A stretch of 64,000 bases of DNA from Mucilaginibacter rubeus. GTDB lineage: Bacteria; Bacteroidota; Bacteroidia; Sphingobacteriales; Sphingobacteriaceae. Position numbers and translations under genes: made by a program. The DNA lies in contig NZ_BMKD01000007.1 of the NCBI RefSeq assembly GCF_014643835.1, positions 1 to 64,000 on the forward strand, read 5' to 3'. The notes under the pieces were generated by a model. That model had not been told where the DNA came from, searched no databases, and worked only from the letters and a program-made list of their open reading frames with translations. Positions 1-64,000 of this stretch are shown here, piece by piece (position 1 is the first letter of the stretch; the number at the start of each line of letters is the position of its first letter).

Positions 1-487
1 TTTTCAATCTTTTTTTCCTTTACTTTTCTATCCTTTTAATGTACTAACCCGCTAACTCACTTCCTCGTTTGCGGGCTGCAAAGGTAGCCACTTTTACGCC
101 TTCTCCAAATTATTTCTACCTATTTTTCTTAATGTTTCCTTAACATACTATACATCAGGTAAAAAAAGTTTATACAAGCCTCGAAAACCAGCGTTAGGGA
201 TAGCAGCGGGTACCGGCCAACGAGCGTAATGCCTGCAGGCGTATGAGCGAATAGCCCGGCCGAAGGCAACGCCCTCATTCAGCTTGCTGTTTTAAGCACA
301 CAATTAATACTTACAAAAATCACGGGGCATCAACATCCGGTCTATAGATAATTTATCCATTTGCAAACCTCTACCATATACTTAGGAAGACAACCGCCGG
401 AAACTCACCCAACGGTGATTTGTCTACCTCCGGCACACTATTTTCCTAACTTTTCATTTACAATACCTAAAACGATTTATAGAAATC
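1..487. other. Gene-free leader region
   Basis: No credible coding sequence was found on either strand. The first 180 bases are AT-rich. A GC-rich block at about 191-283 stands out from its surroundings and contains the perfect 10-bp palindrome GCCTGCAGGC (231-240). It reads like a dispersed intergenic repeat of this bacterial group, which is an inference because no second copy occurs in the window. The rest leads into the promoter of the dehydratase gene. Confidence 0.5.
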
Positions 488-495
488 TATATTTG
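488..495 (+). promoter_or_regulatory. Putative -7 box of the dehydratase gene
   Basis: TATATTTG fits the Bacteroidota -7 consensus TAnnTTTG and lies 40 bases before the ATG at 536, giving a plausible 5' UTR of about 33 bases. No clear TTG -33 element is visible, so the call rests on one box and position. Confidence 0.4.
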
Positions 496-535
496 TTAAA
501 CAACCGATTCAAAACACAACACATCTTATATTATA

Positions 536-2251
536 ATGGAGGAAAAACCGCTACGGAGCCGGCAATGGTTTGGTAAAAAGGGCAAGGATGGCTTCATATA
601 TCGCGCCTGGATGAAAAACCAGGGCATCCCGGCACATCAGTTGCAGGGAAAGCCGGTGATCGGCATCTGCAATACATGGTCGGAGCTTACACCTTGCAAT
701 GCCCATTTCCGGGAATTAGCCCAATCTATAAAAAATGGCATTTATGAAGCCGGTGGCTATCCCGTTGAATTCCCGGTGATGTCTTTAGGCGAAACTTTGG
801 TTAAACCTACTGCCATGCTGTACCGAAACCTGGTAAGTATGGATGTTGAAGAGAGTATCCGTGCAAATCCGCTTGATGGCGTGGTGCTGCTTTGCGGCTG
901 CGATAAAACCACGCCGGCACTGGTAATGGGAGCCTGCAGCGTAAATATTCCAACCATAGTAGTATCGGGCGGGGCCATGTTGACAGGTAAATACCGGGGC
1001 CGGGATATCGGCACATCGGATATCTGGCGCTTTTTCGCCGATCATCAAACCGGGCAAATGAACGATGAAGACCTTTATACTGCCGAAGCCTGCATGGCCC
1101 GCAGCCAGGGGCATTGCGCGGTAATGGGAACGGCATCAACAATGGCCTGCATGGTCGAATCGCTGGGACTTTCACTGGCAGAGAATGCGGCTATCCCCGC
1201 GGCCGACTCTCGTCGTAAAGTATTAGCGCACCTATCGGGCAATCGCATTGTCGATATGGTGCATGAAGACCTGAAACCTTCAGACATCCTGACCCGGGAG
1301 GCTTTTGAAAATGCCATCACCGTTAATGCGGCTATTGGCGGCTCTACCAATTTTATTATTCACCTGCTGGCCATAGCAGGCCGCATAGGGGTTGATTTAA
1401 GTATGGATGATTTCAATACATCATCCCGCAAAATACCCTTACTGGCCAATCTGCAGCCCTCGGGTAAATATTTTATGGAGGATTTTTATTATGCTGGTGG
1501 TTTACCGGCTTTAATGAAAGAGCTTCATGAACAACTTAACAGCGATACTATAACCGTAAGCGGCCACCCTATATTACGTAATTATGAAAACAGCGAATGT
1601 TTTAACCGCGAACTGATAGCGCCGGTTGATAATCCTTTTAACCCAACAGCGGGTATAACGGTACTTAAAGGTAATCTTTGCGAGAACGGGGCTGTGATGA
1701 AACCGTCGGCGGCAAGCCCGGGCTTAATGCAGCATACCGGTAAGGCCGTTGTATTTGAAAATATAGAGGATTTTAATCATCGCATTAACGACCCGGCATT
1801 GGATGTGGATAAAAACAGCGTTCTGGTATTGAAAAATGCAGGCCCCAAAGGCTACCCCGGCATGCCCGAAGTTGGCAATATGCTGATCCCGAAAAAACTG
1901 GCCGACCAGGGCATTACCGATATGGTACGCATCTCCGACGGGCGGATGAGTGGTACGGGCTTTGGCACGGTAGTACTGCATGTATCACCAGAGGCAGCCA
2001 TCGGCGGAACATTGGCTATAGTACAGGATGGCGATATAATTAAACTTGATGTACCCGCCGGTACACTGCACCTTGAGGTTAGTGATGAAGAAATTGCCGA
2101 AAGAAAATCAAAGCTGGCATTAAATAACAATATCAGCAAACGGGGATACACTTATTTATACCAAACGCATGTAGAGCAAGCACATTTGGGAGCTGATCTT
2201 GATTTTTTAAGAGGGGGCTCAGGGAGTGAGGTTTTAAGGGATTCGCATTGA
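536..2251 (+). CDS. IlvD/Edd family dehydratase (sugar-acid type)
   Basis: A 571-aa Fe-S dehydratase of the IlvD/Edd family, which removes water from dihydroxy acids to give 2-keto acids. Visible family motifs are the cysteine in GICNTWSE, CGCDKTTPA (cluster ligand and substrate loop), the SQGHC segment, and the C-terminal block around SDGRMSGTGFG. The N-terminal RSRQWF and the GCDKTTPA context resemble pentonate dehydratases (L-arabinonate or D-xylonate) more than IlvD itself. No other ilv genes are near. The SDR dehydrogenase 143 bases downstream on the same strand fits a sugar-acid catabolic pair. The exact substrate is not decidable from sequence. The ATG at 536 is the first in-frame start before the conserved N-terminus. 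Confidence 0.85.
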   Translation: MEEKPLRSRQWFGKKGKDGFIYRAWMKNQGIPAHQLQGKPVIGICNTWSELTPCNAHFRELAQSIKNGIYEAGGYPVEFPVMSLGETLVKPTAMLYRNLVSMDVEESIRANPLDGVVLLCGCDKTTPALVMGACSVNIPTIVVSGGAMLTGKYRGRDIGTSDIWRFFADHQTGQMNDEDLYTAEACMARSQGHCAVMGTASTMACMVESLGLSLAENAAIPAADSRRKVLAHLSGNRIVDMVHEDLKPSDILTREAFENAITVNAAIGGSTNFIIHLLAIAGRIGVDLSMDDFNTSSRKIPLLANLQPSGKYFMEDFYYAGGLPALMKELHEQLNSDTITVSGHPILRNYENSECFNRELIAPVDNPFNPTAGITVLKGNLCENGAVMKPSAASPGLMQHTGKAVVFENIEDFNHRINDPALDVDKNSVLVLKNAGPKGYPGMPEVGNMLIPKKLADQGITDMVRISDGRMSGTGFGTVVLHVSPEAAIGGTLAIVQDGDIIKLDVPAGTLHLEVSDEEIAERKSKLALNNNISKRGYTYLYQTHVEQAHLGADLDFLRGGSGSEVLRDSH

Positions 2252-2280
2252 GAGAGACAAAATAACAAATAAGCTTTGAG

Positions 2281-2359
2281 CGAGGGCCGGTCAGTCTGAG
2301 CCTGTCGAAGACTCGCGCGCAGAGGCCCTCCCACCATGCTTCGACATGCTACCCATGAC
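2281..2359. repeat. Dispersed GTCGAAGACTCG repeat, copy 1
   Basis: This intergenic block starts near GTCAGTCTGAGCCTGTCGAA and is nearly identical over about 60 bases to the reverse complement of 53509-53580. It contains TGTCGAAG and, about 30 bases later, CTTCGACA, so it can fold into a hairpin. It lies between the dehydratase and SDR genes on the transcribed strand and could act as an mRNA structure. The repeat family assignment rests only on the two copies seen here. Confidence 0.65.
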
Positions 2360-2394
2360 AGCAAGCAATTAGTTAACCAACCATCAACCTAAAA

Positions 2395-3162
2395 ATGATA
2401 ACTGATAAATTTAACGGACAGGTAGCTATAGTAACCGGTGCCGGACAAGGAATAGGTTTTGAAATAGCTAAACAGCTAAGTCTCGCCGGTGCGTATGTAT
2501 TATTGAATGATTTGAGTGAGGAACTGGCTGTTCAGGCATCCGATACCATTAACGGGCTCGGCGGTAATTGTTACCCGATAGCCGGCGATGCTTCGGACAT
2601 TGATTTTATACAACAAATGGTTGATGAAGCGGTACAGCGTTATGGCAAACTTACCATTGCCGTTGCCAATGCCGGGATCACTTTGTTTGGCGATTTTTTG
2701 AATTACCCTGCCCAATCCCTGCAAAGTGTAATGAATGTTAATTTGCAGGGCAGTTTCTTTTTAGCGCAAAGGGCAGCCAGGCAAATTGTTAAACAAAAAA
2801 GCGGGGGCAGTATCCTGTTCATGTCCTCCGTTACGGGGCACCAGGCCCACCAAGACCTTGCCGCTTACGGTATGACGAAAGCCGCGCTTGAAATGCTGGC
2901 TAAAAGCCTGGTGGTTGAACTATCACAACATCAAATTACCGTGAATACCGTGGCCCCCGGTGCCACCCTTACCGAGCGCACGATGGAAGATGCCGGATAT
3001 CAAAAAACCTGGGCCCGCATTACCCCTATGGGTCGCGCCGCAACTGTTGAAGATGTGGCAAACGCGGTGTTGTTTTTGGTTTCGCCAGATGCAAGGCAAA
3101 TTACCGGTCAAAATTTGGTAGTTGATGGGGGGTGGACGGCGGTTAGTACTTCTCCATATTAG
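2395..3162 (+). CDS. SDR family NAD(P)-dependent oxidoreductase
   Basis: A 255-aa classical short-chain dehydrogenase. The Rossmann glycine motif TGAGQGIG is at about residues 15-22, the NAG motif is in VANAGIT, and the catalytic Ser with YxxxK is in the segment SSVTGHQ...AAYGMTKAA. The C-terminal ITGQNLVVDGGW is typical of the family. It oxidises a secondary alcohol or reduces a ketone; in this setting probably a sugar, sugar acid or lactone, because it follows an IlvD/Edd sugar-acid-type dehydratase on the same strand. The specific substrate is inferred from context only. Confidence 0.85.
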   Translation: MITDKFNGQVAIVTGAGQGIGFEIAKQLSLAGAYVLLNDLSEELAVQASDTINGLGGNCYPIAGDASDIDFIQQMVDEAVQRYGKLTIAVANAGITLFGDFLNYPAQSLQSVMNVNLQGSFFLAQRAARQIVKQKSGGSILFMSSVTGHQAHQDLAAYGMTKAALEMLAKSLVVELSQHQITVNTVAPGATLTERTMEDAGYQKTWARITPMGRAATVEDVANAVLFLVSPDARQITGQNLVVDGGWTAVSTSPY

Positions 3163-3230
3163 TGTAGTGAATGGTTGATTAGGTTGATAAGTGAGTGGTT
3201 TCCTTTCTTTGGATTAAAACTTGCGAAGTT

Positions 3231-4085
3231 TTAACGAGCTATAAGGTTATTCAACAGATAATCAAATGTAAACTTTGGTTCGTAACCAAAATACCGTTTA
3301 GCCTTTTCGCTCACATAAACCCGGTCGATACTTTTTGGGAACTCCCAGCCTTTTGATAGATAAACAGTTTCAGCCTGAGGATAATGCTTTCTTATTGCTT
3401 CGAGAGGGTTCTGTTTTAATTGTACAAGCTCATCTTTTTTAAAGGGTGAACTACTGGTGATATTAAAGATCTCGAACTCAGGAAAAGTTTGTTCCAAAGC
3501 TAATCGGAGGCCTTCGGCGCCATCGCGTTCATCGAGGCCGCGGTACAGGCGGTGATTTAGTTTGAGGTTATCTGTTTCGGGCAGGAAACGGCCAACTCTA
3601 TACACCGATGCCTGTAAACCTTCGCGGTAAAAAAAATCCTTACAAAGCTGCTCGGCGGTTTGCTTGGTGATGTCGTAAATATCCCGTGGTTTAATAGGCA
3701 GTTCTTCATCAACCCAAACGGCCTGGTTAGCATCCACCATCGCATCGCCATAAATAGATGTAGTACTGGTATACAGCATTTTTTGAACGCCATTAGCAAT
3801 ACAGGCATTAAGCAAATTGAGTGTGCCGTAAATATTCACATCGATGAATGCTTCGCGCGGATAGTTCAATTCATAATGTTTACCGTGGATTGCTGCCGTA
3901 TGAATAATTGCATCGATATTTTGAGTGACTATTAAAACAGCATCTTTATTTAATATATCAATCAGTTCATTGGTAGTTTCGGCCGGGATGATATCAATGC
4001 CGGTAACCTGGTGCCCATTTATCCGAAGATGGTTAACTGTAACCGCGCCCAATCTTCCTGATGATCCTGTTACTAAAACGCGCAT
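3231..4085 (-). CDS. NAD-dependent epimerase/dehydratase family protein
   Basis: A 284-aa extended SDR. The N-terminus MRVLVTGSSGRLG holds the dinucleotide-binding glycine motif, and the catalytic YxxxK is in YDITKQTAEQL, preceded by the TSTTSIYG strand typical of NDP-sugar epimerases and related reductases. It is shorter than GalE-type epimerases (about 320-340 aa), so the C-terminal substrate lobe is compact. The stop of this gene is convergent with the upstream SDR. The acetyltransferase gene ends only 3 bases upstream of its ATG on the same strand, suggesting co-transcription. The substrate is unknown. Confidence 0.8.
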   Translation of the reverse strand: MRVLVTGSSGRLGAVTVNHLRINGHQVTGIDIIPAETTNELIDILNKDAVLIVTQNIDAIIHTAAIHGKHYELNYPREAFIDVNIYGTLNLLNACIANGVQKMLYTSTTSIYGDAMVDANQAVWVDEELPIKPRDIYDITKQTAEQLCKDFFYREGLQASVYRVGRFLPETDNLKLNHRLYRGLDERDGAEGLRLALEQTFPEFEIFNITSSSPFKKDELVQLKQNPLEAIRKHYPQAETVYLSKGWEFPKSIDRVYVSEKAKRYFGYEPKFTFDYLLNNLIAR

Positions 4086-4088
4086 AAG

Positions 4089-4388
4089 TTAATGACCGGG
4101 CGCAATAGCCAATATCCGGGACCACTCGGGGTGGCGTTTCAGGTACGAAGCCACGTAAACACAAAGCGGCACCAGTTTCAGGTTATTCTGTTCGATATAG
4201 TTGAATGTTTTTTCAACAATGGCCGATGCCACGCCTTTGCCTTCCAGCTCAACCGGCACTTCGGTATGGATGAGGTAAATTTTATCGTCCTTTTTTTTGT
4301 AGTCGATAAAAGCGCGGTAGCCTTCAACAGTCAATTCAAAATTGTGGATGGCCTCATTATTTACCAGGGGGATTTCTTCGTATTTCAT
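4089..4388 (-). CDS. Small GNAT-like N-acetyltransferase (YjdJ type)
   Basis: A protein of about 99 aa resembling the compact Gcn5-related acetyltransferase domain of the YjdJ type. The acetyl-CoA-binding stretch EGKGVASAIVEKTFNYI and the C-terminal PLCVYVASYLKRHPEW are characteristic. I prefer the ATG at 4388 (MKYEEIPL) over the longer upstream option, because the family starts with a short strand before the NNE..FEL segment and the longer version would run into the hairpin at 4401-4437. The stop is 3 bases before the epimerase gene, so the two are probably one transcript. The acetyl acceptor is unknown. Confidence 0.8.
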   Translation of the reverse strand: MKYEEIPLVNNEAIHNFELTVEGYRAFIDYKKKDDKIYLIHTEVPVELEGKGVASAIVEKTFNYIEQNNLKLVPLCVYVASYLKRHPEWSRILAIAPGH

Positions 4389-4400
4389 AGCGTATATATT

Positions 4401-4437
4401 ACGGGGTGAACAAATGTATAAAATGTTCACCCCGTTT
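4401..4437. terminator. Hairpin between amylase and acetyltransferase genes
   Basis: ACGGGGTGAACA and its exact reverse complement TGTTCACCCCGT form a 12-bp stem with an 11-base AT-rich loop. It lies just after the amylase stop and before the acetyltransferase start on the minus strand. No strong T-run follows on either strand, so it could be a weak terminator, an RNA-stabilising hairpin or an operator-like palindrome. Confidence 0.55.
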
Positions 4438-4445
4438 AACAGAAA

Positions 4446-5933
4446 TTACTTCTTAATTCCCCAAACCGATACCGATCCAGCCTTCACTTTAAACTCGGCC
4501 CAGCCATCAGCGGTGATCACTACTTCCTCGCCGTCATGTTTGTTTAAATAGTCCACAAAAACTTTACCGGCATGCCCGGCCCCAATTTCCATCTCCTTAA
4601 AACCATCCTCACTGTTTGAAATCACTACGGCACAACCTGAATCTTCGTGATCGGTATCGCCTTCACGCGTCCAGCCTATGCAGTTAGGGTGGTCAAAATA
4701 ATCGCGCTGAGTTCCGTAGGCCATGTTTTTCCTTACATAAAGCATGGTTTCCAGTTCGGTTACTACAGGCAGCTCTATTTCATGATCTTCGCCGTCACCA
4801 CCTTTGTCGGTATATTTTGAGCCATACATATCGGCATAAAAAACACAGGGATAACCGGCCTCACGCAGCAGGATCAACGCATAGGCCAAAGGCTTAAACC
4901 ATTGCTCTACCGGTTGCTCTAACGATTGCAGCGGTTGAGTATCGTGATTTTCAACAAGTGTAACTGCCAGTTCGGGTTTTACACTTAAGAGCGTATTATC
5001 AAAAATGGTAGTAAGATCATAATCTTTTCCGCCCCTTGAGGCATGATGAAAGTTATCATGCAGCAGGGTATCAAAAAGCGACATGCGCCCTTCGGTAGCT
5101 TCAATATATGCTAACAGTTTAGGCAAATCAAAAGCCCAGTACTCACCAACGGTAAAAAACTCATGTTTAAACTCGTCGCGCATATAATCAAGCCATTCGT
5201 TGTAAAAGCCATGATCCATATGTTTTATGGCATCAAGCCTGAAGCCATTAAATTTTGCGGTTTTAAAATACCATTTGCCCCACTTTTTCAGTTCGTCCCG
5301 TACGCTTGGGTTACGGGTGTCGATATCTGAAAGCATAAGGTAATCAAAATTGCCGTTTTCGTCGTCAAGCACATCTTTCCAGCCCTCGCCATATTGGTTC
5401 TGGATACTGAATATGGCCGTCTCTTTTTTATAGGCATCATAATCAATACCCGAAAAGCACTGCCAATCCCATATAAATTTGGAGTATTTGCCTTTACGGC
5501 CCGGGAAAGTGAATTTGGTATATGCGCCTATTTCGTAAACCTCGCTTATAAACTCGTTACGGTTGGCGGGGTCAACCTTGCGGGCATTCACCTTTTCAAT
5601 TTCATCGGCACCGCCCATATGGTTAAGCACCACATCAACATAAACCTTTAACTGGGCTTTTTGCGCCGCAGCTATCGCATCGAGATATTCTTGTTTGGTG
5701 CCGTATTTTGTTGCGATTGTACCTTTCTGATCAAACTCGCCAAGATCATAAATATCGTAAACATCATACCCGGCCGAGAGCCCTCCGCTTGCCGCTTTAT
5801 AAGCCGGCGGAAGCCATACCGAATCGATCCCTTTTTTCTTCAGGTTTTCTGCATCATTTTTTAACTGATTCCACAATCTGCCTCCGGCGGGGTAATACCA
5901 TTCAAAAAACTGCAGCATTGTAAAATTTTCCAT
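4446..5933 (-). CDS. Cytoplasmic alpha-amylase, GH13
   Basis: A 495-aa glycoside hydrolase family 13 enzyme that cleaves internal alpha-1,4 glucosidic bonds in starch-type glucans or malto-oligosaccharides. The TIM-barrel motifs are VDVVLNHMGG (region I), FRLDAIKHMDH (nucleophile Asp about 233), GEYW (acid/base Glu about 262) and VENHDTQP (Asp about 331), at nearly the same positions as in Bacillus-type liquefying amylases. There is no signal peptide: MENFTMLQFFEWYY starts directly in the barrel. It is therefore an intracellular form, probably acting on glycogen or imported maltodextrins. No sus or mal genes are nearby, and a hairpin follows its stop. Confidence 0.92.
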   Translation of the reverse strand: MENFTMLQFFEWYYPAGGRLWNQLKNDAENLKKKGIDSVWLPPAYKAASGGLSAGYDVYDIYDLGEFDQKGTIATKYGTKQEYLDAIAAAQKAQLKVYVDVVLNHMGGADEIEKVNARKVDPANRNEFISEVYEIGAYTKFTFPGRKGKYSKFIWDWQCFSGIDYDAYKKETAIFSIQNQYGEGWKDVLDDENGNFDYLMLSDIDTRNPSVRDELKKWGKWYFKTAKFNGFRLDAIKHMDHGFYNEWLDYMRDEFKHEFFTVGEYWAFDLPKLLAYIEATEGRMSLFDTLLHDNFHHASRGGKDYDLTTIFDNTLLSVKPELAVTLVENHDTQPLQSLEQPVEQWFKPLAYALILLREAGYPCVFYADMYGSKYTDKGGDGEDHEIELPVVTELETMLYVRKNMAYGTQRDYFDHPNCIGWTREGDTDHEDSGCAVVISNSEDGFKEMEIGAGHAGKVFVDYLNKHDGEEVVITADGWAEFKVKAGSVSVWGIKK

Positions 5934-6180
5934 GCTTTTAATTAAGTAAGCTAATTATAAATGACTACTTAACTAAATATAAACAGAAAGGTTTTATCCC
6001 GGCTTAACCTCGATGTTAAATCATTATGAACCTGTTTACCCGGCATGAATCTGGCGGATGTTTTGTATGACACTATCCGGGCAATGGTTTATTACAGCCG
6101 CTTTCGTCAATAAGCACGACGATACAGTCACTGTAATACCCCGTTTTAACACAATTAGAGCTATTTCCGGATTAGAAATC

Positions 6181-7014
6181 TTATTTAAGGATCAATACCG
6201 GGTGCCTGGCATTTAAAGACAAAGCTTCGGTTATGCTGCTGTGGGTTAAATTATAAAAAAAGCTGTGTTTGCCCGGCAGGGCAATGATCAATTGTACCTG
6301 CTGTTCTGTAGCAAAATTGAGTATGCCCCGTACAATATTTTTATCTTCCGAATAATGAAGCTTACATTCATAACAATTAACCAGCTGTTTTACCGATGCT
6401 TCAAATTCGGCCTCCCGGCCAATATGCTTTTTCTTCGGGTCGACATACAGAAGCATCAGCTTTGGGTTAAGCCAGCTGTGCGACGTGTTAAGGCCCTTTA
6501 AAACGCCGAGCCGGGCTACGGCTTCCAAATCACAGGGTACCAATGCCTGCTCTATTTTCTGATAATTACAATCAGGCGGAATGATCAGTACTTTTACCGG
6601 GCTGCTTTTTGCAATTTCGATGATCTGTTCGCCAATCATACTTAACTCATGCCCCATATCGCCGCCAACTATCATCAGGTCGGGGTGCTGATCTTCAACT
6701 ACATTGTGTATAGCCCTAACAATAGGCTCAGTGCTAACTACCGTTTCTATCTCAATATTTTCGTGGCAGCGGTTTTTCAGCTTTTTCATGAGATCCTTAA
6801 GCTGAACTTCTATTTTTTGCCGCTCATTTTCAATATCATCAGCGCTTATCAGTAAAAAATCGGGCGAAGGAAGGATTTGTTCATATACCGATGTATAATA
6901 ACTTTTGAGCAGTATAATTTTCTTTACCGGCATATCACAACCCATGTCGGCTGCATATTTTATAGCATTGGTATTGGTGTCGGAAAAATCTACCGGTATT
7001 AATATAGTTTTCAT
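6181..7014 (-). CDS. Tandem universal stress protein (UspA family)
   Basis: A 277-aa protein with two Usp domains. The first begins MKTILIPVDFSDTNTNAIKYA and carries the strand LMIVGGDMGHE; the second ends with LIIALPGKHSFFYNLTHSS-type residues before PVLILK. The ATP-binding GxxG-(9)-GS/T signature is only partly kept, in that no clear copy is visible in domain 2. The ATG at 7014 is chosen because it starts directly at the first beta strand; an upstream TTG would add three residues. Tandem Usp proteins of this length are typical of Bacteroidota stress responses. No operon partner is seen. Confidence 0.85.
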   Translation of the reverse strand: MKTILIPVDFSDTNTNAIKYAADMGCDMPVKKIILLKSYYTSVYEQILPSPDFLLISADDIENERQKIEVQLKDLMKKLKNRCHENIEIETVVSTEPIVRAIHNVVEDQHPDLMIVGGDMGHELSMIGEQIIEIAKSSPVKVLIIPPDCNYQKIEQALVPCDLEAVARLGVLKGLNTSHSWLNPKLMLLYVDPKKKHIGREAEFEASVKQLVNCYECKLHYSEDKNIVRGILNFATEQQVQLIIALPGKHSFFYNLTHSSITEALSLNARHPVLILK

Positions 7015-7099
7015 AACAAACAATTTAGGTACGTACGAGACCCGTGCGCTTAATGCTAAATTTACGATTTGTTTAACTATTTAATACAACTATTTGCAG

Positions 7100-8059
7100 C
7101 TAAAACGCTAATAAAACCTTCCCCCCTTTATCATAAGCAAAAGCCTGCGCAAACTCATCAACTGTATAAGTTGCCGATGGGGAAAGCTGAAACTCGGCCC
7201 TGCCAATGGAATGTACTAAATGACTGATCATGTGAGTTTTTTCTTCGAGCGAAAGCCCAGCCACATATCCCCTCACACCAAAACCCTTAATGACCAGGTT
7301 TTTAAACACGACTTCGGCGTTGAGGTAGGCAGCCGGCTGTGGATCAAGCAAACCATAAACAATAAGGTGCCCTCCGGGCGATAATGAGGATATTATTTCA
7401 GTAGCCAGTTCCCCGCCTACCGCGTCAAGTGCCGCTTTGATGCCCTTGCCTTTGGTAATTTCATCAATAACCTGCTTAAGCTTACCGGGTTCAGGAACTA
7501 TTACTTCCTCGGCTTTTAAAGCTAATAACTCTTGCTTTTGCGCCTCATCGCGTACGGTGGCTATAACACAAATACCTTTTTCGGCGGCAAGCTGTATCAC
7601 TATGCGCGATACTGTGGAATGGCCCGCAGTAAGCAGCAGCCAGTCGCCGCTTTTTACTTGTGCTTCCTGTATTAAACCATATGCGGTGTACGAATTGAGT
7701 AATAATTGCGCGGCTTTTGCTAATGGGAAGGTATCGGGCAATAATACCACGTCCTGCTCGTCAACTACCACATATTGCGCCCATGCCCCTATTTTGCTAA
7801 AAGCTACCAGGCTACCTTTGGGGATAATACTGTCATGTCCGGCTTCTTCAACATAACCGGCGCCTTCCAGTCCCGCTATTTGGGGCAGCACTGGCTGATA
7901 GCGGTATTTTCCGGCAATAAAAAGCAGGTCGGCCGGGTGTACAGGGCAGGCCTTCACCCTGATGAGCAACTGGCCGGAAGCCGGTTTGGGGTAGGCTAAA
8001 TGTTTCAGTTGTATCACATCAGCGGCATTGCCTGCCTGCTCAAAAACCAATGCTTTCAT
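7100..8059 (-). CDS. Zinc-free quinone oxidoreductase-type MDR protein
   Basis: A protein of about 319 aa from the medium-chain dehydrogenase/reductase superfamily. It has an N-terminal GroES-like fold (MKALVFEQAGNAADVIQL, then CPVHPADLLFIAGKY) and an NAD(P)-binding domain around LLTAGHSTVSRIVIQLA. That segment resembles the usual AxxGxxG motif only loosely. The structural-zinc cysteine cluster is absent, so it belongs to the NADPH:quinone reductase/enoyl reductase branch. The ATG at 8059 matches the family N-terminus; the longer reading adds 16 unrelated residues. The electron acceptor is unknown. Confidence 0.82.
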   Translation of the reverse strand: MKALVFEQAGNAADVIQLKHLAYPKPASGQLLIRVKACPVHPADLLFIAGKYRYQPVLPQIAGLEGAGYVEEAGHDSIIPKGSLVAFSKIGAWAQYVVVDEQDVVLLPDTFPLAKAAQLLLNSYTAYGLIQEAQVKSGDWLLLTAGHSTVSRIVIQLAAEKGICVIATVRDEAQKQELLALKAEEVIVPEPGKLKQVIDEITKGKGIKAALDAVGGELATEIISSLSPGGHLIVYGLLDPQPAAYLNAEVVFKNLVIKGFGVRGYVAGLSLEEKTHMISHLVHSIGRAEFQLSPSATYTVDEFAQAFAYDKGGKVLLAF

Positions 8060-8180
8060 AGTTGAAATACAAATTTCGGCTATGAAAGTTTTTAATGAGG
8101 TTAACATCTGCTACATGGAGTGTAAGGTAAAACAAGCATGTTGGCAGGTCTGGTTTGCAAAATTGAGCTAAAAAGCTTCA

Positions 8181-8861
8181 CTAAAATTTATACCCCAAAG
8201 CAATGCCCAGGCTCCGGGTCCTGGTTTTCTTGTATGGGTAATTACCAACCTCGATATTAGCAAGCCCTAAATTATGAACTGCATTAATCATTAAACCGTT
8301 ATCAAACTCAAAGCCGGCGACTACGTTGGCTCCATAGTCGAAAGATTTAAAATTGCTCCTGTTATCACTGCCAAATTTAGCTTTGAAGCTACGGTTGGCG
8401 GGAGATGATTGCCCCGGCGATTCGTTGCTTACCGGTGTAAACCTACCTGACAAAGCCCAACCAATATATGGCCCGGCGCCCAGATAAAATTTGCCGCCAT
8501 GAACCGGAATGTTATAAACCAGGTTAACCGGCACCTGGATATAATATAAACGCCATTTGCCATACATCCGGTAAACAATATCTCCGCTTAAAACTTCTTC
8601 GGTAGTTTTACTGCTTAATGAATTGAAAATAATAGCCGGCTGCAACGAAAACCTGTTGACATTAAAGCTGGCAAAGACCCCGGCGAAATAGCCGGACCCG
8701 CTTTTTTCGGCATCGCGGATCTGCACATCCGTGCCGGGCGTCCGGGATAACCAGGTGCCGCTTACGCCCGCCCTGATGCCAAATTGAATAGCGTTTGTTT
8801 GTGCGGACAATTTAAAACATGCCAATAATAGCAGGGACGACAAGGTTAAATGTAGTTTCAT
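8181..8861 (-). CDS. Outer-membrane beta-barrel protein
   Basis: A 226-aa protein with a clear Sec signal peptide (MKLHLTLSSLLLLACFKLSAQ) and alternating hydrophobic/polar strands such as FGIRAGVSGTWLSR, YFAGVFASFNVNRFSLQPAI and FYLGAGPYIGWALSGRF. It ends in a strand closing with an aromatic residue (LGIALGYKF), the usual BAM recognition pattern. It fits the small porin-like OMP_b-brl family common in Bacteroidota. No ligand or function can be assigned. It lies downstream of the TonB receptor gene, but the terminator at 8938-8970 separates them. Confidence 0.82.
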   Translation of the reverse strand: MKLHLTLSSLLLLACFKLSAQTNAIQFGIRAGVSGTWLSRTPGTDVQIRDAEKSGSGYFAGVFASFNVNRFSLQPAIIFNSLSSKTTEEVLSGDIVYRMYGKWRLYYIQVPVNLVYNIPVHGGKFYLGAGPYIGWALSGRFTPVSNESPGQSSPANRSFKAKFGSDNRSNFKSFDYGANVVAGFEFDNGLMINAVHNLGLANIEVGNYPYKKTRTRSLGIALGYKF

Positions 8862-8937
8862 GTTTGTGTAAAGTATGGTTTAGAAGGGATACGAAAAAAT
8901 GCGCCGGGATGCGACATTCAACAATAAATTTTAGCGA

Positions 8938-8970
8938 TAAAAAAAGCTTACCCTTAAATGAGGTAAGCCT
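8938..8970 (-). terminator. Intrinsic terminator of the TonB receptor gene
   Basis: On the minus strand GCTTACC and GGTAAGC form a stem with a 9-base loop, followed directly by a run of seven T residues. It lies 28 bases after the receptor stop codon, so it is a convincing rho-independent terminator. Confidence 0.75.
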
Positions 8971-8997
8971 TATATATATAATTGTATGCGATTATTT

Positions 8998-11445
8998 TTA
9001 AAACTTAATGCTCATGCTTAATGTACCGCGAGTTGGGTTTTGTGGCGCCAAACGGAACGACCAATATTTTTCGTTAGTCAGGTTGTCCAGCTTAAAGCCT
9101 ATGCGGTATTTAGGCTGATCATAAAACACAGTGGCATCAACCGTGGTATATGACGGTATGGTGAATTTAAACGCAGCGGTATTGGTTTGGTATGAATCAC
9201 TTCCGTAGTTGCCACCCACTCCAAAACCCAAACCCTGAATTTTACCGTGGGTAATGCGATAGCTCATCCATAAGTTGGCCAACCTTGCCGGGCCGGAGTT
9301 GGCCGGACGCAAGCCCAGAATACTGGCAACACCAGGGGCTGCATTAGTAATTTTACTGTCGTTATAAGCAAAACCAGCGACGATATTGAAGCCACTCAAA
9401 GGATTGGCGATCACTTCGGCCTCGATGCCCCTGCTTAACTGGGTGCCTGCCTGGGTAATAAATCCAGTATGTGCCGGATCATCCATTATGGTATTAGTCA
9501 CAGAAATATTATAGTAACTAACTGTCGAGCTGATTTTATGATCCCAGATGTCAGCCTTTATACCACCTTCCCATTGGTTGGCATATTGGGGTTTAAAAGT
9601 TGAGTTATCAAAGCTTGTGGCTGTAGGAGTAGCATTATTAAAACCATTCATATAATTACCAAATAACGATACCTGGTCTTTAACTACCTGGTAAACCAAA
9701 CCAAATTTGGGCGACCATGCCGTTTGACTGAAATTGCCGGTGGTTTTGCCATCGGCGGGTGTGTAAGCGCCTTTGTTAACAAACCTGTCGATACGGATGC
9801 TGGCCATGGCGTTCAGGCGTTCGGTAATATTAAACACATCCGATACATAGGCCGCGTAAGAGCTTTGGTTATTTTGAACATAATCGCCGGGCTTGGGAGC
9901 GGCGGCGGCTACAAGTGCCGAAACTTTGTCTGCCGTAAAACTATTATAAGCTGCTCCCGGGTTAAGGTAATTGATTGCCGGTGTGCTTACGGTAACGTTG
10001 GTATTATTGCTTTTTTGATTGTAATACTCTAAACCCGCAACAATGCGGTTACGGAACTGACCGATTTTAAAATCGCCTATAAAGTTTTGCTGCACGTTAG
10101 TGATATAATAAGGATAATCTTCCTGGGTAACCTGCCGTTTTATCTGCTTGCTACTATCGACGAGGGAAAACGCGGTAACCATGCCCTTGGTAGTCGAAAA
10201 AGTTTTATTGAACATGGTTTGCGATTTCCAGTGATCCGAGATCTTGTAATTGATCAATGAATAAAGATCAATTTGCCTGCTCAGGTAATCGACCCCATTG
10301 TTACCGAAAGAACGTTTATAATCGATGCCCAGATCTTTAACATTATAGGTCTTTCCTTTGGTGTCCGGGGCGAGCCTGTAGGCCGAAGTAGCGTTCGAGT
10401 TACCTATTTCCGCGTCAACATCAACCGATAAACGATCATTAACGATGTAGGTTATGCTGGGCGCGACAAAAAAACCGCGATTAAAGCCCGCATCCTGGAA
10501 ACTGTGCTCATTGTGCACCGCCGCGTTAACGCGGAACAATACGGTTTTATCCTTATTTAAAGGCATGTTAACATCGGCCGTAAGGCGATTGAGATCAAAG
10601 CTCCCTGTTTGGTAAGTAATTTCGGTACGCGACGTTTCATTAGGTTGTTTGGTAACGCGGTTAAATAAACCACCAAACGATGCAAGACTGCTGTTGAACA
10701 GCGTACCTGTAGGGCCTTTTATTGCTTCTATCTTTTCAATATCGGCGGGGTCGATGCTGTTAAAGTTATAACCTGCTACACTGTTACGGATAAAATTGCC
10801 GGTAACAAAACCTCTTGATAACAAGGTGGTACGCCCGTTATTATATACTAATGGCACACCCGTACCCGGGATATTTTTAAAACCATCTGCATAACTGGTT
10901 ACAATCTGCTCTTTCATCAGTTCGCTGGTAACCACACTGTATACCTGCGGGTTTTCAAGGTTTTTCAGCGGCAGACGGGCAACATCTTCAGTTTCCTTTT
11001 TTAGGAATTTGTTATGCCTGGCACTTTTAACATACACCTCCTGCAGGTCTTTTGCCCCTTCAGTTAAAACAAAACTAACTGTGGTAATTTCGCCTACGTT
11101 AACAATAACCTCTTTGGTTTGAGTTTGCAGGCCAATAAAGCTTGCAACAACGGTGTATGTACCTGCGGGAACATTTTTAATAGTAAAATGACCGCTTTGC
11201 CCGGCAGTAGCACCAAACTTGGTATTGCTTAAAACAACATTGACAAACTCCGCAGCCTTACCATCGGCAGTTTTTACAGTACCTTTTATAGTTCCTGCGC
11301 CGGTTTGCGCAGTTGCATTGTAGTTTAAAAACAGCATCGCCAGTATAAAGCTAAAAGCTATTTTGATCACTACTTTAAGAGTTGAAGATACATTTGTTAT
11401 AGCCGGCTTACCGGAAGCAAGAATAGGGGTAAATGTAAAATGCAT
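8998..11445 (-). CDS. TonB-dependent siderophore-type receptor
   Basis: An 815-aa outer-membrane active transporter. After a signal region (hydrophobic IAFSFILAMLFLNYNATAQ, about residues 29-47) comes a carboxypeptidase-like regulatory domain (GTIKGTVKTADGKAAEFVNV... GLQTQTKEVIVNVGE). A plug domain follows with SRGFVTGNFIRNSVAG and IEKIEAIKGPTGTLF, then a 22-strand-type barrel ending in TRGTLSMSIKF. The plug and the lack of a SusD neighbour match ferric-siderophore receptors (FhuA/FpvA-like) rather than glycan SusC proteins. The substrate is not known. The unusually long N-terminus ahead of the signal is kept because no later ATG leaves a full signal peptide. Confidence 0.88.
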   Translation of the reverse strand: MHFTFTPILASGKPAITNVSSTLKVVIKIAFSFILAMLFLNYNATAQTGAGTIKGTVKTADGKAAEFVNVVLSNTKFGATAGQSGHFTIKNVPAGTYTVVASFIGLQTQTKEVIVNVGEITTVSFVLTEGAKDLQEVYVKSARHNKFLKKETEDVARLPLKNLENPQVYSVVTSELMKEQIVTSYADGFKNIPGTGVPLVYNNGRTTLLSRGFVTGNFIRNSVAGYNFNSIDPADIEKIEAIKGPTGTLFNSSLASFGGLFNRVTKQPNETSRTEITYQTGSFDLNRLTADVNMPLNKDKTVLFRVNAAVHNEHSFQDAGFNRGFFVAPSITYIVNDRLSVDVDAEIGNSNATSAYRLAPDTKGKTYNVKDLGIDYKRSFGNNGVDYLSRQIDLYSLINYKISDHWKSQTMFNKTFSTTKGMVTAFSLVDSSKQIKRQVTQEDYPYYITNVQQNFIGDFKIGQFRNRIVAGLEYYNQKSNNTNVTVSTPAINYLNPGAAYNSFTADKVSALVAAAAPKPGDYVQNNQSSYAAYVSDVFNITERLNAMASIRIDRFVNKGAYTPADGKTTGNFSQTAWSPKFGLVYQVVKDQVSLFGNYMNGFNNATPTATSFDNSTFKPQYANQWEGGIKADIWDHKISSTVSYYNISVTNTIMDDPAHTGFITQAGTQLSRGIEAEVIANPLSGFNIVAGFAYNDSKITNAAPGVASILGLRPANSGPARLANLWMSYRITHGKIQGLGFGVGGNYGSDSYQTNTAAFKFTIPSYTTVDATVFYDQPKYRIGFKLDNLTNEKYWSFRLAPQNPTRGTLSMSIKF

Positions 11446-11690
11446 ATTTTACTTAATAATGAATTGATTGAAGGATCAGCAGTATTAATCGAGCCACAAA
11501 ATTTAATAACCTGCAACCCGGATTTGGCGCAAAGTTATATTTATTTAGATTAATTACAAATAAGGTTTTAAAAAAGGGAATCCCTAACTATGTAGGGTAA
11601 TGGCTCTGAATTAATTGGGAATATGAGAAATATTTAGAAGAGGTTTTTAAGAAGATCTCCAGCAACTACAATATCAGGCAAGCTAAAAAA

Positions 11691-12569
11691 CTACCCCTCC
11701 CTCCCCGGAAAACTTTCACTGCCCCGCATATAGCTGCCCAAACGTTTCAGCAGGTAGGTTGCTTTTATCAGCAATGTTTTATCGGTAACAAACTCGCTGA
11801 TATCATCTGCTTTGTTCATCAACTCCTGCTTGTACACGTCCTTAAAATCGAAATAATTGAGTGCAAACTTCCATTTGCCGGTTAAAAACGAAAAAACTTC
11901 GGTGTCGTTTTCGAGCAATTGCGAATAATTAATTACCAGGTAATCATCGGGCTGCAGCTTTTTAAGCATTTTCAATATTGCTTCATTGTAATTGATCCAT
12001 ACTTTTAAATAGCTTTCGGCATGGTCATGGTAAAAAGCCTTCAACCTGCGCGGCCGTCTGAAATGAGTCCATACCTGGCGCTGAATATATTTACGGGCCA
12101 TATACTTTTGGTCAACGGATACAAAATCACGCCTGAGTAATGAACTAACTACCGATTGATAATTACGCAGCACTACCAGGTACCGCGCACCGGGCAACAG
12201 CTTGGCATAAGTATCCAAAAAAAGACAGGTGCGCGGGTCTTTCCAGGCCCATTGGTTATAAAGCTGCTGTTTAATGCCAATTACTGCTTTCATCTTTTCA
12301 AGTTGATAAAGCGGCACTTCAATATCCCGGGTATCGGTTAGCCCCGATACTTCCAAACTGTTACGATCAAGGATCTCTTCATGCAGCTTCAAAAACTCCA
12401 GATCTTCAAAGTGGCCATCAACATTGCCTGTACCGCTGCCGCATAAGCGCTCGCCAATTTGCAGGCCGCAGCGGCTTAACCAGTTGGTTATAAGCGATGT
12501 ACCCGAACGGTGCATCCCCGCAATAATTAACGTTTGCCGGGGCGTGAATTTAACTGTTGTATTGATCAT
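11691..12569 (-). CDS. PAPS-dependent sulfotransferase family protein
   Basis: A 292-aa protein beginning MINTTVKFTPRQTLIIAGMH. The 5'-phosphosulfate loop is RSGTS in GMHRSGTSLITNWL, and the 3'-phosphate-binding region is probably LVVLRNYQSVVSSLLRRDF, so it should transfer sulfate from PAPS to an acceptor hydroxyl or amine. The ATG at 12569 is chosen over a longer reading because it lies 7 bases after the APS kinase stop and starts at the fold. The gene upstream makes PAPS, so the two form a donor-supply and transfer pair. The acceptor (glycan, lipid or peptide) cannot be told. Confidence 0.85.
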   Translation of the reverse strand: MINTTVKFTPRQTLIIAGMHRSGTSLITNWLSRCGLQIGERLCGSGTGNVDGHFEDLEFLKLHEEILDRNSLEVSGLTDTRDIEVPLYQLEKMKAVIGIKQQLYNQWAWKDPRTCLFLDTYAKLLPGARYLVVLRNYQSVVSSLLRRDFVSVDQKYMARKYIQRQVWTHFRRPRRLKAFYHDHAESYLKVWINYNEAILKMLKKLQPDDYLVINYSQLLENDTEVFSFLTGKWKFALNYFDFKDVYKQELMNKADDISEFVTDKTLLIKATYLLKRLGSYMRGSESFPGREG

Positions 12570-12576
12570 ACCTTGG

Positions 12577-13140
12577 TTAATAACGGCCGGCCGGCTGTAG
12601 CTGCTTAATTTGCACCTGCTGATAGTTATCAAGAATAAAACCTGCCAACATTTCGGTTGCCTCGGTCTGCCTGGTAATATGGGTGTTGATATACAAATCA
12701 GGCGACGACGGGATTTGGAAAGGGTCATTAATACCGCTTAGGTTAGTTACCTTGTCCGGATGGCCTTCGGGCAATAACGCGCGCTTGTAAAGTCCTTTGG
12801 TATCCCTTTGCAACAGTGTTTTTACGGGACAATCGATATGGATCAGCTTTACATCAGGATAAGTAGCCATCAGCTCGCGGCGAATCACATCGTATGGGTT
12901 TATAGCGCTGATGATGGTTACAACGCCATGCCCGGATAATTTACCGGCTATAAAACCAAGCCTGCGGATATTTTCAAAACGGTCTTCCTTAGTGTAACCC
13001 AGGTTAGGGAACAGCTTTTGACGGTATACATCAGCATCAATAATTTCAACAGGGATATCGGTATCAGATAACCTCATTTTAACATGTTGAGCAAGGGTGG
13101 TTTTACCTGATCCGGATAACCCGCAAAGCAGAATAATCAT
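12577..13140 (-). CDS. cysC: Adenylyl-sulfate kinase
   Basis: A 187-aa APS kinase that phosphorylates adenylyl sulfate to PAPS. Motifs are the P-loop GLSGSGKTT at residues 7-15, the DADVYRQKLFPNLGYTKEDR block with ENIRRLG (equivalent to DGDNxR...LGFS..DRxENIRR), and KGLYKRA near residue 115. No ATP sulfurylase (cysDN) or sulfite-reduction gene is in the window. Directly downstream is a sulfotransferase, so this copy probably feeds sulfation rather than sulfate assimilation. The second residue of the DGD motif is Ala here (DAD), a minor departure. Confidence 0.9.
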   Translation of the reverse strand: MIILLCGLSGSGKTTLAQHVKMRLSDTDIPVEIIDADVYRQKLFPNLGYTKEDRFENIRRLGFIAGKLSGHGVVTIISAINPYDVIRRELMATYPDVKLIHIDCPVKTLLQRDTKGLYKRALLPEGHPDKVTNLSGINDPFQIPSSPDLYINTHITRQTEATEMLAGFILDNYQQVQIKQLQPAGRY

Positions 13141-13315
13141 AAAGTGGTGTGTTAAGCGTTAATAATAATTGTTGTGTAAACCATTATTGAAAGCTTAACG
13201 CAAATATTTCGGACGAAATTGTTGTTAACACTTACTGTGTCGATACATGGCAACATTGTATCGATGAACAGCAAAATGATGTAGACGGAGAGAAAACTTC
13301 AGCAATTAATTATGG

Positions 13316-13930
13316 TTACTGCTTCTGCATGCACCAGGTTGTCATACAGCGCAGGTTTTGCACGTTGGTGGTTTTTATAGGTTCATAAAGCTGTGCGCCC
13401 AGCTCGCGGGTATATTCAAGCAGGATCTCTTCATTTACCAAAAACCGTTCGGAGCCGTCGGGCAGCAGGTAGCGGTAATTACCCAAAGGCTGTACCAATG
13501 TTTCAATGCCGATATCAGATGCAAGCCTTGCAAAGAAATAACCTCCTGGTTTCAGTACGCGCCATAGTGAGCGTACCATATTGTCAAAATGTTCGGCATC
13601 ATTAGCAAAATGCAGCACGGCACTGCAAATTACCAGGTCAAACTGCCCGTCATCAAAAGGCAGGTCCTCAACAGGGGCCAGTTTAAAATTATCGGGCGAA
13701 TGATCAGGACACAGATCGGCAGATAGCCGTTTGGCAAGTTCAACAGCATGTTCGCTTTGATCAATACCATAAACGCTGAAACCATTTTGCAAAAAATAAG
13801 CTATGTTTCGCCCGTTGCCACAGCCTGCATCAAGTATCGTACGGCAATCATCAAAACGCCCTTTCAATAACTGGTCGAACAAATAGATATCGATATTGCC
13901 GTATAATTTCCGGAGGTTATTGCTGTTCAT
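13316..13930 (-). CDS. Class I SAM-dependent methyltransferase
   Basis: A protein of about 204 aa with motif I ILDAGCGNGRN, an acidic end to strand 2 (VYGIDQS), motif II/III PVEDLPFDDGQFDLVICSAVLHF, and LKPGGYFFARL after helix D. This is the Methyltransf_11-type fold. The C-terminal extension NEEILLEYTRELGAQLYEP is typical of small-molecule or biosynthetic methyltransferases. The ATG at 13930 is preferred over an in-frame TTG six bases upstream. It precedes the APS kinase on the same strand but is 176 bases away, so a shared function with sulfation is only possible. The methyl acceptor is unknown. Confidence 0.85.
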   Translation of the reverse strand: MNSNNLRKLYGNIDIYLFDQLLKGRFDDCRTILDAGCGNGRNIAYFLQNGFSVYGIDQSEHAVELAKRLSADLCPDHSPDNFKLAPVEDLPFDDGQFDLVICSAVLHFANDAEHFDNMVRSLWRVLKPGGYFFARLASDIGIETLVQPLGNYRYLLPDGSERFLVNEEILLEYTRELGAQLYEPIKTTNVQNLRCMTTWCMQKQ

Positions 13931-14001
13931 GGCCAATACTGTTTTGCACCCGAAATTACTGTTTTATTGGATGCCATGGAGAAAACTTATTAACTTTAAG
14001 T

Positions 14002-14361
14002 ATGGCTACCGATATGAATATTTTTTTTCAGTTTATGAAAAGCACCTTGTTGCCGCTGCCGGGTGTTACCCATAAAATGCACTTTGAGCATCCTGCATTT
14101 TATGTTAACGATAAGATCTTCGCCAACATACATGAAAAGGATGAGCAACTGGCCATTTACACCACTGAGCGCGAAAAATGGATGGCGCTTGATCCGCATA
14201 CCTTTTTCATCACTCCGCATTATCAAAATTACAAATACATGCTGGTGAGCCTCGAAACCGTATCACCCGGCGATCTGAAGCACTTGTTAATAACAGCGTA
14301 CCTTGCAAGGGCCACCAAAAAGCTGATCAGGGAATATGAAGAGATGATAAAGAGTGGCTGA
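14002..14361 (+). CDS. MmcQ/YjbR family DNA-binding protein
   Basis: A 119-aa single-domain protein of the CyaY-like YjbR/MmcQ fold. The family pattern is visible: FFQFMKSTLLPLPGVTHKMHF, FYVNDKIFANIHEKDEQLAIYT, then DPHTFFITPHYQNYKYMLVSLE and a C-terminal helix (LKHLLITAYLARATKKL). Members are often labelled DNA-binding on structural grounds; a physiological role is not established. It is divergent from the methyltransferase gene, with 71 bases between the starts. Confidence 0.8.
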   Translation: MATDMNIFFQFMKSTLLPLPGVTHKMHFEHPAFYVNDKIFANIHEKDEQLAIYTTEREKWMALDPHTFFITPHYQNYKYMLVSLETVSPGDLKHLLITAYLARATKKLIREYEEMIKSG

Positions 14362-14391
14362 GCCGATTATCAACAAACAGGCTTATCCTCC

Positions 14392-14577
14392 TTAGGGCCT
14401 TACGCCGTTCAGCGCTTCCCGGTTAAGATAAACATAAATCAAAACTCCTACTACTAAAACCGCCAGCACTACAAGCCCGATCTTCCCCTTTTTCTTATCC
14501 TGGCGCATAAGCCAAACCATAGCAGCTATTAATGGAATAACAAAAACAATGTAAAAAATATATCCTGATGCGTTCAT
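14392..14577 (-). CDS. Small two-helix membrane protein
   Basis: A 61-aa protein with two predicted membrane segments, YIFYIVFVIPLIAAMVWLM and IGLVVLAVLVVGVLIYVYL, joined by a short basic loop (RQDKKKGK). No family is recognised. The ATG abuts the CCCCCTAAAGGGGG repeat element starting at 14580, so its promoter must lie within or beyond that repeat, or it is read through from tsaD. The hydrophobic pattern and Lys-rich loop support a real gene. Confidence 0.55.
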   Translation of the reverse strand: MNASGYIFYIVFVIPLIAAMVWLMRQDKKKGKIGLVVLAVLVVGVLIYVYLNREALNGVRP

Positions 14578-14579
14578 AT

Positions 14580-14696
14580 GCCCCCCAGCCCCCTAAAGGG
14601 GGAGTTTTAATGTGTTATTTATTTGAAATGCCAATCTGCCGTAATCTGTACGTTAAATTACTCCACCATAGCTCCCCCTTTAGGGGGCTGGGGGGC
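14580..14696. repeat. Inverted-repeat element overlapping the tsaD 3' end
   Basis: A 117-bp element with perfect 25-bp inverted arms at 14580-14604 and 14672-14696. Each arm contains the palindrome CCCCCTAAAGGGGG. A second, diverged copy lies at 63000-63090. The right arm is part of the tsaD reading frame. The arrangement resembles a short palindromic MITE- or REP-like element; no coding capacity of its own is seen. Confidence 0.8.
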
Positions 14697-15695
14697 AAAC
14701 GCCATCCTCGCCATCGGGGCAACGTCCTGTCCTACAAATTCGCCTTTAAGGAATTTATGATAGCCTGCTATAGCAATCATGGCGGCGTTATCAGTACAGT
14801 ATTCCATTTTAGGGATAAAGCTGTTCCACCCATTTTGTTCGGCCATGGCCTGCAGTCCTAACCTCAAGCCTGTATTGGCCGATACGCCACCCGCCAAAGC
14901 TATATCTTTAATGCCATATGCCTGTGCCGCTTTTTGCAGTTTGTTAAGCAAGATGGTAGCAATCCGTTTTTCTACAGATGCGCAAATATCGGCCATGTTC
15001 TGGCTAACAAAATCAGGGTTTTGAGCTACGTTATCGCGGATAAAATACAGAATGGAAGTTTTCAGGCCGCTAAAGCTAAAATCATATCCCGGGATCTGCG
15101 GCTCCGGGAACTTATAAGCATCAGGGTTTCCCCGGCGTGCATATTTATCAATAAGCGGTCCGCCGGGATAAGGCAAGCCTAAAATTTTACTGGTTTTATC
15201 CATGGCTTCGCCGGCGGCATCGTCAAGGGTTTGCCCTATGATCTCCATATCAAAATAATCCTTCACCAGTACAATTTGCGTATGGCCGCCAGATACGGTA
15301 AGGCAAAGGAAAGGGAACGACGGGTTTTTATCGCCTATAAAATGCGCCAGGATATGCGCTTGCATATGGTTGATATCAATAAGCGGGATGCCTTTTGCTA
15401 AGGCAAAGGCTTTTGCAAATGACACACCTACTAAAAGCGAGCCTAAAAGTCCGGGGCCGCGTGTAAAAGCTACCGCATCAATATCATTTTTGCTTACTTT
15501 TGCGTTTAATAACGCCTGCAGAACAGCCGGAACAATATTTTGCTGATGAACCCTTGAGGCTAACTCGGGGACCACGCCTCCATAGGCCTCGTGTATGGTT
15601 TGATTGGCAATAACATTGCTCATGATCACGCCATCAACACAAACCGAAGCTGAGGTTTCATCACATGATGATTCGATTCCTAAAATTACGGGCAC
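14658..15695 (-). CDS. tsaD: tRNA threonylcarbamoyladenosine transferase TsaD
   Basis: A 345-aa Kae1/TsaD ASKHA-fold protein that, with TsaB and TsaE, transfers the threonylcarbamoyl group to A37 of ANN-decoding tRNAs. The metal-binding HxxxH is in INHMQAHILAHF, the nucleotide-binding segments are GIESSCDET and TVSGGHTQIVLV, and ALAGGVSANTGLR marks the second subdomain. The start codon is GTG at 15695. The last 12 residues (APQPPKGGAMVE) come from the inverted-repeat element, replacing the normal end of the protein. It is divergent from tamB. Confidence 0.93.
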   Translation of the reverse strand: MPVILGIESSCDETSASVCVDGVIMSNVIANQTIHEAYGGVVPELASRVHQQNIVPAVLQALLNAKVSKNDIDAVAFTRGPGLLGSLLVGVSFAKAFALAKGIPLIDINHMQAHILAHFIGDKNPSFPFLCLTVSGGHTQIVLVKDYFDMEIIGQTLDDAAGEAMDKTSKILGLPYPGGPLIDKYARRGNPDAYKFPEPQIPGYDFSFSGLKTSILYFIRDNVAQNPDFVSQNMADICASVEKRIATILLNKLQKAAQAYGIKDIALAGGVSANTGLRLGLQAMAEQNGWNSFIPKMEYCTDNAAMIAIAGYHKFLKGEFVGQDVAPMARMAFAPQPPKGGAMVE

Positions 15696-15842
15696 GTGTT
15701 TATTAATTATTGATTTACTGATTTAGTGAATTAGTGATTTATTAATGAGAAGCAAACCAATTCCTCTTACTAATTGTATAGGGATAGAGGAAAATTCACC
15801 AACTCATTATTTCGCTAACTCACTAATTAAAGGTGCAAAGTT

Positions 15843-18800
15843 ATTAAAAAAGTACTCAAAATATTCCTGGGCCTGGTATTGTTCATTTTATTGACATTGA
15901 GCATACTTTTGCTCACATTTCAGTTTAAGCCGGTACAAACCTGGGCCGCCAAAAAAGCGGCAGCTTACATTGCCGGCGAGTTGAAAACCAAGGTTGGGAT
16001 TAAAAGCCTTTACCTCAGGCCATTTCGCTCGGTGGTAATTGAGGGGCTTTATATTTTGGATAAGAAGCGGGACACTTTACTAAGCACACCCCGATTAGCC
16101 GTTGATATTGAGGGTTTTTATCTTTTCAGAAGTATTAAACGCCGTACCATCAACTTTTCCAATATCGAACTGGATAATGGCTCCTTCTATCTCAAAAAAC
16201 AAAAAGACAGTACTACCAACCTGCAATTTGTTATAGATTATTTTAATTCGGCGGATACCACCAAAAAAACCCAAAACAAACCCTGGACGCTAAATTTTGG
16301 CACTATTGCTATCAATAACTTTCATTTCAGGTATAAGAATAGCCTGCGCGATACGGTGATAGCCGGGGTTAACTTTAACGACCTGGATGTTCAGCATTTC
16401 AGCACGCTGATACAGGGTATGGATTTAAAGAACCACCTGTTTAAAGCCAATATAAAAAGCTTAAGCCTGCATGAAAAAAGCGGGTTCACCGTAAAACACT
16501 TCGCATCGGATGCCACGATCGATACCAATCAAATTTTACTAAGGCACCTCGCCATTCAAACACCCCGATCAGATCTGAAGGATTATTTCAGGATGAAGTT
16601 TAAATCATTTGATGATTTTGATGATTTTGAAAACAAGGTACACATGGATGCCAGCTTTAAATCGTCACGAATTTCGTCATCAGATATCTCCTACTTTACC
16701 AGTTCATTAAAAAAAGTGAGTTTTGATTTGGGTATTGACGGGCAAGCCAAAGGTTATGTGAACAACCTCAAAGCCAAAAAAGTGACCATTAGCGGCGGGC
16801 AGGCCACTTTTGTTAAAGGCGATTTTAACCTGCACAACCTTACCGATTGGGATAACGCATTCCTTGAGCTAAAATTTGACCAGGTTGCCTCCAACAAAAA
16901 AGACCTTGATTACCTGATCAGCCATTTTTCGGGAACGCCTACAGAAAAGGCTCCGGCCATACTTTCCAAATTTGGCAACTTTAATTTTACCGGCAGGTTT
17001 ACCGGCTCGCAGAATGATTTTGTTGCCTATGGTATTTTTAAAACTGCACTCGGTCGTTTTGATTCAGACATCAACCTTAAAATTGATAAAAATGGCCGCC
17101 CAAGCTATAGCGGCAGGGTTAACGCCTATGCCTTTGACCTGGGCACCCTGCTTGATCAAAGCGATTTGGGCAGGGCCACCTTTACTTCAAACATACAGGG
17201 CAGCGGCGACGCGCTGAAAAGCCTTACTGAAAAAGTGGATGCAAAAATCGCATCCGTCACCTATAATAACTACACCTATAACAGGCTTACACTTAACGGC
17301 AGTTTTATAAACAGGCTGGCCAACGCTCATATTACCATAAACGACAGGAACATAAAGCTTGACCTTAAAGGCAAGGTTAACCTTAATCCCGCTTTGCCAA
17401 CTTATGATTTAACTGCCGATATCAGGGACGCTAACCTGAACAAGCTTGGTTTTACCAAAGATACTTTAACTGTAAGCACGCTGCTTAAAACCCAGTTTAA
17501 AGGCGATGACCTGGCCAATTTGCAGGGGAACATCCTGTTTTCCCCGGCAAGGGTGGTCAATCCGCGGAATAATTATGCGGTTGACTCGCTTTACCTATCA
17601 GCAGAAGGAATAGGCAATAACCGCACCATCGCTTTAAAATCTGACTTTGCCGATGGCAGCATCAAGGGCAAATATGACCTTGCAACCCTGCCTTCGTATT
17701 TTAAAACCATCGTTAAAAAGTATATCCCTTCCATAAAAACAACTATAGTGCCGCCTAAGCCGGAGGAGTTTGATTTTAACCTGAACCTTAAAAACCTCGA
17801 TCCGCTTACAGCCATCTTCCTGCCCGATCTGAAAATTCCCGACCAGGGAACTTTCGTTGGTCAATTTAATTCGGAAAAGAAAACAGCTACGTTATCGGGC
17901 TATATCAAAACGCTTAAATACGGCAAAACAGTTTTCCATGATTTTATTATTGACGAAAACACTACCGATAGCTTGCTGGGCCTCAACGTATCCCTGAGGC
18001 GGGTTGACCTAACTGACAGCCTTTTCATCAAGGATATCAACATTACCAACTTCCTGAAAAACGACAGCCTTAACTTTAACGTTAAGCTCTCCGACAAAAA
18101 CGCCGTTAACCAGCTGGACCTTTACGGTCTGGTTGAATTTGGCCGCGATACTACGGCCAAACTGAAACTGCTGCCATCAGACGTGATACTGGAAAAAGAG
18201 AAATGGAAGATCCAGGAGCAGGTGCGCATCCGTTTACTGGATGGCAAAACACAGGTATCGGGCTTTGAGCTTTCAAACGGGCCGCAAAAAGTATTTATCG
18301 ATGGTTTTATATCTGATAATCCCGCCGATCAGTTAAAGCTCTCGTTCCAGAAGTTTAACATGCGTACGTTTAACCAGCTCACGCGCACTTCGGGGGTAAA
18401 CTTAAAGGGCTACCTGGATGGCGACGTTAAACTGACCTCGGTGCTCAAATCTCCGGGCATCGATTCGCATTTAACCATTGATTCACTTACCATGAACAAA
18501 ACGCTGATAGGTAACGTGAAACTGGCCACCACACTTGGCAACGACCGTAAACAAGCCGATGTTAATATGAATATCATTAACCGCGGGCTGGAAACCATGA
18601 ACATTGGCGGCACCTACTCGTTTGGTAAAGAGACTGATGATAACCTTGATTTTGATATCAAGATGAACCAAACCGAAGCTATTATATTTGAGCCTTTTGT
18701 TAAAGACCTTGTTTCGGATATAAAAGGCCATGTTTCAACCGACCTGAAACTTACCGGCAAGCCATCAAACCCCCAGCTTAATGGCACCGTTACCCTCGTT

Positions 18801-20327
18801 AACACCGGCCTCACCGTTAATTATTTAAAAACAGCTTACACGGTTAATAATAAGCTGGATGTCAATAACAGCATTATCAGCATTAAGGATATGGTTTTGA
18901 AAGACATTCACAAAGGTACCGGAACCGCCAATGGTACCGTAAACCTCAATAACCTATCCAACCCGGATATTAATGTAAGCCTTAAAGCCGATAACCTGAT
19001 GGCCCTGAATACCACGTTTAAAGATAACCACCTTTATTATGGTACGGCTTATGGCACAGGCACATTTAACTTCAACGGACCGGTTGATAACATGAAGATT
19101 GATATTACAGCCAGCACCAATGCAGGTACCGTTTTCAATATACCGCTCAACACCTCGTCAACCGCTAACGATTATGATTTCATTAAATTTGTAAGCCATA
19201 GTGATACAGCCAAAGTTGTTGCCAAAGAGCGTGCTTTCAACGGTGTTACCCTAAACTTTGATTTAAGCGCCGATGAAAAAACTATTGTAAAAATAGCTAC
19301 CGATTACGGCCAACTGGAAGGCAGCGGCGTAGCCCGTAATTTAAAGCTGAATATCAACAGCCTGGGCGATTTTGAGATGTACGGTGACTTTTTGATATCG
19401 TCGGGTAAGTTTGAGTTTACTGCCAAAAACTTTATCAGTAAAAACTTTACAGTAAGCCAGGGCGGTACCATCAGGTGGACAGGTAACCCCTCAAATGCCG
19501 AGATTAACCTTAAAGCCCTGTATGAGGTACGTACCAGTAAGGCGCCGCTGTACACTGCCGCGGGTTTACAAACCCCTACCTCGGGGCAGCAAACGCTGGT
19601 ACAAGCCGAGCTGATCCTGACCAAATCTCTATTACAGCCTAATATTGATTTTGACTTTAACTTCCCTACCGATCCATCTGTTAAGGACGATCTGTCCACT
19701 TACCTTGCCGATGCCAATAACCGGAGCCAGCAGGCTATTAGCATTATTGTTCGCCGTAACTTTACATCAAACAGTAATAACTTAACCAACCAGGTGCTGG
19801 GCACTGCCGGCGAAGCGGTGAGCGAATTTGCATTTAACAAGCTTAACAGCCTGATATCGCAATCAAACATTAAAAACTTCGACTTAAATATACGCTCCTT
19901 CAATGAGGCAAGTGCTTCGCTGCGCTTTTTTGATAGCAGGCTATCATTTAACGGAAGCTTGTTCAGCAACAACGGCTCAAATGATATTTTTAATAACAGC
20001 AACAGCAACCTGTTTAACCAACGATTTAACAGCCTCACCAAAGACTTTGAGGCCTTATACAAGATACGCCGTGACGGCAACTTAACAGCAAGATACTCTT
20101 ACAGGGCGTTAAACAACGTAACACTAAGCAGCCTTACAGATGTGCTGGCACCACAGTATGTAAACGGATTAGGTTTGGTTTACCAGCGTGACTTTGATAC
20201 CTTCGGCGAGTTTATCCGGAACATATTCAGACAGGGCCGCCGCAAAAATGCACCGGTTAACCCCGCTCCTATCCCATCATCAATTACCACACCGGCAACC
20301 AGGCCCGATGAAGATGAGGATCAGTAG
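15843..20327 (+). CDS. tamB: Translocation/assembly module TamB
   Basis: A TamB/DUF490-type protein of about 1,494 aa, anchored in the inner membrane and spanning the periplasm, thought to move lipids or help outer-membrane protein assembly. An N-terminal hydrophobic anchor is followed by a very long beta-rich region and the conserved C-terminal TamB domain (segments SGGTIRWTGNPSNAEINL and QTLVQAELILTKSLLQPNIDF). No ATG exists upstream of the anchor. The frame opens after TAA at 15828-15830 and reads ATT AAA AAA GTA CTC from 15843, as if the T replaced the G of an ATG. The first standard alternative is TTG at 15879, which would shorten the anchor. I place the start at ATT tentatively. The true partner TamA is not in the window. 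Confidence 0.85.
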   Translation: MKKVLKIFLGLVLFILLTLSILLLTFQFKPVQTWAAKKAAAYIAGELKTKVGIKSLYLRPFRSVVIEGLYILDKKRDTLLSTPRLAVDIEGFYLFRSIKRRTINFSNIELDNGSFYLKKQKDSTTNLQFVIDYFNSADTTKKTQNKPWTLNFGTIAINNFHFRYKNSLRDTVIAGVNFNDLDVQHFSTLIQGMDLKNHLFKANIKSLSLHEKSGFTVKHFASDATIDTNQILLRHLAIQTPRSDLKDYFRMKFKSFDDFDDFENKVHMDASFKSSRISSSDISYFTSSLKKVSFDLGIDGQAKGYVNNLKAKKVTISGGQATFVKGDFNLHNLTDWDNAFLELKFDQVASNKKDLDYLISHFSGTPTEKAPAILSKFGNFNFTGRFTGSQNDFVAYGIFKTALGRFDSDINLKIDKNGRPSYSGRVNAYAFDLGTLLDQSDLGRATFTSNIQGSGDALKSLTEKVDAKIASVTYNNYTYNRLTLNGSFINRLANAHITINDRNIKLDLKGKVNLNPALPTYDLTADIRDANLNKLGFTKDTLTVSTLLKTQFKGDDLANLQGNILFSPARVVNPRNNYAVDSLYLSAEGIGNNRTIALKSDFADGSIKGKYDLATLPSYFKTIVKKYIPSIKTTIVPPKPEEFDFNLNLKNLDPLTAIFLPDLKIPDQGTFVGQFNSEKKTATLSGYIKTLKYGKTVFHDFIIDENTTDSLLGLNVSLRRVDLTDSLFIKDINITNFLKNDSLNFNVKLSDKNAVNQLDLYGLVEFGRDTTAKLKLLPSDVILEKEKWKIQEQVRIRLLDGKTQVSGFELSNGPQKVFIDGFISDNPADQLKLSFQKFNMRTFNQLTRTSGVNLKGYLDGDVKLTSVLKSPGIDSHLTIDSLTMNKTLIGNVKLATTLGNDRKQADVNMNIINRGLETMNIGGTYSFGKETDDNLDFDIKMNQTEAIIFEPFVKDLVSDIKGHVSTDLKLTGKPSNPQLNGTVTLVNTGLTVNYLKTAYTVNNKLDVNNSIISIKDMVLKDIHKGTGTANGTVNLNNLSNPDINVSLKADNLMALNTTFKDNHLYYGTAYGTGTFNFNGPVDNMKIDITASTNAGTVFNIPLNTSSTANDYDFIKFVSHSDTAKVVAKERAFNGVTLNFDLSADEKTIVKIATDYGQLEGSGVARNLKLNINSLGDFEMYGDFLISSGKFEFTAKNFISKNFTVSQGGTIRWTGNPSNAEINLKALYEVRTSKAPLYTAAGLQTPTSGQQTLVQAELILTKSLLQPNIDFDFNFPTDPSVKDDLSTYLADANNRSQQAISIIVRRNFTSNSNNLTNQVLGTAGEAVSEFAFNKLNSLISQSNIKNFDLNIRSFNEASASLRFFDSRLSFNGSLFSNNGSNDIFNNSNSNLFNQRFNSLTKDFEALYKIRRDGNLTARYSYRALNNVTLSSLTDVLAPQYVNGLGLVYQRDFDTFGEFIRNIFRQGRRKNAPVNPAPIPSSITTPATRPDEDEDQ

Positions 20328-20381
20328 AGCCGAAGGCTTAAAGCTAAAAGCCAAAAGCTTTCCTGTACAAATACATTAAAA

Positions 20382-20420
20382 AGTAAAAGGCTTAAAGCAG
20401 ATCGCTTTAAGCCTTTTACT
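20382..20420. terminator. Bidirectional terminator between tamB and ribBA
   Basis: A perfect 17-bp stem (AGTAAAAGGCTTAAAGC and its complement) encloses a 5-base loop, AGATC. It sits between two convergent genes. The stem's A-rich outer end gives a T-tract on either strand, so it can stop transcription in both directions. Confidence 0.8.
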
Positions 20421-20476
20421 ATAAATTATTTATTTCGCTTTAGGCTTTCAGCCTTTCGCTTTTAGCTTATTAACGA

Positions 20477-21682
20477 TCAATGATCACGCATAATGGCATG
20501 GTCCATCTTGTCGCGTTTGGTGCGCAGGTAAGCTTCGTTATGAGGGTTTGACGCTATTTCGATAGGCACATTCTCAACAACTTCCAAACCGTAGCCGATA
20601 AGGCCTGCCCGTTTCTTAGGGTTATTGCTCATCAAACGCATTTTGGTGATACCGAGGCTGCGCAGGATCTGTGCACCGATACCATAATCGCGCTGATCCA
20701 TCTTAAAGCCGAGCTTCAGGTTAGCGTCAACAGTATCATAACCGTTTTCCTGCAAATGATAGGCCCTTAATTTATTGATCAGGCCAATACCCCGGCCTTC
20801 CTGGTTCATGTAAACAATAGCGCCCTTACCTTCCTTGCTGATCATCTCCATTGCTTTATGCAACTGCGGACCGCAATCGCAACGGCATGAACCAAATATG
20901 TCGCCGGTAACGCATGAGCTATGCACGCGGACCAAAATAGGCTCACCAGGCTCCCAGGTTCCTTTTACCAGGGCGAGGTGATTTTCGCCGGTATCAACCT
21001 GGGTATAAGCTATCATATCAAAATCGCCCCATTCGGTGGGCATCTTAACAGCTACTTCTCGTCTTACCATCGACTCATGCTCCAGGCGATAAGCAATGAG
21101 ATCTTTGATAGATACTATTTTAAGATTAAATTCTTTGGCTATCTCCAGCAGATCGGGCAGGCGGGCCATTTCGCCGTCTTCCTTCATAATTTCGCAAATA
21201 ACGCCGGCAGGTTCCATACCGGCTAAAACGGCCAGGTCAATCGCAGCCTCGGTATGCCCTGTACGGCGCAGTACACCGCCATCCTTGGCTATCAGCGGGA
21301 AAATATGCCCCGGGCGACCAAGGTCTTCGGGTTTAGTAGCCGGGTCGATAAGCGCAAGTGTGGTTTTTGACCTGTCGCTTGCAGAAATACCTGTAGTACA
21401 GCCATGACCAAGCAAATCGACAGAAACCGTAAAGTTAGTTTCGTGCGATGTGGTGTTATGGCTTACCATAGGCATTAGGTCAAGCTCGCGCGCCCTTTGC
21501 GCTGTAATTGGGGCGCAAACCAGGCCGCGGCCATGGCGTACCATAAAATTAATTGTTTCGGGGGTGGCATTGCGGGCGGCCGTTAAAAAGTCGCCCTCGT
21601 TTTCACGATCTTCGTCATCAACTACGATAATTGTTTTACCTGCTTTGATTTCTTCAATCGCTTCCTGTATGGTGTTTAACAT
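20477..21682 (-). CDS. ribBA: Bifunctional DHBP synthase / GTP cyclohydrolase II
   Basis: A 401-aa fusion catalysing the two entry reactions of riboflavin synthesis. The RibB half (about residues 1-205) has [11 protein letters not shown] and the [10 protein letters not shown] block for ribulose-5-phosphate to dihydroxybutanone phosphate. The RibA half (about 206-401) has the zinc cysteines in [21 protein letters not shown] and the [17 protein letters not shown] catalytic block for GTP ring opening. All key residues are present. No FMN riboswitch is visible upstream. The gene stands alone, convergent with tamB. Confidence 0.95.
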
Positions 21683-21816
21683 TCTATACTTACTTGTTGG
21701 GTAGCGCCTAAACGCTTGTTTAATCTAAATCAAATTTAACGCATATTACCATGACTTGGGTCGGCCTTGTGTAAAATGATAATGCTTTTATAATATGGCT
21801 TTTATTAAATATACCG

Positions 21817-23271
21817 TTAATGACCGTGGCGGGTTGCCTTGGGCTTAAACTTTGCTGCCACGCGGTTTACAAAACGTTTATAAATCTCCATATCAAACAG
21901 GGCGGAGTCTGTAGCCGCTTTATAAGAAAGGAACAAACCGATAGGCAGCAGCGTGATAATAGAAATCCACATGCCCAGGTACTTGTTAATATCGCCGCCC
22001 TTAACCGATTTTTCGCCGATAGTGGTAATGATATAGTAAATCAGGAAAAATACCACCGAAACTACTACCGGCAAACCCAAACCACCTTTGCGGATAATGG
22101 AGCCCAGCGGCGCACCGATTAAAAACAATACCAAACAAGCTACCGAAAGGTTATATTTTTTTTGATACTCTACAAAATACCTGCGGATACCTTCCGAATC
22201 GCCTTTATACCTGTCGCTTCGGTTTTTGATCACATCCTTTATCGACCTTATTTCGGAAGCCGCACTGTTGAGGCTCATTTGCTGTTCGGATAAAGTAAGG
22301 CCCTGAAAAACATCTTTTTTAGGATCAAACTCTTTATATTTTTTAATAACCTTTGATTGCGCAGGTATTGAATAGTATTTAATGTATGGGGTAACCAGTT
22401 TATAATTCACCATCACATTGCTATCCACTGAACGCTGCGACGAATCGAGATAATGCCTCAGCTGTTTAATGTTCATCATTTGCGATGCGGACTTAAACTC
22501 GCTTTCACTGGTACGGGTAAGCTTAAATGCCGACAGATCAAACTTGGTTTCGGTTTCCTTAAAACGCTCCCGCAGCAGGCGCTGCCTCGTGTTATATGTG
22601 GCATTTTCGGAAGCGGTTTCTTCATATGTCACCCCATCCTTTAAACGTAATACCAGGTATTTATCGCCCATGGTGCGGAACATGGTGCCTTCGCGGGCCA
22701 GGATCACCGAATTGTTATTATCACCTTTCTCACTTTTTTTATAGATCATGATATCATACAACCGCTGTCCGTCCGGGTCCTTACGCTTTACACGGATTGT
22801 GTAGCCGGGAAAACTGGTACTGAACACCCCCTCGGGCAGCAAATCGGCCGATTTTTGTTTCCGGGCATCATACAACAGCGAATAATATTTAAGATTGGCC
22901 ACCGGCAGCATATAATCAGAAAAAAAGAACGCCGCGATACTAAGTATAGAAATGATCACGATCATTGGGTACATGGCCCGGCGCAACGAAATGCCTGCCG
23001 CTTTGATAGCAACAAGCTCGTAATTTTCGCCAAGGGAGCCATAGGTCATGATGGTAGAGAGCAGGATGGATAACGGGAGGGCCATTTGAACATTGGTGGC
23101 CGAATTATACATCATGAGCTCCAGGATGGTATACCAGGCAAAGCCCTTTCCAATAAGGTCGTCAATGTATTTAAACAAAAACAACATCAGCAACACAAAC
23201 ATCACGATGAAAAGCGTAACCAAAAAAGGCCTTATAAACGATTTAAGGAGTAAAAGGTGGATCTTCTTCAT
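21817..23271 (-). CDS. LptF/LptG family permease (YjgP/YjgQ)
   Basis: An inner-membrane subunit of about 484 aa of the LptB2FG-type ABC exporter that extracts lipopolysaccharide for transport to the outer membrane. It has three N-terminal membrane segments (from IRPFLVTLFIVMFVLLMLFLF), a large periplasmic beta-jellyroll (about residues 120-370), and three C-terminal segments beginning near LSVACLVLFLIGAPLGSIIRKGG. The LGSIIRKGG stretch is the conserved coupling region. The ATG at 23271 is used; an upstream alternative adds five residues. Whether it is the LptF or LptG subunit is not decided. Confidence 0.88.
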   Translation of the reverse strand: MKKIHLLLLKSFIRPFLVTLFIVMFVLLMLFLFKYIDDLIGKGFAWYTILELMMYNSATNVQMALPLSILLSTIMTYGSLGENYELVAIKAAGISLRRAMYPMIVIISILSIAAFFFSDYMLPVANLKYYSLLYDARKQKSADLLPEGVFSTSFPGYTIRVKRKDPDGQRLYDIMIYKKSEKGDNNNSVILAREGTMFRTMGDKYLVLRLKDGVTYEETASENATYNTRQRLLRERFKETETKFDLSAFKLTRTSESEFKSASQMMNIKQLRHYLDSSQRSVDSNVMVNYKLVTPYIKYYSIPAQSKVIKKYKEFDPKKDVFQGLTLSEQQMSLNSAASEIRSIKDVIKNRSDRYKGDSEGIRRYFVEYQKKYNLSVACLVLFLIGAPLGSIIRKGGLGLPVVVSVVFFLIYYIITTIGEKSVKGGDINKYLGMWISIITLLPIGLFLSYKAATDSALFDMEIYKRFVNRVAAKFKPKATRHGH

Positions 23272-23378
23272 TAGTGCTATTTGCAATTAACAGGGGCAAA
23301 ACCAGTTAGCCGCACAGTTAAAACCAATTAACGTGCAAAACCAGTTCAGCGTACAAAATTAGCTAAAATAAAGTTTTA

Positions 23379-23759
23379 TCAGGCGCCCAATACACTTATG
23401 AGGTAATCGATAGAGTTATCCCAGATCTGCTTTCGTTCTGTAATGGCATCTTCGGTGGCAAAATCAGTAATGGCCAGGGCTACATCATTGGTAAGCTCAT
23501 CCTGCATTATTTCCATTTCAAAATAATACTGGGCATCATCATCGAGCCATTTAAAACGTACGGATCTGTTTTCCTTAACTGAACAAAGTTTGGCTTTTTG
23601 CGATTCGTCATCCCATGTAAAAGTATAAACATGGTCACGAATATTAACCTCATCGGCAAACCATTGAGACAAGCCATTAGGCTCGCTTAAGAAGCTGAAC
23701 AGGATACGCGGAGATGACTTAATCTCGTACTCAATGGTAAATTTTTTCTTTTCGGACAT
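23379..23759 (-). CDS. START-like (SRPBCC) domain protein
   Basis: A 126-aa single-domain protein of the helix-grip START/AHSA1-like fold. MSEKKKFTIEYEIKSSPRILFSF gives the first strand and helix, LSQWFADEV the second helix, and a C-terminal amphipathic helix ends the domain (QIWDNSIDYLISVLGA). This small type is widespread in Bacteroidota and often sits near lpt or membrane genes, as here beside the LptF/G permease. Its ligand and function are unknown. Confidence 0.8.
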   Translation of the reverse strand: MSEKKKFTIEYEIKSSPRILFSFLSEPNGLSQWFADEVNIRDHVYTFTWDDESQKAKLCSVKENRSVRFKWLDDDAQYYFEMEIMQDELTNDVALAITDFATEDAITERKQIWDNSIDYLISVLGA

Positions 23760-23831
23760 TCGGTTTACACTTAAAAAAACAGGAACAAAAGTAAATGTGA
23801 AACATTTTTTCTAAAGAAAACGAATTTCTAC

Positions 23832-23839
23832 TATATTTG
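23832..23839 (+). promoter_or_regulatory. Putative -7 box of the tRNA-Met gene
   Basis: TATATTTG fits the TAnnTTTG consensus and lies 84 bases before the tRNA. A short hairpin (GGCCACTTG with CAAGGCC) followed by T residues lies in the leader at about 23858-23893. No clear -33 TTG is seen. Confidence 0.45.
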
Positions 23840-23922
23840 CAAACCTTTTTAGGGACGGCCACTTGTTTTAACGCAAGGCCACTCTTTTTATTAACCACAA
23901 AAAGAGCCATAAAAATAAAAAC

Positions 23923-23996
23923 GGCGGGGTAGCTCAGATGGTTAGAGCGTAGGATTCATAACCCTAAGGTCGGCAGTTCGATCCTGCTCCCCGCTA
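23923..23996 (+). tRNA. tRNA-Met (anticodon CAT)
   Basis: A 74-nt cloverleaf can be drawn by hand: acceptor GGCGGGG/CCCCGCT (G-U at pair 1-72), D stem GCTC/GAGC, anticodon stem TAGGA/CCCTA around TTCATAA, variable loop AGGTC, and T arm GGCAG-TTCGATC-CTGCT. The CCA is not encoded. Anticodon CAT with this acceptor fits elongator Met; tRNA-Ile2 cannot be excluded without a score. It marks the left edge of the accessory island and may be its integration site. Confidence 0.93.
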
Positions 23997-24153
23997 CTTA
24001 AGGAAACACCATTTTTTGGTTGTTTCCTTTTTTTATACCCATAAAAATCTGTTAAACAGGCAGTTATAGCTCGCGTTAAAACAGTTCGATTTTTGCATAA
24101 GAATTCCTGAACCGTTTGGCCATAACGGTCTAAAAAATGCGTTTGAAATATTA

Positions 24154-24348
24154 TTAACCTATTTTCCTGCAGTTCGATTTCTCCTTAAGGTTCATGTTGT
24201 TTGGATCGAGGTCGTACTGATAGGTTTTTGCGATCAAATAAAGAAAATTCAATATAACCGCCGCTTCATTATGATCAACTTGAATGCCATTTTTACTCAA
24301 CATAGTTATGGCTCGTTTAGTTGATATTCTCTTTTCTATGAAGTTCAT
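24154..24348 (-). CDS. 64-aa conserved protein coupled to serine recombinase
   Basis: A small helical protein (MNFIEKRISTKRAITMLSKN..., then NEAAVILNFLYLIAKTY). Similar short ORFs follow large serine recombinases in Bacteroidota, from memory. Its ATG overlaps the TGA of the decayed recombinase frame as ATGA (24345-24348), the classical arrangement for translational coupling. The frame is intact while the recombinase is not, so it may now be poorly translated. Function unknown; a recombination accessory role is inferred only from position. Confidence 0.6.
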   Translation of the reverse strand: MNFIEKRISTKRAITMLSKNGIQVDHNEAAVILNFLYLIAKTYQYDLDPNNMNLKEKSNCRKIG

Positions 24349-25804
24349 CTCAATTTTTCATTAATAGATTTTGTATGCCTTTGTAAGACATTCGATAAGG
24401 CAGGATGTACTTTCAAATTTATTTCGCCGGTTTGGGCATTTAAAATAATAGGCGAAATCAAAGTAATTGCTTTTTGTCAGCTATATTTAAGTCTGTAAAT
24501 CCTTTAAATATATTTATGGGAGATCTGTCAGATAATTTAAATTGCTGATCGATACAACTTAACTTAGTACTTATAGCGTCCAATTCATTTTTGAGACTAC
24601 CAGCGACAGCTTGGTGTTCTTTTTTGAAATCAGTAAAATCTTCGAATTTTAATTGATCGGCCACGAACAATCGCCTTGCTTTGGATAATACCAGTTCTTG
24701 TTCTTCCAGTTGCCTTAGTGTTATTTTCGCTCTTGTAGATAAGCTAATCTTTGCACGCTTATATTACAATCCTCCAAAACAAGACTAAATAGCTCGACAG
24801 CATTTTTTGACAACGCGAATTGCTGCAATTTGCTGTATAATTTTCATTAAGTAATTCCGCCCTGCCCCGTACTTTGCATTTATTTGAGCAATGGTAATAT
24901 GGATAACTTTTTGAATGTCCTTTCGAGTAACTTCCGCGAAGTTTATTCCCACAAACAGGGCACATCATCTGTCCCGTTAAGAAGAATGCCGAATTCTTTT
25001 CGTTAGTTTTAAAATGAACTTGTCTTTTGGTATTTATAATATCTTGAACCTCGTAAAATAATGCCTCGGTTATTAGGGGATCATGGATACCTTTGATCAT
25101 TTCCTTATCTTCAGATCCCGTGGATAGGGGAATAAGCCCACAATAAACAGGATTGCGAATAAGTTTGAGCATTTTAAACCTTTAGCACAGGCCATTCTTC
25201 GGACCTCATCAATCTTAAAACAATTTTCTAAAAGTTGTTCGAATGCCCATTTTATTATACCTGCTTCCGGTTGTTTAGGTGCGATGTATTTTCTACCACT
25301 TAGAGCTGTTAAATTAATAAAACCCATAGGGGCCTTATTAGGATATCTTCCCATTTGCTTTGCCCTCCGAATACCATTAGATGTATTGAGTGCTCGCCTA
25401 CTATTTTCAGCCTCAGGAATAGATAGATAAACTGCGAGCATAACTGTACTTTCTGGAACAGAAAAATCGATTGGTTGATCAATTGACATTGCCGTAGTAT
25501 GATATTTACGAAGTATGCCAATCATCTCATAGGCGTATTCTATATCGCGACTAAACCGATCCCATTTAATGAACAAGATATTTTTCTCTTCTTCAGATGG
25601 TTTCTTTCTGATTGCCGCCACCAATTTCTTCCATTCAGGTCGGTTAAAATTTTTTGCAGAAAAATCTTCGCGATAAATGTCTTCAACTTTGATATCGTTG
25701 TACTCACAGTATTTTAATAAACGGTCTTCTTGTTCGGGTAGGGAGTATCCTTTTCTTTTTTGTTCGTCTGTGCTGACGCGGACGTATAGATAAGCTGATT
25801 TCAT
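24345..25804 (-). pseudogene. Decayed large serine recombinase
   Basis: The N-terminus MKSAYLYVRVSTDEQKRKG with the catalytic Ser, the SRDIEYAYEM region and GIRRAKQMGRYPNKAPMGF define a resolvase domain followed by a recombinase domain. Downstream pieces in other frames encode LKLIRNPVYCGLIPL, a zinc ribbon (CPVCGNKLRG ... HCSNKCKVRG), a coiled coil (FVADQLKFEDFTDFKKEHQ) and the tail ISPIILNAQTGEINLKVHP. Frame changes lie near 25165, 24850, 24725 and 24460; the first looks like a small deletion. Reading through them gives one protein of roughly 490 aa, so this was a complete integrase-type recombinase, now inactive. Confidence 0.85.
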
Positions 25805-26116
25805 ATGTGATTCATTTTGCGTTAGAATAATAACGTGTAAAAATTCCATAATGATGCAGAACCATCTGTCGCACGATCTTCAGATAGTCATATAGGCAAC
25901 AATCAGCAGAATCTATGGAATAAATAAACACCATTTCCTTTTTCCACCACCCAATAAATACTACCAACCATTAAGAATAACCTAAAATCCAGACTTTCTT
26001 ACTATTTACAAGCATTTCAATCAGTCGATTAAAGTAACTTGCAGGAGTAGGTATCCCTCGAACTTAGCGACTTTATATGTGCACTATTGCCTTTCCTGTA
26101 TTTTGGTTTATTGCTC
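25805..26116. other. AT-rich spacer
   Basis: No gene, tRNA or clear repeat is visible between the recombinase start and the IS element. It probably contains the promoter of the recombinase. Confidence 0.4.
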
Positions 26117-26995
26117 AGAAGCTGTTTAAAAACGGTTCAGCATAATTCTTATGGCTGATAAATGTATTATCGCGACACTCGTGTCGTTAAAGCGTTCATA
26201 ATTTTTAGCTGCCCGTCTATTGGTATCAATCCAGGCAAAGGTTCTTTCTACAATCCAACGTTTGGGTAGTATTTTAAAGCTGTGCGATTCAGTTCTTTTA
26301 ATGACTTCAAAAACTGCTTTGAATTTGACTTACCTTTTCCACCAATGTTCCCCGATAGCCATAATCAGCAAATATTTTAATAACTCTATTCCATGTTTCA
26401 AAGAGTTTATCGATGACATCCATAGCCCCATTTCTGTCTTGAACTGATGCGCCTTGAACAACTACTGCCAGAATCATTCCCAATGTATCAACTATGATAT
26501 GCCGCTTGATCCCTTTTATTCTTTTGCCTGCGTCAAAGCCCTTGCTTTCACTGCTTACAAGAGTGGATTTGACAGATTGTGCATCAATTATTCCAACTGT
26601 GGACTGTGCTGTTTTTCCTTGCTTTAAGCGGGTTGTCTGGACAAGGCTTTCTTGTATCATATTAAAACTTCCTGTTTTTTCCATGTGTTAAAATAATAGT
26701 AAACCAATTGCCAGGGTGCAAAATCTTTTGGTAGCATGCGCCACTGGCAACCAGTTTTTATAACATAAAGAATCCCATTAATGATTTCTCGTAATTCATA
26801 CCGGCGGTTACGTTGGCAATCAAAATATTTTGACATAACTTGCCATTGGCTATCGCTTAAATTGCTCGGATAATTTGTCATGCTAATTGAGTTTGTCGTT
26901 ATTCCCAATTAGTGACTATTCAGCCATTTAGCGATGGCCTTTTTATCCACTTTTTAACACATAATACTTTTTTTACTCGTTTTTAAACAGCTTCT
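26117..26995 (-). mobile_element. IS5-like insertion sequence, 879 bp, defective
   Basis: Perfect 18-bp terminal inverted repeats (AGAAGCTGTTTAAAAACG at 26117-26134 and its complement at 26978-26995) bound a broken two-frame transposase on the minus strand. The sequences just outside, CTC and TAG, do not give a matching target duplication. Size, ends and transposase motifs fit the IS5 family. Confidence 0.85.
26126..26881 (-). pseudogene. Disrupted IS5-family transposase
   Basis: The first frame (26657-26881) encodes the N-terminal helix-turn-helix part with LSDSQWQVMSKYF and GCQWRMLPKDFAPW. The second (26307-26684) carries the DDE core: the first Asp in GIIDAQSVKS and the second in IFADYGYRGT. 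The catalytic Glu motif RWIVERTFAW lies in yet another frame at about 26220-26260, ending at a TAA at 26126 inside the left end. One overlap may be the programmed frameshift of this family, but the later breaks near 26310 (at least two) are not, so the enzyme is probably dead. Confidence 0.8.
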
Positions 26996-27003
26996 TAGAA
27001 GTC

Positions 27004-27255
27004 TTACATATCATTGAGCATTAAAATCAGGTCATTCTTTTTCTCGATGATCCATTCGTCGGCCTTAATCAGCCCTTTGATCAATTGATGTTCCTTGCCG
27101 GTATAACAACCCGCGTCAAGCCCTGATAGTTGTTCCGGAAATTCGGAGGATCTCCAAAGACTTTCGCGTTCTATGGTGACAATGCTTTTTCTCGGCCAGT
27201 TAGGGATCAATTGTCTAATTTGCGGTATCTTTTGCTTGACCAATTTATAGATCAT
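27004..27255 (-). pseudogene. C-terminal remnant of an unidentified gene
   Basis: An 83-aa reading frame (MIYKLVKQKIPQIRQLIPNW..., ending ADEWIIEKKNDLILMLNDM) stops 9 bases outside the IS end. A second stretch immediately upstream in another frame (about 27270-27350, reading DGGKNIAKPNHVGTISLPTF) looks like the same protein before a frameshift, so I read the whole as a decayed gene. No family was recognised. Confidence 0.4.
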
Positions 27256-27258
27256 CAA

Positions 27259-27859
27259 GTCATCATAATCCTAATCACATGAATAGAAGGTTGGCAAGCT
27301 GATCGTACCGACGTGATTCGGCTTTGCAATGTTTTTGCCCCCGTCCTTATACTAAAGCTCCACGCCATGTTTTCGCGGTCGCGACGGACTCATAAGGAAG
27401 TCGAGACTCTCGCATAGGGCGATGCGGCTTGGCGAGGAAAAGAGAATCTGATGGATATTTTATATTTTGGGTGGTAATTTATCAAGTCTTTTTCAAGTAA
27501 ATTATCAAATGCCATATTGATAAATATCATCCACTGTTCGGTAAAATTTATTGTAATGTATAAACATAACTTTTGTTATTATTCGTCAATTAAAATCTTA
27601 GAGTCATCATTGCTAGTATATAATCATGAAAGGTCGCATTATAGCTGATTCCTTCCATCTGAAAAGTAAAAGCCTTAAAGTTCGAGCTATTTTTTTTGAT
27701 AATCAGTAACTTATAATGCCTTTTTATTAGCAATTATCAGTTGGCTTTCTCCATAATCTCCCCGTATATTATAAATTGCATTAATGAATTTTAATCAAAA
27801 TGAAATTTACCAACATTTTAATATATTAAAAAGAGACATTTAATATTTCCTAAAATTTT
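27259..27859. other. Spacer before the ATPase module
   Basis: Apart from the probable coding relic at 27270-27350, nothing is recognisable. The right half is very AT-rich and leads to the promoter at 27860. The sharp change from the GC-richer left part suggests a junction between two acquired segments. Confidence 0.4.
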
Positions 27860-27867
27860 TAGCTTTG
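27860..27867 (+). promoter_or_regulatory. Putative -7 box of the ATPase operon
   Basis: TAGCTTTG matches TAnnTTTG and lies 19 bases before the ATG of the GHKL ATPase gene, giving a very short leader of about 12 bases. No clear -33 element is visible. Confidence 0.45.
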
Positions 27868-27885
27868 TTCAATTACCGGTAGTTT

Positions 27886-29913
27886 ATGTCAACAAATGTC
27901 AATATCACATCCGGCGGTATTCGGAAACTTCTCGCAAAATACACAGCTGAACAAGCTGTGGCTGAATATATTTGGAATGGCTTTGATGCTGGTGCAACCA
28001 TTGTTGAACTTAACTTTGAAGGTAGCCAACTCGGTAAACTTGATTTTCTGCAAGTTAAAGATAACGGCTATGGCATTGACTTCAATCAGCTCGAAAAGAA
28101 ATTTTTTCCTTTTTATGAGTCTGAAAAAGCAATAGAAATTTCTGCACCCGTCCACACTTCATTGATGCATGGTAAAAACGGAGTGGGACGTCTGACATTT
28201 TTTACGTTTGCCCACTTGGCTGAATGGGAAACAACATATAAAGGAAGCGGAGGGATGGAGTCGGGCAAGATCTTCATCAACCAGGCCACACTAAAAACTT
28301 ATCAACCAGAAAAATCTGCAAATGCCGTATCTCAAACAACTGGAACTAAGGTAACTTTTAATAATGTCAAGTTGTCTATGACCGATATGGTTGTTAATGT
28401 ATTGCCATTCGTAATGTCGGAGTTTTGTTGGTTCCTGGAATTAAATCGTGCACGAAATTATCAGATACTAATTAATGGCGAACCGTTAAACTACTCCGCT
28501 AATATTACAGACAGGGATGATAACGTCGAAATTCTTTACGAAAAAAATAACACTGTATTTACTGGCAAATTTATTCAATGGAAATATCCCCTGCACAAAG
28601 AACTTTCCAAGTATTATTTCCTGAACAGTAACGGGATTGAAGTATATAAAGACTTCACGACCTTAAATAAAAAAGGAGATGAGTTTTTTCACAGTGTTTA
28701 TATTCAAAGCAACTTTTTCGATAACTTTAATGGAGGAATAGAAGTGCCGAACAATCAATCATTGTTGTTCGGAAAAGCAAAATCATCACCTGAATATAAA
28801 TAACTGATCCGCAAAATCAATGAATATGTTCGTGCGAAACGCAAGCCATATCTGCGCACCTTTGCCGCCAGGATGGTTGAAAAATACGAGCAGGATGGTA
28901 TTTTACCACACTACGCCACTGAATGGGAGGAGAAATTTAGAAAACCACAATTAGAAGAAACCTTGATTGGTTTATATGAGGCACAGCCAAAGTTATTTAC
29001 TAATCTGAACACAGACCAAAAGAAAACATTTGTACGGTTCCTTGACCTGATACTGGATTCTAACGAACGACAAAGCCTTTTTCCTATTCTCGATGAAATA
29101 ATTGAATTGGACCAGGAAGAACGGGAAGACCTGGCTAAACTGTTTCGCACAACTAAACTTAATCGGATAATTGATACCATTAAACTAATTGAAGACCGTT
29201 ATAAAACGTACTATCAACTGCGCGATTTAGTTTTTGAGCCTTCTCTTAAAGCTAATGAAGTAGGTCATTTGCAAAAAGTTATCGAAAGCCATTACTGGTT
29301 TTTCGGTGAACATTATCATTTGGTTACAGCGGCAGAACCTAAATTCGAGGAGGCACTGCGGCGATACAACTACCTCCTTACGGAAAAGGACACCACTACT
29401 GAAATTGAACATCAGCACAAATTAAAGGAAATGGACATTTTTGCTTGCCGACAAAACGTACTTGCTGATCGAATTGAAAATATCGTAGTTGAACTCAAAC
29501 ATCCGGCAGTCGCTCTTGGGAATGAACAATACACGCAAGTCGACCAATACTTACAAGTAATTCTTAAGCAACCAGAATTTAATGCATCCAATATGTATTG
29601 GGAGTTTTATCTTGTTGGTAATAAATTTAATACATCTGGTTTTATCGAGAGGCAGATCTCTACCAATAAAAATCATGGACACGCAGGTCTTGTGCTTTCC
29701 ATAGATGATGGCCGCGTTAAGGTGTTTGTGAAAAAATGGAGTGAGGTGTTTGCTGATTTTGAAATCCGGCACAAACATTTGGATACGAAATTAAAACTGG
29801 AACGGGATTTTTTGGCAAATGAATTACAGACTGCAGCAGAAGTTGTGGTATCCGTACAAGAAAATACAGCGGTGCAACCAGAACAAGTTACCCTACCTAA
29901 ATCAATAAAATAA
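27886..29913 (+). pseudogene. GHKL-type ATPase interrupted by one in-frame TAA
   Basis: Two open stretches (27886-28803 and 28804-29913) share one frame, separated only by TAA at 28801-28803, so the full gene would be 675 codons. The N-terminal half has the Bergerat-fold motifs of GyrB/Hsp90/MORC ATPases: N box EYIWNGFDAGA, G1 DNGYGID and G2 HGKNGVGRLTFF. The C-terminal half is helical and unrecognised, with WEFYLVGNKF near its end. A later ATG at 28873 could restart translation of the second half. It heads an apparent operon with the 84-aa gene (1-base gap), and the helicase and methyltransferase follow. It is either a nonsense mutant, a two-piece protein or a sequencing error. Confidence 0.8.
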
Positions 29914-29914
29914 A

Positions 29915-30169
29915 ATGGCAGAAGGAATTATTACAATTTTGAATTACCGGCGTGGGATGTATGCGGTAGAATTAACCGACGGTAGTTATTCTGTATTCGA
30001 GTTGCTGGGTACAAACGAATTAGAAGCAGAAGATATAATCAGGGGCGCACTTGATGAAGAAGGTGGTTGCATCCTTTTCAATGTTACATCTAACGAACAG
30101 TTCGATGTGATAATACAAAACACCGGCTCAAGCTTGCAAATGGCTCAAAAGCAAACTTTTTTACGATAA
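29915..30169 (+). CDS. 84-aa small protein linked to the GHKL ATPase
   Basis: A small beta-rich protein (MAEGIITILNYRRGMYAVELTDGSYSVFELLGTNELEAEDIIRGALDEEGG...) whose ATG follows the ATPase stop by one base, indicating translational coupling. The pattern suggests a small SH3- or OB-like barrel, which is an inference from strand spacing. No family is recognised. The tight coupling points to a subunit or regulator of the ATPase. Confidence 0.65.
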   Translation: MAEGIITILNYRRGMYAVELTDGSYSVFELLGTNELEAEDIIRGALDEEGGCILFNVTSNEQFDVIIQNTGSSLQMAQKQTFLR

Positions 30170-30596
30170 AATCAACTTACGCCCGTAATAATATATACCC
30201 TATTCGGCAAGCTTATCAATTAAGTTTGATGTTTATAATTGCCTATAAACCAAGACAGGGGTTCGATATTTTGGCTCTTCTCGCTTTTTGAAGCGCCAGC
30301 AACTACTAGTGACGCTTTTACGCCAATAATTTTATGTTCAGATATTTTTCTCTTTAATTTCAATTGGATGTTATTTTCATATTGCATGTAATTCTATAAA
30401 ACACATCCTGTTTCTTTATTAACATCTACAATGAAAGCTATCTTTGCAAGGTTAGTAAATAGCAGTTGTGAATATGTTAGTACTTCGCAGTTTTTAACGT
30501 AAGGTCAATATTTTATATCTTGTTATTTTAGTAGTTTCTATATCCAATCAAGATTTTGGGGTTTAGAAGATAATTTTACGCTATTTATATTTATTA
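30170..30596. other. Intergenic region upstream of the helicase
   Basis: There are 427 bases without a credible gene. The second half is AT-rich and probably holds the promoter of the helicase-methyltransferase pair; no consensus -7 box is clear. The gap means the ATPase pair and the helicase pair may be separate transcripts. Confidence 0.45.
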
Positions 30597-33500
30597 ATGT
30601 CAGCAAAGTTTTTTACAAACCGGGAGGAGAAGAGTTTATTCAGGAAGTTTAAAGGAGCGATTGATCATACGGCCGACATTTATGCATTTCATGCCGTTGT
30701 TGGTTATTTCAGGGCTTCGGGATATTTTCCTATTCGCGAGCATTTGCAAAAAATACCGGAGGTTAAAATATTAGTTGGTATAAATGTAGATCAGATCAGC
30801 GCAGAAGCTAAACGCAGGGGCCTGCTGTTTTTTGGCGACCCGGACCGTACCCGCGAAGAATTCATAAAATTAATGCGACAGGATATTCGCGAAGCCGAAT
30901 ATGTAAAAGAGGTTGAAGATGGCATTTTACAATTTATGGAAGATGTTATCGACAAAAAGATACACATTAAAGTACATAAAACTAAAAAGCTTCATGCCAA
31001 GATCTATATATTCTTGCCAAAAAACTTTAACGAATATAGCGGCGGTGAAGTAATTACCGGTTCATCAAACCTAACCGATGCCGGATTGGGCATAAAAAAC
31101 GAAGGTAACTATGAGTTTAATGTTGCCTTACGGGATTATGAAGAAGTTGCATTTGCCGAAGCCGAATTTCAAAAGCTTTGGGCCGAAGGCGAAGATGTAC
31201 TACCTATAGATATTGCCCGGATAAAAGACGGAAGCCATATTGGCCAGCTATACAAACCCTACGAAATTTACATCAAATTACTAATAGAATATTTCGGAAA
31301 AAATATAGAATATGATCCCGATTCGGTTGGCGATCTGCCTCCTAATTTTAAAAAACTAACCTATCAAATTGATGCTGTTAACCAAGGCTACAGCATGCTG
31401 TTGGAGCATAATGGCTTTATGCTGGCCGATGTTGTTGGTTTAGGTAAAACCATTATTGCAACATTGGTAGCCAAGCGTTTCCTGATAGCAAACGGAACTT
31501 TAAATACCAAAATATTAGTTGTATATCCACCGCATCTTGAAACCAACTGGAAAAACACATTCAGGCAATTTGGGCTTGAAAAACATGTGCGCTTTATTAG
31601 TAATGGGAGTTTACATAAAATTATAGAACATAAAACAGAAGATTATTGGCCGAAGGAAGAATATGATTTGATATTAGTTGATGAAGCACACAAATTCAGG
31701 AATCATAAAGCGCAGATCTTTCAGCAGCTTCAGTTAATATGTAAAACCCCAAGAGCTGTTGAGGGAAATATTTTAGGCTTACGTAAAAAGGTTATACTTA
31801 TTTCGGCAACTCCGCTAAATAACCGCCCAGAAGATTTATATTACCAATTACAGTTATTTACTGATGCCCGTAAATCAACGCTGCCGGTAACTAACTTACA
31901 GGCATTTTTTGCGCCGCTTATCAGAAAATATAAAGACCTGGTAGCTGCATCGAAAGTTAATGGAGTGCCTAACACTGCCGAGCTCAGAAACTTATATGGA
32001 GCCATTCGCGAAAAGGTATTGCAGCCCATTACGATCAGGCGAACCCGGAGAGATGTAGAATCTTACGAGGACTACAAAAAAGATTTGGCCGATCAGGGAA
32101 TTAAGTTTCCGATAGTCGACCCGCCATTGGCTATAAAATACGAATTAGGGAACGATATGGGCAGCTTGTTCCAGGAAACGATTGCTTTTTTGGTTGAGCG
32201 CATTACCTATCATAGGTACAGGGCCATTGAGTATTTACTGCCTGAAATTCAGGCTAAATACTATACCCAGGCAGAGTCGGCATCCAAATCATTGGCATCA
32301 ATCATGATGACACAATTGGTGAAACGATTGGAGAGCTCTTTTTATGCCTTTAAAATTTCACTAAACCGTTTCCGGGAATCAACGGAGCGTATGATTGACT
32401 TATATGAACAGGAAAATGGAAAGGTTTATGTAGCACCCGACGCCCAAATAAATGAGTTGTTTGATAAAGGATGGGATGAAGAACGCATTGATCAATACAT
32501 CCTTGACCTTTCGATAGATAATCCTAAAAATCAAATTTTTTCACCATCAGATTTCAGAGAAGACTTTATTACCTCACTGAAGGCCGACCTGGAGCAGATC
32601 GAATTGATCTGCAAGCGATGGAAAGATGTTTTCGCTGATCCTAAACTTGATGCTTTCGAAAAACTTTTTCAACAGGAGCTTTTAAGAAAAGATCGCAACC
32701 CATCTGGCAAGCTGGTAATTTTTACCGAATCGAAAGATACAGCCAGGTACCTTTTTGAAAAATTTGACAAATGGGGGCATAAGGAGGATACCTTGATGGT
32801 TTCGGCAGATAACCGCAAAGCCATGCACAGTAGGGTGTTGGCTAATTTTGATGCGAACCTACCGGGTAAGCAACAAAATGATATCAAGTTTTTGATTACT
32901 ACCGAAGTATTGGCCGAAGGGATAAACTTACACCGTGCAAATATTTTAATAAATTATGATACCCCATGGAATGCCACGCGCCTGATGCAGCGCATAGGCA
33001 GGGTTAACCGTATAGGTAGCACGGCCGATACCATTTATAACTACTCTTTTTATCCAAGTAAAGAGGGAGATGCCATTATCAGTTTATATAATAACGCTTA
33101 TATAAAGCTACAGGGTTTTCATACCGCCTACGGCGAAGATGTGCAGGTGTACACACTCGAGGAGGTGTTGGAGCAGGTTACGCTGCATATAAAAGGTTTA
33201 CCCGAAGAAGAAGACAAGCGTTTAAAATACCTGGAAATTATCCGCGATTTCAGGCGGAAAAACGAAAAAGAATTTAAACGCATCGCACGGCTACCTTTGC
33301 GCGCCCGAACTTCACGAGATACGCAACAAGCCGGCAAAAAAAAAATGAAGGGACAAACCCTGGTGTTTTTGAAGTCGGATTATAAAATGGACTTTTTCAA
33401 GGTGGCCGATAAAAAAATTGAACCGTTGAGTTTTGTAGAAGCCGCCGAAATATTTGAAGCCAAAGCCAGCGAACTTGCGGCTGGCCAGCTGCCATCCTAC

Positions 33501-33908
33501 CATCATACACAGGTACAAATGGCCGTAAGTAAATTTGAGGAAGATTTGCTCAGCCAATCGTCTGATGCCATTTCAGGGCCGCAGGCTGATGCAAAAACAA
33601 ATCAAGCCAAAAAGTTTATAAGGGAAGAAAAAGCGTCCAGTACCGACGAGAAATTTAGAAAAGCCTGCGAGTTGTTGTACGCCCTTCTCGAAACAGGCAC
33701 CTATACCAACCTGGCTGCCGAAATAAATCAGGTGCGTTTAAAATGTGATAAAAATCAGTTACCAGTAGCCAAGGCACATAACTTATTGTTAACTTACGCA
33801 GTAAAATACGGGCATCAGAGTAATAATGACGACGATGAGCAGCCCGAATTACCTTTAACCATTACTGATAAACCGGCAATTATAATTTCTGAAACCTTTA
33901 CTTTATAA
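30597..33908 (+). CDS. PLD-domain SNF2-type helicase
   Basis: An 1103-aa protein fusing an N-terminal phospholipase D-like domain (about residues 1-215, with KLHAKIYIF and GSSNLTDAGL of the HxK...N signature) to a superfamily 2 SNF2-like helicase. The helicase has Walker A in DVVGLGKTII (about 277), DEAH in LILVDEAHKFRN (about 360), motif III SATPLNNRPEDL, motif V VLAEGINLHRA and motif VI QRIGRVNRIG (about 800). A helical region follows. The PLD part could be a nuclease. Its stop is 6 bases before the methyltransferase gene, so the two form one unit, as in defence systems that pair a translocase with a modification enzyme. Confidence 0.9.
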   Translation: MSAKFFTNREEKSLFRKFKGAIDHTADIYAFHAVVGYFRASGYFPIREHLQKIPEVKILVGINVDQISAEAKRRGLLFFGDPDRTREEFIKLMRQDIREAEYVKEVEDGILQFMEDVIDKKIHIKVHKTKKLHAKIYIFLPKNFNEYSGGEVITGSSNLTDAGLGIKNEGNYEFNVALRDYEEVAFAEAEFQKLWAEGEDVLPIDIARIKDGSHIGQLYKPYEIYIKLLIEYFGKNIEYDPDSVGDLPPNFKKLTYQIDAVNQGYSMLLEHNGFMLADVVGLGKTIIATLVAKRFLIANGTLNTKILVVYPPHLETNWKNTFRQFGLEKHVRFISNGSLHKIIEHKTEDYWPKEEYDLILVDEAHKFRNHKAQIFQQLQLICKTPRAVEGNILGLRKKVILISATPLNNRPEDLYYQLQLFTDARKSTLPVTNLQAFFAPLIRKYKDLVAASKVNGVPNTAELRNLYGAIREKVLQPITIRRTRRDVESYEDYKKDLADQGIKFPIVDPPLAIKYELGNDMGSLFQETIAFLVERITYHRYRAIEYLLPEIQAKYYTQAESASKSLASIMMTQLVKRLESSFYAFKISLNRFRESTERMIDLYEQENGKVYVAPDAQINELFDKGWDEERIDQYILDLSIDNPKNQIFSPSDFREDFITSLKADLEQIELICKRWKDVFADPKLDAFEKLFQQELLRKDRNPSGKLVIFTESKDTARYLFEKFDKWGHKEDTLMVSADNRKAMHSRVLANFDANLPGKQQNDIKFLITTEVLAEGINLHRANILINYDTPWNATRLMQRIGRVNRIGSTADTIYNYSFYPSKEGDAIISLYNNAYIKLQGFHTAYGEDVQVYTLEEVLEQVTLHIKGLPEEEDKRLKYLEIIRDFRRKNEKEFKRIARLPLRARTSRDTQQAGKKKMKGQTLVFLKSDYKMDFFKVADKKIEPLSFVEAAEIFEAKASELAAGQLPSYHHTQVQMAVSKFEEDLLSQSSDAISGPQADAKTNQAKKFIREEKASSTDEKFRKACELLYALLETGTYTNLAAEINQVRLKCDKNQLPVAKAHNLLLTYAVKYGHQSNNDDDEQPELPLTITDKPAIIISETFTL

Positions 33909-33914
33909 TCACAG

Positions 33915-36900
33915 ATGTTAAACGCGCAAGAACTTCGAAAAATACTGGAGAATAAATATAACCGTAACGATTGGTATAAAATTTTACGGCAAAATTTTAA
34001 CGTTAGTGTATTACGAGATAACCCTCCGCCTATTATTGCTGTAAAAGGGAACAAATTAGGAGCTACTGCTTATGAGCTTGGCGAATTTGACACTTCTAAC
34101 GATTTTAAGGTAGGTATTTACGAAGTTGATGTTCCGGGGGTTAAACAGATCCATCGCAATAAAGTTGAACTACGAAATTTATTGCAAAACGTGTACACTA
34201 CATCTGTTGATGCAGCGCTGATAGTATTTACCCAGGGCGATAAATGGCGTTTTAGTTATGTAAGTGAGGTAACAACGCGTAACCCGGAAACCGGCGAACG
34301 TGAAAAAATCAAAACCGATTCAAAAAGGTATACTTATCTTTTTGGTAATGGCGAAAAAGCCAAAACAGCGGCAGATCGTTTTGCCGGTATCCAGCAGGCA
34401 GATACTGCAACCGGTGAAGGCACAACATTAAAAGCATTGCAGGACGCTTTCAGTGTGGAGGAAATGTCGAAAGACTTTTTTAAGAAATATCGCCATCATT
34501 ACGGTGCGTTCTTAACTTTCCTCATTGGCGAAAATGAAGACGGTAAATCCATCGGTACAGCATCCGGACAGTTCAAAACCATTTTTAATGCCGATCATAA
34601 AAAAGCCCGGGATTTTGTAAAAAAGATGCTGGGCCGCATCGTTTTTCTTTATTTTTTAGAAAAGAAAGGCTGGATGGGCGTCCCTGAACATAAAACCTGG
34701 GGCGATGGGGATCCCGACTTTTTGAGAAACCTTTTTAACGATAGTAATAACCAGGACGCTTTTTACTCGTTGGTATTGGAACCCTTGTTTCATAACACAT
34801 TGAACCAGGTGCGTGATGGCGATTTTTTTGATATTGACGATTCATTATTTAAACAGTCAGGATATAGCAAACTTAAAATTCCATTTTTAAATGGTGGCCT
34901 GTTTGAAGCGGAGGCCTACAAAACTGATTTTCTTACCTTCCCCGCCAACTTGTTTAAAAGCCTGTTTGATTTTTTTGATCAATACAATTTCACCGTACAT
35001 GAAGACAGCCCGCAGGAGCATACCGTAGCCGTAGATCCGGAAATGTTGGGCCACATTTTCGAAAACCTGCTGGAGGATAATAAAGACAAAGGCGCCTTTT
35101 ACACCCCTAAAGAAATTGTGCACTACATGTGCCAGGAAAGCCTTATTGAATATTTATATACCCAATGTAAGGTCGAAGATAATGAGCAACTGCGTGATGC
35201 GCTTGAACGGTTTATTAAAAACCAGGAGCTGGGCGATATCGCAGAATATGAAGAGGCAATACTCAAAGCATTACGCGATGTAAAGATCTGCGATCCAGCC
35301 ATAGGTTCGGGTGCTTTCCCGATGGGGATCTTATTAGAAATTTTTCACGCTGTTGAAACATTGAATTTTGCTGTCGACGGTATAATAGAAAAAGTCTGGG
35401 ATTTAAAAGAATGGAACCCTGCCAAAATCAAGCTAAGTATTATTGAAAACAGCATTTACGGTGTAGACATTGAACCTGGCGCAGTTGATATAGCACGATT
35501 AAGGTTTTGGTTAAGTTTAGTTGTAGATGAGGTTGAACCACAGCCGTTACCCAATCTTGATTACAAGATTGTTGTCGGAAATAGTTTAATAAGCAAATTT
35601 GAAGGAGAGGTTGTCCAAATAGATTGGGAAGTTACAGCCGGTACCGAGGCTACAAAAAATCGACAACATCAAATACAAGAGAACCTAAAAAAGTTGTTAA
35701 GTAAGCAGAGACAGTTTTTTAGTTACAAAGGCGATAAAAAAAAGTTACAATCAGAAATACGAAGCTTAAAAATAGATGTTCTAATTAGTCAGCTTGAATT
35801 AGATAAGTATAAGTACGCTAACACAGCAGCTACCACAGGCAATTTATTCGAAGAAACAAAAAAGGAAAAGCAAAAATCTGCCGAAATAGCGATACAAATA
35901 TCGGGATATGATAAGGCTATTAAAAAGTTAGAAAGTCTAAAGAAAGTGCCAGATAGGCCCTTAAATTTCTTTGATTGGAAACTTGATTTCCCCGAAGTAT
36001 TAAATTCGGCGTTAAAACCAAACGGTGATTTAATTTCAACAACGGGCTTTGATATTGTTATCGGAAATCCGCCTTATTTGGACAATCGCGCAATTGATAG
36101 TGATATAAAATTAAATGCGGGATTTAAACAGGTCAATAAGAAATCATTTCGTCCAAATTTATACTTGTTCTTTATCGAACAGGCACTTAGGATATTAAAA
36201 AACAACCAAGTGCTTATTTTCATAAATCCAAATCAATTTCTTTCAACCGAAATGGGATTCGGAATTAGGAGTTATATTTTAGATGAGTTTAGTATAATCA
36301 GAATTGATGATGTTTCTTATTTGAAGGTTTTTAAGGAAGCTTCTACTTATACCAGCATATTTATTATTAAAAAGGCATTTAAGGATGGTCAGCGGATTAT
36401 TATAAATAGATGTTCAACTTTGGGTGATCTTGGTAAGATAAGTTTCTCTTTAAATAATAGAAATATTATTGCAACCCCCTCAAAACTAATCTCCTTAAAT
36501 ATTAATAATGAATTGGTAACTAAAATAGAGGCAAAACATAAGCAATTTGAACATTTTGGAAAATTCCTTTGGGGAACTTCTCAAAGTGGATATGGTGCGC
36601 TTAAAATTAGCCAACAAGAATATAATGATTTGCCTAACGGAAAAAGGAAATTATACGAACCTATAATTCAAACAGCAGATATCAAGAAATTTCATATTAA
36701 TTGGAAAGGTGAATACATACCTGTTGAAATATTCTCAGATTCAGTTAAGGCAAATTTTAATAAACCAAAATTAGTTATTGCCAGGTTAACCAAGACTCTA
36801 CAATGTAGTATAGATTTCAATAAATTCTACGTTGGAAAGTCGACAGTTATTACAGATATAGCTATTGATCTTGATTATTTATTAGGGTTGTTAAACTCCA

Positions 36901-37199
36901 AAGTGATCGACTTTTGGTACTATGCAAAATTTGAAACCACGCATATGCAAGGAGGTTATATTAGGTACGATCTCCCTTACCTAAAGCAAATTCCTATCCC
37001 AATTCCAGATAAAGAAACTATGAATTCAATAGCAGAAATTGCCATTAATCTTCGTAAGAATATAGATTTTATAGAAAATCTACACAATCTAAATTTGAAA
37101 ATTTTTAAACTTTATAATCTTGACTACAATTCGGCTTTTTCTATTGATCCCGAAATAAAGATGAGTGAAATAGAATATAATAATTTCTTGTTAAACTAA
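33915..37199 (+). CDS. Eco57I-type DNA adenine methyltransferase (expressed form)
   Basis: A 1094-aa protein. The N-terminal part (about 1-160, with ATAYELGEFDTSNDFKVGIYE) resembles the nuclease-like head of type IIG/Eco57I enzymes. Then come motif X HIFENLLEDNKDKGAFYTPKEI, the SAM motif I DPAIGSGAFP (about 460) and the catalytic NPPY (718-721), which mark an N6-adenine methyltransferase. Everything after NPPY is the target-recognition half; it is markedly more AT-rich than the first 650 residues. Codons at 36019-36079 form one arm of an inverted repeat whose partner begins the inverted cassette at 38680-38740. A swap of this half is therefore possible. The start overlaps nothing; it is 6 bases after the helicase. 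Confidence 0.9.
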   Translation: MLNAQELRKILENKYNRNDWYKILRQNFNVSVLRDNPPPIIAVKGNKLGATAYELGEFDTSNDFKVGIYEVDVPGVKQIHRNKVELRNLLQNVYTTSVDAALIVFTQGDKWRFSYVSEVTTRNPETGEREKIKTDSKRYTYLFGNGEKAKTAADRFAGIQQADTATGEGTTLKALQDAFSVEEMSKDFFKKYRHHYGAFLTFLIGENEDGKSIGTASGQFKTIFNADHKKARDFVKKMLGRIVFLYFLEKKGWMGVPEHKTWGDGDPDFLRNLFNDSNNQDAFYSLVLEPLFHNTLNQVRDGDFFDIDDSLFKQSGYSKLKIPFLNGGLFEAEAYKTDFLTFPANLFKSLFDFFDQYNFTVHEDSPQEHTVAVDPEMLGHIFENLLEDNKDKGAFYTPKEIVHYMCQESLIEYLYTQCKVEDNEQLRDALERFIKNQELGDIAEYEEAILKALRDVKICDPAIGSGAFPMGILLEIFHAVETLNFAVDGIIEKVWDLKEWNPAKIKLSIIENSIYGVDIEPGAVDIARLRFWLSLVVDEVEPQPLPNLDYKIVVGNSLISKFEGEVVQIDWEVTAGTEATKNRQHQIQENLKKLLSKQRQFFSYKGDKKKLQSEIRSLKIDVLISQLELDKYKYANTAATTGNLFEETKKEKQKSAEIAIQISGYDKAIKKLESLKKVPDRPLNFFDWKLDFPEVLNSALKPNGDLISTTGFDIVIGNPPYLDNRAIDSDIKLNAGFKQVNKKSFRPNLYLFFIEQALRILKNNQVLIFINPNQFLSTEMGFGIRSYILDEFSIIRIDDVSYLKVFKEASTYTSIFIIKKAFKDGQRIIINRCSTLGDLGKISFSLNNRNIIATPSKLISLNINNELVTKIEAKHKQFEHFGKFLWGTSQSGYGALKISQQEYNDLPNGKRKLYEPIIQTADIKKFHINWKGEYIPVEIFSDSVKANFNKPKLVIARLTKTLQCSIDFNKFYVGKSTVITDIAIDLDYLLGLLNSKVIDFWYYAKFETTHMQGGYIRYDLPYLKQIPIPIPDKETMNSIAEIAINLRKNIDFIENLHNLNLKIFKLYNLDYNSAFSIDPEIKMSEIEYNNFLLN
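36019..36079 (+). repeat. Inverted repeat arm A inside the methyltransferase gene
   Basis: These 61 bases cover codons for NGDLISTTGFDIVIGNPPY. The first 34 bases (36019-36052) are identical to the reverse complement of 38707-38740, and over 61 bases there are only three mismatches (36053, 36062, 36065). It is the likely crossover site of the invertible segment. Confidence 0.85.
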
Positions 37200-37223
37200 G
37201 CTATTACTATTAAAAAATCCAGA

Positions 37224-38740
37224 CTATTTCTCAATATATAGATATTCCGAGTCAACGACCCGAGTTTCTTCAAGTGTTAAATTGTAAATTTTATAGACAA
37301 TTGAATTAATTTTCTTTTCTATATTTTTTATGCTTGACGTCTCGTTTGATGATTTTAGTGTTAATACTTTATCTACCAGGTCTTCAAGTTCTTTCTTATA
37401 TGTTTCATCTGTTATTATTGGGAAAAGCTTTCCATCATTAATTTGCAATGTATGTGTAGTAGTTATGAAGTTTTTAATATAATATGTTCCAAATTTTGAA
37501 TTAAGAAGAGCCAATATATATTTATCCGATATTCGTGAAACTGAATGCATCTTGACAACATTTTTTGAATATGGACAAGGTTCAATGAAAAAGCCCTTTA
37601 AATCATTAGTGAAATAATCGACCCATCCAAATCCCGAAGTATTGTAGTAATTTGCTCCCTGCCATCTTGAGTTGGTTACGGTAGCTTCACGAAGCTCTTT
37701 GACAGTAGCCTTATGCCATTTTATGCACTCTACATGGGGGACATACCATTTGTAACCATTTTCATTCCCTCGATTATAATTGACCCAAACTTCTCTTTCA
37801 CAACCATTAAGCTGCTCTTCTAAGGAAAGACTTTCAAAATCAATAACATCTGTATATCTGACGGTTTTGTACAAAAAGAACTTTCCGAATAGAGATGGCT
37901 TTCCAGTATCTTTTTTTAGTTTCTCGGCTAATTCATAAAATATATTCTTATTCCTTAAATTAACGTCGTGTTCTATTAATACTCCCTCTATCAGGAGTTT
38001 ATTTACCAGCAATCTAAGTATCTTAAGTTCTTCTTCTTCAGAATTACATATTATAGCTAAATATTTACTGTTATTGCCAGTAACTAAGCCTTGTGCGCCT
38101 TCTGTAATTAATCCTAAAAAGGTCAGATCAGTTTCATTTAAATTATCACAGTAATTATTTAGCACAGAAATATTTTTTTGTCGGCTTTTAGTATCTTCTA
38201 TTAGCTCCCAATATGTTTTGTACAATTTATTTAGATGCGGATTAAGCCTGTGATATATACTTAAATTTGTGCTATTGGGAGTAAAGAAAATATTATTTAA
38301 TGAAGCTCTATACAACTCAATTTTCGCCGAGTAAGTCTCGGGTTTTTTAAAAGAATTTATAGCATTTTTATATTTAAAAGAATAATTCAGATTTCCCAAA
38401 GGCTCCTTATTCATTACTACAATAGTTGTATCAACGAACGCCGAATCGAAAACGTAGCCTACATTTACTATCTCGATCAACCGATTACCCTGTAGACGTT
38501 TTCTAAGCACTAATTTTGACCCTAAGGTTAAAAATGTATTCGGCGTTATATAAGCAATAGTTCCTTTAATTTTAGCTTTATCAATTGCCTCTATATAGAA
38601 ATAATGGTACATATCATCCGAAAAGCCATATTTATTTTTATATTGTTGTTGGTTGAGTGTACCAATTTCTTTATTACCTAAATAAGGCGGATTCCCTATA
38701 ACAATGTCAAAGCCCGTTGTTGAAATTAAATCACCGTTTG
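37224..38740 (-). pseudogene. Silent inverted specificity cassette for the methyltransferase
   Basis: Read on the minus strand this encodes a second C-terminal half of an Eco57I-type methyltransferase with its own NPPY motif (from 38693), then MYHYFYIEAIDKAKIKGTIAY, PNTFLTLGSKLVLRKRL and a target-recognition domain ending SEYLYIEK (489 aa from the Asn of NPPY). No SAM-binding half, start codon or promoter precedes it: the frame is closed by TAA about 25 bases before the repeat. The stop is 24 bases from the convergent stop of the active gene. Inversion between the repeats would join it in frame to residues 1-717 of the active gene, giving 1206 aa. Confidence 0.85.
38680..38740 (-). repeat. 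Inverted repeat arm B at the silent cassette
   Basis: The reverse complement of this segment matches 36019-36079 with three mismatches in 61 bases and 34 consecutive identical bases (38707-38740). It faces the arm in the active gene across about 2.6 kb, the geometry needed for inversion rather than deletion. Confidence 0.85.
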
Positions 38741-38850
38741 ATGATTGCCTGAATAGACATTAGTAAATTGAGATATTCTTTAAACAGAAGCTGTCTGTAT
38801 AAACAAATCATAGTATTTAAATTAAACCAATTTAATTAACCAACAAACTT

Positions 38851-39444
38851 ATGATTTACGGCTACATCCGCGTCAGCACAGACAAGCAAACAGTAGAAAA
38901 CCAACGATATGAACTAAATCAATTCTGCGGGAAAAACATTTTGGTCATTGACAAATGGATCGAAGAGACTATATCAGGATCAAAAAATGTACAAGACAGA
39001 AAATTAGGAGCCTTACTCAAAAGAATGAAAAAAGGCGATATCCTCATTTGTTCAGAGCTATCAAGATTGGGCCGCAACCTGCTCATGATCATGGGAGTAT
39101 TAAACGAATGCATGAACCGCGATATCCAGGTTTGGACCATAAAAGACAATTACCGCTTAGGTAGCGATATTAATTCAAAAGTATTGGCCTTTGCCTTCGG
39201 TCTCTCTGCAGAAATTGAACGAAACCTCATCTCCCAACGCACCAAAGAAGCTCTGGCCCGCAAAAAAGCCGAAGGCGTAATTTTAGGCCGCCCCATAGGC
39301 AGCAAATCAGCAACAACCAAGCTAACCGGTCAGGAGAAGAAAATTAAAGAACTGTTAGATAAGAAAGTATCTTACAGCGCCATCGGCCGTATTTTGGGGG
39401 TTCACAGAATAACTGTATCTTCATTTGTTAAAGAATTAAAATAA
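38851..39444 (+). CDS. Mpi-type serine DNA invertase
   Basis: A 197-aa serine recombinase of the small invertase/resolvase class. The catalytic Ser is in GYIRVSTDKQ (residue 9), the arginine block in ELSRLGRNLLMIMGVL, the helix-E segment in GLSAEIERNLISQRTKEALARKKAEG, and a helix-turn-helix ends the protein (YSAIGRILGVHRITVSSFVKE). From memory it is very like the master invertase Mpi of Bacteroides fragilis, which flips many promoter segments. It starts 110 bases beyond inverted repeat arm B, so it is the obvious candidate to flip the methyltransferase cassette. All catalytic residues are present. Confidence 0.9.
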   Translation: MIYGYIRVSTDKQTVENQRYELNQFCGKNILVIDKWIEETISGSKNVQDRKLGALLKRMKKGDILICSELSRLGRNLLMIMGVLNECMNRDIQVWTIKDNYRLGSDINSKVLAFAFGLSAEIERNLISQRTKEALARKKAEGVILGRPIGSKSATTKLTGQEKKIKELLDKKVSYSAIGRILGVHRITVSSFVKELK

Positions 39445-39456
39445 ACCTAAACATCA

Positions 39457-42183
39457 ATGCCCAACATCTTACACGAGCGTGTTTTACAATTTTTACTCAA
39501 ATACAGGGAATCAAATCCACAATTTAAATTTTGGCTTCGCCAACGCGACAGAGGCAACAGATTAGCCGATGGTCTATGGTTCCAGGGAACCGAGGGCTAC
39601 ACCTTTGTAGGCTTATACAACCGCGGTGGCGGCACTAACATGACCAGGAGCTTCGGCATAAGTTTTTGGGTGCACGAAAATGGCAACCTGGACGGCAATA
39701 TTGAAATTGTTTGGAACGAGGAAAAAGATGCCGGTATCATTAGTTTCTACCAGCAGGCAATGGAATTACTGGGCGGTTTTGTACAGAAAACGGCAACCAA
39801 ATACATTAAATACCTGGGATCAGACAACTTTGAAAACAAGGTAATAGATTTTTTAGATCATGACAAGCCTCAAATAGATCAGCTGATTGAAAATTTAGGC
39901 TTATCCGATACCATGTTTCTGAGCGATGCTAAATTTAACGAGCAGCTTAACCGGATCCGAAGTAAAAAAGAAAATAACAAGCCCCAGGATTCCGAGAACG
40001 AAAAAATTAGCCGGCTCAAAAAACTTTTTAACGATTTCAAAACAACCGGACAGTATCAATACAGGGAACTCCAGGCTCAATTTATTCCTTTCGGTAAAGA
40101 GCTGATAGAAGCGTTGTTAACAAAGCCTCAAATTACCAATGTCGACCTTACCGGCCTGATTCAGATATTAAAAGCAGGTTCGGGCTACCACATAGCCGAG
40201 CGATACCTGCCGCTTATGATTGATGACACAGCTGCGCACCAGGGCCTGCTCACTAAATTTGAAAACCTGGCTTATAAGGGCTATACAGGTGCAGGTAAAA
40301 ACGGCATCACTAAACCCAACAACATACAGTTGGCCAATATCCACGCGTTTTTAAAGGATGCATTTACCATTAATACTATCGAAGATGCCATCGAATTTTG
40401 CGATACCTATGATAACCTGAACATCCCCGAGGTCAAAAAAGGTGTTTATTCTCCGTGGCTATTTTACATTAATCCCTCGTTATTCCCGATAATTAATAAC
40501 AAGCACCTTCAGTTTTTAGATTGGATGGGCGTATCCCACCAATATAGCTACGCTATCGAATTGTTTAATGAAGTAAAAGATCTTTTAAATACCGATCTCG
40601 GCCTTTTAGATGCCTTTGTATACTTTACTGATTTTGAAGATCTGATTAAAAAAGAAACACCAACAACCATGCCGCTCAATACCATTCTTTACGGGCCTCC
40701 GGGCACGGGCAAAACTTTTAATACCATTAGCAGGGCTATCGCCATTGCCAACCCCGAATATGATTTGACCAATAAGCCACGTAAGGATGTAAAAGAAGAG
40801 TATCAACGCTTGTGTGCCGAAAAGCAGATTGAGTTTGTTACGTTTCATCAAAGCATGGGATATGAAGATTTTATAGAGGGCATTAAGCCGTTAAAACCTA
40901 ACGCCGATGATACCTTTGTGAAATACGATATTGAGGATGGAATTTTTAAATTGATCTGCAAAAACGCCAGCTACAAGCCCGATGTTCAAACCAATCGTTT
41001 TCATATAACTCAGGATCAATTTGACAAAGCTTCATTTTTCAAAATATCGCTCGGTAACACGCTAAACCCCGAAGATGGCGAGATTTACGATTATTGCATA
41101 AAAAACAATTGCATTGCAATGGGCTGGGGCGGCAATGTTGATTACAGCAATTTAAACGAGGCCCAAACCAAGGCGCAGGCTATTGAAAACGGCGAATCGC
41201 AGTTTGCCATAACTGCCCTTAATTACTTTATCCACTATCTAAAAAAAGAGAATTATGTACTGGTATCAAACGGCAATTACAGTTGCCGGGCTATTGCCAA
41301 AGTAACCGGCGATTATTTTTATAATGAAACAGATGAGATAGATTACTGGCAATTCAGACCTGTGGAGTGGGTGGTAAAAGATGTAAATATTCCCGTTTCG
41401 GAAATCTATAACAGGATTTTTTCGCAGGCCAGTATTTATAAACTGGATAAGCAAAGTATTAAAGTTGATTTTTTTGTAAAAGATGCCGCTGAAATAGCTA
41501 AGGACGACACAAGTAAGCCTAAAAACTATGTGCTCATCATCGACGAGATAAACCGGGGCAATGTATCGCAAATTTTTGGCGAACTGATCACTTTGATTGA
41601 AGATGATAAGCGCCAGGGCATGCCCGAAGAGCTAAGCGTTAAGTTGCCCTACAGCAAACAGCCTTTTTCGGTACCACCTAACCTGCATATCATCGGCACC
41701 ATGAATACGGCCGATAGAAGCGTTGAAGCCTTGGATACCGCGCTGCGCAGACGTTTCAGTTTTATTGAAATGTTGCCCCAGGAAGATCACGAAGGTATTG
41801 GCTATTTACAAGAGATCGATTTAAAGCTGATATTAAAAAGCATCAATATCCGCTTAGAAAAACTACTATCGCGCGATCACATGATGGGCCATTCTTTTTT
41901 CCTGAATATCAGCAAGGTAACCGAGCTTTACAACGCCTTTTATAATAAAATCATCCCGCAACTACAGGAATACTTTTTTGGCGATTATGGCAAAATAGGC
42001 TTGATTTTGGGCAAAGGCTTTATTACCGAAATTGCCGATAAAATTCAATTTGCAGATTTTGAGTATGAGGATAAAGACCTGCTATTAGAAAAAAGAGTTT
42101 ACCGCATCAACAACTTTAAAACAGATGAAAATGAACTAAACGAAGATGAATTTTTAACCGCTGTTAAAGCAATTGTTAATTAA
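39457..42183 (+). CDS. mcrB: McrB-type AAA+ restriction subunit with inserted PUA/EVE-like domain
   Basis: A 908-aa motor of a modification-dependent restriction system. The N-terminal 400 residues are a probable DNA-recognition region without a recognised name. The AAA+ domain has Walker A GPPGTGKT (413-420), Walker B LIIDEINRGN (about 691), the McrB sensor MNTADRSVEALD (about 748) and ALRRRF. Between Walker A and B lies an insert (about 525-672: FFKISLGN..., NCIAMGWGG, YFIHYLKKENYVLV) that resembles EVE/PUA-like modified-base readers. It starts 12 bases after the invertase stop and is followed 3 bases later by mcrC. It probably detects modified cytosine or other DNA marks, or phage DNA. Confidence 0.88.
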   Translation: MPNILHERVLQFLLKYRESNPQFKFWLRQRDRGNRLADGLWFQGTEGYTFVGLYNRGGGTNMTRSFGISFWVHENGNLDGNIEIVWNEEKDAGIISFYQQAMELLGGFVQKTATKYIKYLGSDNFENKVIDFLDHDKPQIDQLIENLGLSDTMFLSDAKFNEQLNRIRSKKENNKPQDSENEKISRLKKLFNDFKTTGQYQYRELQAQFIPFGKELIEALLTKPQITNVDLTGLIQILKAGSGYHIAERYLPLMIDDTAAHQGLLTKFENLAYKGYTGAGKNGITKPNNIQLANIHAFLKDAFTINTIEDAIEFCDTYDNLNIPEVKKGVYSPWLFYINPSLFPIINNKHLQFLDWMGVSHQYSYAIELFNEVKDLLNTDLGLLDAFVYFTDFEDLIKKETPTTMPLNTILYGPPGTGKTFNTISRAIAIANPEYDLTNKPRKDVKEEYQRLCAEKQIEFVTFHQSMGYEDFIEGIKPLKPNADDTFVKYDIEDGIFKLICKNASYKPDVQTNRFHITQDQFDKASFFKISLGNTLNPEDGEIYDYCIKNNCIAMGWGGNVDYSNLNEAQTKAQAIENGESQFAITALNYFIHYLKKENYVLVSNGNYSCRAIAKVTGDYFYNETDEIDYWQFRPVEWVVKDVNIPVSEIYNRIFSQASIYKLDKQSIKVDFFVKDAAEIAKDDTSKPKNYVLIIDEINRGNVSQIFGELITLIEDDKRQGMPEELSVKLPYSKQPFSVPPNLHIIGTMNTADRSVEALDTALRRRFSFIEMLPQEDHEGIGYLQEIDLKLILKSINIRLEKLLSRDHMMGHSFFLNISKVTELYNAFYNKIIPQLQEYFFGDYGKIGLILGKGFITEIADKIQFADFEYEDKDLLLEKRVYRINNFKTDENELNEDEFLTAVKAIVN

Positions 42184-42186
42184 CGG

Positions 42187-43542
42187 ATGAAAACGCTCAA
42201 GGTTTTTGAACATCAAACAATAACTGTTGGTCAGTCGTTAATTTTTTATAGCGGAAGGGAATTAAAAAGAGAACCGCTTAAAAAAGAATATATCGATGCG
42301 TTATGGAAACTGTACGATGTAAAAAAGCGACCCTTTTTTAAGCCCACCCGCAATGGGGTTTGCTTTAACGCTTACGTTGGCGTTGTAAAGGTATTAAACC
42401 TCACCATCGAAATTTTGCCCAAGGCGGATAATCGCCGTATAAACTTTGATGACCTTAAAGGGCTTAAGGCTGATGAAAATAAATGGCAAAGCATCTTGCT
42501 TGATATGTTGCGGGTGTGTAGTTTGATCAACACCCCATCGGTATCGGATGCTCATCTAAAAACACGAAACAATAGCATACTGGATCTTTATATAGAGCGC
42601 TTCATTACCGAGGTAAATACTTTGATGAGGCAGGGCTTGATTAAAAAATACCGTAAAATTGAAAACAGCAGCACTGCATTAAAAGGAAAACTACTCATCG
42701 GGAAGCATATCCAAAAAAACATTGTGCACCAGGAGCGGTTTTTCATTGCGCAAACACAATATGATAAAAACCATTTATTGCATCAAATTCTGGCAAAAGC
42801 TATCGCCATATTGCCCAATATCTGCAGCAACAAATTCTTACTCTCTGAATGCCATAGCTTAAAATTAAACTTCCCCGAAGTTGATGATATCAAAATAAGC
42901 GAAAGCTTGTTTGATAAGCTTAATTTTGATCGTAAATCAAGCGCCTATCAAATTGCAATTCAAATAGCCAAAATGTTATTGCTTAATTATCGACCTGATC
43001 TAAGTACCGGCAGCAACCATTCAATAGCGATACTTTTTAATATGAATCAGCTATGGGAGGAATATGTTTACAGGATCTTGCAAAAAAGTAAGCCCCAAAG
43101 CGTAAAAATGATCTACAATCAAAAGGCTACGCGCTTTTGGGAAACCGATGGATCCAGGCGATATTTAAAACCGGATATTATAATTGAGTCGGCAACATCC
43201 GAAAAGATAGTGATAGATACCAAATGGAAAAATATCAATAACGACCCATCAAAAATTGGCATAGACGATTTGAGACAGATGTACGCCTATCATCATTTTT
43301 TTGAAGCGAAACAATGCTTTTTGCTTTATCCAGGCAGTGCCATGCCTGTTAAAAATGGCGCTTTTTACAACAAATACTTCTTTGGAACAGAAGAACCGGC
43401 GTCTAAACATTGTGGTTTGATTATTTCCAAAGCCTGGAATGAGAGCTCAGTGAATGGCAAAACATTTTTAAATACTTTATTAGGTAAGGAAATATATGAA
43501 TCCCTTGGATTAATAAGCATCCAAAAATCTGATGAAACATAA
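42187..43542 (+). CDS. mcrC: McrC-type nuclease subunit
   Basis: A 451-aa partner of McrB. The N-terminal half contains the McrC-specific stretch NAYVGVVKVLNLTIEILPKADN and LLDMLRVCSL. The C-terminal PD-(D/E)xK nuclease core is visible as YLKPDIIIESATSEKIVIDTKWKN (catalytic Asp and the DTK motif), preceded by the helix MNQLWEEYVYRIL with the usual glutamate. The gene begins 3 bases after mcrB. The pair cleaves DNA when McrB translocation is activated by a recognised site. Confidence 0.9.
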   Translation: MKTLKVFEHQTITVGQSLIFYSGRELKREPLKKEYIDALWKLYDVKKRPFFKPTRNGVCFNAYVGVVKVLNLTIEILPKADNRRINFDDLKGLKADENKWQSILLDMLRVCSLINTPSVSDAHLKTRNNSILDLYIERFITEVNTLMRQGLIKKYRKIENSSTALKGKLLIGKHIQKNIVHQERFFIAQTQYDKNHLLHQILAKAIAILPNICSNKFLLSECHSLKLNFPEVDDIKISESLFDKLNFDRKSSAYQIAIQIAKMLLLNYRPDLSTGSNHSIAILFNMNQLWEEYVYRILQKSKPQSVKMIYNQKATRFWETDGSRRYLKPDIIIESATSEKIVIDTKWKNINNDPSKIGIDDLRQMYAYHHFFEAKQCFLLYPGSAMPVKNGAFYNKYFFGTEEPASKHCGLIISKAWNESSVNGKTFLNTLLGKEIYESLGLISIQKSDET

Positions 43543-43792
43543 TTTGAATCATTAGTAGTCAATTATTATCATTGATGAATTGTTAAATTGACTTTGAAAA
43601 AGCTTTTGGTAACCAAATAATTATTCAGGTTATTTCCCCTGTTTTAATGTTGAAGCAAGCTTGAGTTTATACACAATATTGAGATAGCTTACTTGCTTTT
43701 AATTATTCAGATAAATATGGCAGTCATTTATTCTTTTATCTCGCCCTGAATTGTTTAGCATTATCACCTAACTTAGTGTACGCCTAACGCCA

Positions 43793-46700
43793 TTGTATAA
43801 ATTGAGTACACAAAAAGATATACTTTCGTTTTGGAAAGACATTGAAGTATTTTCACTGCCTGACTTGCCTTCTAATGCTAAAGAATTAGATCTGAACAAG
43901 CCATTACCATGGCAGTTGCCGTTTACACCACAAGCAAATAGCACATGGCGCCACATCGTATTTTTGGGAAAACATGGTAAGAGTAAAATAATCGACGTAA
44001 TAGATAATGCTTTAGGCGATACATCAGAAAAGCCAGACTGGTTAGAGAAGCCAACTGGCAATACCTGCATGGCGGTATTAATCCTCAATGAAGCTGGGCG
44101 ATTGTCTGGAGATAATCCATATTTACAAGCATCATATTTATATGGCATTAAATGCCTTCAGGATAGTAGAAAGATATCTGAAGTTATCAGATATTTAAAT
44201 GAAGTTCAAGAGAAATTTAGGGAACGACATCCTTATCAGGAAACAGATACGCTCGAAAACTTATCAACGCCTTTAATTACGGCAGCTCATTTAAAAAAAG
44301 AGATAGCTGTATTGAATGATTTGAATATTAAAGAAATATCTTGTGGCCATCAGGTTTATGTACAGTCCATTCAAGTTTCCAAACAATCCAAAGCCGATAC
44401 AGGATTTCTAAATAGCTTTTACCTGGACGATCTCAATCGCTTAAGCGATAATTCAACTAAGTTTGGGGAGGGGTTAAGTAATTATTTACGTGCGGAGATA
44501 AATCAGAAAATGCGTGTTGATTTTCTAAAGGATGCCGATGCGTTTTTTGAAGTTTTAGATCCCTTAAAGTTACCTGCCGGAAGATGGCCATCAAATCCCA
44601 CCTACGGCCTTTATTCGGCGCAGGTTGGTGCTGTTAACTCCAGCTTGCTGCTACTTAAAGACAATGGTATTATTGGGATTAACGGTCCTCCTGGTACAGG
44701 GAAAACAACTCTTCTTTCAGATATAATAGCAGAAGTAGTGGTACTGCGTGCAAAAAAGTTGATGCAGGAAAATGTCTCTGCATTATTTTCAAAAGGTAAT
44801 AGGATAGAAAAAGAAAACAGATCTGCATATCACTTCCCTGTTAATAGTAATGTATTTGATGATGCAGGAATTGTTGTAGCCAGCAATAATAATGCTGCTG
44901 TAGAAAATATATCTAAAGAGTTGCCGGATGAACGAAAAATAGATAGAGATACATTTCCTGACGCCGGATATTTCGATGATTACGCACAAAGTTTAATTGA
45001 AGGTAAAAGTTGGGGATTGTTAGCTGCAGCCTTGGGAAATTCTGAAAACAGGACCATATTTAAAAATAATTTCTGGTATAAAAATGGCGATAATCCAGGC
45101 TTTGCGGCTTTTTTGCAATCATTATATAATAACCCTGAAAATGAAGATCGGACGCCCAATTATTTGGACGGGTACCGGAAGACAAAAACTGAACTTGAAA
45201 CACTATTAAAAGAATTTGAGGGATTTAAAAAAGCCGCAAGTGATTTTCATCAATTGCTGCCAGGTTTCCTAAATGATCAGAAAAATAAAATAGGCATTGA
45301 AAATCATATTAATCAACTCCTCAATCTTATTAAATCGCTTAATAACCATAAACAACCGTTAATAGCTCAATTGACAGGGCTTGAAACACAGATTTCTGAA
45401 ATTCAATATAGTATTCAATTACATCAATCGGTAAAACCAGGCTTTTTCTTTTTTCATAAGCTATTTAATACTACTGTATTTAAAAAATGGAACGAGCCAT
45501 ACCATCTTTTTGTAACTAAACATAATGACCTCGCCAGGAAACGAATAGAAGTTCAGAAGGAGGCAGAAAATTTTAATATTGAGATTACCGTTAAAGAAAA
45601 AGAAAGAACACAGTCGCAGGATCAGCTAAACAAAATTAATCAGCGAATAAACATTTATAATAAAGAGAGAGAGAACCTTCATGATAAATATGGAATAGCC
45701 TATAGAAACATTCCTGATGAAAATCTATTAATATCCTTCCAGCATGACAAAGATGTTTTCCATAAAAGTAATCCGTGGTCATCTGTAAGTATTAATAAAC
45801 TGCGGAGCGAAATCTTCATTAAGAGCCTTCAACTTCACGAATATGCGATTTTGAGAAATGCTAAACAGTTTAAAAATAATATAGGCTTACTGATGGAAGT
45901 AATGGACGGTAAAGTTGATGTTGCCCAAGACATCGCATTAAGCTTATGGCAATCATTTTTCTTTTGCATTCCGGTTGTTTCAACTTCACTAGCTTCTGTT
46001 AGCCGCTTATTTGGTAGCTTGGGAAAGGAAAATATTGGATGGTTACTACTCGACGAAGCAGGACAAGCAACTCCGCAATCCGCTGCAGGGATCATCTACA
46101 GGTCAAAAAGAAGTATTATTATCGGTGATCCCCTACAAATTGAACCGGTAGTTACTGCACCGGCTAAATTAATAAATGTATTGAATGGACAATACAGAAC
46201 CGATTCAATATGGTCACCATTAAGAAGTTCTGCACAAATTTTGGCCGACAGAATAACCGCAAGCGGGACATGGATGAAACAAACTGATAATGACGAAAAT
46301 ATATGGACGGGGTTTCCTTTACGTACGCACAGACGCTGTAATAATCCGATGTTTGACATATCCAATGAGATTGCCTACAATTTTCAAATGGTAAAAGCTA
46401 TGAATGATATTCCATTTGACTGCGCTCTTGGGTCCTCTGTCTGGTTTGATGTCAATGGATCTAATATTCAGAACAAACAAGTAGTTGAAGAAGAACTCAG
46501 TTTATTAAAAGAGAAAATACAATTGCTGGGAAAAACACCGCGAAAAGTATTTGTTATATCTCCCTTTAAATCAGTTGCTGATCGGTGTAAGCAAGACCTG
46601 TATGTCGTTAATTCAAAAATACAGTGTGGTACAATCCACACCTTTCAGGGTAAGGAAGCAGATATCGTTTTTCTGGTTCTCGGCAGTGACCCTAATAAGC

Positions 46701-46843
46701 CAGGATCCCGACAATGGGCTTCACAAAAACCTAACATGCTTAATGTTGCATTAACGCGAGCTAAAAAACGTTTTTATGTAATAGGCAGCAAAAAATTGTG
46801 GAGGAGCTATCCCTTTTTTTCTACGCTTGCACAAAAACTATAA
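43793..46843 (+). CDS. Large SF1 helicase (Upf1/DNA2-like AAA domain)
   Basis: A 1016-aa protein with Walker A INGPPGTGKTTLL (about 298), a long coiled-coil-rich insertion (about 440-650), the Walker B variant LLLDEAGQATPQS (about 752), GDPLQIEPVV (Q-like motif III), and the C-terminal motifs IHTFQGKEADIVFLVLG and NVALTRAKKRFYVIG of superfamily 1. No ATG precedes the conserved N-terminus; the frame opens at 43772 and the only reasonable start is TTG at 43793 (or TTG at 43802). The first 270 residues are unrecognised. It follows McrC by 250 bases, in line with defence islands where such helicases act beside or with restriction systems. Confidence 0.85.
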   Translation: MYKLSTQKDILSFWKDIEVFSLPDLPSNAKELDLNKPLPWQLPFTPQANSTWRHIVFLGKHGKSKIIDVIDNALGDTSEKPDWLEKPTGNTCMAVLILNEAGRLSGDNPYLQASYLYGIKCLQDSRKISEVIRYLNEVQEKFRERHPYQETDTLENLSTPLITAAHLKKEIAVLNDLNIKEISCGHQVYVQSIQVSKQSKADTGFLNSFYLDDLNRLSDNSTKFGEGLSNYLRAEINQKMRVDFLKDADAFFEVLDPLKLPAGRWPSNPTYGLYSAQVGAVNSSLLLLKDNGIIGINGPPGTGKTTLLSDIIAEVVVLRAKKLMQENVSALFSKGNRIEKENRSAYHFPVNSNVFDDAGIVVASNNNAAVENISKELPDERKIDRDTFPDAGYFDDYAQSLIEGKSWGLLAAALGNSENRTIFKNNFWYKNGDNPGFAAFLQSLYNNPENEDRTPNYLDGYRKTKTELETLLKEFEGFKKAASDFHQLLPGFLNDQKNKIGIENHINQLLNLIKSLNNHKQPLIAQLTGLETQISEIQYSIQLHQSVKPGFFFFHKLFNTTVFKKWNEPYHLFVTKHNDLARKRIEVQKEAENFNIEITVKEKERTQSQDQLNKINQRINIYNKERENLHDKYGIAYRNIPDENLLISFQHDKDVFHKSNPWSSVSINKLRSEIFIKSLQLHEYAILRNAKQFKNNIGLLMEVMDGKVDVAQDIALSLWQSFFFCIPVVSTSLASVSRLFGSLGKENIGWLLLDEAGQATPQSAAGIIYRSKRSIIIGDPLQIEPVVTAPAKLINVLNGQYRTDSIWSPLRSSAQILADRITASGTWMKQTDNDENIWTGFPLRTHRRCNNPMFDISNEIAYNFQMVKAMNDIPFDCALGSSVWFDVNGSNIQNKQVVEEELSLLKEKIQLLGKTPRKVFVISPFKSVADRCKQDLYVVNSKIQCGTIHTFQGKEADIVFLVLGSDPNKPGSRQWASQKPNMLNVALTRAKKRFYVIGSKKLWRSYPFFSTLAQKL

Positions 46844-47202
46844 GTTCCAAAAGTTGACCAGGAAGAGTTATCCCTCTATTAAAATGTACATCAGCTATTC
46901 GTGGATACGCTTGCTGGACTTGAGCTACATTATTCATCAAAAAGTTTCGTGCATAAATCAGGGCTTGATAGTCTTTTAACAGGTTCGGCACTGTGCAGGT
47001 CGACCTCGCTTATGACTTAGTAGGTAGTTAGGGACTAACCAACTGTGATAGATTAGATGGATTATTGATTGTTAATTAAAGCATTTATAATAAGTTAACT
47101 ATTGTAAATGAAGATTTTTAGAATGATGCCAGCCTGCGCAAGTGGTTCAAAAAATTTTGTAGCCCTTGTGCCATCATGAACCTGATTCGGCGATGGTTTA
47201 GA
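46844..47202. other. Spacer between helicase and nuclease relic
   Basis: No gene is supported. On the minus strand at about 46858-46990 a protein-like open stretch (LKDYQALIYARNFLMNNV...) is visible but has no recognised homology. The rest appears featureless. Confidence 0.35.
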
Positions 47203-47985
47203 TTAGGCCCGTTTCTCAATCTCTTTTTTAACCTCTGCAATTAATTGTTGCTCGGTAGGCAGGTATAATTTATATTCACTTGCAAAAATGGTTTTATTAT
47301 CTTCCGGTAGGGATATTTTAACAACAGCATTGTTCTTTTCAGCACATAACAAGATACCAATAGTTGGCTTTTCAAATTCTTTCCTCTCGTACCGGTCATA
47401 ATAATTTACGTACATCTGGAGCTGACCAATGTCCTGATGGGTGAATTTCGTGGTCTTTATTTCGATGATCACAAAGCACTGCAGAAGCCTGTTATAAAAA
47501 ACAAGATCTATAAAAAATTCATCGCCCTCAATATGTAAACGTTTCTGTCTGGCCACAAATGCGAAGCCGTTACCCATTTCCAACAGAAAATCATGTAAGT
47601 GCGTAATGATGGCCTGTTCCAGTCTTTTTCATAATAAGATGCCTCGCGATGTAATCCTAAAAACTCCAGGTACATCGGATCTTTTATGATTTTTATGGCA
47701 TCAGATAGTTTCTTCTCATTTCGGGCTACTGCCAACACGCTATCTTTGTCATTACTCATAAACTGCTATGAACCTGGTATTCTAACTGACGTGGCGTCCA
47801 ATTACTCTTTATGGCTTCCGCTATGTAAAAACCTCTTTTATCTGAATTATCGATGCGCAATATTATCTTGTAATGTGTCCGGCCCAATTGCGAACGCAGT
47901 GCGTTCGCAATTGGAAACGTGCTATAAAACTGCCTAAATAATTCTATCTGCCGTTTCGAAAACCCACTGCCATATTCCGGTTTTG
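47203..47985 (-). pseudogene. Frameshifted YhcG/DUF1016 PD-(D/E)XK nuclease relic
   Basis: Three pieces in different frames form one DUF1016 protein: the helical N-terminal part (EYGSGFSKRQIELFRQFY, FYIAEAIKSNWTPRQLE), a middle (MSNDKDSVLAVARNEK, SYYEKD), and the C-terminal nuclease domain (GFAFVARQKRLHIEGDEFFIDLVFYNRLL, CFVIIEIKTTKFTHQDIGQL, with D and ExK). Frameshifts lie near 47760 and near 47625 (one C apparently lost in the codon for Leu). The N-terminus is truncated at about 47985. It is inactive as it stands. Confidence 0.8.
47884..47914. repeat. Perfect 31-bp palindrome inside the YhcG relic
   Basis: CCAATTGCGAACGCA and its exact complement are separated by one G. The codons (read ANALRSQ) correspond to a conserved piece of the YhcG protein, so the palindrome is not an inserted element. 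A 15-bp stem with one-base loop is still unusual in coding DNA. Confidence 0.8.
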
Positions 47986-48025
47986 AAGAAGAGCAGCAAG
48001 AAAAAGATCTGGCTTAATAATGGAG

Positions 48026-50947
48026 TTAACGCACTGAATTTACCTGTTTAGGCGAAAACCCGAAATGCCGTGAAAAACTTGCTGAAAAGCTTGCCGGACT
48101 GCTGAAACCAACCTGGTAAGCTACTTCGGCAATGGTGGCTGTGCGGCGCGCCAGGAGATCGTGTGCATGCTGTAGCCGTATTTCGCGTACCAGTTCGCCC
48201 GGGGCCCGGCCAGTTATTGCCTTTAATTTTCGATGCAGCTGAATTCTGCTCATACCAATATCCCCAGCCAGCTGATCGGTTCCATAGCTGTTGTCATCCA
48301 GGTTATTTTCAACCGCGGCTTTTATCTTATTTAAAAAAGCCTGTTCTATAGTCGGCATATTGGGCAACTCAATCAGCCATCTCTTGTGCATTGCAACATG
48401 TTGTTTCAAAATATTGCGCATCCCGATCAGGTTCTTGATCAGGGCCAGCAGTTCGCGCTTTTCAAAGGGTTTGGCAAGATAAGCATCAGCTCCTGTTTGA
48501 ATACCTTTTACGCGGCTATCTACGTCGGCCCTTGCTGTCAGCATGATGACAGGGATATGGCTTGTCCGTTCGTCTTTTTTCAATATCCCGCACAACTCAT
48601 AACCATCTGTATCGGGCATCATCACATCGGTAATAATGAGTGCAGGGATTTGTTCTATACCCATTGTGATTCCCGCCTTGCCGTCCGAAGCGGTAATTAC
48701 CCGGTACTGCTCCGCAATCTGACGTTCAATAAAGTCACGAAGTTCCCGGTGATCTTCTACCAGCAAAACCAAGTCCATATCAGCCTCGGTTTTATCAGGT
48801 TTTGCTTCTTCGCTTTCAGCGGCTGCTTTCATAACCTTAAACTCCACTACACCCTCATGAGCGCCCGCCGCTTCGTCCAAAGGCAACTGGATCACCACTT
48901 CGGTAAATGCCCCTTCCCAGCTATTTGCCGCAATACTGCCGCCCATTAGCTCAATCAGTTCTTTACAAAGCGCCAAACCGATACCGCTTCCTTCTGCAGC
49001 CTGACTGCCCGGCGAATTGACCTGGTAAAAACGACTGAAAATATAGGGAAGCTTTGATCTGGGTATCCCTTTACCTGTATCGCGAACGCGAACTACATAT
49101 TGATTCCCGGGCACCCCATCATCGTGATAGAGAAAAATCTCCACCCTGCCGACCTCCGTGAATTTTACCGCATTCCCGATAACGTTCAGCATGACCTTAT
49201 CCAATTTATCCCGGTCTGCCATTACCCAAAGTTCGCGATAGTTTGACCGGAAATGCAGTGTGATGCCTTTTTGCAATGCAAGCGGCTCAAAACTTTGGAC
49301 ATGGCCTAATAACAATGCGTTTAAATCGAGCGGTTCGTACAACAATTCCATTAATCCCTGCTCCAGTTTACTCAGATCAAGCAACTGGTTGATAAGCCTC
49401 AGCAAGCGCTCGGCATTATTCAGGATCATCCGGTAATCCCTCAGCAATGATGGATCGGCGGTCTTGCCGGCAAGTTCCTTAACCGGATTGAGGATGAGCG
49501 TTAACGGCGTCCGGAATTCGTGCGCAATATTGCCGAAAAACCTTGATTTAACAGCGTCCAGTTCACGCAACTTATCCGCCTTTTCTTTTAGTTCTGCTGT
49601 GCGTTGCTGTACAACAGCTTCTAATTTCCGGGCTTCGGCCGCAAGCTGTTCGGTTCTTTCAGCTTCTTTTGCCAGTGCAAAAGCCGACAATGCTTCAACC
49701 TCGGCCAACTGTGCGGCCAATTGCTGGTTTGTGCCGGCATAATCGAGCGCGAGATAAAGGGACAGGCAAACCGGTAAAACAAGTTCGCCCGCGCTCATCA
49801 CAAATACCCGCATTGAATTATAACCGTAAGGCCATACGCTGAACGTATCATCCCAGCAAAAAATATAAACCAGGAAAACTGCCATTACACCCGTTGTAAC
49901 CAACCACGCCTTACGCCTGCCTTTACGTATAAGGTGATATACACAGATAAAGCCATCCACATTACAAACCAGGAAAACTGATGAAAAAAAATCAGGAAAA
50001 TCAGTTTCCTTTAATATATAAAATTTATAAAAGTAAAAAAGTAAATAGGCCGAGCATACGCACGCCAGGGTAACCTGGCGCCAGCGATGTACCTGGCCAT
50101 AATCTAACTTATACAACAAAATGAGCCCCCACCACAAAAGCAACACCTTCAGGTTATAGATCATGTAATGAGCAATATATTGCAGCTGCGGATGGGCGGT
50201 TAAATAAAAAAGGTATACACACCCGCTGGTGATGCCCGTTAGCATAACAAACAATGCGTAATAAAAATTAAGCTTCTGCTTCGGATAAAACAGAAAAAGC
50301 AAAAAGTGCAGCAGGCCAAGAATGAAGGCTGCGGCGGCACACATTGGCACAAAATTATATAGCGTCCTGGCACGCATTATACGCTTGCTATACAAATCGT
50401 AGTTGGTAAGTAACACCTCAAAGCCTACAAAATTACGGTACACACCAAAAGGGTTGGCGTAATGAATAGTTACCAGATGCGGCGCATTGCCCTTTAACCA
50501 AAAGGGTATCATCTCCAATGGTGCCCGGTTGGCTTCCGTTGCTTCAACCGGGTGGCCGATTTTGCCATAGCCGCCTATTGGCTCACCATCAATAAATATT
50601 TCTGACGCGCCATCATGATTAATGCGCAGGCCAAATTTTTGGCCTGCCACATCCTTACCTGCTTTTACCCAAATATTAAACCAGCCAATACCTTTCCACC
50701 CGGCGGGTAGCTTGTCTGTGCCAAACGCCGTATACTGTACAGTTTCCCAGCCGCCGGAACGGACATCAGGCGGTGTATTTGCGTTATTTATTTCAGGATG
50801 AAAGAACCAGTGTTTATCACGCAGTGATATTTCATTGTAGGCGCCGAAATCTTTGTGATGCAGAATTACCGTGTCTTGTGCATTGGCCGTACCGTACAAA
50901 GCCAAAAGCAAAAGCAACAAGACGAAGGTACATTTAGCTGGATGCAT
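48026..50947 (-). CDS. Hybrid sensor kinase with receiver and AraC-type output domain
   Basis: A 973-aa one-protein two-component system. A signal peptide (MHPAKCTFVLLLLLLALYGTANAQ) and periplasmic sensor are followed by about seven membrane segments (residues 200-400; 7TMR-DISM-like) and a coiled coil. Then come the kinase domain with H box FFGNIAHEFRTPLTLI and ATP-binding blocks DTGKGIPRSKL and GSGIGLALCKELI, a receiver domain with the phospho-acceptor Asp in LIITDVMMPDTDGYEL, and a C-terminal AraC-type helix-turn-helix (GDIGMSRIQLHRKLKAITG). The whole relay runs in one chain, common in Bacteroidota nutrient sensing. The sensed ligand is unknown; the target is probably a nearby or distant transport gene. 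Confidence 0.9.
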   Translation of the reverse strand: MHPAKCTFVLLLLLLALYGTANAQDTVILHHKDFGAYNEISLRDKHWFFHPEINNANTPPDVRSGGWETVQYTAFGTDKLPAGWKGIGWFNIWVKAGKDVAGQKFGLRINHDGASEIFIDGEPIGGYGKIGHPVEATEANRAPLEMIPFWLKGNAPHLVTIHYANPFGVYRNFVGFEVLLTNYDLYSKRIMRARTLYNFVPMCAAAAFILGLLHFLLFLFYPKQKLNFYYALFVMLTGITSGCVYLFYLTAHPQLQYIAHYMIYNLKVLLLWWGLILLYKLDYGQVHRWRQVTLACVCSAYLLFYFYKFYILKETDFPDFFSSVFLVCNVDGFICVYHLIRKGRRKAWLVTTGVMAVFLVYIFCWDDTFSVWPYGYNSMRVFVMSAGELVLPVCLSLYLALDYAGTNQQLAAQLAEVEALSAFALAKEAERTEQLAAEARKLEAVVQQRTAELKEKADKLRELDAVKSRFFGNIAHEFRTPLTLILNPVKELAGKTADPSLLRDYRMILNNAERLLRLINQLLDLSKLEQGLMELLYEPLDLNALLLGHVQSFEPLALQKGITLHFRSNYRELWVMADRDKLDKVMLNVIGNAVKFTEVGRVEIFLYHDDGVPGNQYVVRVRDTGKGIPRSKLPYIFSRFYQVNSPGSQAAEGSGIGLALCKELIELMGGSIAANSWEGAFTEVVIQLPLDEAAGAHEGVVEFKVMKAAAESEEAKPDKTEADMDLVLLVEDHRELRDFIERQIAEQYRVITASDGKAGITMGIEQIPALIITDVMMPDTDGYELCGILKKDERTSHIPVIMLTARADVDSRVKGIQTGADAYLAKPFEKRELLALIKNLIGMRNILKQHVAMHKRWLIELPNMPTIEQAFLNKIKAAVENNLDDNSYGTDQLAGDIGMSRIQLHRKLKAITGRAPGELVREIRLQHAHDLLARRTATIAEVAYQVGFSSPASFSASFSRHFGFSPKQVNSVR

Positions 50948-50994
50948 GTTGAGATTAAGTTTGCGTAAAACTGCCGGGATTTTATAATCAAAAA

Positions 50995-51017
50995 TATATT
51001 ATATTTATTATAATATA
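50995..51017. repeat. AT-rich hairpin upstream of the hybrid kinase
   Basis: TATATTATA and TATAATATA form a 9-bp stem with a 5-base loop, 47 bases before the kinase start codon and after the NTF2-like gene stop. It is pure AT, so weak as a terminator; a regulatory role is only possible. Confidence 0.4.
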
Positions 51018-51059
51018 CAGATACTACGGGGCTTTATTCATAACAGAGCGGCCTTAATA

Positions 51060-51533
51060 TTAGTTAATACCTTTTTCCAGCCTGGCATTTTGACCCGCAA
51101 ATATCTTCCATTCACCGTCCCGTTTTACCACGACGATCATCCGGCGAAACTCAAACGTTTGACCCGGATATCGTTCGTCGCCGGCAAGGCCCGTTCGTAC
51201 GTGTACAAGCGCAAGGTCCTGATTAAGATAGGTAATATCTTCAACAGCCCGGGTATAGTACCGGGTGTTTTTAAAATAAGTATTATGAACCTGCTTATAA
51301 TGCTTAAAAATATCATCCCGACCTTTATAGTAGGCACCAAACCAGTTTACCCAGGTAGCATCAGAGGTGTAACTGGCCGCCAGTTTTTCCGGGTTATGGC
51401 TATTCCATGCATCTTCATAATTTTTGATCATCTGCCGTATCACAGCGTTGTTCGATGCAGTGTCAGGCTGCTGGGCCTGTACACTGGTACTGCATAGCCA
51501 TATCAGAAGTATCAGGCTTGTTATCTTTTTCAT
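51060..51533 (-). CDS. Secreted NTF2-like (DUF4440/SnoaL) protein
   Basis: A 157-aa protein with a Sec signal peptide (MKKITSLILLIWLCSTSVQAQ). The mature part has the cone-fold pattern: helix MIKNYEDAWNSHNPEKLAASY, TSDATWVNWFGAYYKGRDDIF, then LALVHVRTGLAG and a closing strand EWKIFAGQNARLE. Such proteins bind small ligands or act as isomerase-like enzymes; no active site is confirmed. The ATG at 51533 gives the signal peptide; the longer reading adds nine residues. It precedes the hybrid kinase gene on the same strand, 113 bases away. Confidence 0.8.
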   Translation of the reverse strand: MKKITSLILLIWLCSTSVQAQQPDTASNNAVIRQMIKNYEDAWNSHNPEKLAASYTSDATWVNWFGAYYKGRDDIFKHYKQVHNTYFKNTRYYTRAVEDITYLNQDLALVHVRTGLAGDERYPGQTFEFRRMIVVVKRDGEWKIFAGQNARLEKGIN

Positions 51534-51805
51534 AGGTATTATATACAGGAGGACAAACATCCATAGCGGATACTACAAATAAAGGTGATACTTCATGATG
51601 TTACTTATGTTTATGTTACAAATCCTTTATCTTTTGTTACATACAGCTAAACCTGCCCTATTCATGAAACGATTTCGAACTGATTTGTAACACCCGCGAA
51701 ACTAACTTTCCCAACAGTCTCTTTTTTTTGTAATAACAATTTTGCCTCCGGGGCATTACGGCGCTTCCTGTTGAAAGCGCTGATTACAAATAACAAAACT
51801 TACCT

Positions 51806-51853
51806 ATGAAAAAATTATTAAAACTAACGGAGGTAAAATTATTTACACCATGA
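51806..51853 (+). CDS. Possible 15-aa leader peptide
   Basis: MKKLLKLTEVKLFTP is followed by TGA that overlaps the lipoprotein ATG as ATGA (51850-51853). An AACGGAGG-like stretch lies inside it, 17 bases before that ATG. It could couple translation to the lipoprotein gene. At 15 codons chance occurrence cannot be excluded. Confidence 0.3.
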   Translation: MKKLLKLTEVKLFTP

Positions 51854-52650
51854 AAACTTCAAAACCATTGTTTGCAATAATATTTGTTGCAACGGCAGCT
51901 ATATCTTGCTCAAAAGATGCCAAAACCCCACCCGCCCAGGAGGTGACACCATTGGTAAAGCAAATGGTGATCACTTATCCTTACATAAGGAGCGTATATA
52001 ATAACACTTACGATGACCAGAAACGATTAGCCACCGTAGGAAATGCCAATAACATCATCACTTATAATGCCGGCGGTTTTGAGATATCACAGCCTTATAA
52101 CGCCGATAAATTAATTACGGATGTTACTTTAGATAACAGCGGACGTATTGGAACGGTTCTTAGTTATCCGAGTACTAACGAAAGATATAACTCAATCTTC
52201 AGCTATGACGCGAAAGGCCGCCTGGCCAAAATAGTCCAAACAGGTACATATTACGGAAGGGTGGTCCGTCATTTGACATTTATTTACACATGGGATGATA
52301 ACGACAATTTGTTAAGCAGCAGGATCATCAGCGATAATGACGATAGTACGGTAACCTATTCAGGATTCTCGGCCGAAAACGTAAACACATTAAAAGGCAG
52401 CAATTTTGGATTCGATTATTTTGGCACCGCAGACTATCCGAGCGACTTTGTACCTAACGATAACGGCGGGAGCGGCGTAACTTTCCCATCGATATACGCA
52501 GGTAAAATTTTGCCAACACAGGTAAAAGGTCCGGGCTACACCCGCAATCTCACTTATCACAAAAATGCCCAGGGATATATCGACAGAATAGAAACGAACA
52601 ACCCGGCTTCTGCTGTCGATCATACAATAACTGATATCGCCTATCAATAA
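51850..52650 (+). CDS. RHS/DUF4595-like lipoprotein
   Basis: A 266-aa protein with a lipoprotein signal (MKTSKPLFAIIFVATAAISCSKDA; the Cys follows AAIS). The mature part has repeated short YD/RHS-like units such as YDDQKRLATVGNANNIITY, YDAKGRLAKIVQTG and DDNDNLLSSRI, typical of DUF4595-type surface lipoproteins of Bacteroidota. It is probably exported to the periplasm or cell surface. Function unknown. It is followed 16 bases later by another lipoprotein gene, suggesting a bicistronic unit. Confidence 0.75.
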   Translation: MKTSKPLFAIIFVATAAISCSKDAKTPPAQEVTPLVKQMVITYPYIRSVYNNTYDDQKRLATVGNANNIITYNAGGFEISQPYNADKLITDVTLDNSGRIGTVLSYPSTNERYNSIFSYDAKGRLAKIVQTGTYYGRVVRHLTFIYTWDDNDNLLSSRIISDNDDSTVTYSGFSAENVNTLKGSNFGFDYFGTADYPSDFVPNDNGGSGVTFPSIYAGKILPTQVKGPGYTRNLTYHKNAQGYIDRIETNNPASAVDHTITDIAYQ

Positions 52651-52666
52651 AAAACAGCCCGACACC

Positions 52667-53152
52667 ATGAAAACATTATCAATCATTACGCTGATATATT
52701 GCTGCACGGCGCTTACCGCATGCAATTTTAGCAAGGGCGCCAAAAAAGACCTCAGTACAGGATTGTCCTACAATTACAATGGCTTTAGCGTGCGGAATGT
52801 TTTACTGATTGATGCATCAGGCACGCCATTGAGCAGCAACAAGGTATCATTAAACACGCGTGTATCCGTTGCAGCCCTGGGCATCATCAATTACGGATTA
52901 AAGGACGGAAAAGTTTATCCGGGTATGATGCTGGCCGTTACCGATCAGAAAGGTAACCCGGTGATCAAGTCTGCCGACCTTTTTGCAGGCGGCAAAGGTT
53001 ATCCGCCGGCAGGAGCAACCGAATTACGGGGTGATATCACAATTGCACAGCCCATGGCATCCGGGCAGGTTTATCATGTCAACGTGCGCATATGGGATAA
53101 AGTAAAAGCAGGCAACGAGATCAATGCCGAAGCCGACCTTGTCGTACAGTGA
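52667..53152 (+). CDS. Hypothetical lipoprotein
   Basis: A 161-aa protein with a lipobox (TALTAC, cleavage before Cys 19). The mature part is beta-rich (NYNGFSVRNVLLIDASGTPLS, QVYHVNVRIWDKV). No family is recognised. The 16-base gap to the preceding lipoprotein gene suggests they are co-transcribed and act together at the envelope. Confidence 0.7.
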   Translation: MKTLSIITLIYCCTALTACNFSKGAKKDLSTGLSYNYNGFSVRNVLLIDASGTPLSSNKVSLNTRVSVAALGIINYGLKDGKVYPGMMLAVTDQKGNPVIKSADLFAGGKGYPPAGATELRGDITIAQPMASGQVYHVNVRIWDKVKAGNEINAEADLVVQ

Positions 53153-53195
53153 TTGATCGCTATGTACATTATTGATAATCTTTAAATTTCTTATT

Positions 53196-53396
53196 ATGGT
53201 TATTTTCATGCGCAGAAAGCCTGCGCTTATTTATGGCACCATCCTCGGCACGATATGCCTGCTGGGCGGTGTTATGCAAAGTAAAGCTGAGACAGCATTG
53301 GTTGGGTTCCTGATGCTTATTTACACCGTTGGCAGTCTGATTATGGACAAAAGAAAAAAAGAAGCTGCAAAAGAACAGGGTTCAAAAGCTCAATAA
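53196..53396 (+). CDS. Small two-helix membrane protein
   Basis: A protein of about 66 aa starting MVIFMRRKPALIYGTILG, with two hydrophobic segments (ALIYGTILGTICLLGGVM and TALVGFLMLIYTVGSLIM) and a charged Lys-rich tail. No family is recognised. The ATG at 53196 is preferred to an upstream TTG; ATG 53208 is also possible. Confidence 0.5.
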   Translation: MVIFMRRKPALIYGTILGTICLLGGVMQSKAETALVGFLMLIYTVGSLIMDKRKKEAAKEQGSKAQ

Positions 53397-53473
53397 GGTA
53401 GTGCGTTTAATTTGTAAAGCCGCTTAGTAATCCATGGCGGAGTGAGAGAGCTAAATGAACCTGCCTCCTTATG

Positions 53474-53582
53474 TTACCCATGACAACTTAAAAAAATGGG
53501 TGTCATACTGAGCCCATCGAAGTATGGCGGGCGGGCCTCTGCGCACGAGTCTTCGACAGGCTCAGACTGACAGGCCCTCTTT
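53474..53582. repeat. Dispersed GTCGAAGACTCG repeat, copy 2
   Basis: The reverse complement of 53509-53580 nearly matches 2281-2343. This copy lies between the small membrane protein and the convergent amidohydrolase gene. It is flanked by TTACCCATGACA, which also has an ACCCATGACA counterpart beside copy 1, so the element is longer than the core. Confidence 0.65.
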
Positions 53583-53672
53583 GTCATCTAACCTTCAGAG
53601 GCCCCTGATTTAAACACTCAGCAAGAGATGGGCCACGCCTAAGTTATATTGAAGAAAAAGCTATTATAGTTG

Positions 53673-54938
53673 TTACCTGTTGTAGATCCTGCCGCCTTTG
53701 ATCACTAATTTTACTTTTGTGATGTTATCGATAGATGCCAAAGGATCAGCATCCAATACGATCAGATCGGCATCCATTCCTGCTTTAACGAGTCCTTTTC
53801 GCCCTTGTAGCCCGATGGCTGCGGCGCTGTTTTGGGTGGCGGCTATGATGGCATCTATAGGGCTGAAACCAGCATCCGTCACGAACAGGCGCATTTCTTC
53901 CGGAACAAATTTTTCCTGGTCGTCATCGGTGCCGGCGCAAATGGCTACCCCTGCACGATAAGCCCGAGCAACGATCCGTTTACCGATCTCATAGTCCCAT
54001 ATAGCAGCCGAATCCTGGCTTGCCCAAACCTTGTAGGTAAGTAAAGTGGCGTCCAGAATGGTGTGATGCGCTCGCATCAGATCAAAAAGCCCGTGCAGAT
54101 CAGGCGTCACCCGATCCCAATACGCGGCGTTATGCCCGGCTTTTTTCCAGGCTTCCGGTATTTGTGCCTTTTCACGGACCAGCAGCGGCACGTGCGAAAT
54201 GGAGATCAGTCCTGCCCGGACAAGGTCGGACGGCCCTGCGCCCTGCAGCCAGGCATGCCCCCAAACGGGCATCTGCTGTTTCTGTGCTTCCGTCATTATC
54301 CGGTTAACCTGCCCGGTGGTCAGGTTAGCATAGAGCTTGATGCCGCTCGCGCCGCTGCCCTTGGCTTCGGCTATTGCCAGTGTCAGGTTTGTGGAGTCGC
54401 TGATAGCCTGCATATAGGGCATTTTCCCGTTAATACCGCCTCTTGTTGACGTCGCTGTTCGCGGGTCACTGAAGAACACGGTACCGGCCATAAGGGCAGA
54501 ATAACAGATTTCAGGTGACGTGATCTCTCCGAGCCGTGCATCGCGGGCCAAACCGGCAAGTACACGTCCGTCACCGGCCATATCCCTCACACAGGTCACA
54601 CCGCTACACAGCATACGCTTCAGCACATCAAGTGTGTGCGCGCGGTTGTCTACACCGCTCGGATCGGTTGCCATATGCACATGACTATCGACCAGGCCCG
54701 GCAAGAGTGATTTCCCTCCGAGGTTGATTACTATAGCAGAATCCGGAATGGTGTGCTCCCCGGCCGTAAAAGTAAGGCTGATCTTACCATCACAAATAAA
54801 CACTGTTTGACGGGGAAGCGGCACCCGGTGTTCTGCATCAATGATGGTCGCATTGGTCAGTACAAGCAATCCGGGTTTGTACTGGGCCCAAACGGCGACT
54901 GGCGCCAACAACAGGAATGAAATTATATACTTGATCAT
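53673..54938 (-). CDS. Exported amidohydrolase family protein
   Basis: A 421-aa metal-dependent hydrolase with a signal peptide (MIKYIISFLLLAPVAVWAQ). Metal ligands are recognisable: HVH in GLVDSHVHMATD, a His in WGHAWLQG, a later His in SISHVPLL and the Asp in CAGTDDD. The N- and C-terminal beta-sandwich pieces (VLTNATIIDAEHRV and KAGMDADLIVLDADPL) complete the fold. It resembles periplasmic imidazolonepropionase-like/prolidase-type amidohydrolases. Substrate unknown. It is divergent from the NmrA-type gene. Confidence 0.85.
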   Translation of the reverse strand: MIKYIISFLLLAPVAVWAQYKPGLLVLTNATIIDAEHRVPLPRQTVFICDGKISLTFTAGEHTIPDSAIVINLGGKSLLPGLVDSHVHMATDPSGVDNRAHTLDVLKRMLCSGVTCVRDMAGDGRVLAGLARDARLGEITSPEICYSALMAGTVFFSDPRTATSTRGGINGKMPYMQAISDSTNLTLAIAEAKGSGASGIKLYANLTTGQVNRIMTEAQKQQMPVWGHAWLQGAGPSDLVRAGLISISHVPLLVREKAQIPEAWKKAGHNAAYWDRVTPDLHGLFDLMRAHHTILDATLLTYKVWASQDSAAIWDYEIGKRIVARAYRAGVAICAGTDDDQEKFVPEEMRLFVTDAGFSPIDAIIAATQNSAAAIGLQGRKGLVKAGMDADLIVLDADPLASIDNITKVKLVIKGGRIYNR

Positions 54939-55125
54939 AGGCTTTGCTGCTTTTTGACAGCTTGCCCAATTTAAGCAATTTCGCAGAAAGCATCGTTCGG
55001 TGATGCCTTGACAATTCCTTGCGGATGCATGTAGAAATGGCCGACGGTTGGGATGACGAAAAACAAAAAATCGTTGCGGACTTCTGGCAAGTTTTTACGG
55101 CATGAATATTGAAATTAATAGCGTT

Positions 55126-55992
55126 ATGAAATACACACACGCTATTTTAGGAGGAACCGGCCATATCGGTGCCGCGCTTTCGACCGCTTTGCTGCAAAAA
55201 CAACAAAAGGTCATGATCATTGGCCATGATCCAGCTAAAGCTGCCGAATGGATTGTTAAGGGGGCAGCTTATGAGGTTGCAGACATCTGGGACACAGCCC
55301 GTTTAAAAGAACTGTTCGGACAGGCGGAGCGCCTGTTTGTGCTGAACCCGAATGCGGCTCCCGATAAAGATATCGATGCGGTGGAAAGGGAACAGATCGG
55401 CAGTATCCTAAACGCGCTTGAAGGGTCGGAACTGAAAAAGATCGTCGCCGCTTCTACCTATGGCGCCCAGCCCGGAGATCATATTTTTGACCTCGGTGCG
55501 CTGTATGAATTAGAGCAGGGCTTAGCCAAATTGGACATCCCGCTGGCAGTGATCCGCAGCGCTTATTACATGAGCAATTTTGACCAGGCAATACCAGCCG
55601 TCCGGGAAAAGGGAGAATTGACCACTTTGTTTCCGGCGGACTTTAAGCTGCCCATGGTCGCGCCGGCAGATATCGGTGCATTTGCAGCCAAATTAATGCT
55701 GGATGACCGGACCGGGCTGTTCTTCCTGGAAGGGCCTGAAACCTATTCTAATCAGGATGTGGCTGAAACATTCGGTAAGCTATTGCACAAAACGGTAAAC
55801 GTGGTGACTATCCCGGAAGCTGGTTGGAAAGACTTTCTGATAAAGGGCGGCTTTTCCGAAAAAGCGGCGGCATCTTTCGCTAATATGACGAGACTTACCA
55901 TTAGCCAGCAATCGGAAATACCAACCGCCCAACACGGGCCTACCACCTTGTTTCACTACCTGGAAAAGCAATTGCAGGTTAATGGTGCTTAA
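55126..55992 (+). CDS. NmrA-like NAD(P)H-binding protein
   Basis: A 288-aa atypical SDR starting MKYTHAILGGTGHIGAALS, with the GGTGHIG dinucleotide motif. The DAVEREQIGSILNALEGSELKKIV and VIRSAYYMSNFDQA segments are typical of NmrA/azoreductase-like proteins, which lack the YxxxK pair and often act as redox sensors or reductases. An ATG at 55102 would add eight residues and cannot be excluded. The last 14 bases overlap the oppositely oriented 49-aa gene. Confidence 0.8.
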   Translation: MKYTHAILGGTGHIGAALSTALLQKQQKVMIIGHDPAKAAEWIVKGAAYEVADIWDTARLKELFGQAERLFVLNPNAAPDKDIDAVEREQIGSILNALEGSELKKIVAASTYGAQPGDHIFDLGALYELEQGLAKLDIPLAVIRSAYYMSNFDQAIPAVREKGELTTLFPADFKLPMVAPADIGAFAAKLMLDDRTGLFFLEGPETYSNQDVAETFGKLLHKTVNVVTIPEAGWKDFLIKGGFSEKAAASFANMTRLTISQQSEIPTAQHGPTTLFHYLEKQLQVNGA

Positions 55993-56128
55993 AATATTGT
56001 ATCTCTTTTTCGTGTTTCATTGCGGCTTCTTTTGAATCGAAAGTGCCGAGATTTTTACGCTTGTGGGTTTCAGGATCAACCTTTTTGGAGTAGATCCTGT
56101 ATTGCCCTGATTTTAATTTCCTGATCAT
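55979..56128 (-). CDS. 49-aa conserved small protein
   Basis: MIRKLKSGQYRIYSKKVDPE, then THKRKNLGTFDSKEAAMKHE and a C-terminal EKEIQYFKHH, resemble a widespread small family of bacterial proteins of about 50 aa with the same RKNLGTF core (from memory). Function is unknown; the basic N-terminus suggests nucleic-acid binding. Its 3' end overlaps the NmrA-type gene by 14 bases on the opposite strand. Confidence 0.65.
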   Translation of the reverse strand: MIRKLKSGQYRIYSKKVDPETHKRKNLGTFDSKEAAMKHEKEIQYFKHH

Positions 56129-56286
56129 TATTTATTAACATACCGCGAGCGGCAATGTTTACGCAAACAAACAATAGAACGTATTAGCCGTGATACCCCG
56201 GCAATATTGACAAATGGCCACGAGGTAAAAGTCGTGACATGGCAACAGAATACCGCAGCCTTTTTATTCTAATCGACTTAATATAT

Positions 56287-57435
56287 TCAGTGCTGATTAA
56301 AGAATTCGGCCATTTGCGCCAAACCAGTTTTTGAAAACATTCTCTCCGAATTTTCCAGCGTGTCTTTTGTGGCTTCCGCTCCTCTTGCAACCATTTCTTT
56401 TTCAAAATGGGCAATCGCTGTTTTGATATCAGTAAATTGATTTCCGGTTAAACATTCGGCCAGTTCAAACGAATCCTGCAATGCTACATTAGCACCTTCG
56501 CCTGCATATGGTGGCATCCGGTGTGCGGCATCCCCAATCATTGTAAGGCTCTCATCCGTTTCCCAGCTTTGATTTAATGGGAAATAATATTGCGGACGGG
56601 GAATGAAACAAACCACCTCATTTGTAAAAAACTCATGCCATTCATCGCTCCAGCTGGCAAAATCTTTCTTAAACCATTCAAAAACTTCCTCTCTGTTATT
56701 GAAATTAATGCCGCTTTGTTCCAGCCAGTTTTCGGGTGTTTTAAAATTCACCACAAACATAATTGAGCCATCGGCTTTTGTGCCATAACCTACAAATCGC
56801 CCGTCATCAAACGCCATTACTTTTCCTCCTTTTGCAAAGGAAAAAAGTTTTGGAGTGTATTTTTCAGCGTTGTAAATGTTGCCTTCAATCAGCGTGATAC
56901 CTGAATAAACCGGTTCAACGTCACTTAAATAAGGCCGCACTTTTGAATTGGCTCCGTCAGCCGCAATTACCAGATCGGCATAGGCGTTCGATCCGTTTTT
57001 AAAAAACAAACGCCAGCCTTTTCTTTCTCTTTCCATTGAAATGAAATGGCTGTCCCATACCACGGTATCGGGCTGCAATGAGTTCAATAAAATATCCCGC
57101 AAAGGCGCGCGGTCTATTTCGGGGCGGGTTTCCGCGGTAATAGTCGCAAAATTGTGGTCATCAAATGTAATATTGAGCATTCTATCCACAAGCAGCATCT
57201 TACTTGCTACAGGACGGTGGTATTTATAAAATTCATCCAGCAAACCGCTCCGTTTCAGCGCTTCCAGTCCTGTGCCTTCATGCAGGTCGAGCGTGGCACC
57301 CTGCACCCGTACATTTCTGTCCATATCCCGTTCATATACTTTTACATTTGCACCTTTAAGTTGTAAAAGCCTTGCTAAGGCCAGCCCCGCCGGTCCACCA
57401 CCTACTATGGCAACCTGTTTATTATCTAATAACAT
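56287..57435 (-). CDS. Tet(X)-like FAD-dependent monooxygenase
   Basis: A 382-aa flavoprotein monooxygenase of the PHBH fold. FAD-binding motifs are GGGPAGLALARLLQ (GxGxxG), YERD after strand 2, the LDLH loop, EIDRAPLRDILLNSL and MIGDAAHRMPPYAGEGANVALQD (GD and the active-site loop). Several stretches match the tetracycline-inactivating enzyme Tet(X) as I recall it. Residues that contact tetracycline cannot be judged here, so resistance is not claimed; the family includes many other substrates. The AraC-type regulator gene ends 30 bases upstream on the same strand and probably controls it. Confidence 0.82.
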   Translation of the reverse strand: MLLDNKQVAIVGGGPAGLALARLLQLKGANVKVYERDMDRNVRVQGATLDLHEGTGLEALKRSGLLDEFYKYHRPVASKMLLVDRMLNITFDDHNFATITAETRPEIDRAPLRDILLNSLQPDTVVWDSHFISMERERKGWRLFFKNGSNAYADLVIAADGANSKVRPYLSDVEPVYSGITLIEGNIYNAEKYTPKLFSFAKGGKVMAFDDGRFVGYGTKADGSIMFVVNFKTPENWLEQSGINFNNREEVFEWFKKDFASWSDEWHEFFTNEVVCFIPRPQYYFPLNQSWETDESLTMIGDAAHRMPPYAGEGANVALQDSFELAECLTGNQFTDIKTAIAHFEKEMVARGAEATKDTLENSERMFSKTGLAQMAEFFNQH

Positions 57436-57465
57436 AATTTTTCATCGTTTAATTACGATGCAAAA

Positions 57466-58221
57466 TTATTTCTGCCTGATGGCCGATAATAGTATAAATC
57501 GGTCGTTTTTGTTTTTAGATAATTCTTTAGGTACAACGCCCGAAAACTTTTTCACTTCTTTGATAAAGTGGTTCTGGTCAAAAAAGTTCTCTTCCGGAAA
57601 CAGCCGGCCGTCTGCAATATGCTCCAACGAGGCGCGGAAACGAAGAATATTGCAATAGGCTTTAAGTGAGATCCCGAATTGCTGATTAAAGTAACGATTT
57701 ATCTGCCTGCTGCTCCAAAACACTTTTTCGGAAAGCTCTTTAACCGTGATCCTCCCTTTCGTTAGATAAATCAGTTCAAACAATTTTCGTTTACGTTCAT
57801 CTATGCCTTCCGGAATAAGTGATCTGATCTTTTGCGTTGCTTTTTCAACAAAGCAGTCAAAATCCAGCAAATCGTTTTCTGTAAACCCCCAATAGCCTTC
57901 CGGTAAAAATCTGCCACCGTTTACTATATCGGCAATGGCCTCTCCAAAAATATACTCGACGGCAAGCAATTTGAAGCTAATGCAGAATATTACGCTATTG
58001 GCCGAAACTTTGGCCTGTTCAAACTGGGTTAGTCCTCCAAGCTGTGCAATACTAAAAGGCTGTGTAGCGGATTTAAAAAGCAATATATCAATAAGTCCGT
58101 CGGGTAACCCTGTTGTATCTTTATCGGCGTCCGATAGGTTACGTAAAAACCAAAAACTATCAACAAAATCCGAAAGTGGTTTACCGGGCTTAACAATTCT
58201 GTATTCCAGGTTATTGCTCAT
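57466..58221 (-). CDS. AraC-family transcriptional regulator
   Basis: A 251-aa protein with an N-terminal ligand-type domain (FVDSFWFLRN, LPDGLIDILLF; the DUF6597 pattern) and a C-terminal AraC helix-turn-helix pair (ITVKELSEKVFWSSRQINRYF, then FDQNHFIKEVKKFSGVVPKEL). It lies 30 bases upstream of the FAD monooxygenase on the same strand, so both are probably in one operon or the regulator activates the monooxygenase. The effector is unknown. Confidence 0.85.
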   Translation of the reverse strand: MSNNLEYRIVKPGKPLSDFVDSFWFLRNLSDADKDTTGLPDGLIDILLFKSATQPFSIAQLGGLTQFEQAKVSANSVIFCISFKLLAVEYIFGEAIADIVNGGRFLPEGYWGFTENDLLDFDCFVEKATQKIRSLIPEGIDERKRKLFELIYLTKGRITVKELSEKVFWSSRQINRYFNQQFGISLKAYCNILRFRASLEHIADGRLFPEENFFDQNHFIKEVKKFSGVVPKELSKNKNDRFILLSAIRQK

Positions 58222-58290
58222 AGCTTTTGTGAATTGCGGTGTTGTATTGTAAATCCGCTGTTTACCTTTGATTTACCTGCGGTTTAATTA

Positions 58291-61200
58291 TTAAGCAGCA
58301 GGTAAACTTAAATAAAATGTGGTTCCTGTGCCCATAGTTGTTTCAAACCAAATTTTGCCGTTGGCATTTTCAATAGAGTTTTTGATGAATGCAAGGCCTA
58401 AACCCGTTCCGGAGCTTTTGGTGGTAAAGTTTGGCTCAAAGATCTTTTCACGCATCTCTTCCGGAATCCCGTTACCGTTATCTTTGATGGTAAGCAGGAT
58501 ATTTTTGCTGGTTACCAGGTAATTGATATCTATGATGCACTTCCTATCCTGAGGGGTGGCTTCAATAGCATTTTTCAACAGGTTATTAAAACAGCGCAAT
58601 AGCTGGTCGCGGTCGGCATTGATAATGAACGAATTCTCTGGTTGCAGATAGGTGATCTGCACATTATCCATCTGTTTAAAAATGGTAACTGCCTGGTTCA
58701 ACATATCAAAAATATTGATCTGCTCAATGCGGGTATCCGGCATCTTGGCAAATGCCGAAAACTCCGACGCTATCGACGACAGGCTTTCAATCTGCTCCAC
58801 AAATGACTTGCTGAAACGTTCAAATTTTTGATCAAACCTGGGATCTTTGTCCTTCCATGATTTATCAAGCAGTTGTAAGCCCAGTTTTAGCGGCGTTAGC
58901 GGGTTTTTAATTTCATGCGCAACCTGCTTGGCCATTTCGCGCCAGGCGCTTTCGCGTTCGGATTGTGCCAGCCGCTGGGCGCTGTTTTCCAGGGCCGATA
59001 TCATTTTGTTATACTCTTTAACCAATGCGCCGATCTCGTCATCGCGCGACCATTTGATGTGTTCGTTCTTTTTACCGTAGATGGTTTTGCTGAGGCTTTG
59101 TTGTATAAAGTTTAAGGGCGCGGTTATCTGCCTTGCTATAATAATGGCAAACAAGCCAATTGCTATAAAAACAATGGCGTAAACGTTTATCATCACATTA
59201 AGCAATGAGCTTATGCGCTCGCGGTAATCGGCTTCATTACTAAAATAAGGAAGTTGGATATAGGCAACCGTTTTGTTTGATGCAGTAAGGGTTACCGGGG
59301 CATAGGCCGCTTTATAGCTCAGTTCGCCAATTTTCTCGTCGTTTACGAACTCGGTTTTTTGCAATTTGCTCAAAAAGATGAATGCACGGGCGTTCATCCG
59401 TTTTGCCACGAGGCCGTTTTCATAAATTTTAGGCTGAGTGGTAAGTAAGGGAACACCGTTGGTATCAAACAAAGTAAGATCGGTTGCGTAAGTATTGGCC
59501 AATTCATTAAAATGAACCTGGCTCTCCTCATTGAGATGCTCAACATACTGGGTAAAAAGACCGTTTTCAAATGCCGATGCTATACGGGTTATTTTATCCC
59601 TGATCATTTTTTCCTGCTGGGTATAGTACTGGTTACTGATGGATAAAAAAGTAATAAAACCAACAAGCACCAGGGTAACCACTACGGCCAGTATCATCGA
59701 GATCTGGATGCGGGTTTTATACAATACCTTATCAAAATTTATCCTGAAGTTTATCTTCAGCCCGTCTTCGGCTATGTTAAAGATCTTGATGCGGGCCCAT
59801 GACCATTTTAAAGTGATGATAACCGCGCTGAATATCAGTATAACCACCAAAAAGAAGGTGAGCGAAGTAACCGCATAGTAAAGTGAGTTTTCCTCCCTGC
59901 TAACAACAATCAGGTTTCTTTCACTGGGCCTGTATATCAGGTGATTGTATGTTGTAAAGCTTTCGTACCAGGCAGTGCTGTGGTTTTGCGTGGTTTTTTC
60001 GGTGTATTTTTTCAGGTCGCCTTTAAACTCCCTGTTATCAAGCGAGTAAACATAGGTGCCGCGCTGGCTCAGCAATTTATTATCGCTATAAAAGGCGTAT
60101 GAATAATCTTTAAAGTCATTTTCAGGGCTTATGTTGCCGTCAATCAATAACTCGGGGAAAGCGCCCGATAATTGCAGCGGTTTTGATTTAAGCTCAATTA
60201 CAATAGTGCCCAATTGCTTATTACTGGTATTTACAGGCAGTATGGCAAAGTAATTCTGGTACCCGAATGATTCATTTTCGCGGTAAAAATAGTCGGATAC
60301 CTTAAATGAGCTATATAGTACGAGGTCTTTAAACACACTCAGCGAGTAGTTTTTATCTGCCGATGTAGGTTCATCATTGGCATCAAATTCATGAACTTTA
60401 AACTCGTACTTTGACAGGTAGCCATCAAAATAAAGTTTTTGGAAACGGGTTTTAAGATAATCGCCGTTGTGCAGGCCATTGATAAAATAGCGTACTATGG
60501 CCGTATCCGTTATAATTTGATTTTCTATCCTTTTAAAAATATAGTCGGCTGTGGCATCATCCGGGATCTCCAGTTTTTGTACCAGGGCTTTCCGGGTTTC
60601 GTGCTCTTTCAGATCTTCAAAATGATTAAGCTTAATGGCCGCTATCAGGGCACAAATAAACACGATACCTAAAAAAGATGTGGCAAAAAGCTGCCCTTTA
60701 TAGTAAATAAAACTATAGCCCCTTATCAGTACCAACAGTGCCCACAATATGTAAAACAGCGTAAATTCATGAAAATAGGCAAATACGACGGTAGCCATGA
60801 TAATTCCGGACAAAAACAGGAATAACTGGTGCGTTCGGGGTACGTTAAGCTTCAGACATATGGTTAAAATGATTTCATTGAGCAGGTAAAATATCAAAAA
60901 GCTAAAACACAGCATTAATACCCCCAATATGCTGAACCCCGTTAAGCTGAGTACATTGTTTACATCAAAATTGATTTTTGAGTTGATAACCAGGCCATGA
61001 AACAAACGCAATAACGATGTTGACACCCCTATAAGCGTTAAAATAGCAACAACCACAATAACATAGCCGGCAGTTTTGCTCTGCACATTGGTTAAAAACC
61101 TGCGGCGCTGCCTATACACAAAGGCTACAAACCAAAAAATGACCAGGATATTGATACAAAAATCGCCCAGCGAAGGATAAACCAGGCTTGAGCCATAAAA

Positions 61201-62025
61201 TGCCGGATTGAAAATGCTAAGCTTATACGTAAAATCGGGCAGGTTATAATGCAGGTTAACAAACCTGAACAACGCAATATATAAAGCAAGGAATATGATA
61301 GATAATACCACATACCCTTTTGATGCCACGTAATTGCAAATATTATGCATCAGTACACAAAGCGTAATGGCGGTGAGTATCCAAAATGAAAGTTCATAAT
61401 AAACAAAATCATTATTGGCGTCATTATTTTTAAGCTTTACCGAAAACAGGTAATCATTATCGCTACTATGAACTTCATAAACGTTGACATCTGTAAAATC
61501 GGCTATATCAATGTTATCATCATCGAGCAGATCCCTGGCAAATTTGTTTTGAAGGTATTTGTTCTGGAACGCGTAATTGATCTTAACCGGAATAAAGAAG
61601 ATAACGGAAAAATTTCCCTCCGTTTTCCGGAACGTTTCATAATACCCATTGGGCTGCTTAATAAAGGAATAACCATCTTTAATGGTATTGGTACTATCGG
61701 GCAATACTTTTATGCCACTCCAAAAGCTTAATTTATTATTGGTTAAGGTTATAAACCAAATGTTGTTTTGGGTGGTAAAATTTTCAATAGCATTAATAGC
61801 GTCCTGCTCATTATTGCGCAGGTTCATCATCTTTTTAAAACGTTCGGTGCCGTTAAGCTGTTTATTTATAAACGCTTCTTTGTTATGGAGGTTATCTTCC
61901 AGTATCCGGGCAGACTGCACAAGGCTGTTTACGGGCGTATATGTTTTTTGAACAATAACGGCCGTAAGCAGCAAACTAAGCCCTAAAAGGGCAAGCAATA
62001 GGCGTATTTTTCCGGAAGTAGTCAA
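58291..62025 (-). CDS. Large NtrY-like sensor histidine kinase
   Basis: A 1244-aa membrane kinase, very long for the family. There are about eleven membrane segments in the first 460 residues, an extracytoplasmic region, another membrane segment near 775, a second sensor block and a HAMP-type region (RQITAPLNFIQQSL). The phospho-acceptor His is in MAKQVAHEIKNPLTPLKLGLQ, and the ATPase motifs are N box NNLLKNAIEATP, G1 DNGNGIP and G2 GTGLGLAFIKNS. No ATG precedes the first membrane segment: the only start is TTG at 62025. No response regulator is adjacent. Confidence 0.85.
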   Translation of the reverse strand: MTTSGKIRLLLALLGLSLLLTAVIVQKTYTPVNSLVQSARILEDNLHNKEAFINKQLNGTERFKKMMNLRNNEQDAINAIENFTTQNNIWFITLTNNKLSFWSGIKVLPDSTNTIKDGYSFIKQPNGYYETFRKTEGNFSVIFFIPVKINYAFQNKYLQNKFARDLLDDDNIDIADFTDVNVYEVHSSDNDYLFSVKLKNNDANNDFVYYELSFWILTAITLCVLMHNICNYVASKGYVVLSIIFLALYIALFRFVNLHYNLPDFTYKLSIFNPAFYGSSLVYPSLGDFCINILVIFWFVAFVYRQRRRFLTNVQSKTAGYVIVVVAILTLIGVSTSLLRLFHGLVINSKINFDVNNVLSLTGFSILGVLMLCFSFLIFYLLNEIILTICLKLNVPRTHQLFLFLSGIIMATVVFAYFHEFTLFYILWALLVLIRGYSFIYYKGQLFATSFLGIVFICALIAAIKLNHFEDLKEHETRKALVQKLEIPDDATADYIFKRIENQIITDTAIVRYFINGLHNGDYLKTRFQKLYFDGYLSKYEFKVHEFDANDEPTSADKNYSLSVFKDLVLYSSFKVSDYFYRENESFGYQNYFAILPVNTSNKQLGTIVIELKSKPLQLSGAFPELLIDGNISPENDFKDYSYAFYSDNKLLSQRGTYVYSLDNREFKGDLKKYTEKTTQNHSTAWYESFTTYNHLIYRPSERNLIVVSREENSLYYAVTSLTFFLVVILIFSAVIITLKWSWARIKIFNIAEDGLKINFRINFDKVLYKTRIQISMILAVVVTLVLVGFITFLSISNQYYTQQEKMIRDKITRIASAFENGLFTQYVEHLNEESQVHFNELANTYATDLTLFDTNGVPLLTTQPKIYENGLVAKRMNARAFIFLSKLQKTEFVNDEKIGELSYKAAYAPVTLTASNKTVAYIQLPYFSNEADYRERISSLLNVMINVYAIVFIAIGLFAIIIARQITAPLNFIQQSLSKTIYGKKNEHIKWSRDDEIGALVKEYNKMISALENSAQRLAQSERESAWREMAKQVAHEIKNPLTPLKLGLQLLDKSWKDKDPRFDQKFERFSKSFVEQIESLSSIASEFSAFAKMPDTRIEQINIFDMLNQAVTIFKQMDNVQITYLQPENSFIINADRDQLLRCFNNLLKNAIEATPQDRKCIIDINYLVTSKNILLTIKDNGNGIPEEMREKIFEPNFTTKSSGTGLGLAFIKNSIENANGKIWFETTMGTGTTFYLSLPAA

Positions 62026-62077
62026 GATGTTGCTATACTATGGATTTTTTGTTTAATACAAGCCTATAACAAAAATA

Positions 62078-62103
62078 AAAGCCACATGTTGTATGTGGCT
62101 TTT
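62078..62103 (-). terminator. Terminator after fabD
   Basis: AAAGCCACAT and ATGTGGCTTT form a 10-bp stem with a 5-base loop. On the minus strand the hairpin is followed by a T-rich tract (TTTTATTTTTG), a good rho-independent terminator directly after the fabD stop. Confidence 0.75.
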
Positions 62104-62108
62104 AAAAA

Positions 62109-62996
62109 TTATTGCGGTAACGCGGCGCTTGCAGTTTCGACGGTTTTATCAACCTTTTTAACAAGGCCCTGCAGTACGTTGCCCGGCCCTACTTCGGTAA
62201 ATGAAGTAGCACCATCTTCAAGCATATGCATTACGGTTTGTGTCCACCTAACGGCACCGGTAAGCTGGGCTATCAGGTTATGTTTAATCAGTTCAGGATC
62301 GGTATAGGGCTTGGCATCTATGTTTTGATAGATGGGGCAAATGGGGGCTTTGATCTCGGTAGCCACAATCGCGGCTTCCAGTTCAACCCTCGCGGCTTCC
62401 ATTAACGGCGAATGGAACGCTCCGCCTACCTTGAGCTTCAGGGCACGTTTTGCACCGGCTTCAGTCATCTTAATACAAGCCTCGTCAATACCGGCAATGG
62501 AGCCCGATATCACCAGCTGGCCAGGGCAGTTGTAATTTGCGGGCACAACAACCTCGCTTATGCGTTGGCAAATGTCTTCTACCGTAAAATCATCCAGGCC
62601 TAAAATAGCGGCCATGGTTGATGGTTGTATTTCACAAGCTTTTTGCATAGCGTTGGCACGTGCTGCTACCAAACGCAAGCCATCTTCAAATGATAAAGCG
62701 CCTGCGGCTACCAGGGCCGAAAATTCACCCAGGGAGTGGCCCGCAACCATTTCGGGCTTAAAATCATCGCCCAAAACTGTGGCCAAAATGGTTGAATGTA
62801 AGTAAATAGCAGGTTGGGTAACGCTGGTTTGCACCAGGTCATCAGCTGTGCCTTCAAACATTACATCAGTAATGCGGAAACCCAGGATTTCGTTGGCTTT
62901 TTCAAACAGCTCACGTGCTTTTTCTGATTGATTGTACAGGTCTTTGCCCATACCCGGAAACTGGGCGCCCTGGCCCGGGAAAATATATGCTTTCAT
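62109..62996 (-). CDS. fabD: Malonyl-CoA:ACP transacylase FabD
   Basis: A 295-aa fatty-acid synthesis enzyme that moves malonyl groups from CoA to acyl carrier protein. The N-terminal MKAYIFPGQGAQFPGMG, the catalytic GHSLGEFSALVA (Ser), the Arg in LVAARANAMQKA and the His region GGAFHSPLM are all present. The repeat element at 63000-63090 lies directly upstream, so the promoter or ribosome entry may be influenced by it. It probably belongs to a transcript with folE and queD. Confidence 0.95.
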   Translation of the reverse strand: MKAYIFPGQGAQFPGMGKDLYNQSEKARELFEKANEILGFRITDVMFEGTADDLVQTSVTQPAIYLHSTILATVLGDDFKPEMVAGHSLGEFSALVAAGALSFEDGLRLVAARANAMQKACEIQPSTMAAILGLDDFTVEDICQRISEVVVPANYNCPGQLVISGSIAGIDEACIKMTEAGAKRALKLKVGGAFHSPLMEAARVELEAAIVATEIKAPICPIYQNIDAKPYTDPELIKHNLIAQLTGAVRWTQTVMHMLEDGATSFTEVGPGNVLQGLVKKVDKTVETASAALPQ

Positions 62997-62999
62997 CTT

Positions 63000-63090
63000 G
63001 CCCCCTAACCCCCTAAAGGGGGAATATTGTTTTAGTGGTTTATAAATATAATTATTAGCTCCTTACTCCCCCTTTAGGGGGCCGGGGGGC
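63000..63090. repeat. Inverted-repeat element, copy 2, between folE and fabD
   Basis: A 91-bp relative of the element at 14580-14696. Both arms contain CCCCCTAAAGGGGG, but the arms are less perfect (outer TAA against CGG-type bases). It lies immediately before the fabD start codon and after the folE stop. Confidence 0.75.
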
Positions 63091-63092
63091 TC

Positions 63093-63734
63093 TTAACTCA
63101 ATTTCGAACTTATCAAATTCAAAAACTCAGTCCTGGTTTTTTCTTTCAGGAACTCGCCGGTAAAGGCCGATGTGGTGGTTACCGAGTTTTGTTTTTGTAC
63201 GCCGCGCATGCTCATGCACAGGTGGCGGCATTCAATTACCACACCAACGCCTACAGGGTTAAGTGTTTGCTGAATACAATCGCGGATCTCGTTGGTTAAA
63301 CGTTCCTGCACCTGCAAACGGCGGGCAAATACATCAACCACGCGTGGGATCTTACTTAAACCAACCACATGTCCGTTAGGAATGTAGGCCACATGCGCCT
63401 TGCCAAAAAATGGAAGCATATGGTGCTCGCACATCGAATAAACTTCAATGTCTTTTACTACCACCATCTGGCTGTAATCTTCCCTGAATTTGGCCGAGTT
63501 CAGGATCTCTTCGGCATTAAGTTCATAACCATGGGTTAAATAAAGCATGGCTTTGGCAACGCGCTCGGGGGTTTTTAACAAGCCCTCACGTGCGGCATCT
63601 TCGCCTATTTGCTTTAATACGTTATGGTAGTTATCTTTCAAACTATCAATCCGGTCCTGGTTATAACGATCTATTTTAATGTATCCGCCGAAATCGTCAT
63701 CGTCGGTATCCTGGCTAAATTGTGAGTCGCTCAT
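63093..63734 (-). CDS. folE: GTP cyclohydrolase I FolE
   Basis: A 213-aa enzyme making dihydroneopterin triphosphate from GTP, the first step to folate, tetrahydropterins and queuosine. The zinc-binding CEHH is in [19 protein letters not shown], the second Cys in [12 protein letters not shown], and the substrate region [23 protein letters not shown] is intact. Its ATG is 9 bases after the stop of the partial QueD-type gene, so they are co-transcribed. Confidence 0.95.
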
Positions 63735-63743
63735 TTTATAAAA

Positions 63744-64000
63744 TTAACCGCCAAAATACTCGGCAGAATTATTTTCAGTTTCGTAAAGCTTAACCGAATG
63801 TAAAAACACCCCCTCGTAAGCTTCAATAGGTCCTTTTAACTGGTTAAATATCTCAATGCAAAGCAACTCGGTCGATGCCATTTTACCGGCCATAAAATCA
63901 ACATCCTTATTGATGTTTTTATGGTCAAGCTTTTCGATAACGTACTCGTTGATAATTATCTTCAGCTCTTTTAAGTCGATAAGATAGCCTGTGGCGTGCG
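63744..64000 (-). CDS. queD: 6-carboxy-/6-pyruvoyl-tetrahydropterin synthase, C-terminal part
   Basis: The open frame running off the window edge reads GYLIDLKELKIIINEYV, then KLDHKNIN, STELLCIEIFNQLKG and YETENNSAEYFGG. This matches the C-terminal half of PTPS/QueD proteins, including the LDHKxLN metal/catalytic motif and the ETENN end. The N-terminal half with the zinc histidines is missing beyond the window. It uses the FolE product, so the pair is a pathway unit, queuosine synthesis being more likely than biopterin. Confidence 0.85.
   Translation of the reverse strand, partial: HATGYLIDLKELKIIINEYVIEKLDHKNINKDVDFMAGKMASTELLCIEIFNQLKGPIEAYEGVFLHSVKLYETENNSAEYFGG

Follow-up and report, generated by a model that had tools for sequence, protein, structure and literature searches.

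A predicted two-state specificity inverton in a single-chain methyltransferase locus of Mucilaginibacter rubeus

The window analysed here, a stretch of 64,000 nucleotides from Mucilaginibacter rubeus (contig NZ_BMKD01000007.1, positions 1 to 64,000), contains a methyltransferase gene followed by a second, silent C-terminal half on the opposite strand and by a gene for a serine invertase. The features of the locus are:

30597..33908, + strand: PLD(HKD)-type nuclease domain plus SNF2 helicase, 1103 aa, predicted restriction partner
33915..37199, + strand: Eco57I-type N6-adenine methyltransferase, present reading, 1094 aa (Pfam)
33915..36065, + strand: methyltransferase constant half, N-terminal domain and SAM-binding part (alignment identity)
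36019..36079, + strand: left inverted-repeat arm, within the coding region (repeat search)
36023..36042, + strand: putative recombination site, left, CGGTGATTTAATTTCAACAA (weak motif match)
36066..37199, + strand: active cassette with NPPY motif, remaining catalytic domain and TRD (Pfam, in-silico inversion, alignment identity)
37224..38735, - strand: silent cassette, second NPPY-to-stop half, 503 codons (Pfam, open frame)
38680..38740, - strand: right inverted-repeat arm, 5' end of the silent cassette (repeat search)
38717..38736, - strand: putative recombination site, right (motif)
38851..39444, + strand: Mpi-family serine invertase, 197 aa (NF009949, Pfam Resolvase)
39457..42183, + strand: McrB-like AAA+ protein (Pfam AAA_5)
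42187..43542, + strand: McrC-like protein (Pfam McrBC, 219 bits)

The helicase matches PLDc_2 (residues 112-195), SNF2-rel_dom and Helicase_C above the Pfam cut-offs, and its top PADLOC model is C3a139 'HKD+Snf2'; strict HxKxxxxD spacing was not found in it by pattern search. A homolog is present in 74 of 79 related methyltransferase loci. The methyltransferase exceeds the Pfam cut-offs for Eco57I and TaqI_C, its structure model (pLDDT 79) retrieves CamA, BseCI, BrxX, MmeI and TaqI in Foldseek, and its top PADLOC model is REase_MTase_IIG (282.7 bits); a loose PD-ExK pattern gives only scattered D/ExK matches in residues 1-400. An earlier note on this DNA had described an Mpi-type invertase adjoining the cassette, and the protein indeed scores 342 bits against the Mpi-family model NF009949 (NCBIfam cut-off 272), with a Pfam Resolvase match and PDB relatives 4m6f, 3uj3 (DNA-invertase) and gamma-delta resolvase. 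The McrB-like gene begins 12 nt 3' of the invertase gene in the same direction, and its product stays below the cut-off of the NCBIfam McrB model.

Nine proteins were scanned with models of known defence systems. A type I restriction-modification system is rejected, since the TaqI_C specificity domain lies in the methyltransferase chain and the nine include no separate S subunit. BREX is likewise rejected: the PglX model scores 71.5 bits against a cut-off of 500, and PglZ and BrxC models are absent from the same set. The PLD-SNF2 helicase is also unlike BREX and resembles DrmD, but DISARM class 1 fails with 158.5 against 610 bits for DrmD and no other DISARM model among the nine proteins. The available part of PMC12839542 describes, for BREX-related type 2, an HKD nuclease fused to an SNF2 helicase together with an N6-methyltransferase; such a pair, shared according to that text with DISARM and ARMADA, resembles ours, in which the HKD domain lies N-terminally on the SNF2 helicase beside the N6-methyltransferase. 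The DUF499 ATPase and DUF3780 of BREX-related type 2 as outlined there are absent among the nine proteins. ARMADA also has a YprA-type helicase.

The full repeat arms (36019-36099 and 38660-38740) are 81 nt long and 86% identical. Within them lie the two inverted 61-bp segments of the earlier note, 36019-36079 and 38680-38740, identical at 58 of 61 positions, the first 34 consecutively. No exact inverted match in 33915-39444 exceeds these 34 nt; in 200 dinucleotide shuffles the maximum was 22 and the mean 14.2, and an origin by chance is thereby rejected. As coordinates and reading frames confirm, the arms bracket the active C-terminal half and the silent half on the opposite strand, so that inverted repeats flank alternative in-frame coding halves. 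Inversion about the repeat in silico converts the 1094-aa methyltransferase into one of 1206 aa, the clean exchange that had been predicted, and the first residue to change is 723, directly after NPPYL. The repeats had been said to sit exactly at the NPPY codons. NPPY does fall within the repeat, but the perfect 34 bp lie just 5' of its codons (36066-36077) and the three mismatches sit in the NPPY part; the motif therefore probably travels with the invertible cassette. In the sister locus L110 the two arms differ from those of the window, and they do so together: over 48 positions, arms are identical at 45 and 47 within the two loci and at 33 and 30 between them, so the arms evolve in concert within each locus. 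Among the 79 loci, a long repeat (score at least 20) less than 600 nt from the NPPY codons occurs only in the window and in L074 and L078, where it lies 355 nt further downstream.

The two parts of the methyltransferase differ in conservation. Mean pairwise identity across 46 aligned sequences is 0.48 for residues 1-722 (with the exception of residues 601-680, at 0.28) and 0.24 for residues 723-1094, and G+C content is 0.39 in the constant half and 0.29 in the active cassette. Across its 503 codons the silent frame (38735-37224) is free of stops, while 500 shuffles contain 41 stops on average and at least 26. Its first ATG is codon 42, and it has no SAM-binding half, in agreement with the description of a half open to its stop that lacks a start of its own; Eco57I is matched above and TaqI_C below the Pfam cut-off. 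A structure model of this half was poor (pLDDT 54) and was left unused. Similarity between the active and silent halves of the window is not significant past the first ~100 residues. The silent half and the active half of L061 share 31.7% identity over 515 aligned positions, and a search of 399 family genomes gave no relative of either window TRD at E<=1e-20.

The invertase is found in six of the 79 related methyltransferase loci, and opposite-strand spare halves are found in the same six and in none of the others; in 62 of the remaining 73 the methyltransferase frame reaches its stop inside the locus, 51 of these having at least 1.5 kb of DNA past it. Five of the six genomes of this first set have a single intact invertase gene (one of them also a broken fragment), and the second intact gene of the sixth, at 65%, again lies beside a spare half. 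Close invertase homologs occur in 34 of the 399 genomes. In a search seeded with the invertase, 29 of 31 assessable family matches with at least 68% identity, and all four new matches in a phylum sample, adjoined a fragment resembling a methyltransferase C-terminus, which in several loci was cut by the contig end. The spare half is absent beside two close matches (L122 and L130), two family matches at ~64% (L141 and L142), two degenerate fragments (L144 and L145) and three of the six inspected plasmid matches (15 in all).

A motif sampler run on 34 regions upstream of invertase genes returned a common 20-mer that scores at least 10 in 26 of the 34 when the region is left out, but homologous coding sequence lies upstream in many loci and the 20-mer thus partly reflects protein. 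In the window it ranks 6-7 of 9834 positions, and the arm matches it weakly. Its score was reached by 34 of 500 shuffles for the window, 43 for L110, 112 for L001 and 175 for L062, and by none of 500 for each of L067, L127, L126, L074 and L118. For the window, motif matching points to it as a putative recombination site.

Related loci exist in opposite orientations. Between L118 and L125, 1447 bp are inverted at 83.8% identity with collinear flanks, and L001 and L053 are likewise inverted between collinear flanks, in two blocks. The Lactococcus plasmids pJM1F, from L. cremoris JM1, and pUCCL629A share inverted blocks of 496 bp (99.2%) and 535 bp (85.2%). Their flank before the site is 98.7% identical; over 245 nt beyond it, one plasmid's active half shares 98.8% identity with the silent half of the second plasmid and 72.2% with its active half. 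The change of partner maps to a 22-bp repeat, GAGCGATTATGTACGACAAAAT, which resembles the motif upstream of other invertase genes. As the halves align inverted over the first ~500 bp only, these plasmids are more than one simple inversion apart. Opposite orientations are seen between related loci, and for the window itself only the present one. In L110, the closest sister (helicase 85%, N-half 72%, invertase 90% and McrC 82% identical, McrB-like residues 400-908 kept), the last aligned DNA block stops at 36077, alignment restarts at 38830, and both halves between the repeats differ from those of the window. Its silent half and the active half of L075 share 60.5% identity. For 32 silent halves, the closest half is the active one of another locus in 13 cases and a silent one in 18, which means that within this sample the two states cannot be treated as strictly interchangeable.

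We conclude that the locus is very probably a two-state specificity inverton of a single-chain defence methyltransferase. The locus-encoded Mpi-family invertase would recombine the two inverted repeats and flip ~2.7 kb, fusing the SAM-binding constant half, which would stay put, to either the present or the stored NPPY-plus-TRD half. Because both states yield a full-length enzyme (1094 or 1206 aa), the predicted outcome is a change of motif rather than defence switched on or off, and inversion would alter the motif methylated and also restricted, with the PLD-SNF2 helicase as the likely restriction partner. Phase-variable specificity, as the earlier note proposed, is the best reading because, in the sets examined, invertase and spare half are almost always found together, and because inverted configurations occur between related loci. 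We infer that flipping takes place in the M. rubeus strain and is carried out by the locus's own predicted invertase; both TRDs are presumably functional with different motifs, and the system, judged by homology, presumably defends against phage.

Three other explanations were weighed. That the second half is the dead remnant of a duplicated or truncated methyltransferase copy, its repeats merely encoding the conserved FDIVIGNPPY, would suit a half that has neither an initial start codon nor a SAM-binding part, and NPPY is invariant across the 46 aligned sequences; yet the frame is open throughout, the perfect 34 bp extend 5' of the GFDIVIGNPPY codons into unconserved residues with identical synonymous sites, and the same arrangement turns up beside the invertase in dozens of loci, and inverted between relatives. 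On the open frame, the concerted arms and this recurrence we reject the remnant, to which we give hardly any credence. Repeats and spare half might instead serve slow diversification by RecA-dependent recombination or gene conversion, the invertase acting elsewhere, for example on promoters. Homologous exchange may be possible over arms of this length, the active and silent halves of L062 resemble two-allele mosaics with their switch point at a 105-nt inverted repeat within the cassette, inversion of the Lactococcus halves is confined to their first part, and the L110 cassettes are wholly different from those of the window; in B. fragilis, moreover, one global invertase flips many promoters, according to the accessible text of PMC12632263. 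Against this, most genomes of the first set have a single intact invertase gene, six of six loci have it next to the spare half, and the Lactococcus partner change maps to a repeat like the motif upstream of invertase genes, and we regard such diversification as unlikely. An on/off switch, in which the present form alone is active, is a still more doubtful proposition. With halves so dissimilar, the 1206-aa form may fail with the present N-half, but inversion preserves the reading frame and a full-length product, spare halves are similar to active halves of other loci (L110 with L075, the window with L061), and alleles active in one locus are silent in a related one, and the reverse.

Goldfarb 2015 reportedly described phase variation of BREX pglX. 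The inversion principle itself has precedents: type I hsdS shows it and so, in outline, does BREX pglX, so that in print the arrangement is not confined to the hsdS case named in the earlier note. The mainly open-access literature searched, lactococcal plasmids left aside, gave no account of an Mpi-type invertase inverting the TRD of a single-chain methyltransferase; new here are the enzyme class, the Mpi-type invertase and the junction at catalytic motif IV. Switching of the Campylobacter jejuni type IIG enzyme runs by a repeat tract. This is a single-chain phase-variable restriction-modification enzyme like that of the window, but the source, in its available part, has it switching expression (PMC4889913), whereas the window would exchange its TRD by inversion. 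Type I hsdS loci, such as SpnIII of S. pneumoniae and the B. fragilis shufflon, resemble the window in that inversion between repeats exchanges TRDs, with a recombinase within the locus (PMC7394358 and PMC3090145, each as far as available). They differ in having the TRDs on a separate HsdS subunit instead of in the methyltransferase chain and lack a junction at motif IV, and the B. fragilis shufflons use tyrosine integrases in the accessible part of PMC3090145, the window a serine invertase. In BREX type 1 of Lactobacillus rhamnosus, a full-length and a partial pglX, likewise single-chain methyltransferases, enclose a site-specific recombinase that the available text calls an integrase (PMC7513527) and that in the window is of the Mpi family.

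The B. fragilis global invertase is named Mpi and acts on many capsule promoters. By curated model it belongs to the same family as the window invertase, whose gene is local and whose target would be a coding junction. If our reading is true, programmed specificity switching is not confined to type I HsdS and BREX PglX: it would also reach other single-chain defence methyltransferases, which would share one invertase family as its tool. Such bacteria and some lactococcal plasmids would then hold mixed populations with differing methylomes and phage sensitivity, and the natural domain-swap pairs would show at which points, motif IV inside the catalytic domain among them, these enzymes accept a new recognition half.

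We further lean towards the view that a clade of local Mpi-family invertases forms a portable specificity-switching module of several single-chain methyltransferase defence systems, in at least Bacteroidota and Bacillota, the latter represented by the Lactococcus plasmids. The junction would lie at catalytic motif IV in the window, L110, Capnocytophaga L143 and Prevotella L157, a class in which the catalytic loop and the remainder of the catalytic domain would be exchanged along with the TRD, and at other places, deeper in the TRD, elsewhere. Prevotella L157 carries two spare halves.

The anatomy and reading frames of the locus, observed directly in the window, are as follows.

Genes of the locus in the window (coordinates, strand, feature)
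30597-33908, +, PLD-SNF2 helicase
33915-37199, +, Eco57I-type adenine methyltransferase (MTase)
38735-37224, -, second methyltransferase C-terminal half (silent)
38851-39444, +, serine invertase
39457-42183, +, McrB-like gene
42187-43542, +, McrC-like gene

Both cassette halves have a G+C content of 0.29-0.31; that of the constant half and of the helicase, invertase and McrB genes is 0.39-0.41. The inverted repeat claimed in the earlier note is present at 36019-36079 and 38680-38740, with 58 of 61 bases identical, 34 of them consecutive; in 200 shuffled sequences the longest exact inverted match did not exceed 22 nt. Comparison of the two arms revealed no evident similarity beyond their outer ends and only short, weaker likeness past the inner ones. 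The clean exchange of halves, also claimed, holds in silico: inversion preserves residues 1-722 and the reading frame, giving a protein of 1206 aa. The silent frame is indeed open, with 503 codons free of stops (shuffles average 41 stops), and lacks a start at its head, the first ATG being codon 42. This half is not debris. Of the active C-termini collected, that of the related locus L061 matches it best, at 31.7% identity over 515 positions; the silent half of L110, the closest sister locus, shares 60.5% over 433 positions with the active half of L075.

Variation of the MTase was followed by aligning the window sequence with 45 relatives, drawn from 63 loci with usable full ORF among 79 fetched. 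Mean pairwise identity is 0.62 at residues 681-722 and 0.25 at 723-800; over the whole protein it is 0.48 up to residue 722 and 0.24 beyond, with two poorer stretches within the first half (0.32 at residues 1-100, 0.28 at 601-680). Because of this drop after residue 722, the repeat is placed where the constant half meets the hypervariable one. The predicted structure of the active form (pLDDT 79) gave Foldseek matches to CamA, BseCI, BrxX, MmeI and TaqI, from which the part exchanged is predicted to be motif IV (NPPY), the remaining catalytic domain and the target-recognition domain (TRD).

Relatives carrying the cassette in the other orientation, a check proposed in the earlier note, were found as inverted blocks in the locus pairs L118/L125 and L001/L053 and in the Lactococcus plasmids pJM1F/pUCCL629A. 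Between L118 and L125, the MTase N-terminal half (69.9%) and invertase region (74.7%) are collinear and the intervening 1447 bp are inverted at 83.8%. The silent protein half of L118 is 77.9% identical to the active half of L125, and the silent half of L125 is 87.9% identical to the active half of L118, compared with 43% and 34% between the active and silent halves within L118 and within L125. L001 and L053 repeat the pattern: one inverted block aligns at 75.9% and a second at 73.9%. The two plasmids have one invertase protein accession in common, and their inverted blocks cover 496 bp at 99.2% and 535 bp at 85.2%. Identity in the flank ahead of the site is 98.7%; over 245 nt past it, the active half of pJM1F matches the silent half of pUCCL629A at 98.8% and its active half at 72.2%, and the silent half of pJM1F matches the active half of pUCCL629A at 86.5% and its silent half at 71.8%. 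This change of partner maps to the repeat GAGCGATTATGTACGACAAAAT. Distal parts of the plasmid halves gave no inverted alignment, and therefore further exchange occurred. The related locus L062 has a 105-nt inverted repeat within its cassette (10866-10970 / 11632-11736). Its active and silent halves resemble mosaics of both L001/L053 alleles, switching at this repeat, so that more than two combinations may arise, which suggests a four-state system.

L110 and the window share 85% identity in the helicase, 72% in the MTase N-terminal half, 90% in the invertase and 82% in McrC, and their cassette halves only about 23-37%, in pieces. The last DNA block aligned before the cassettes spans 35958-36077 (35598-35957 being unaligned), and alignment resumes at 38830. 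L110 has its own 64-bp repeat (62 identical) at the same NPPY codons. Over 48 anchored nucleotides the arms agree at 45 and 47 positions within a locus and at 33 and 30 between loci, as recombination between arms would predict. For the McrB-like proteins, similarity is confined to residues 400-908, at 71%; nothing in the ~400 residues ahead of these matched at E<=1e-4, and the recognition end of McrB may therefore be exchanged too between the sister operons.

The association of invertase and spare half was observed from both sides. Among 79 loci retrieved with the constant half as query, the invertase lies downstream in 6 (71-91% identity), and an opposite-strand C-terminal half was found in exactly these six and in none of the other 73. 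Queries for the spare-half search comprised the C-termini gathered from the loci together with the six silent halves; 7 loci, L074 included, did not supply an NPPY query themselves. The MTase frame stops inside the locus in 62 of the 73, 51 of these having at least 1.5 kb of DNA past the stop; the remaining loci are therefore weaker negatives. From the invertase side, 399 genomes in the family of G001 (the Mucilaginibacter MAG bearing L001) gave 35 matches at E<=1e-70 in 34 genomes. G001 also falls within the genus-level search for the genome of L110 (G360). The sister loci point to a host in the Sphingobacteriaceae, probably close to Mucilaginibacter. Of the 33 with at least 68% identity, L111 and L138 were left out for too little upstream DNA; an MTase-C-terminus-like fragment, in several cases cut by a contig end, adjoins the invertase in 29 of the 31 assessable matches. 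None was found beside the other two, L122 and L130, or near the ~64% matches L141 and L142. The L122 invertase is a close homolog (89% identical) with no MTase half found nearby; in L130, which we read as a deletion or assembly artefact, the MTase frame stops shortly before the invertase and no spare half was found. A sample of 395 genomes from the phylum gave 6 matches, including 4 new ones, each of the four with the fragment alongside; the layout of one, L149, is mirrored. In 9 of the 35 family matches the contig breaks off within 700 bp on the upstream side of the invertase, and in none on the downstream side, which fits, only circumstantially, an interruption of assembly by cassettes that are mixed or repeated. 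Fifteen plasmid records matched the invertase; of six inspected, two from Lactococcus and one from Prevotella nigrescens carry spare halves, and none was found by annotation and sequence in those of Desulforapulum, Pedobacter and Treponema.

The junction lies at motif IV in the window, L110, Capnocytophaga sputigena L143 (a perfect repeat of 49 bp) and the P. nigrescens plasmid L157, and deeper in the TRD in, for example, L074, L078 and L118 (perfect repeats of 23-25 bp). L157 (6638-12582) combines an Mpi-family invertase with two spare MTase halves and motif-IV site copies at 6681, 9290 and 12015, possibly a three-way switch. Related invertase genes are preceded by a 20-nt motif with consensus CGAGCGTTTTTATTAGACAG, and 26 of the 34 regions reach a score of at least 10 when left out; the window fits it weakly, and its crossover point is putative.

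We propose that the invertase would flip the cassettes in this strain and that the two MTase forms would recognise two different motifs; the PLD-SNF2 helicase would perform restriction, and the system would protect from phage. Inversion at hsdS loci is well documented (PMC7394358, PMC3090145), and in Lactobacillus rhamnosus BREX an integrase separates a full PglX from a partial one (PMC7513527). Modules of HKD-SNF2 helicase and N6-methyltransferase appear in a 2026 survey of BREX-related systems (PMC12839542), to which the PLD-SNF2 helicase and adenine methyltransferase of the window bear likeness; its main text, searched for the terms phase variation, inversion, recombinase and invertase, contains none of them.

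Left of the defence genes lie fragments of a large serine recombinase (25097-25849, 24759-25172) and of a DDE transposase (26307-26684), and farther left, at 20477-23286, ribBA-like and LptF/G-like genes. The regions 27886-29913 and 43793-46843 encode a GHKL ATPase with weak likeness to BbrUII/HgiDII enzymes, an HsdR_N-like protein (under cut-off) and an SF1 helicase resembling MkoC, possible extra defence genes around the operon.
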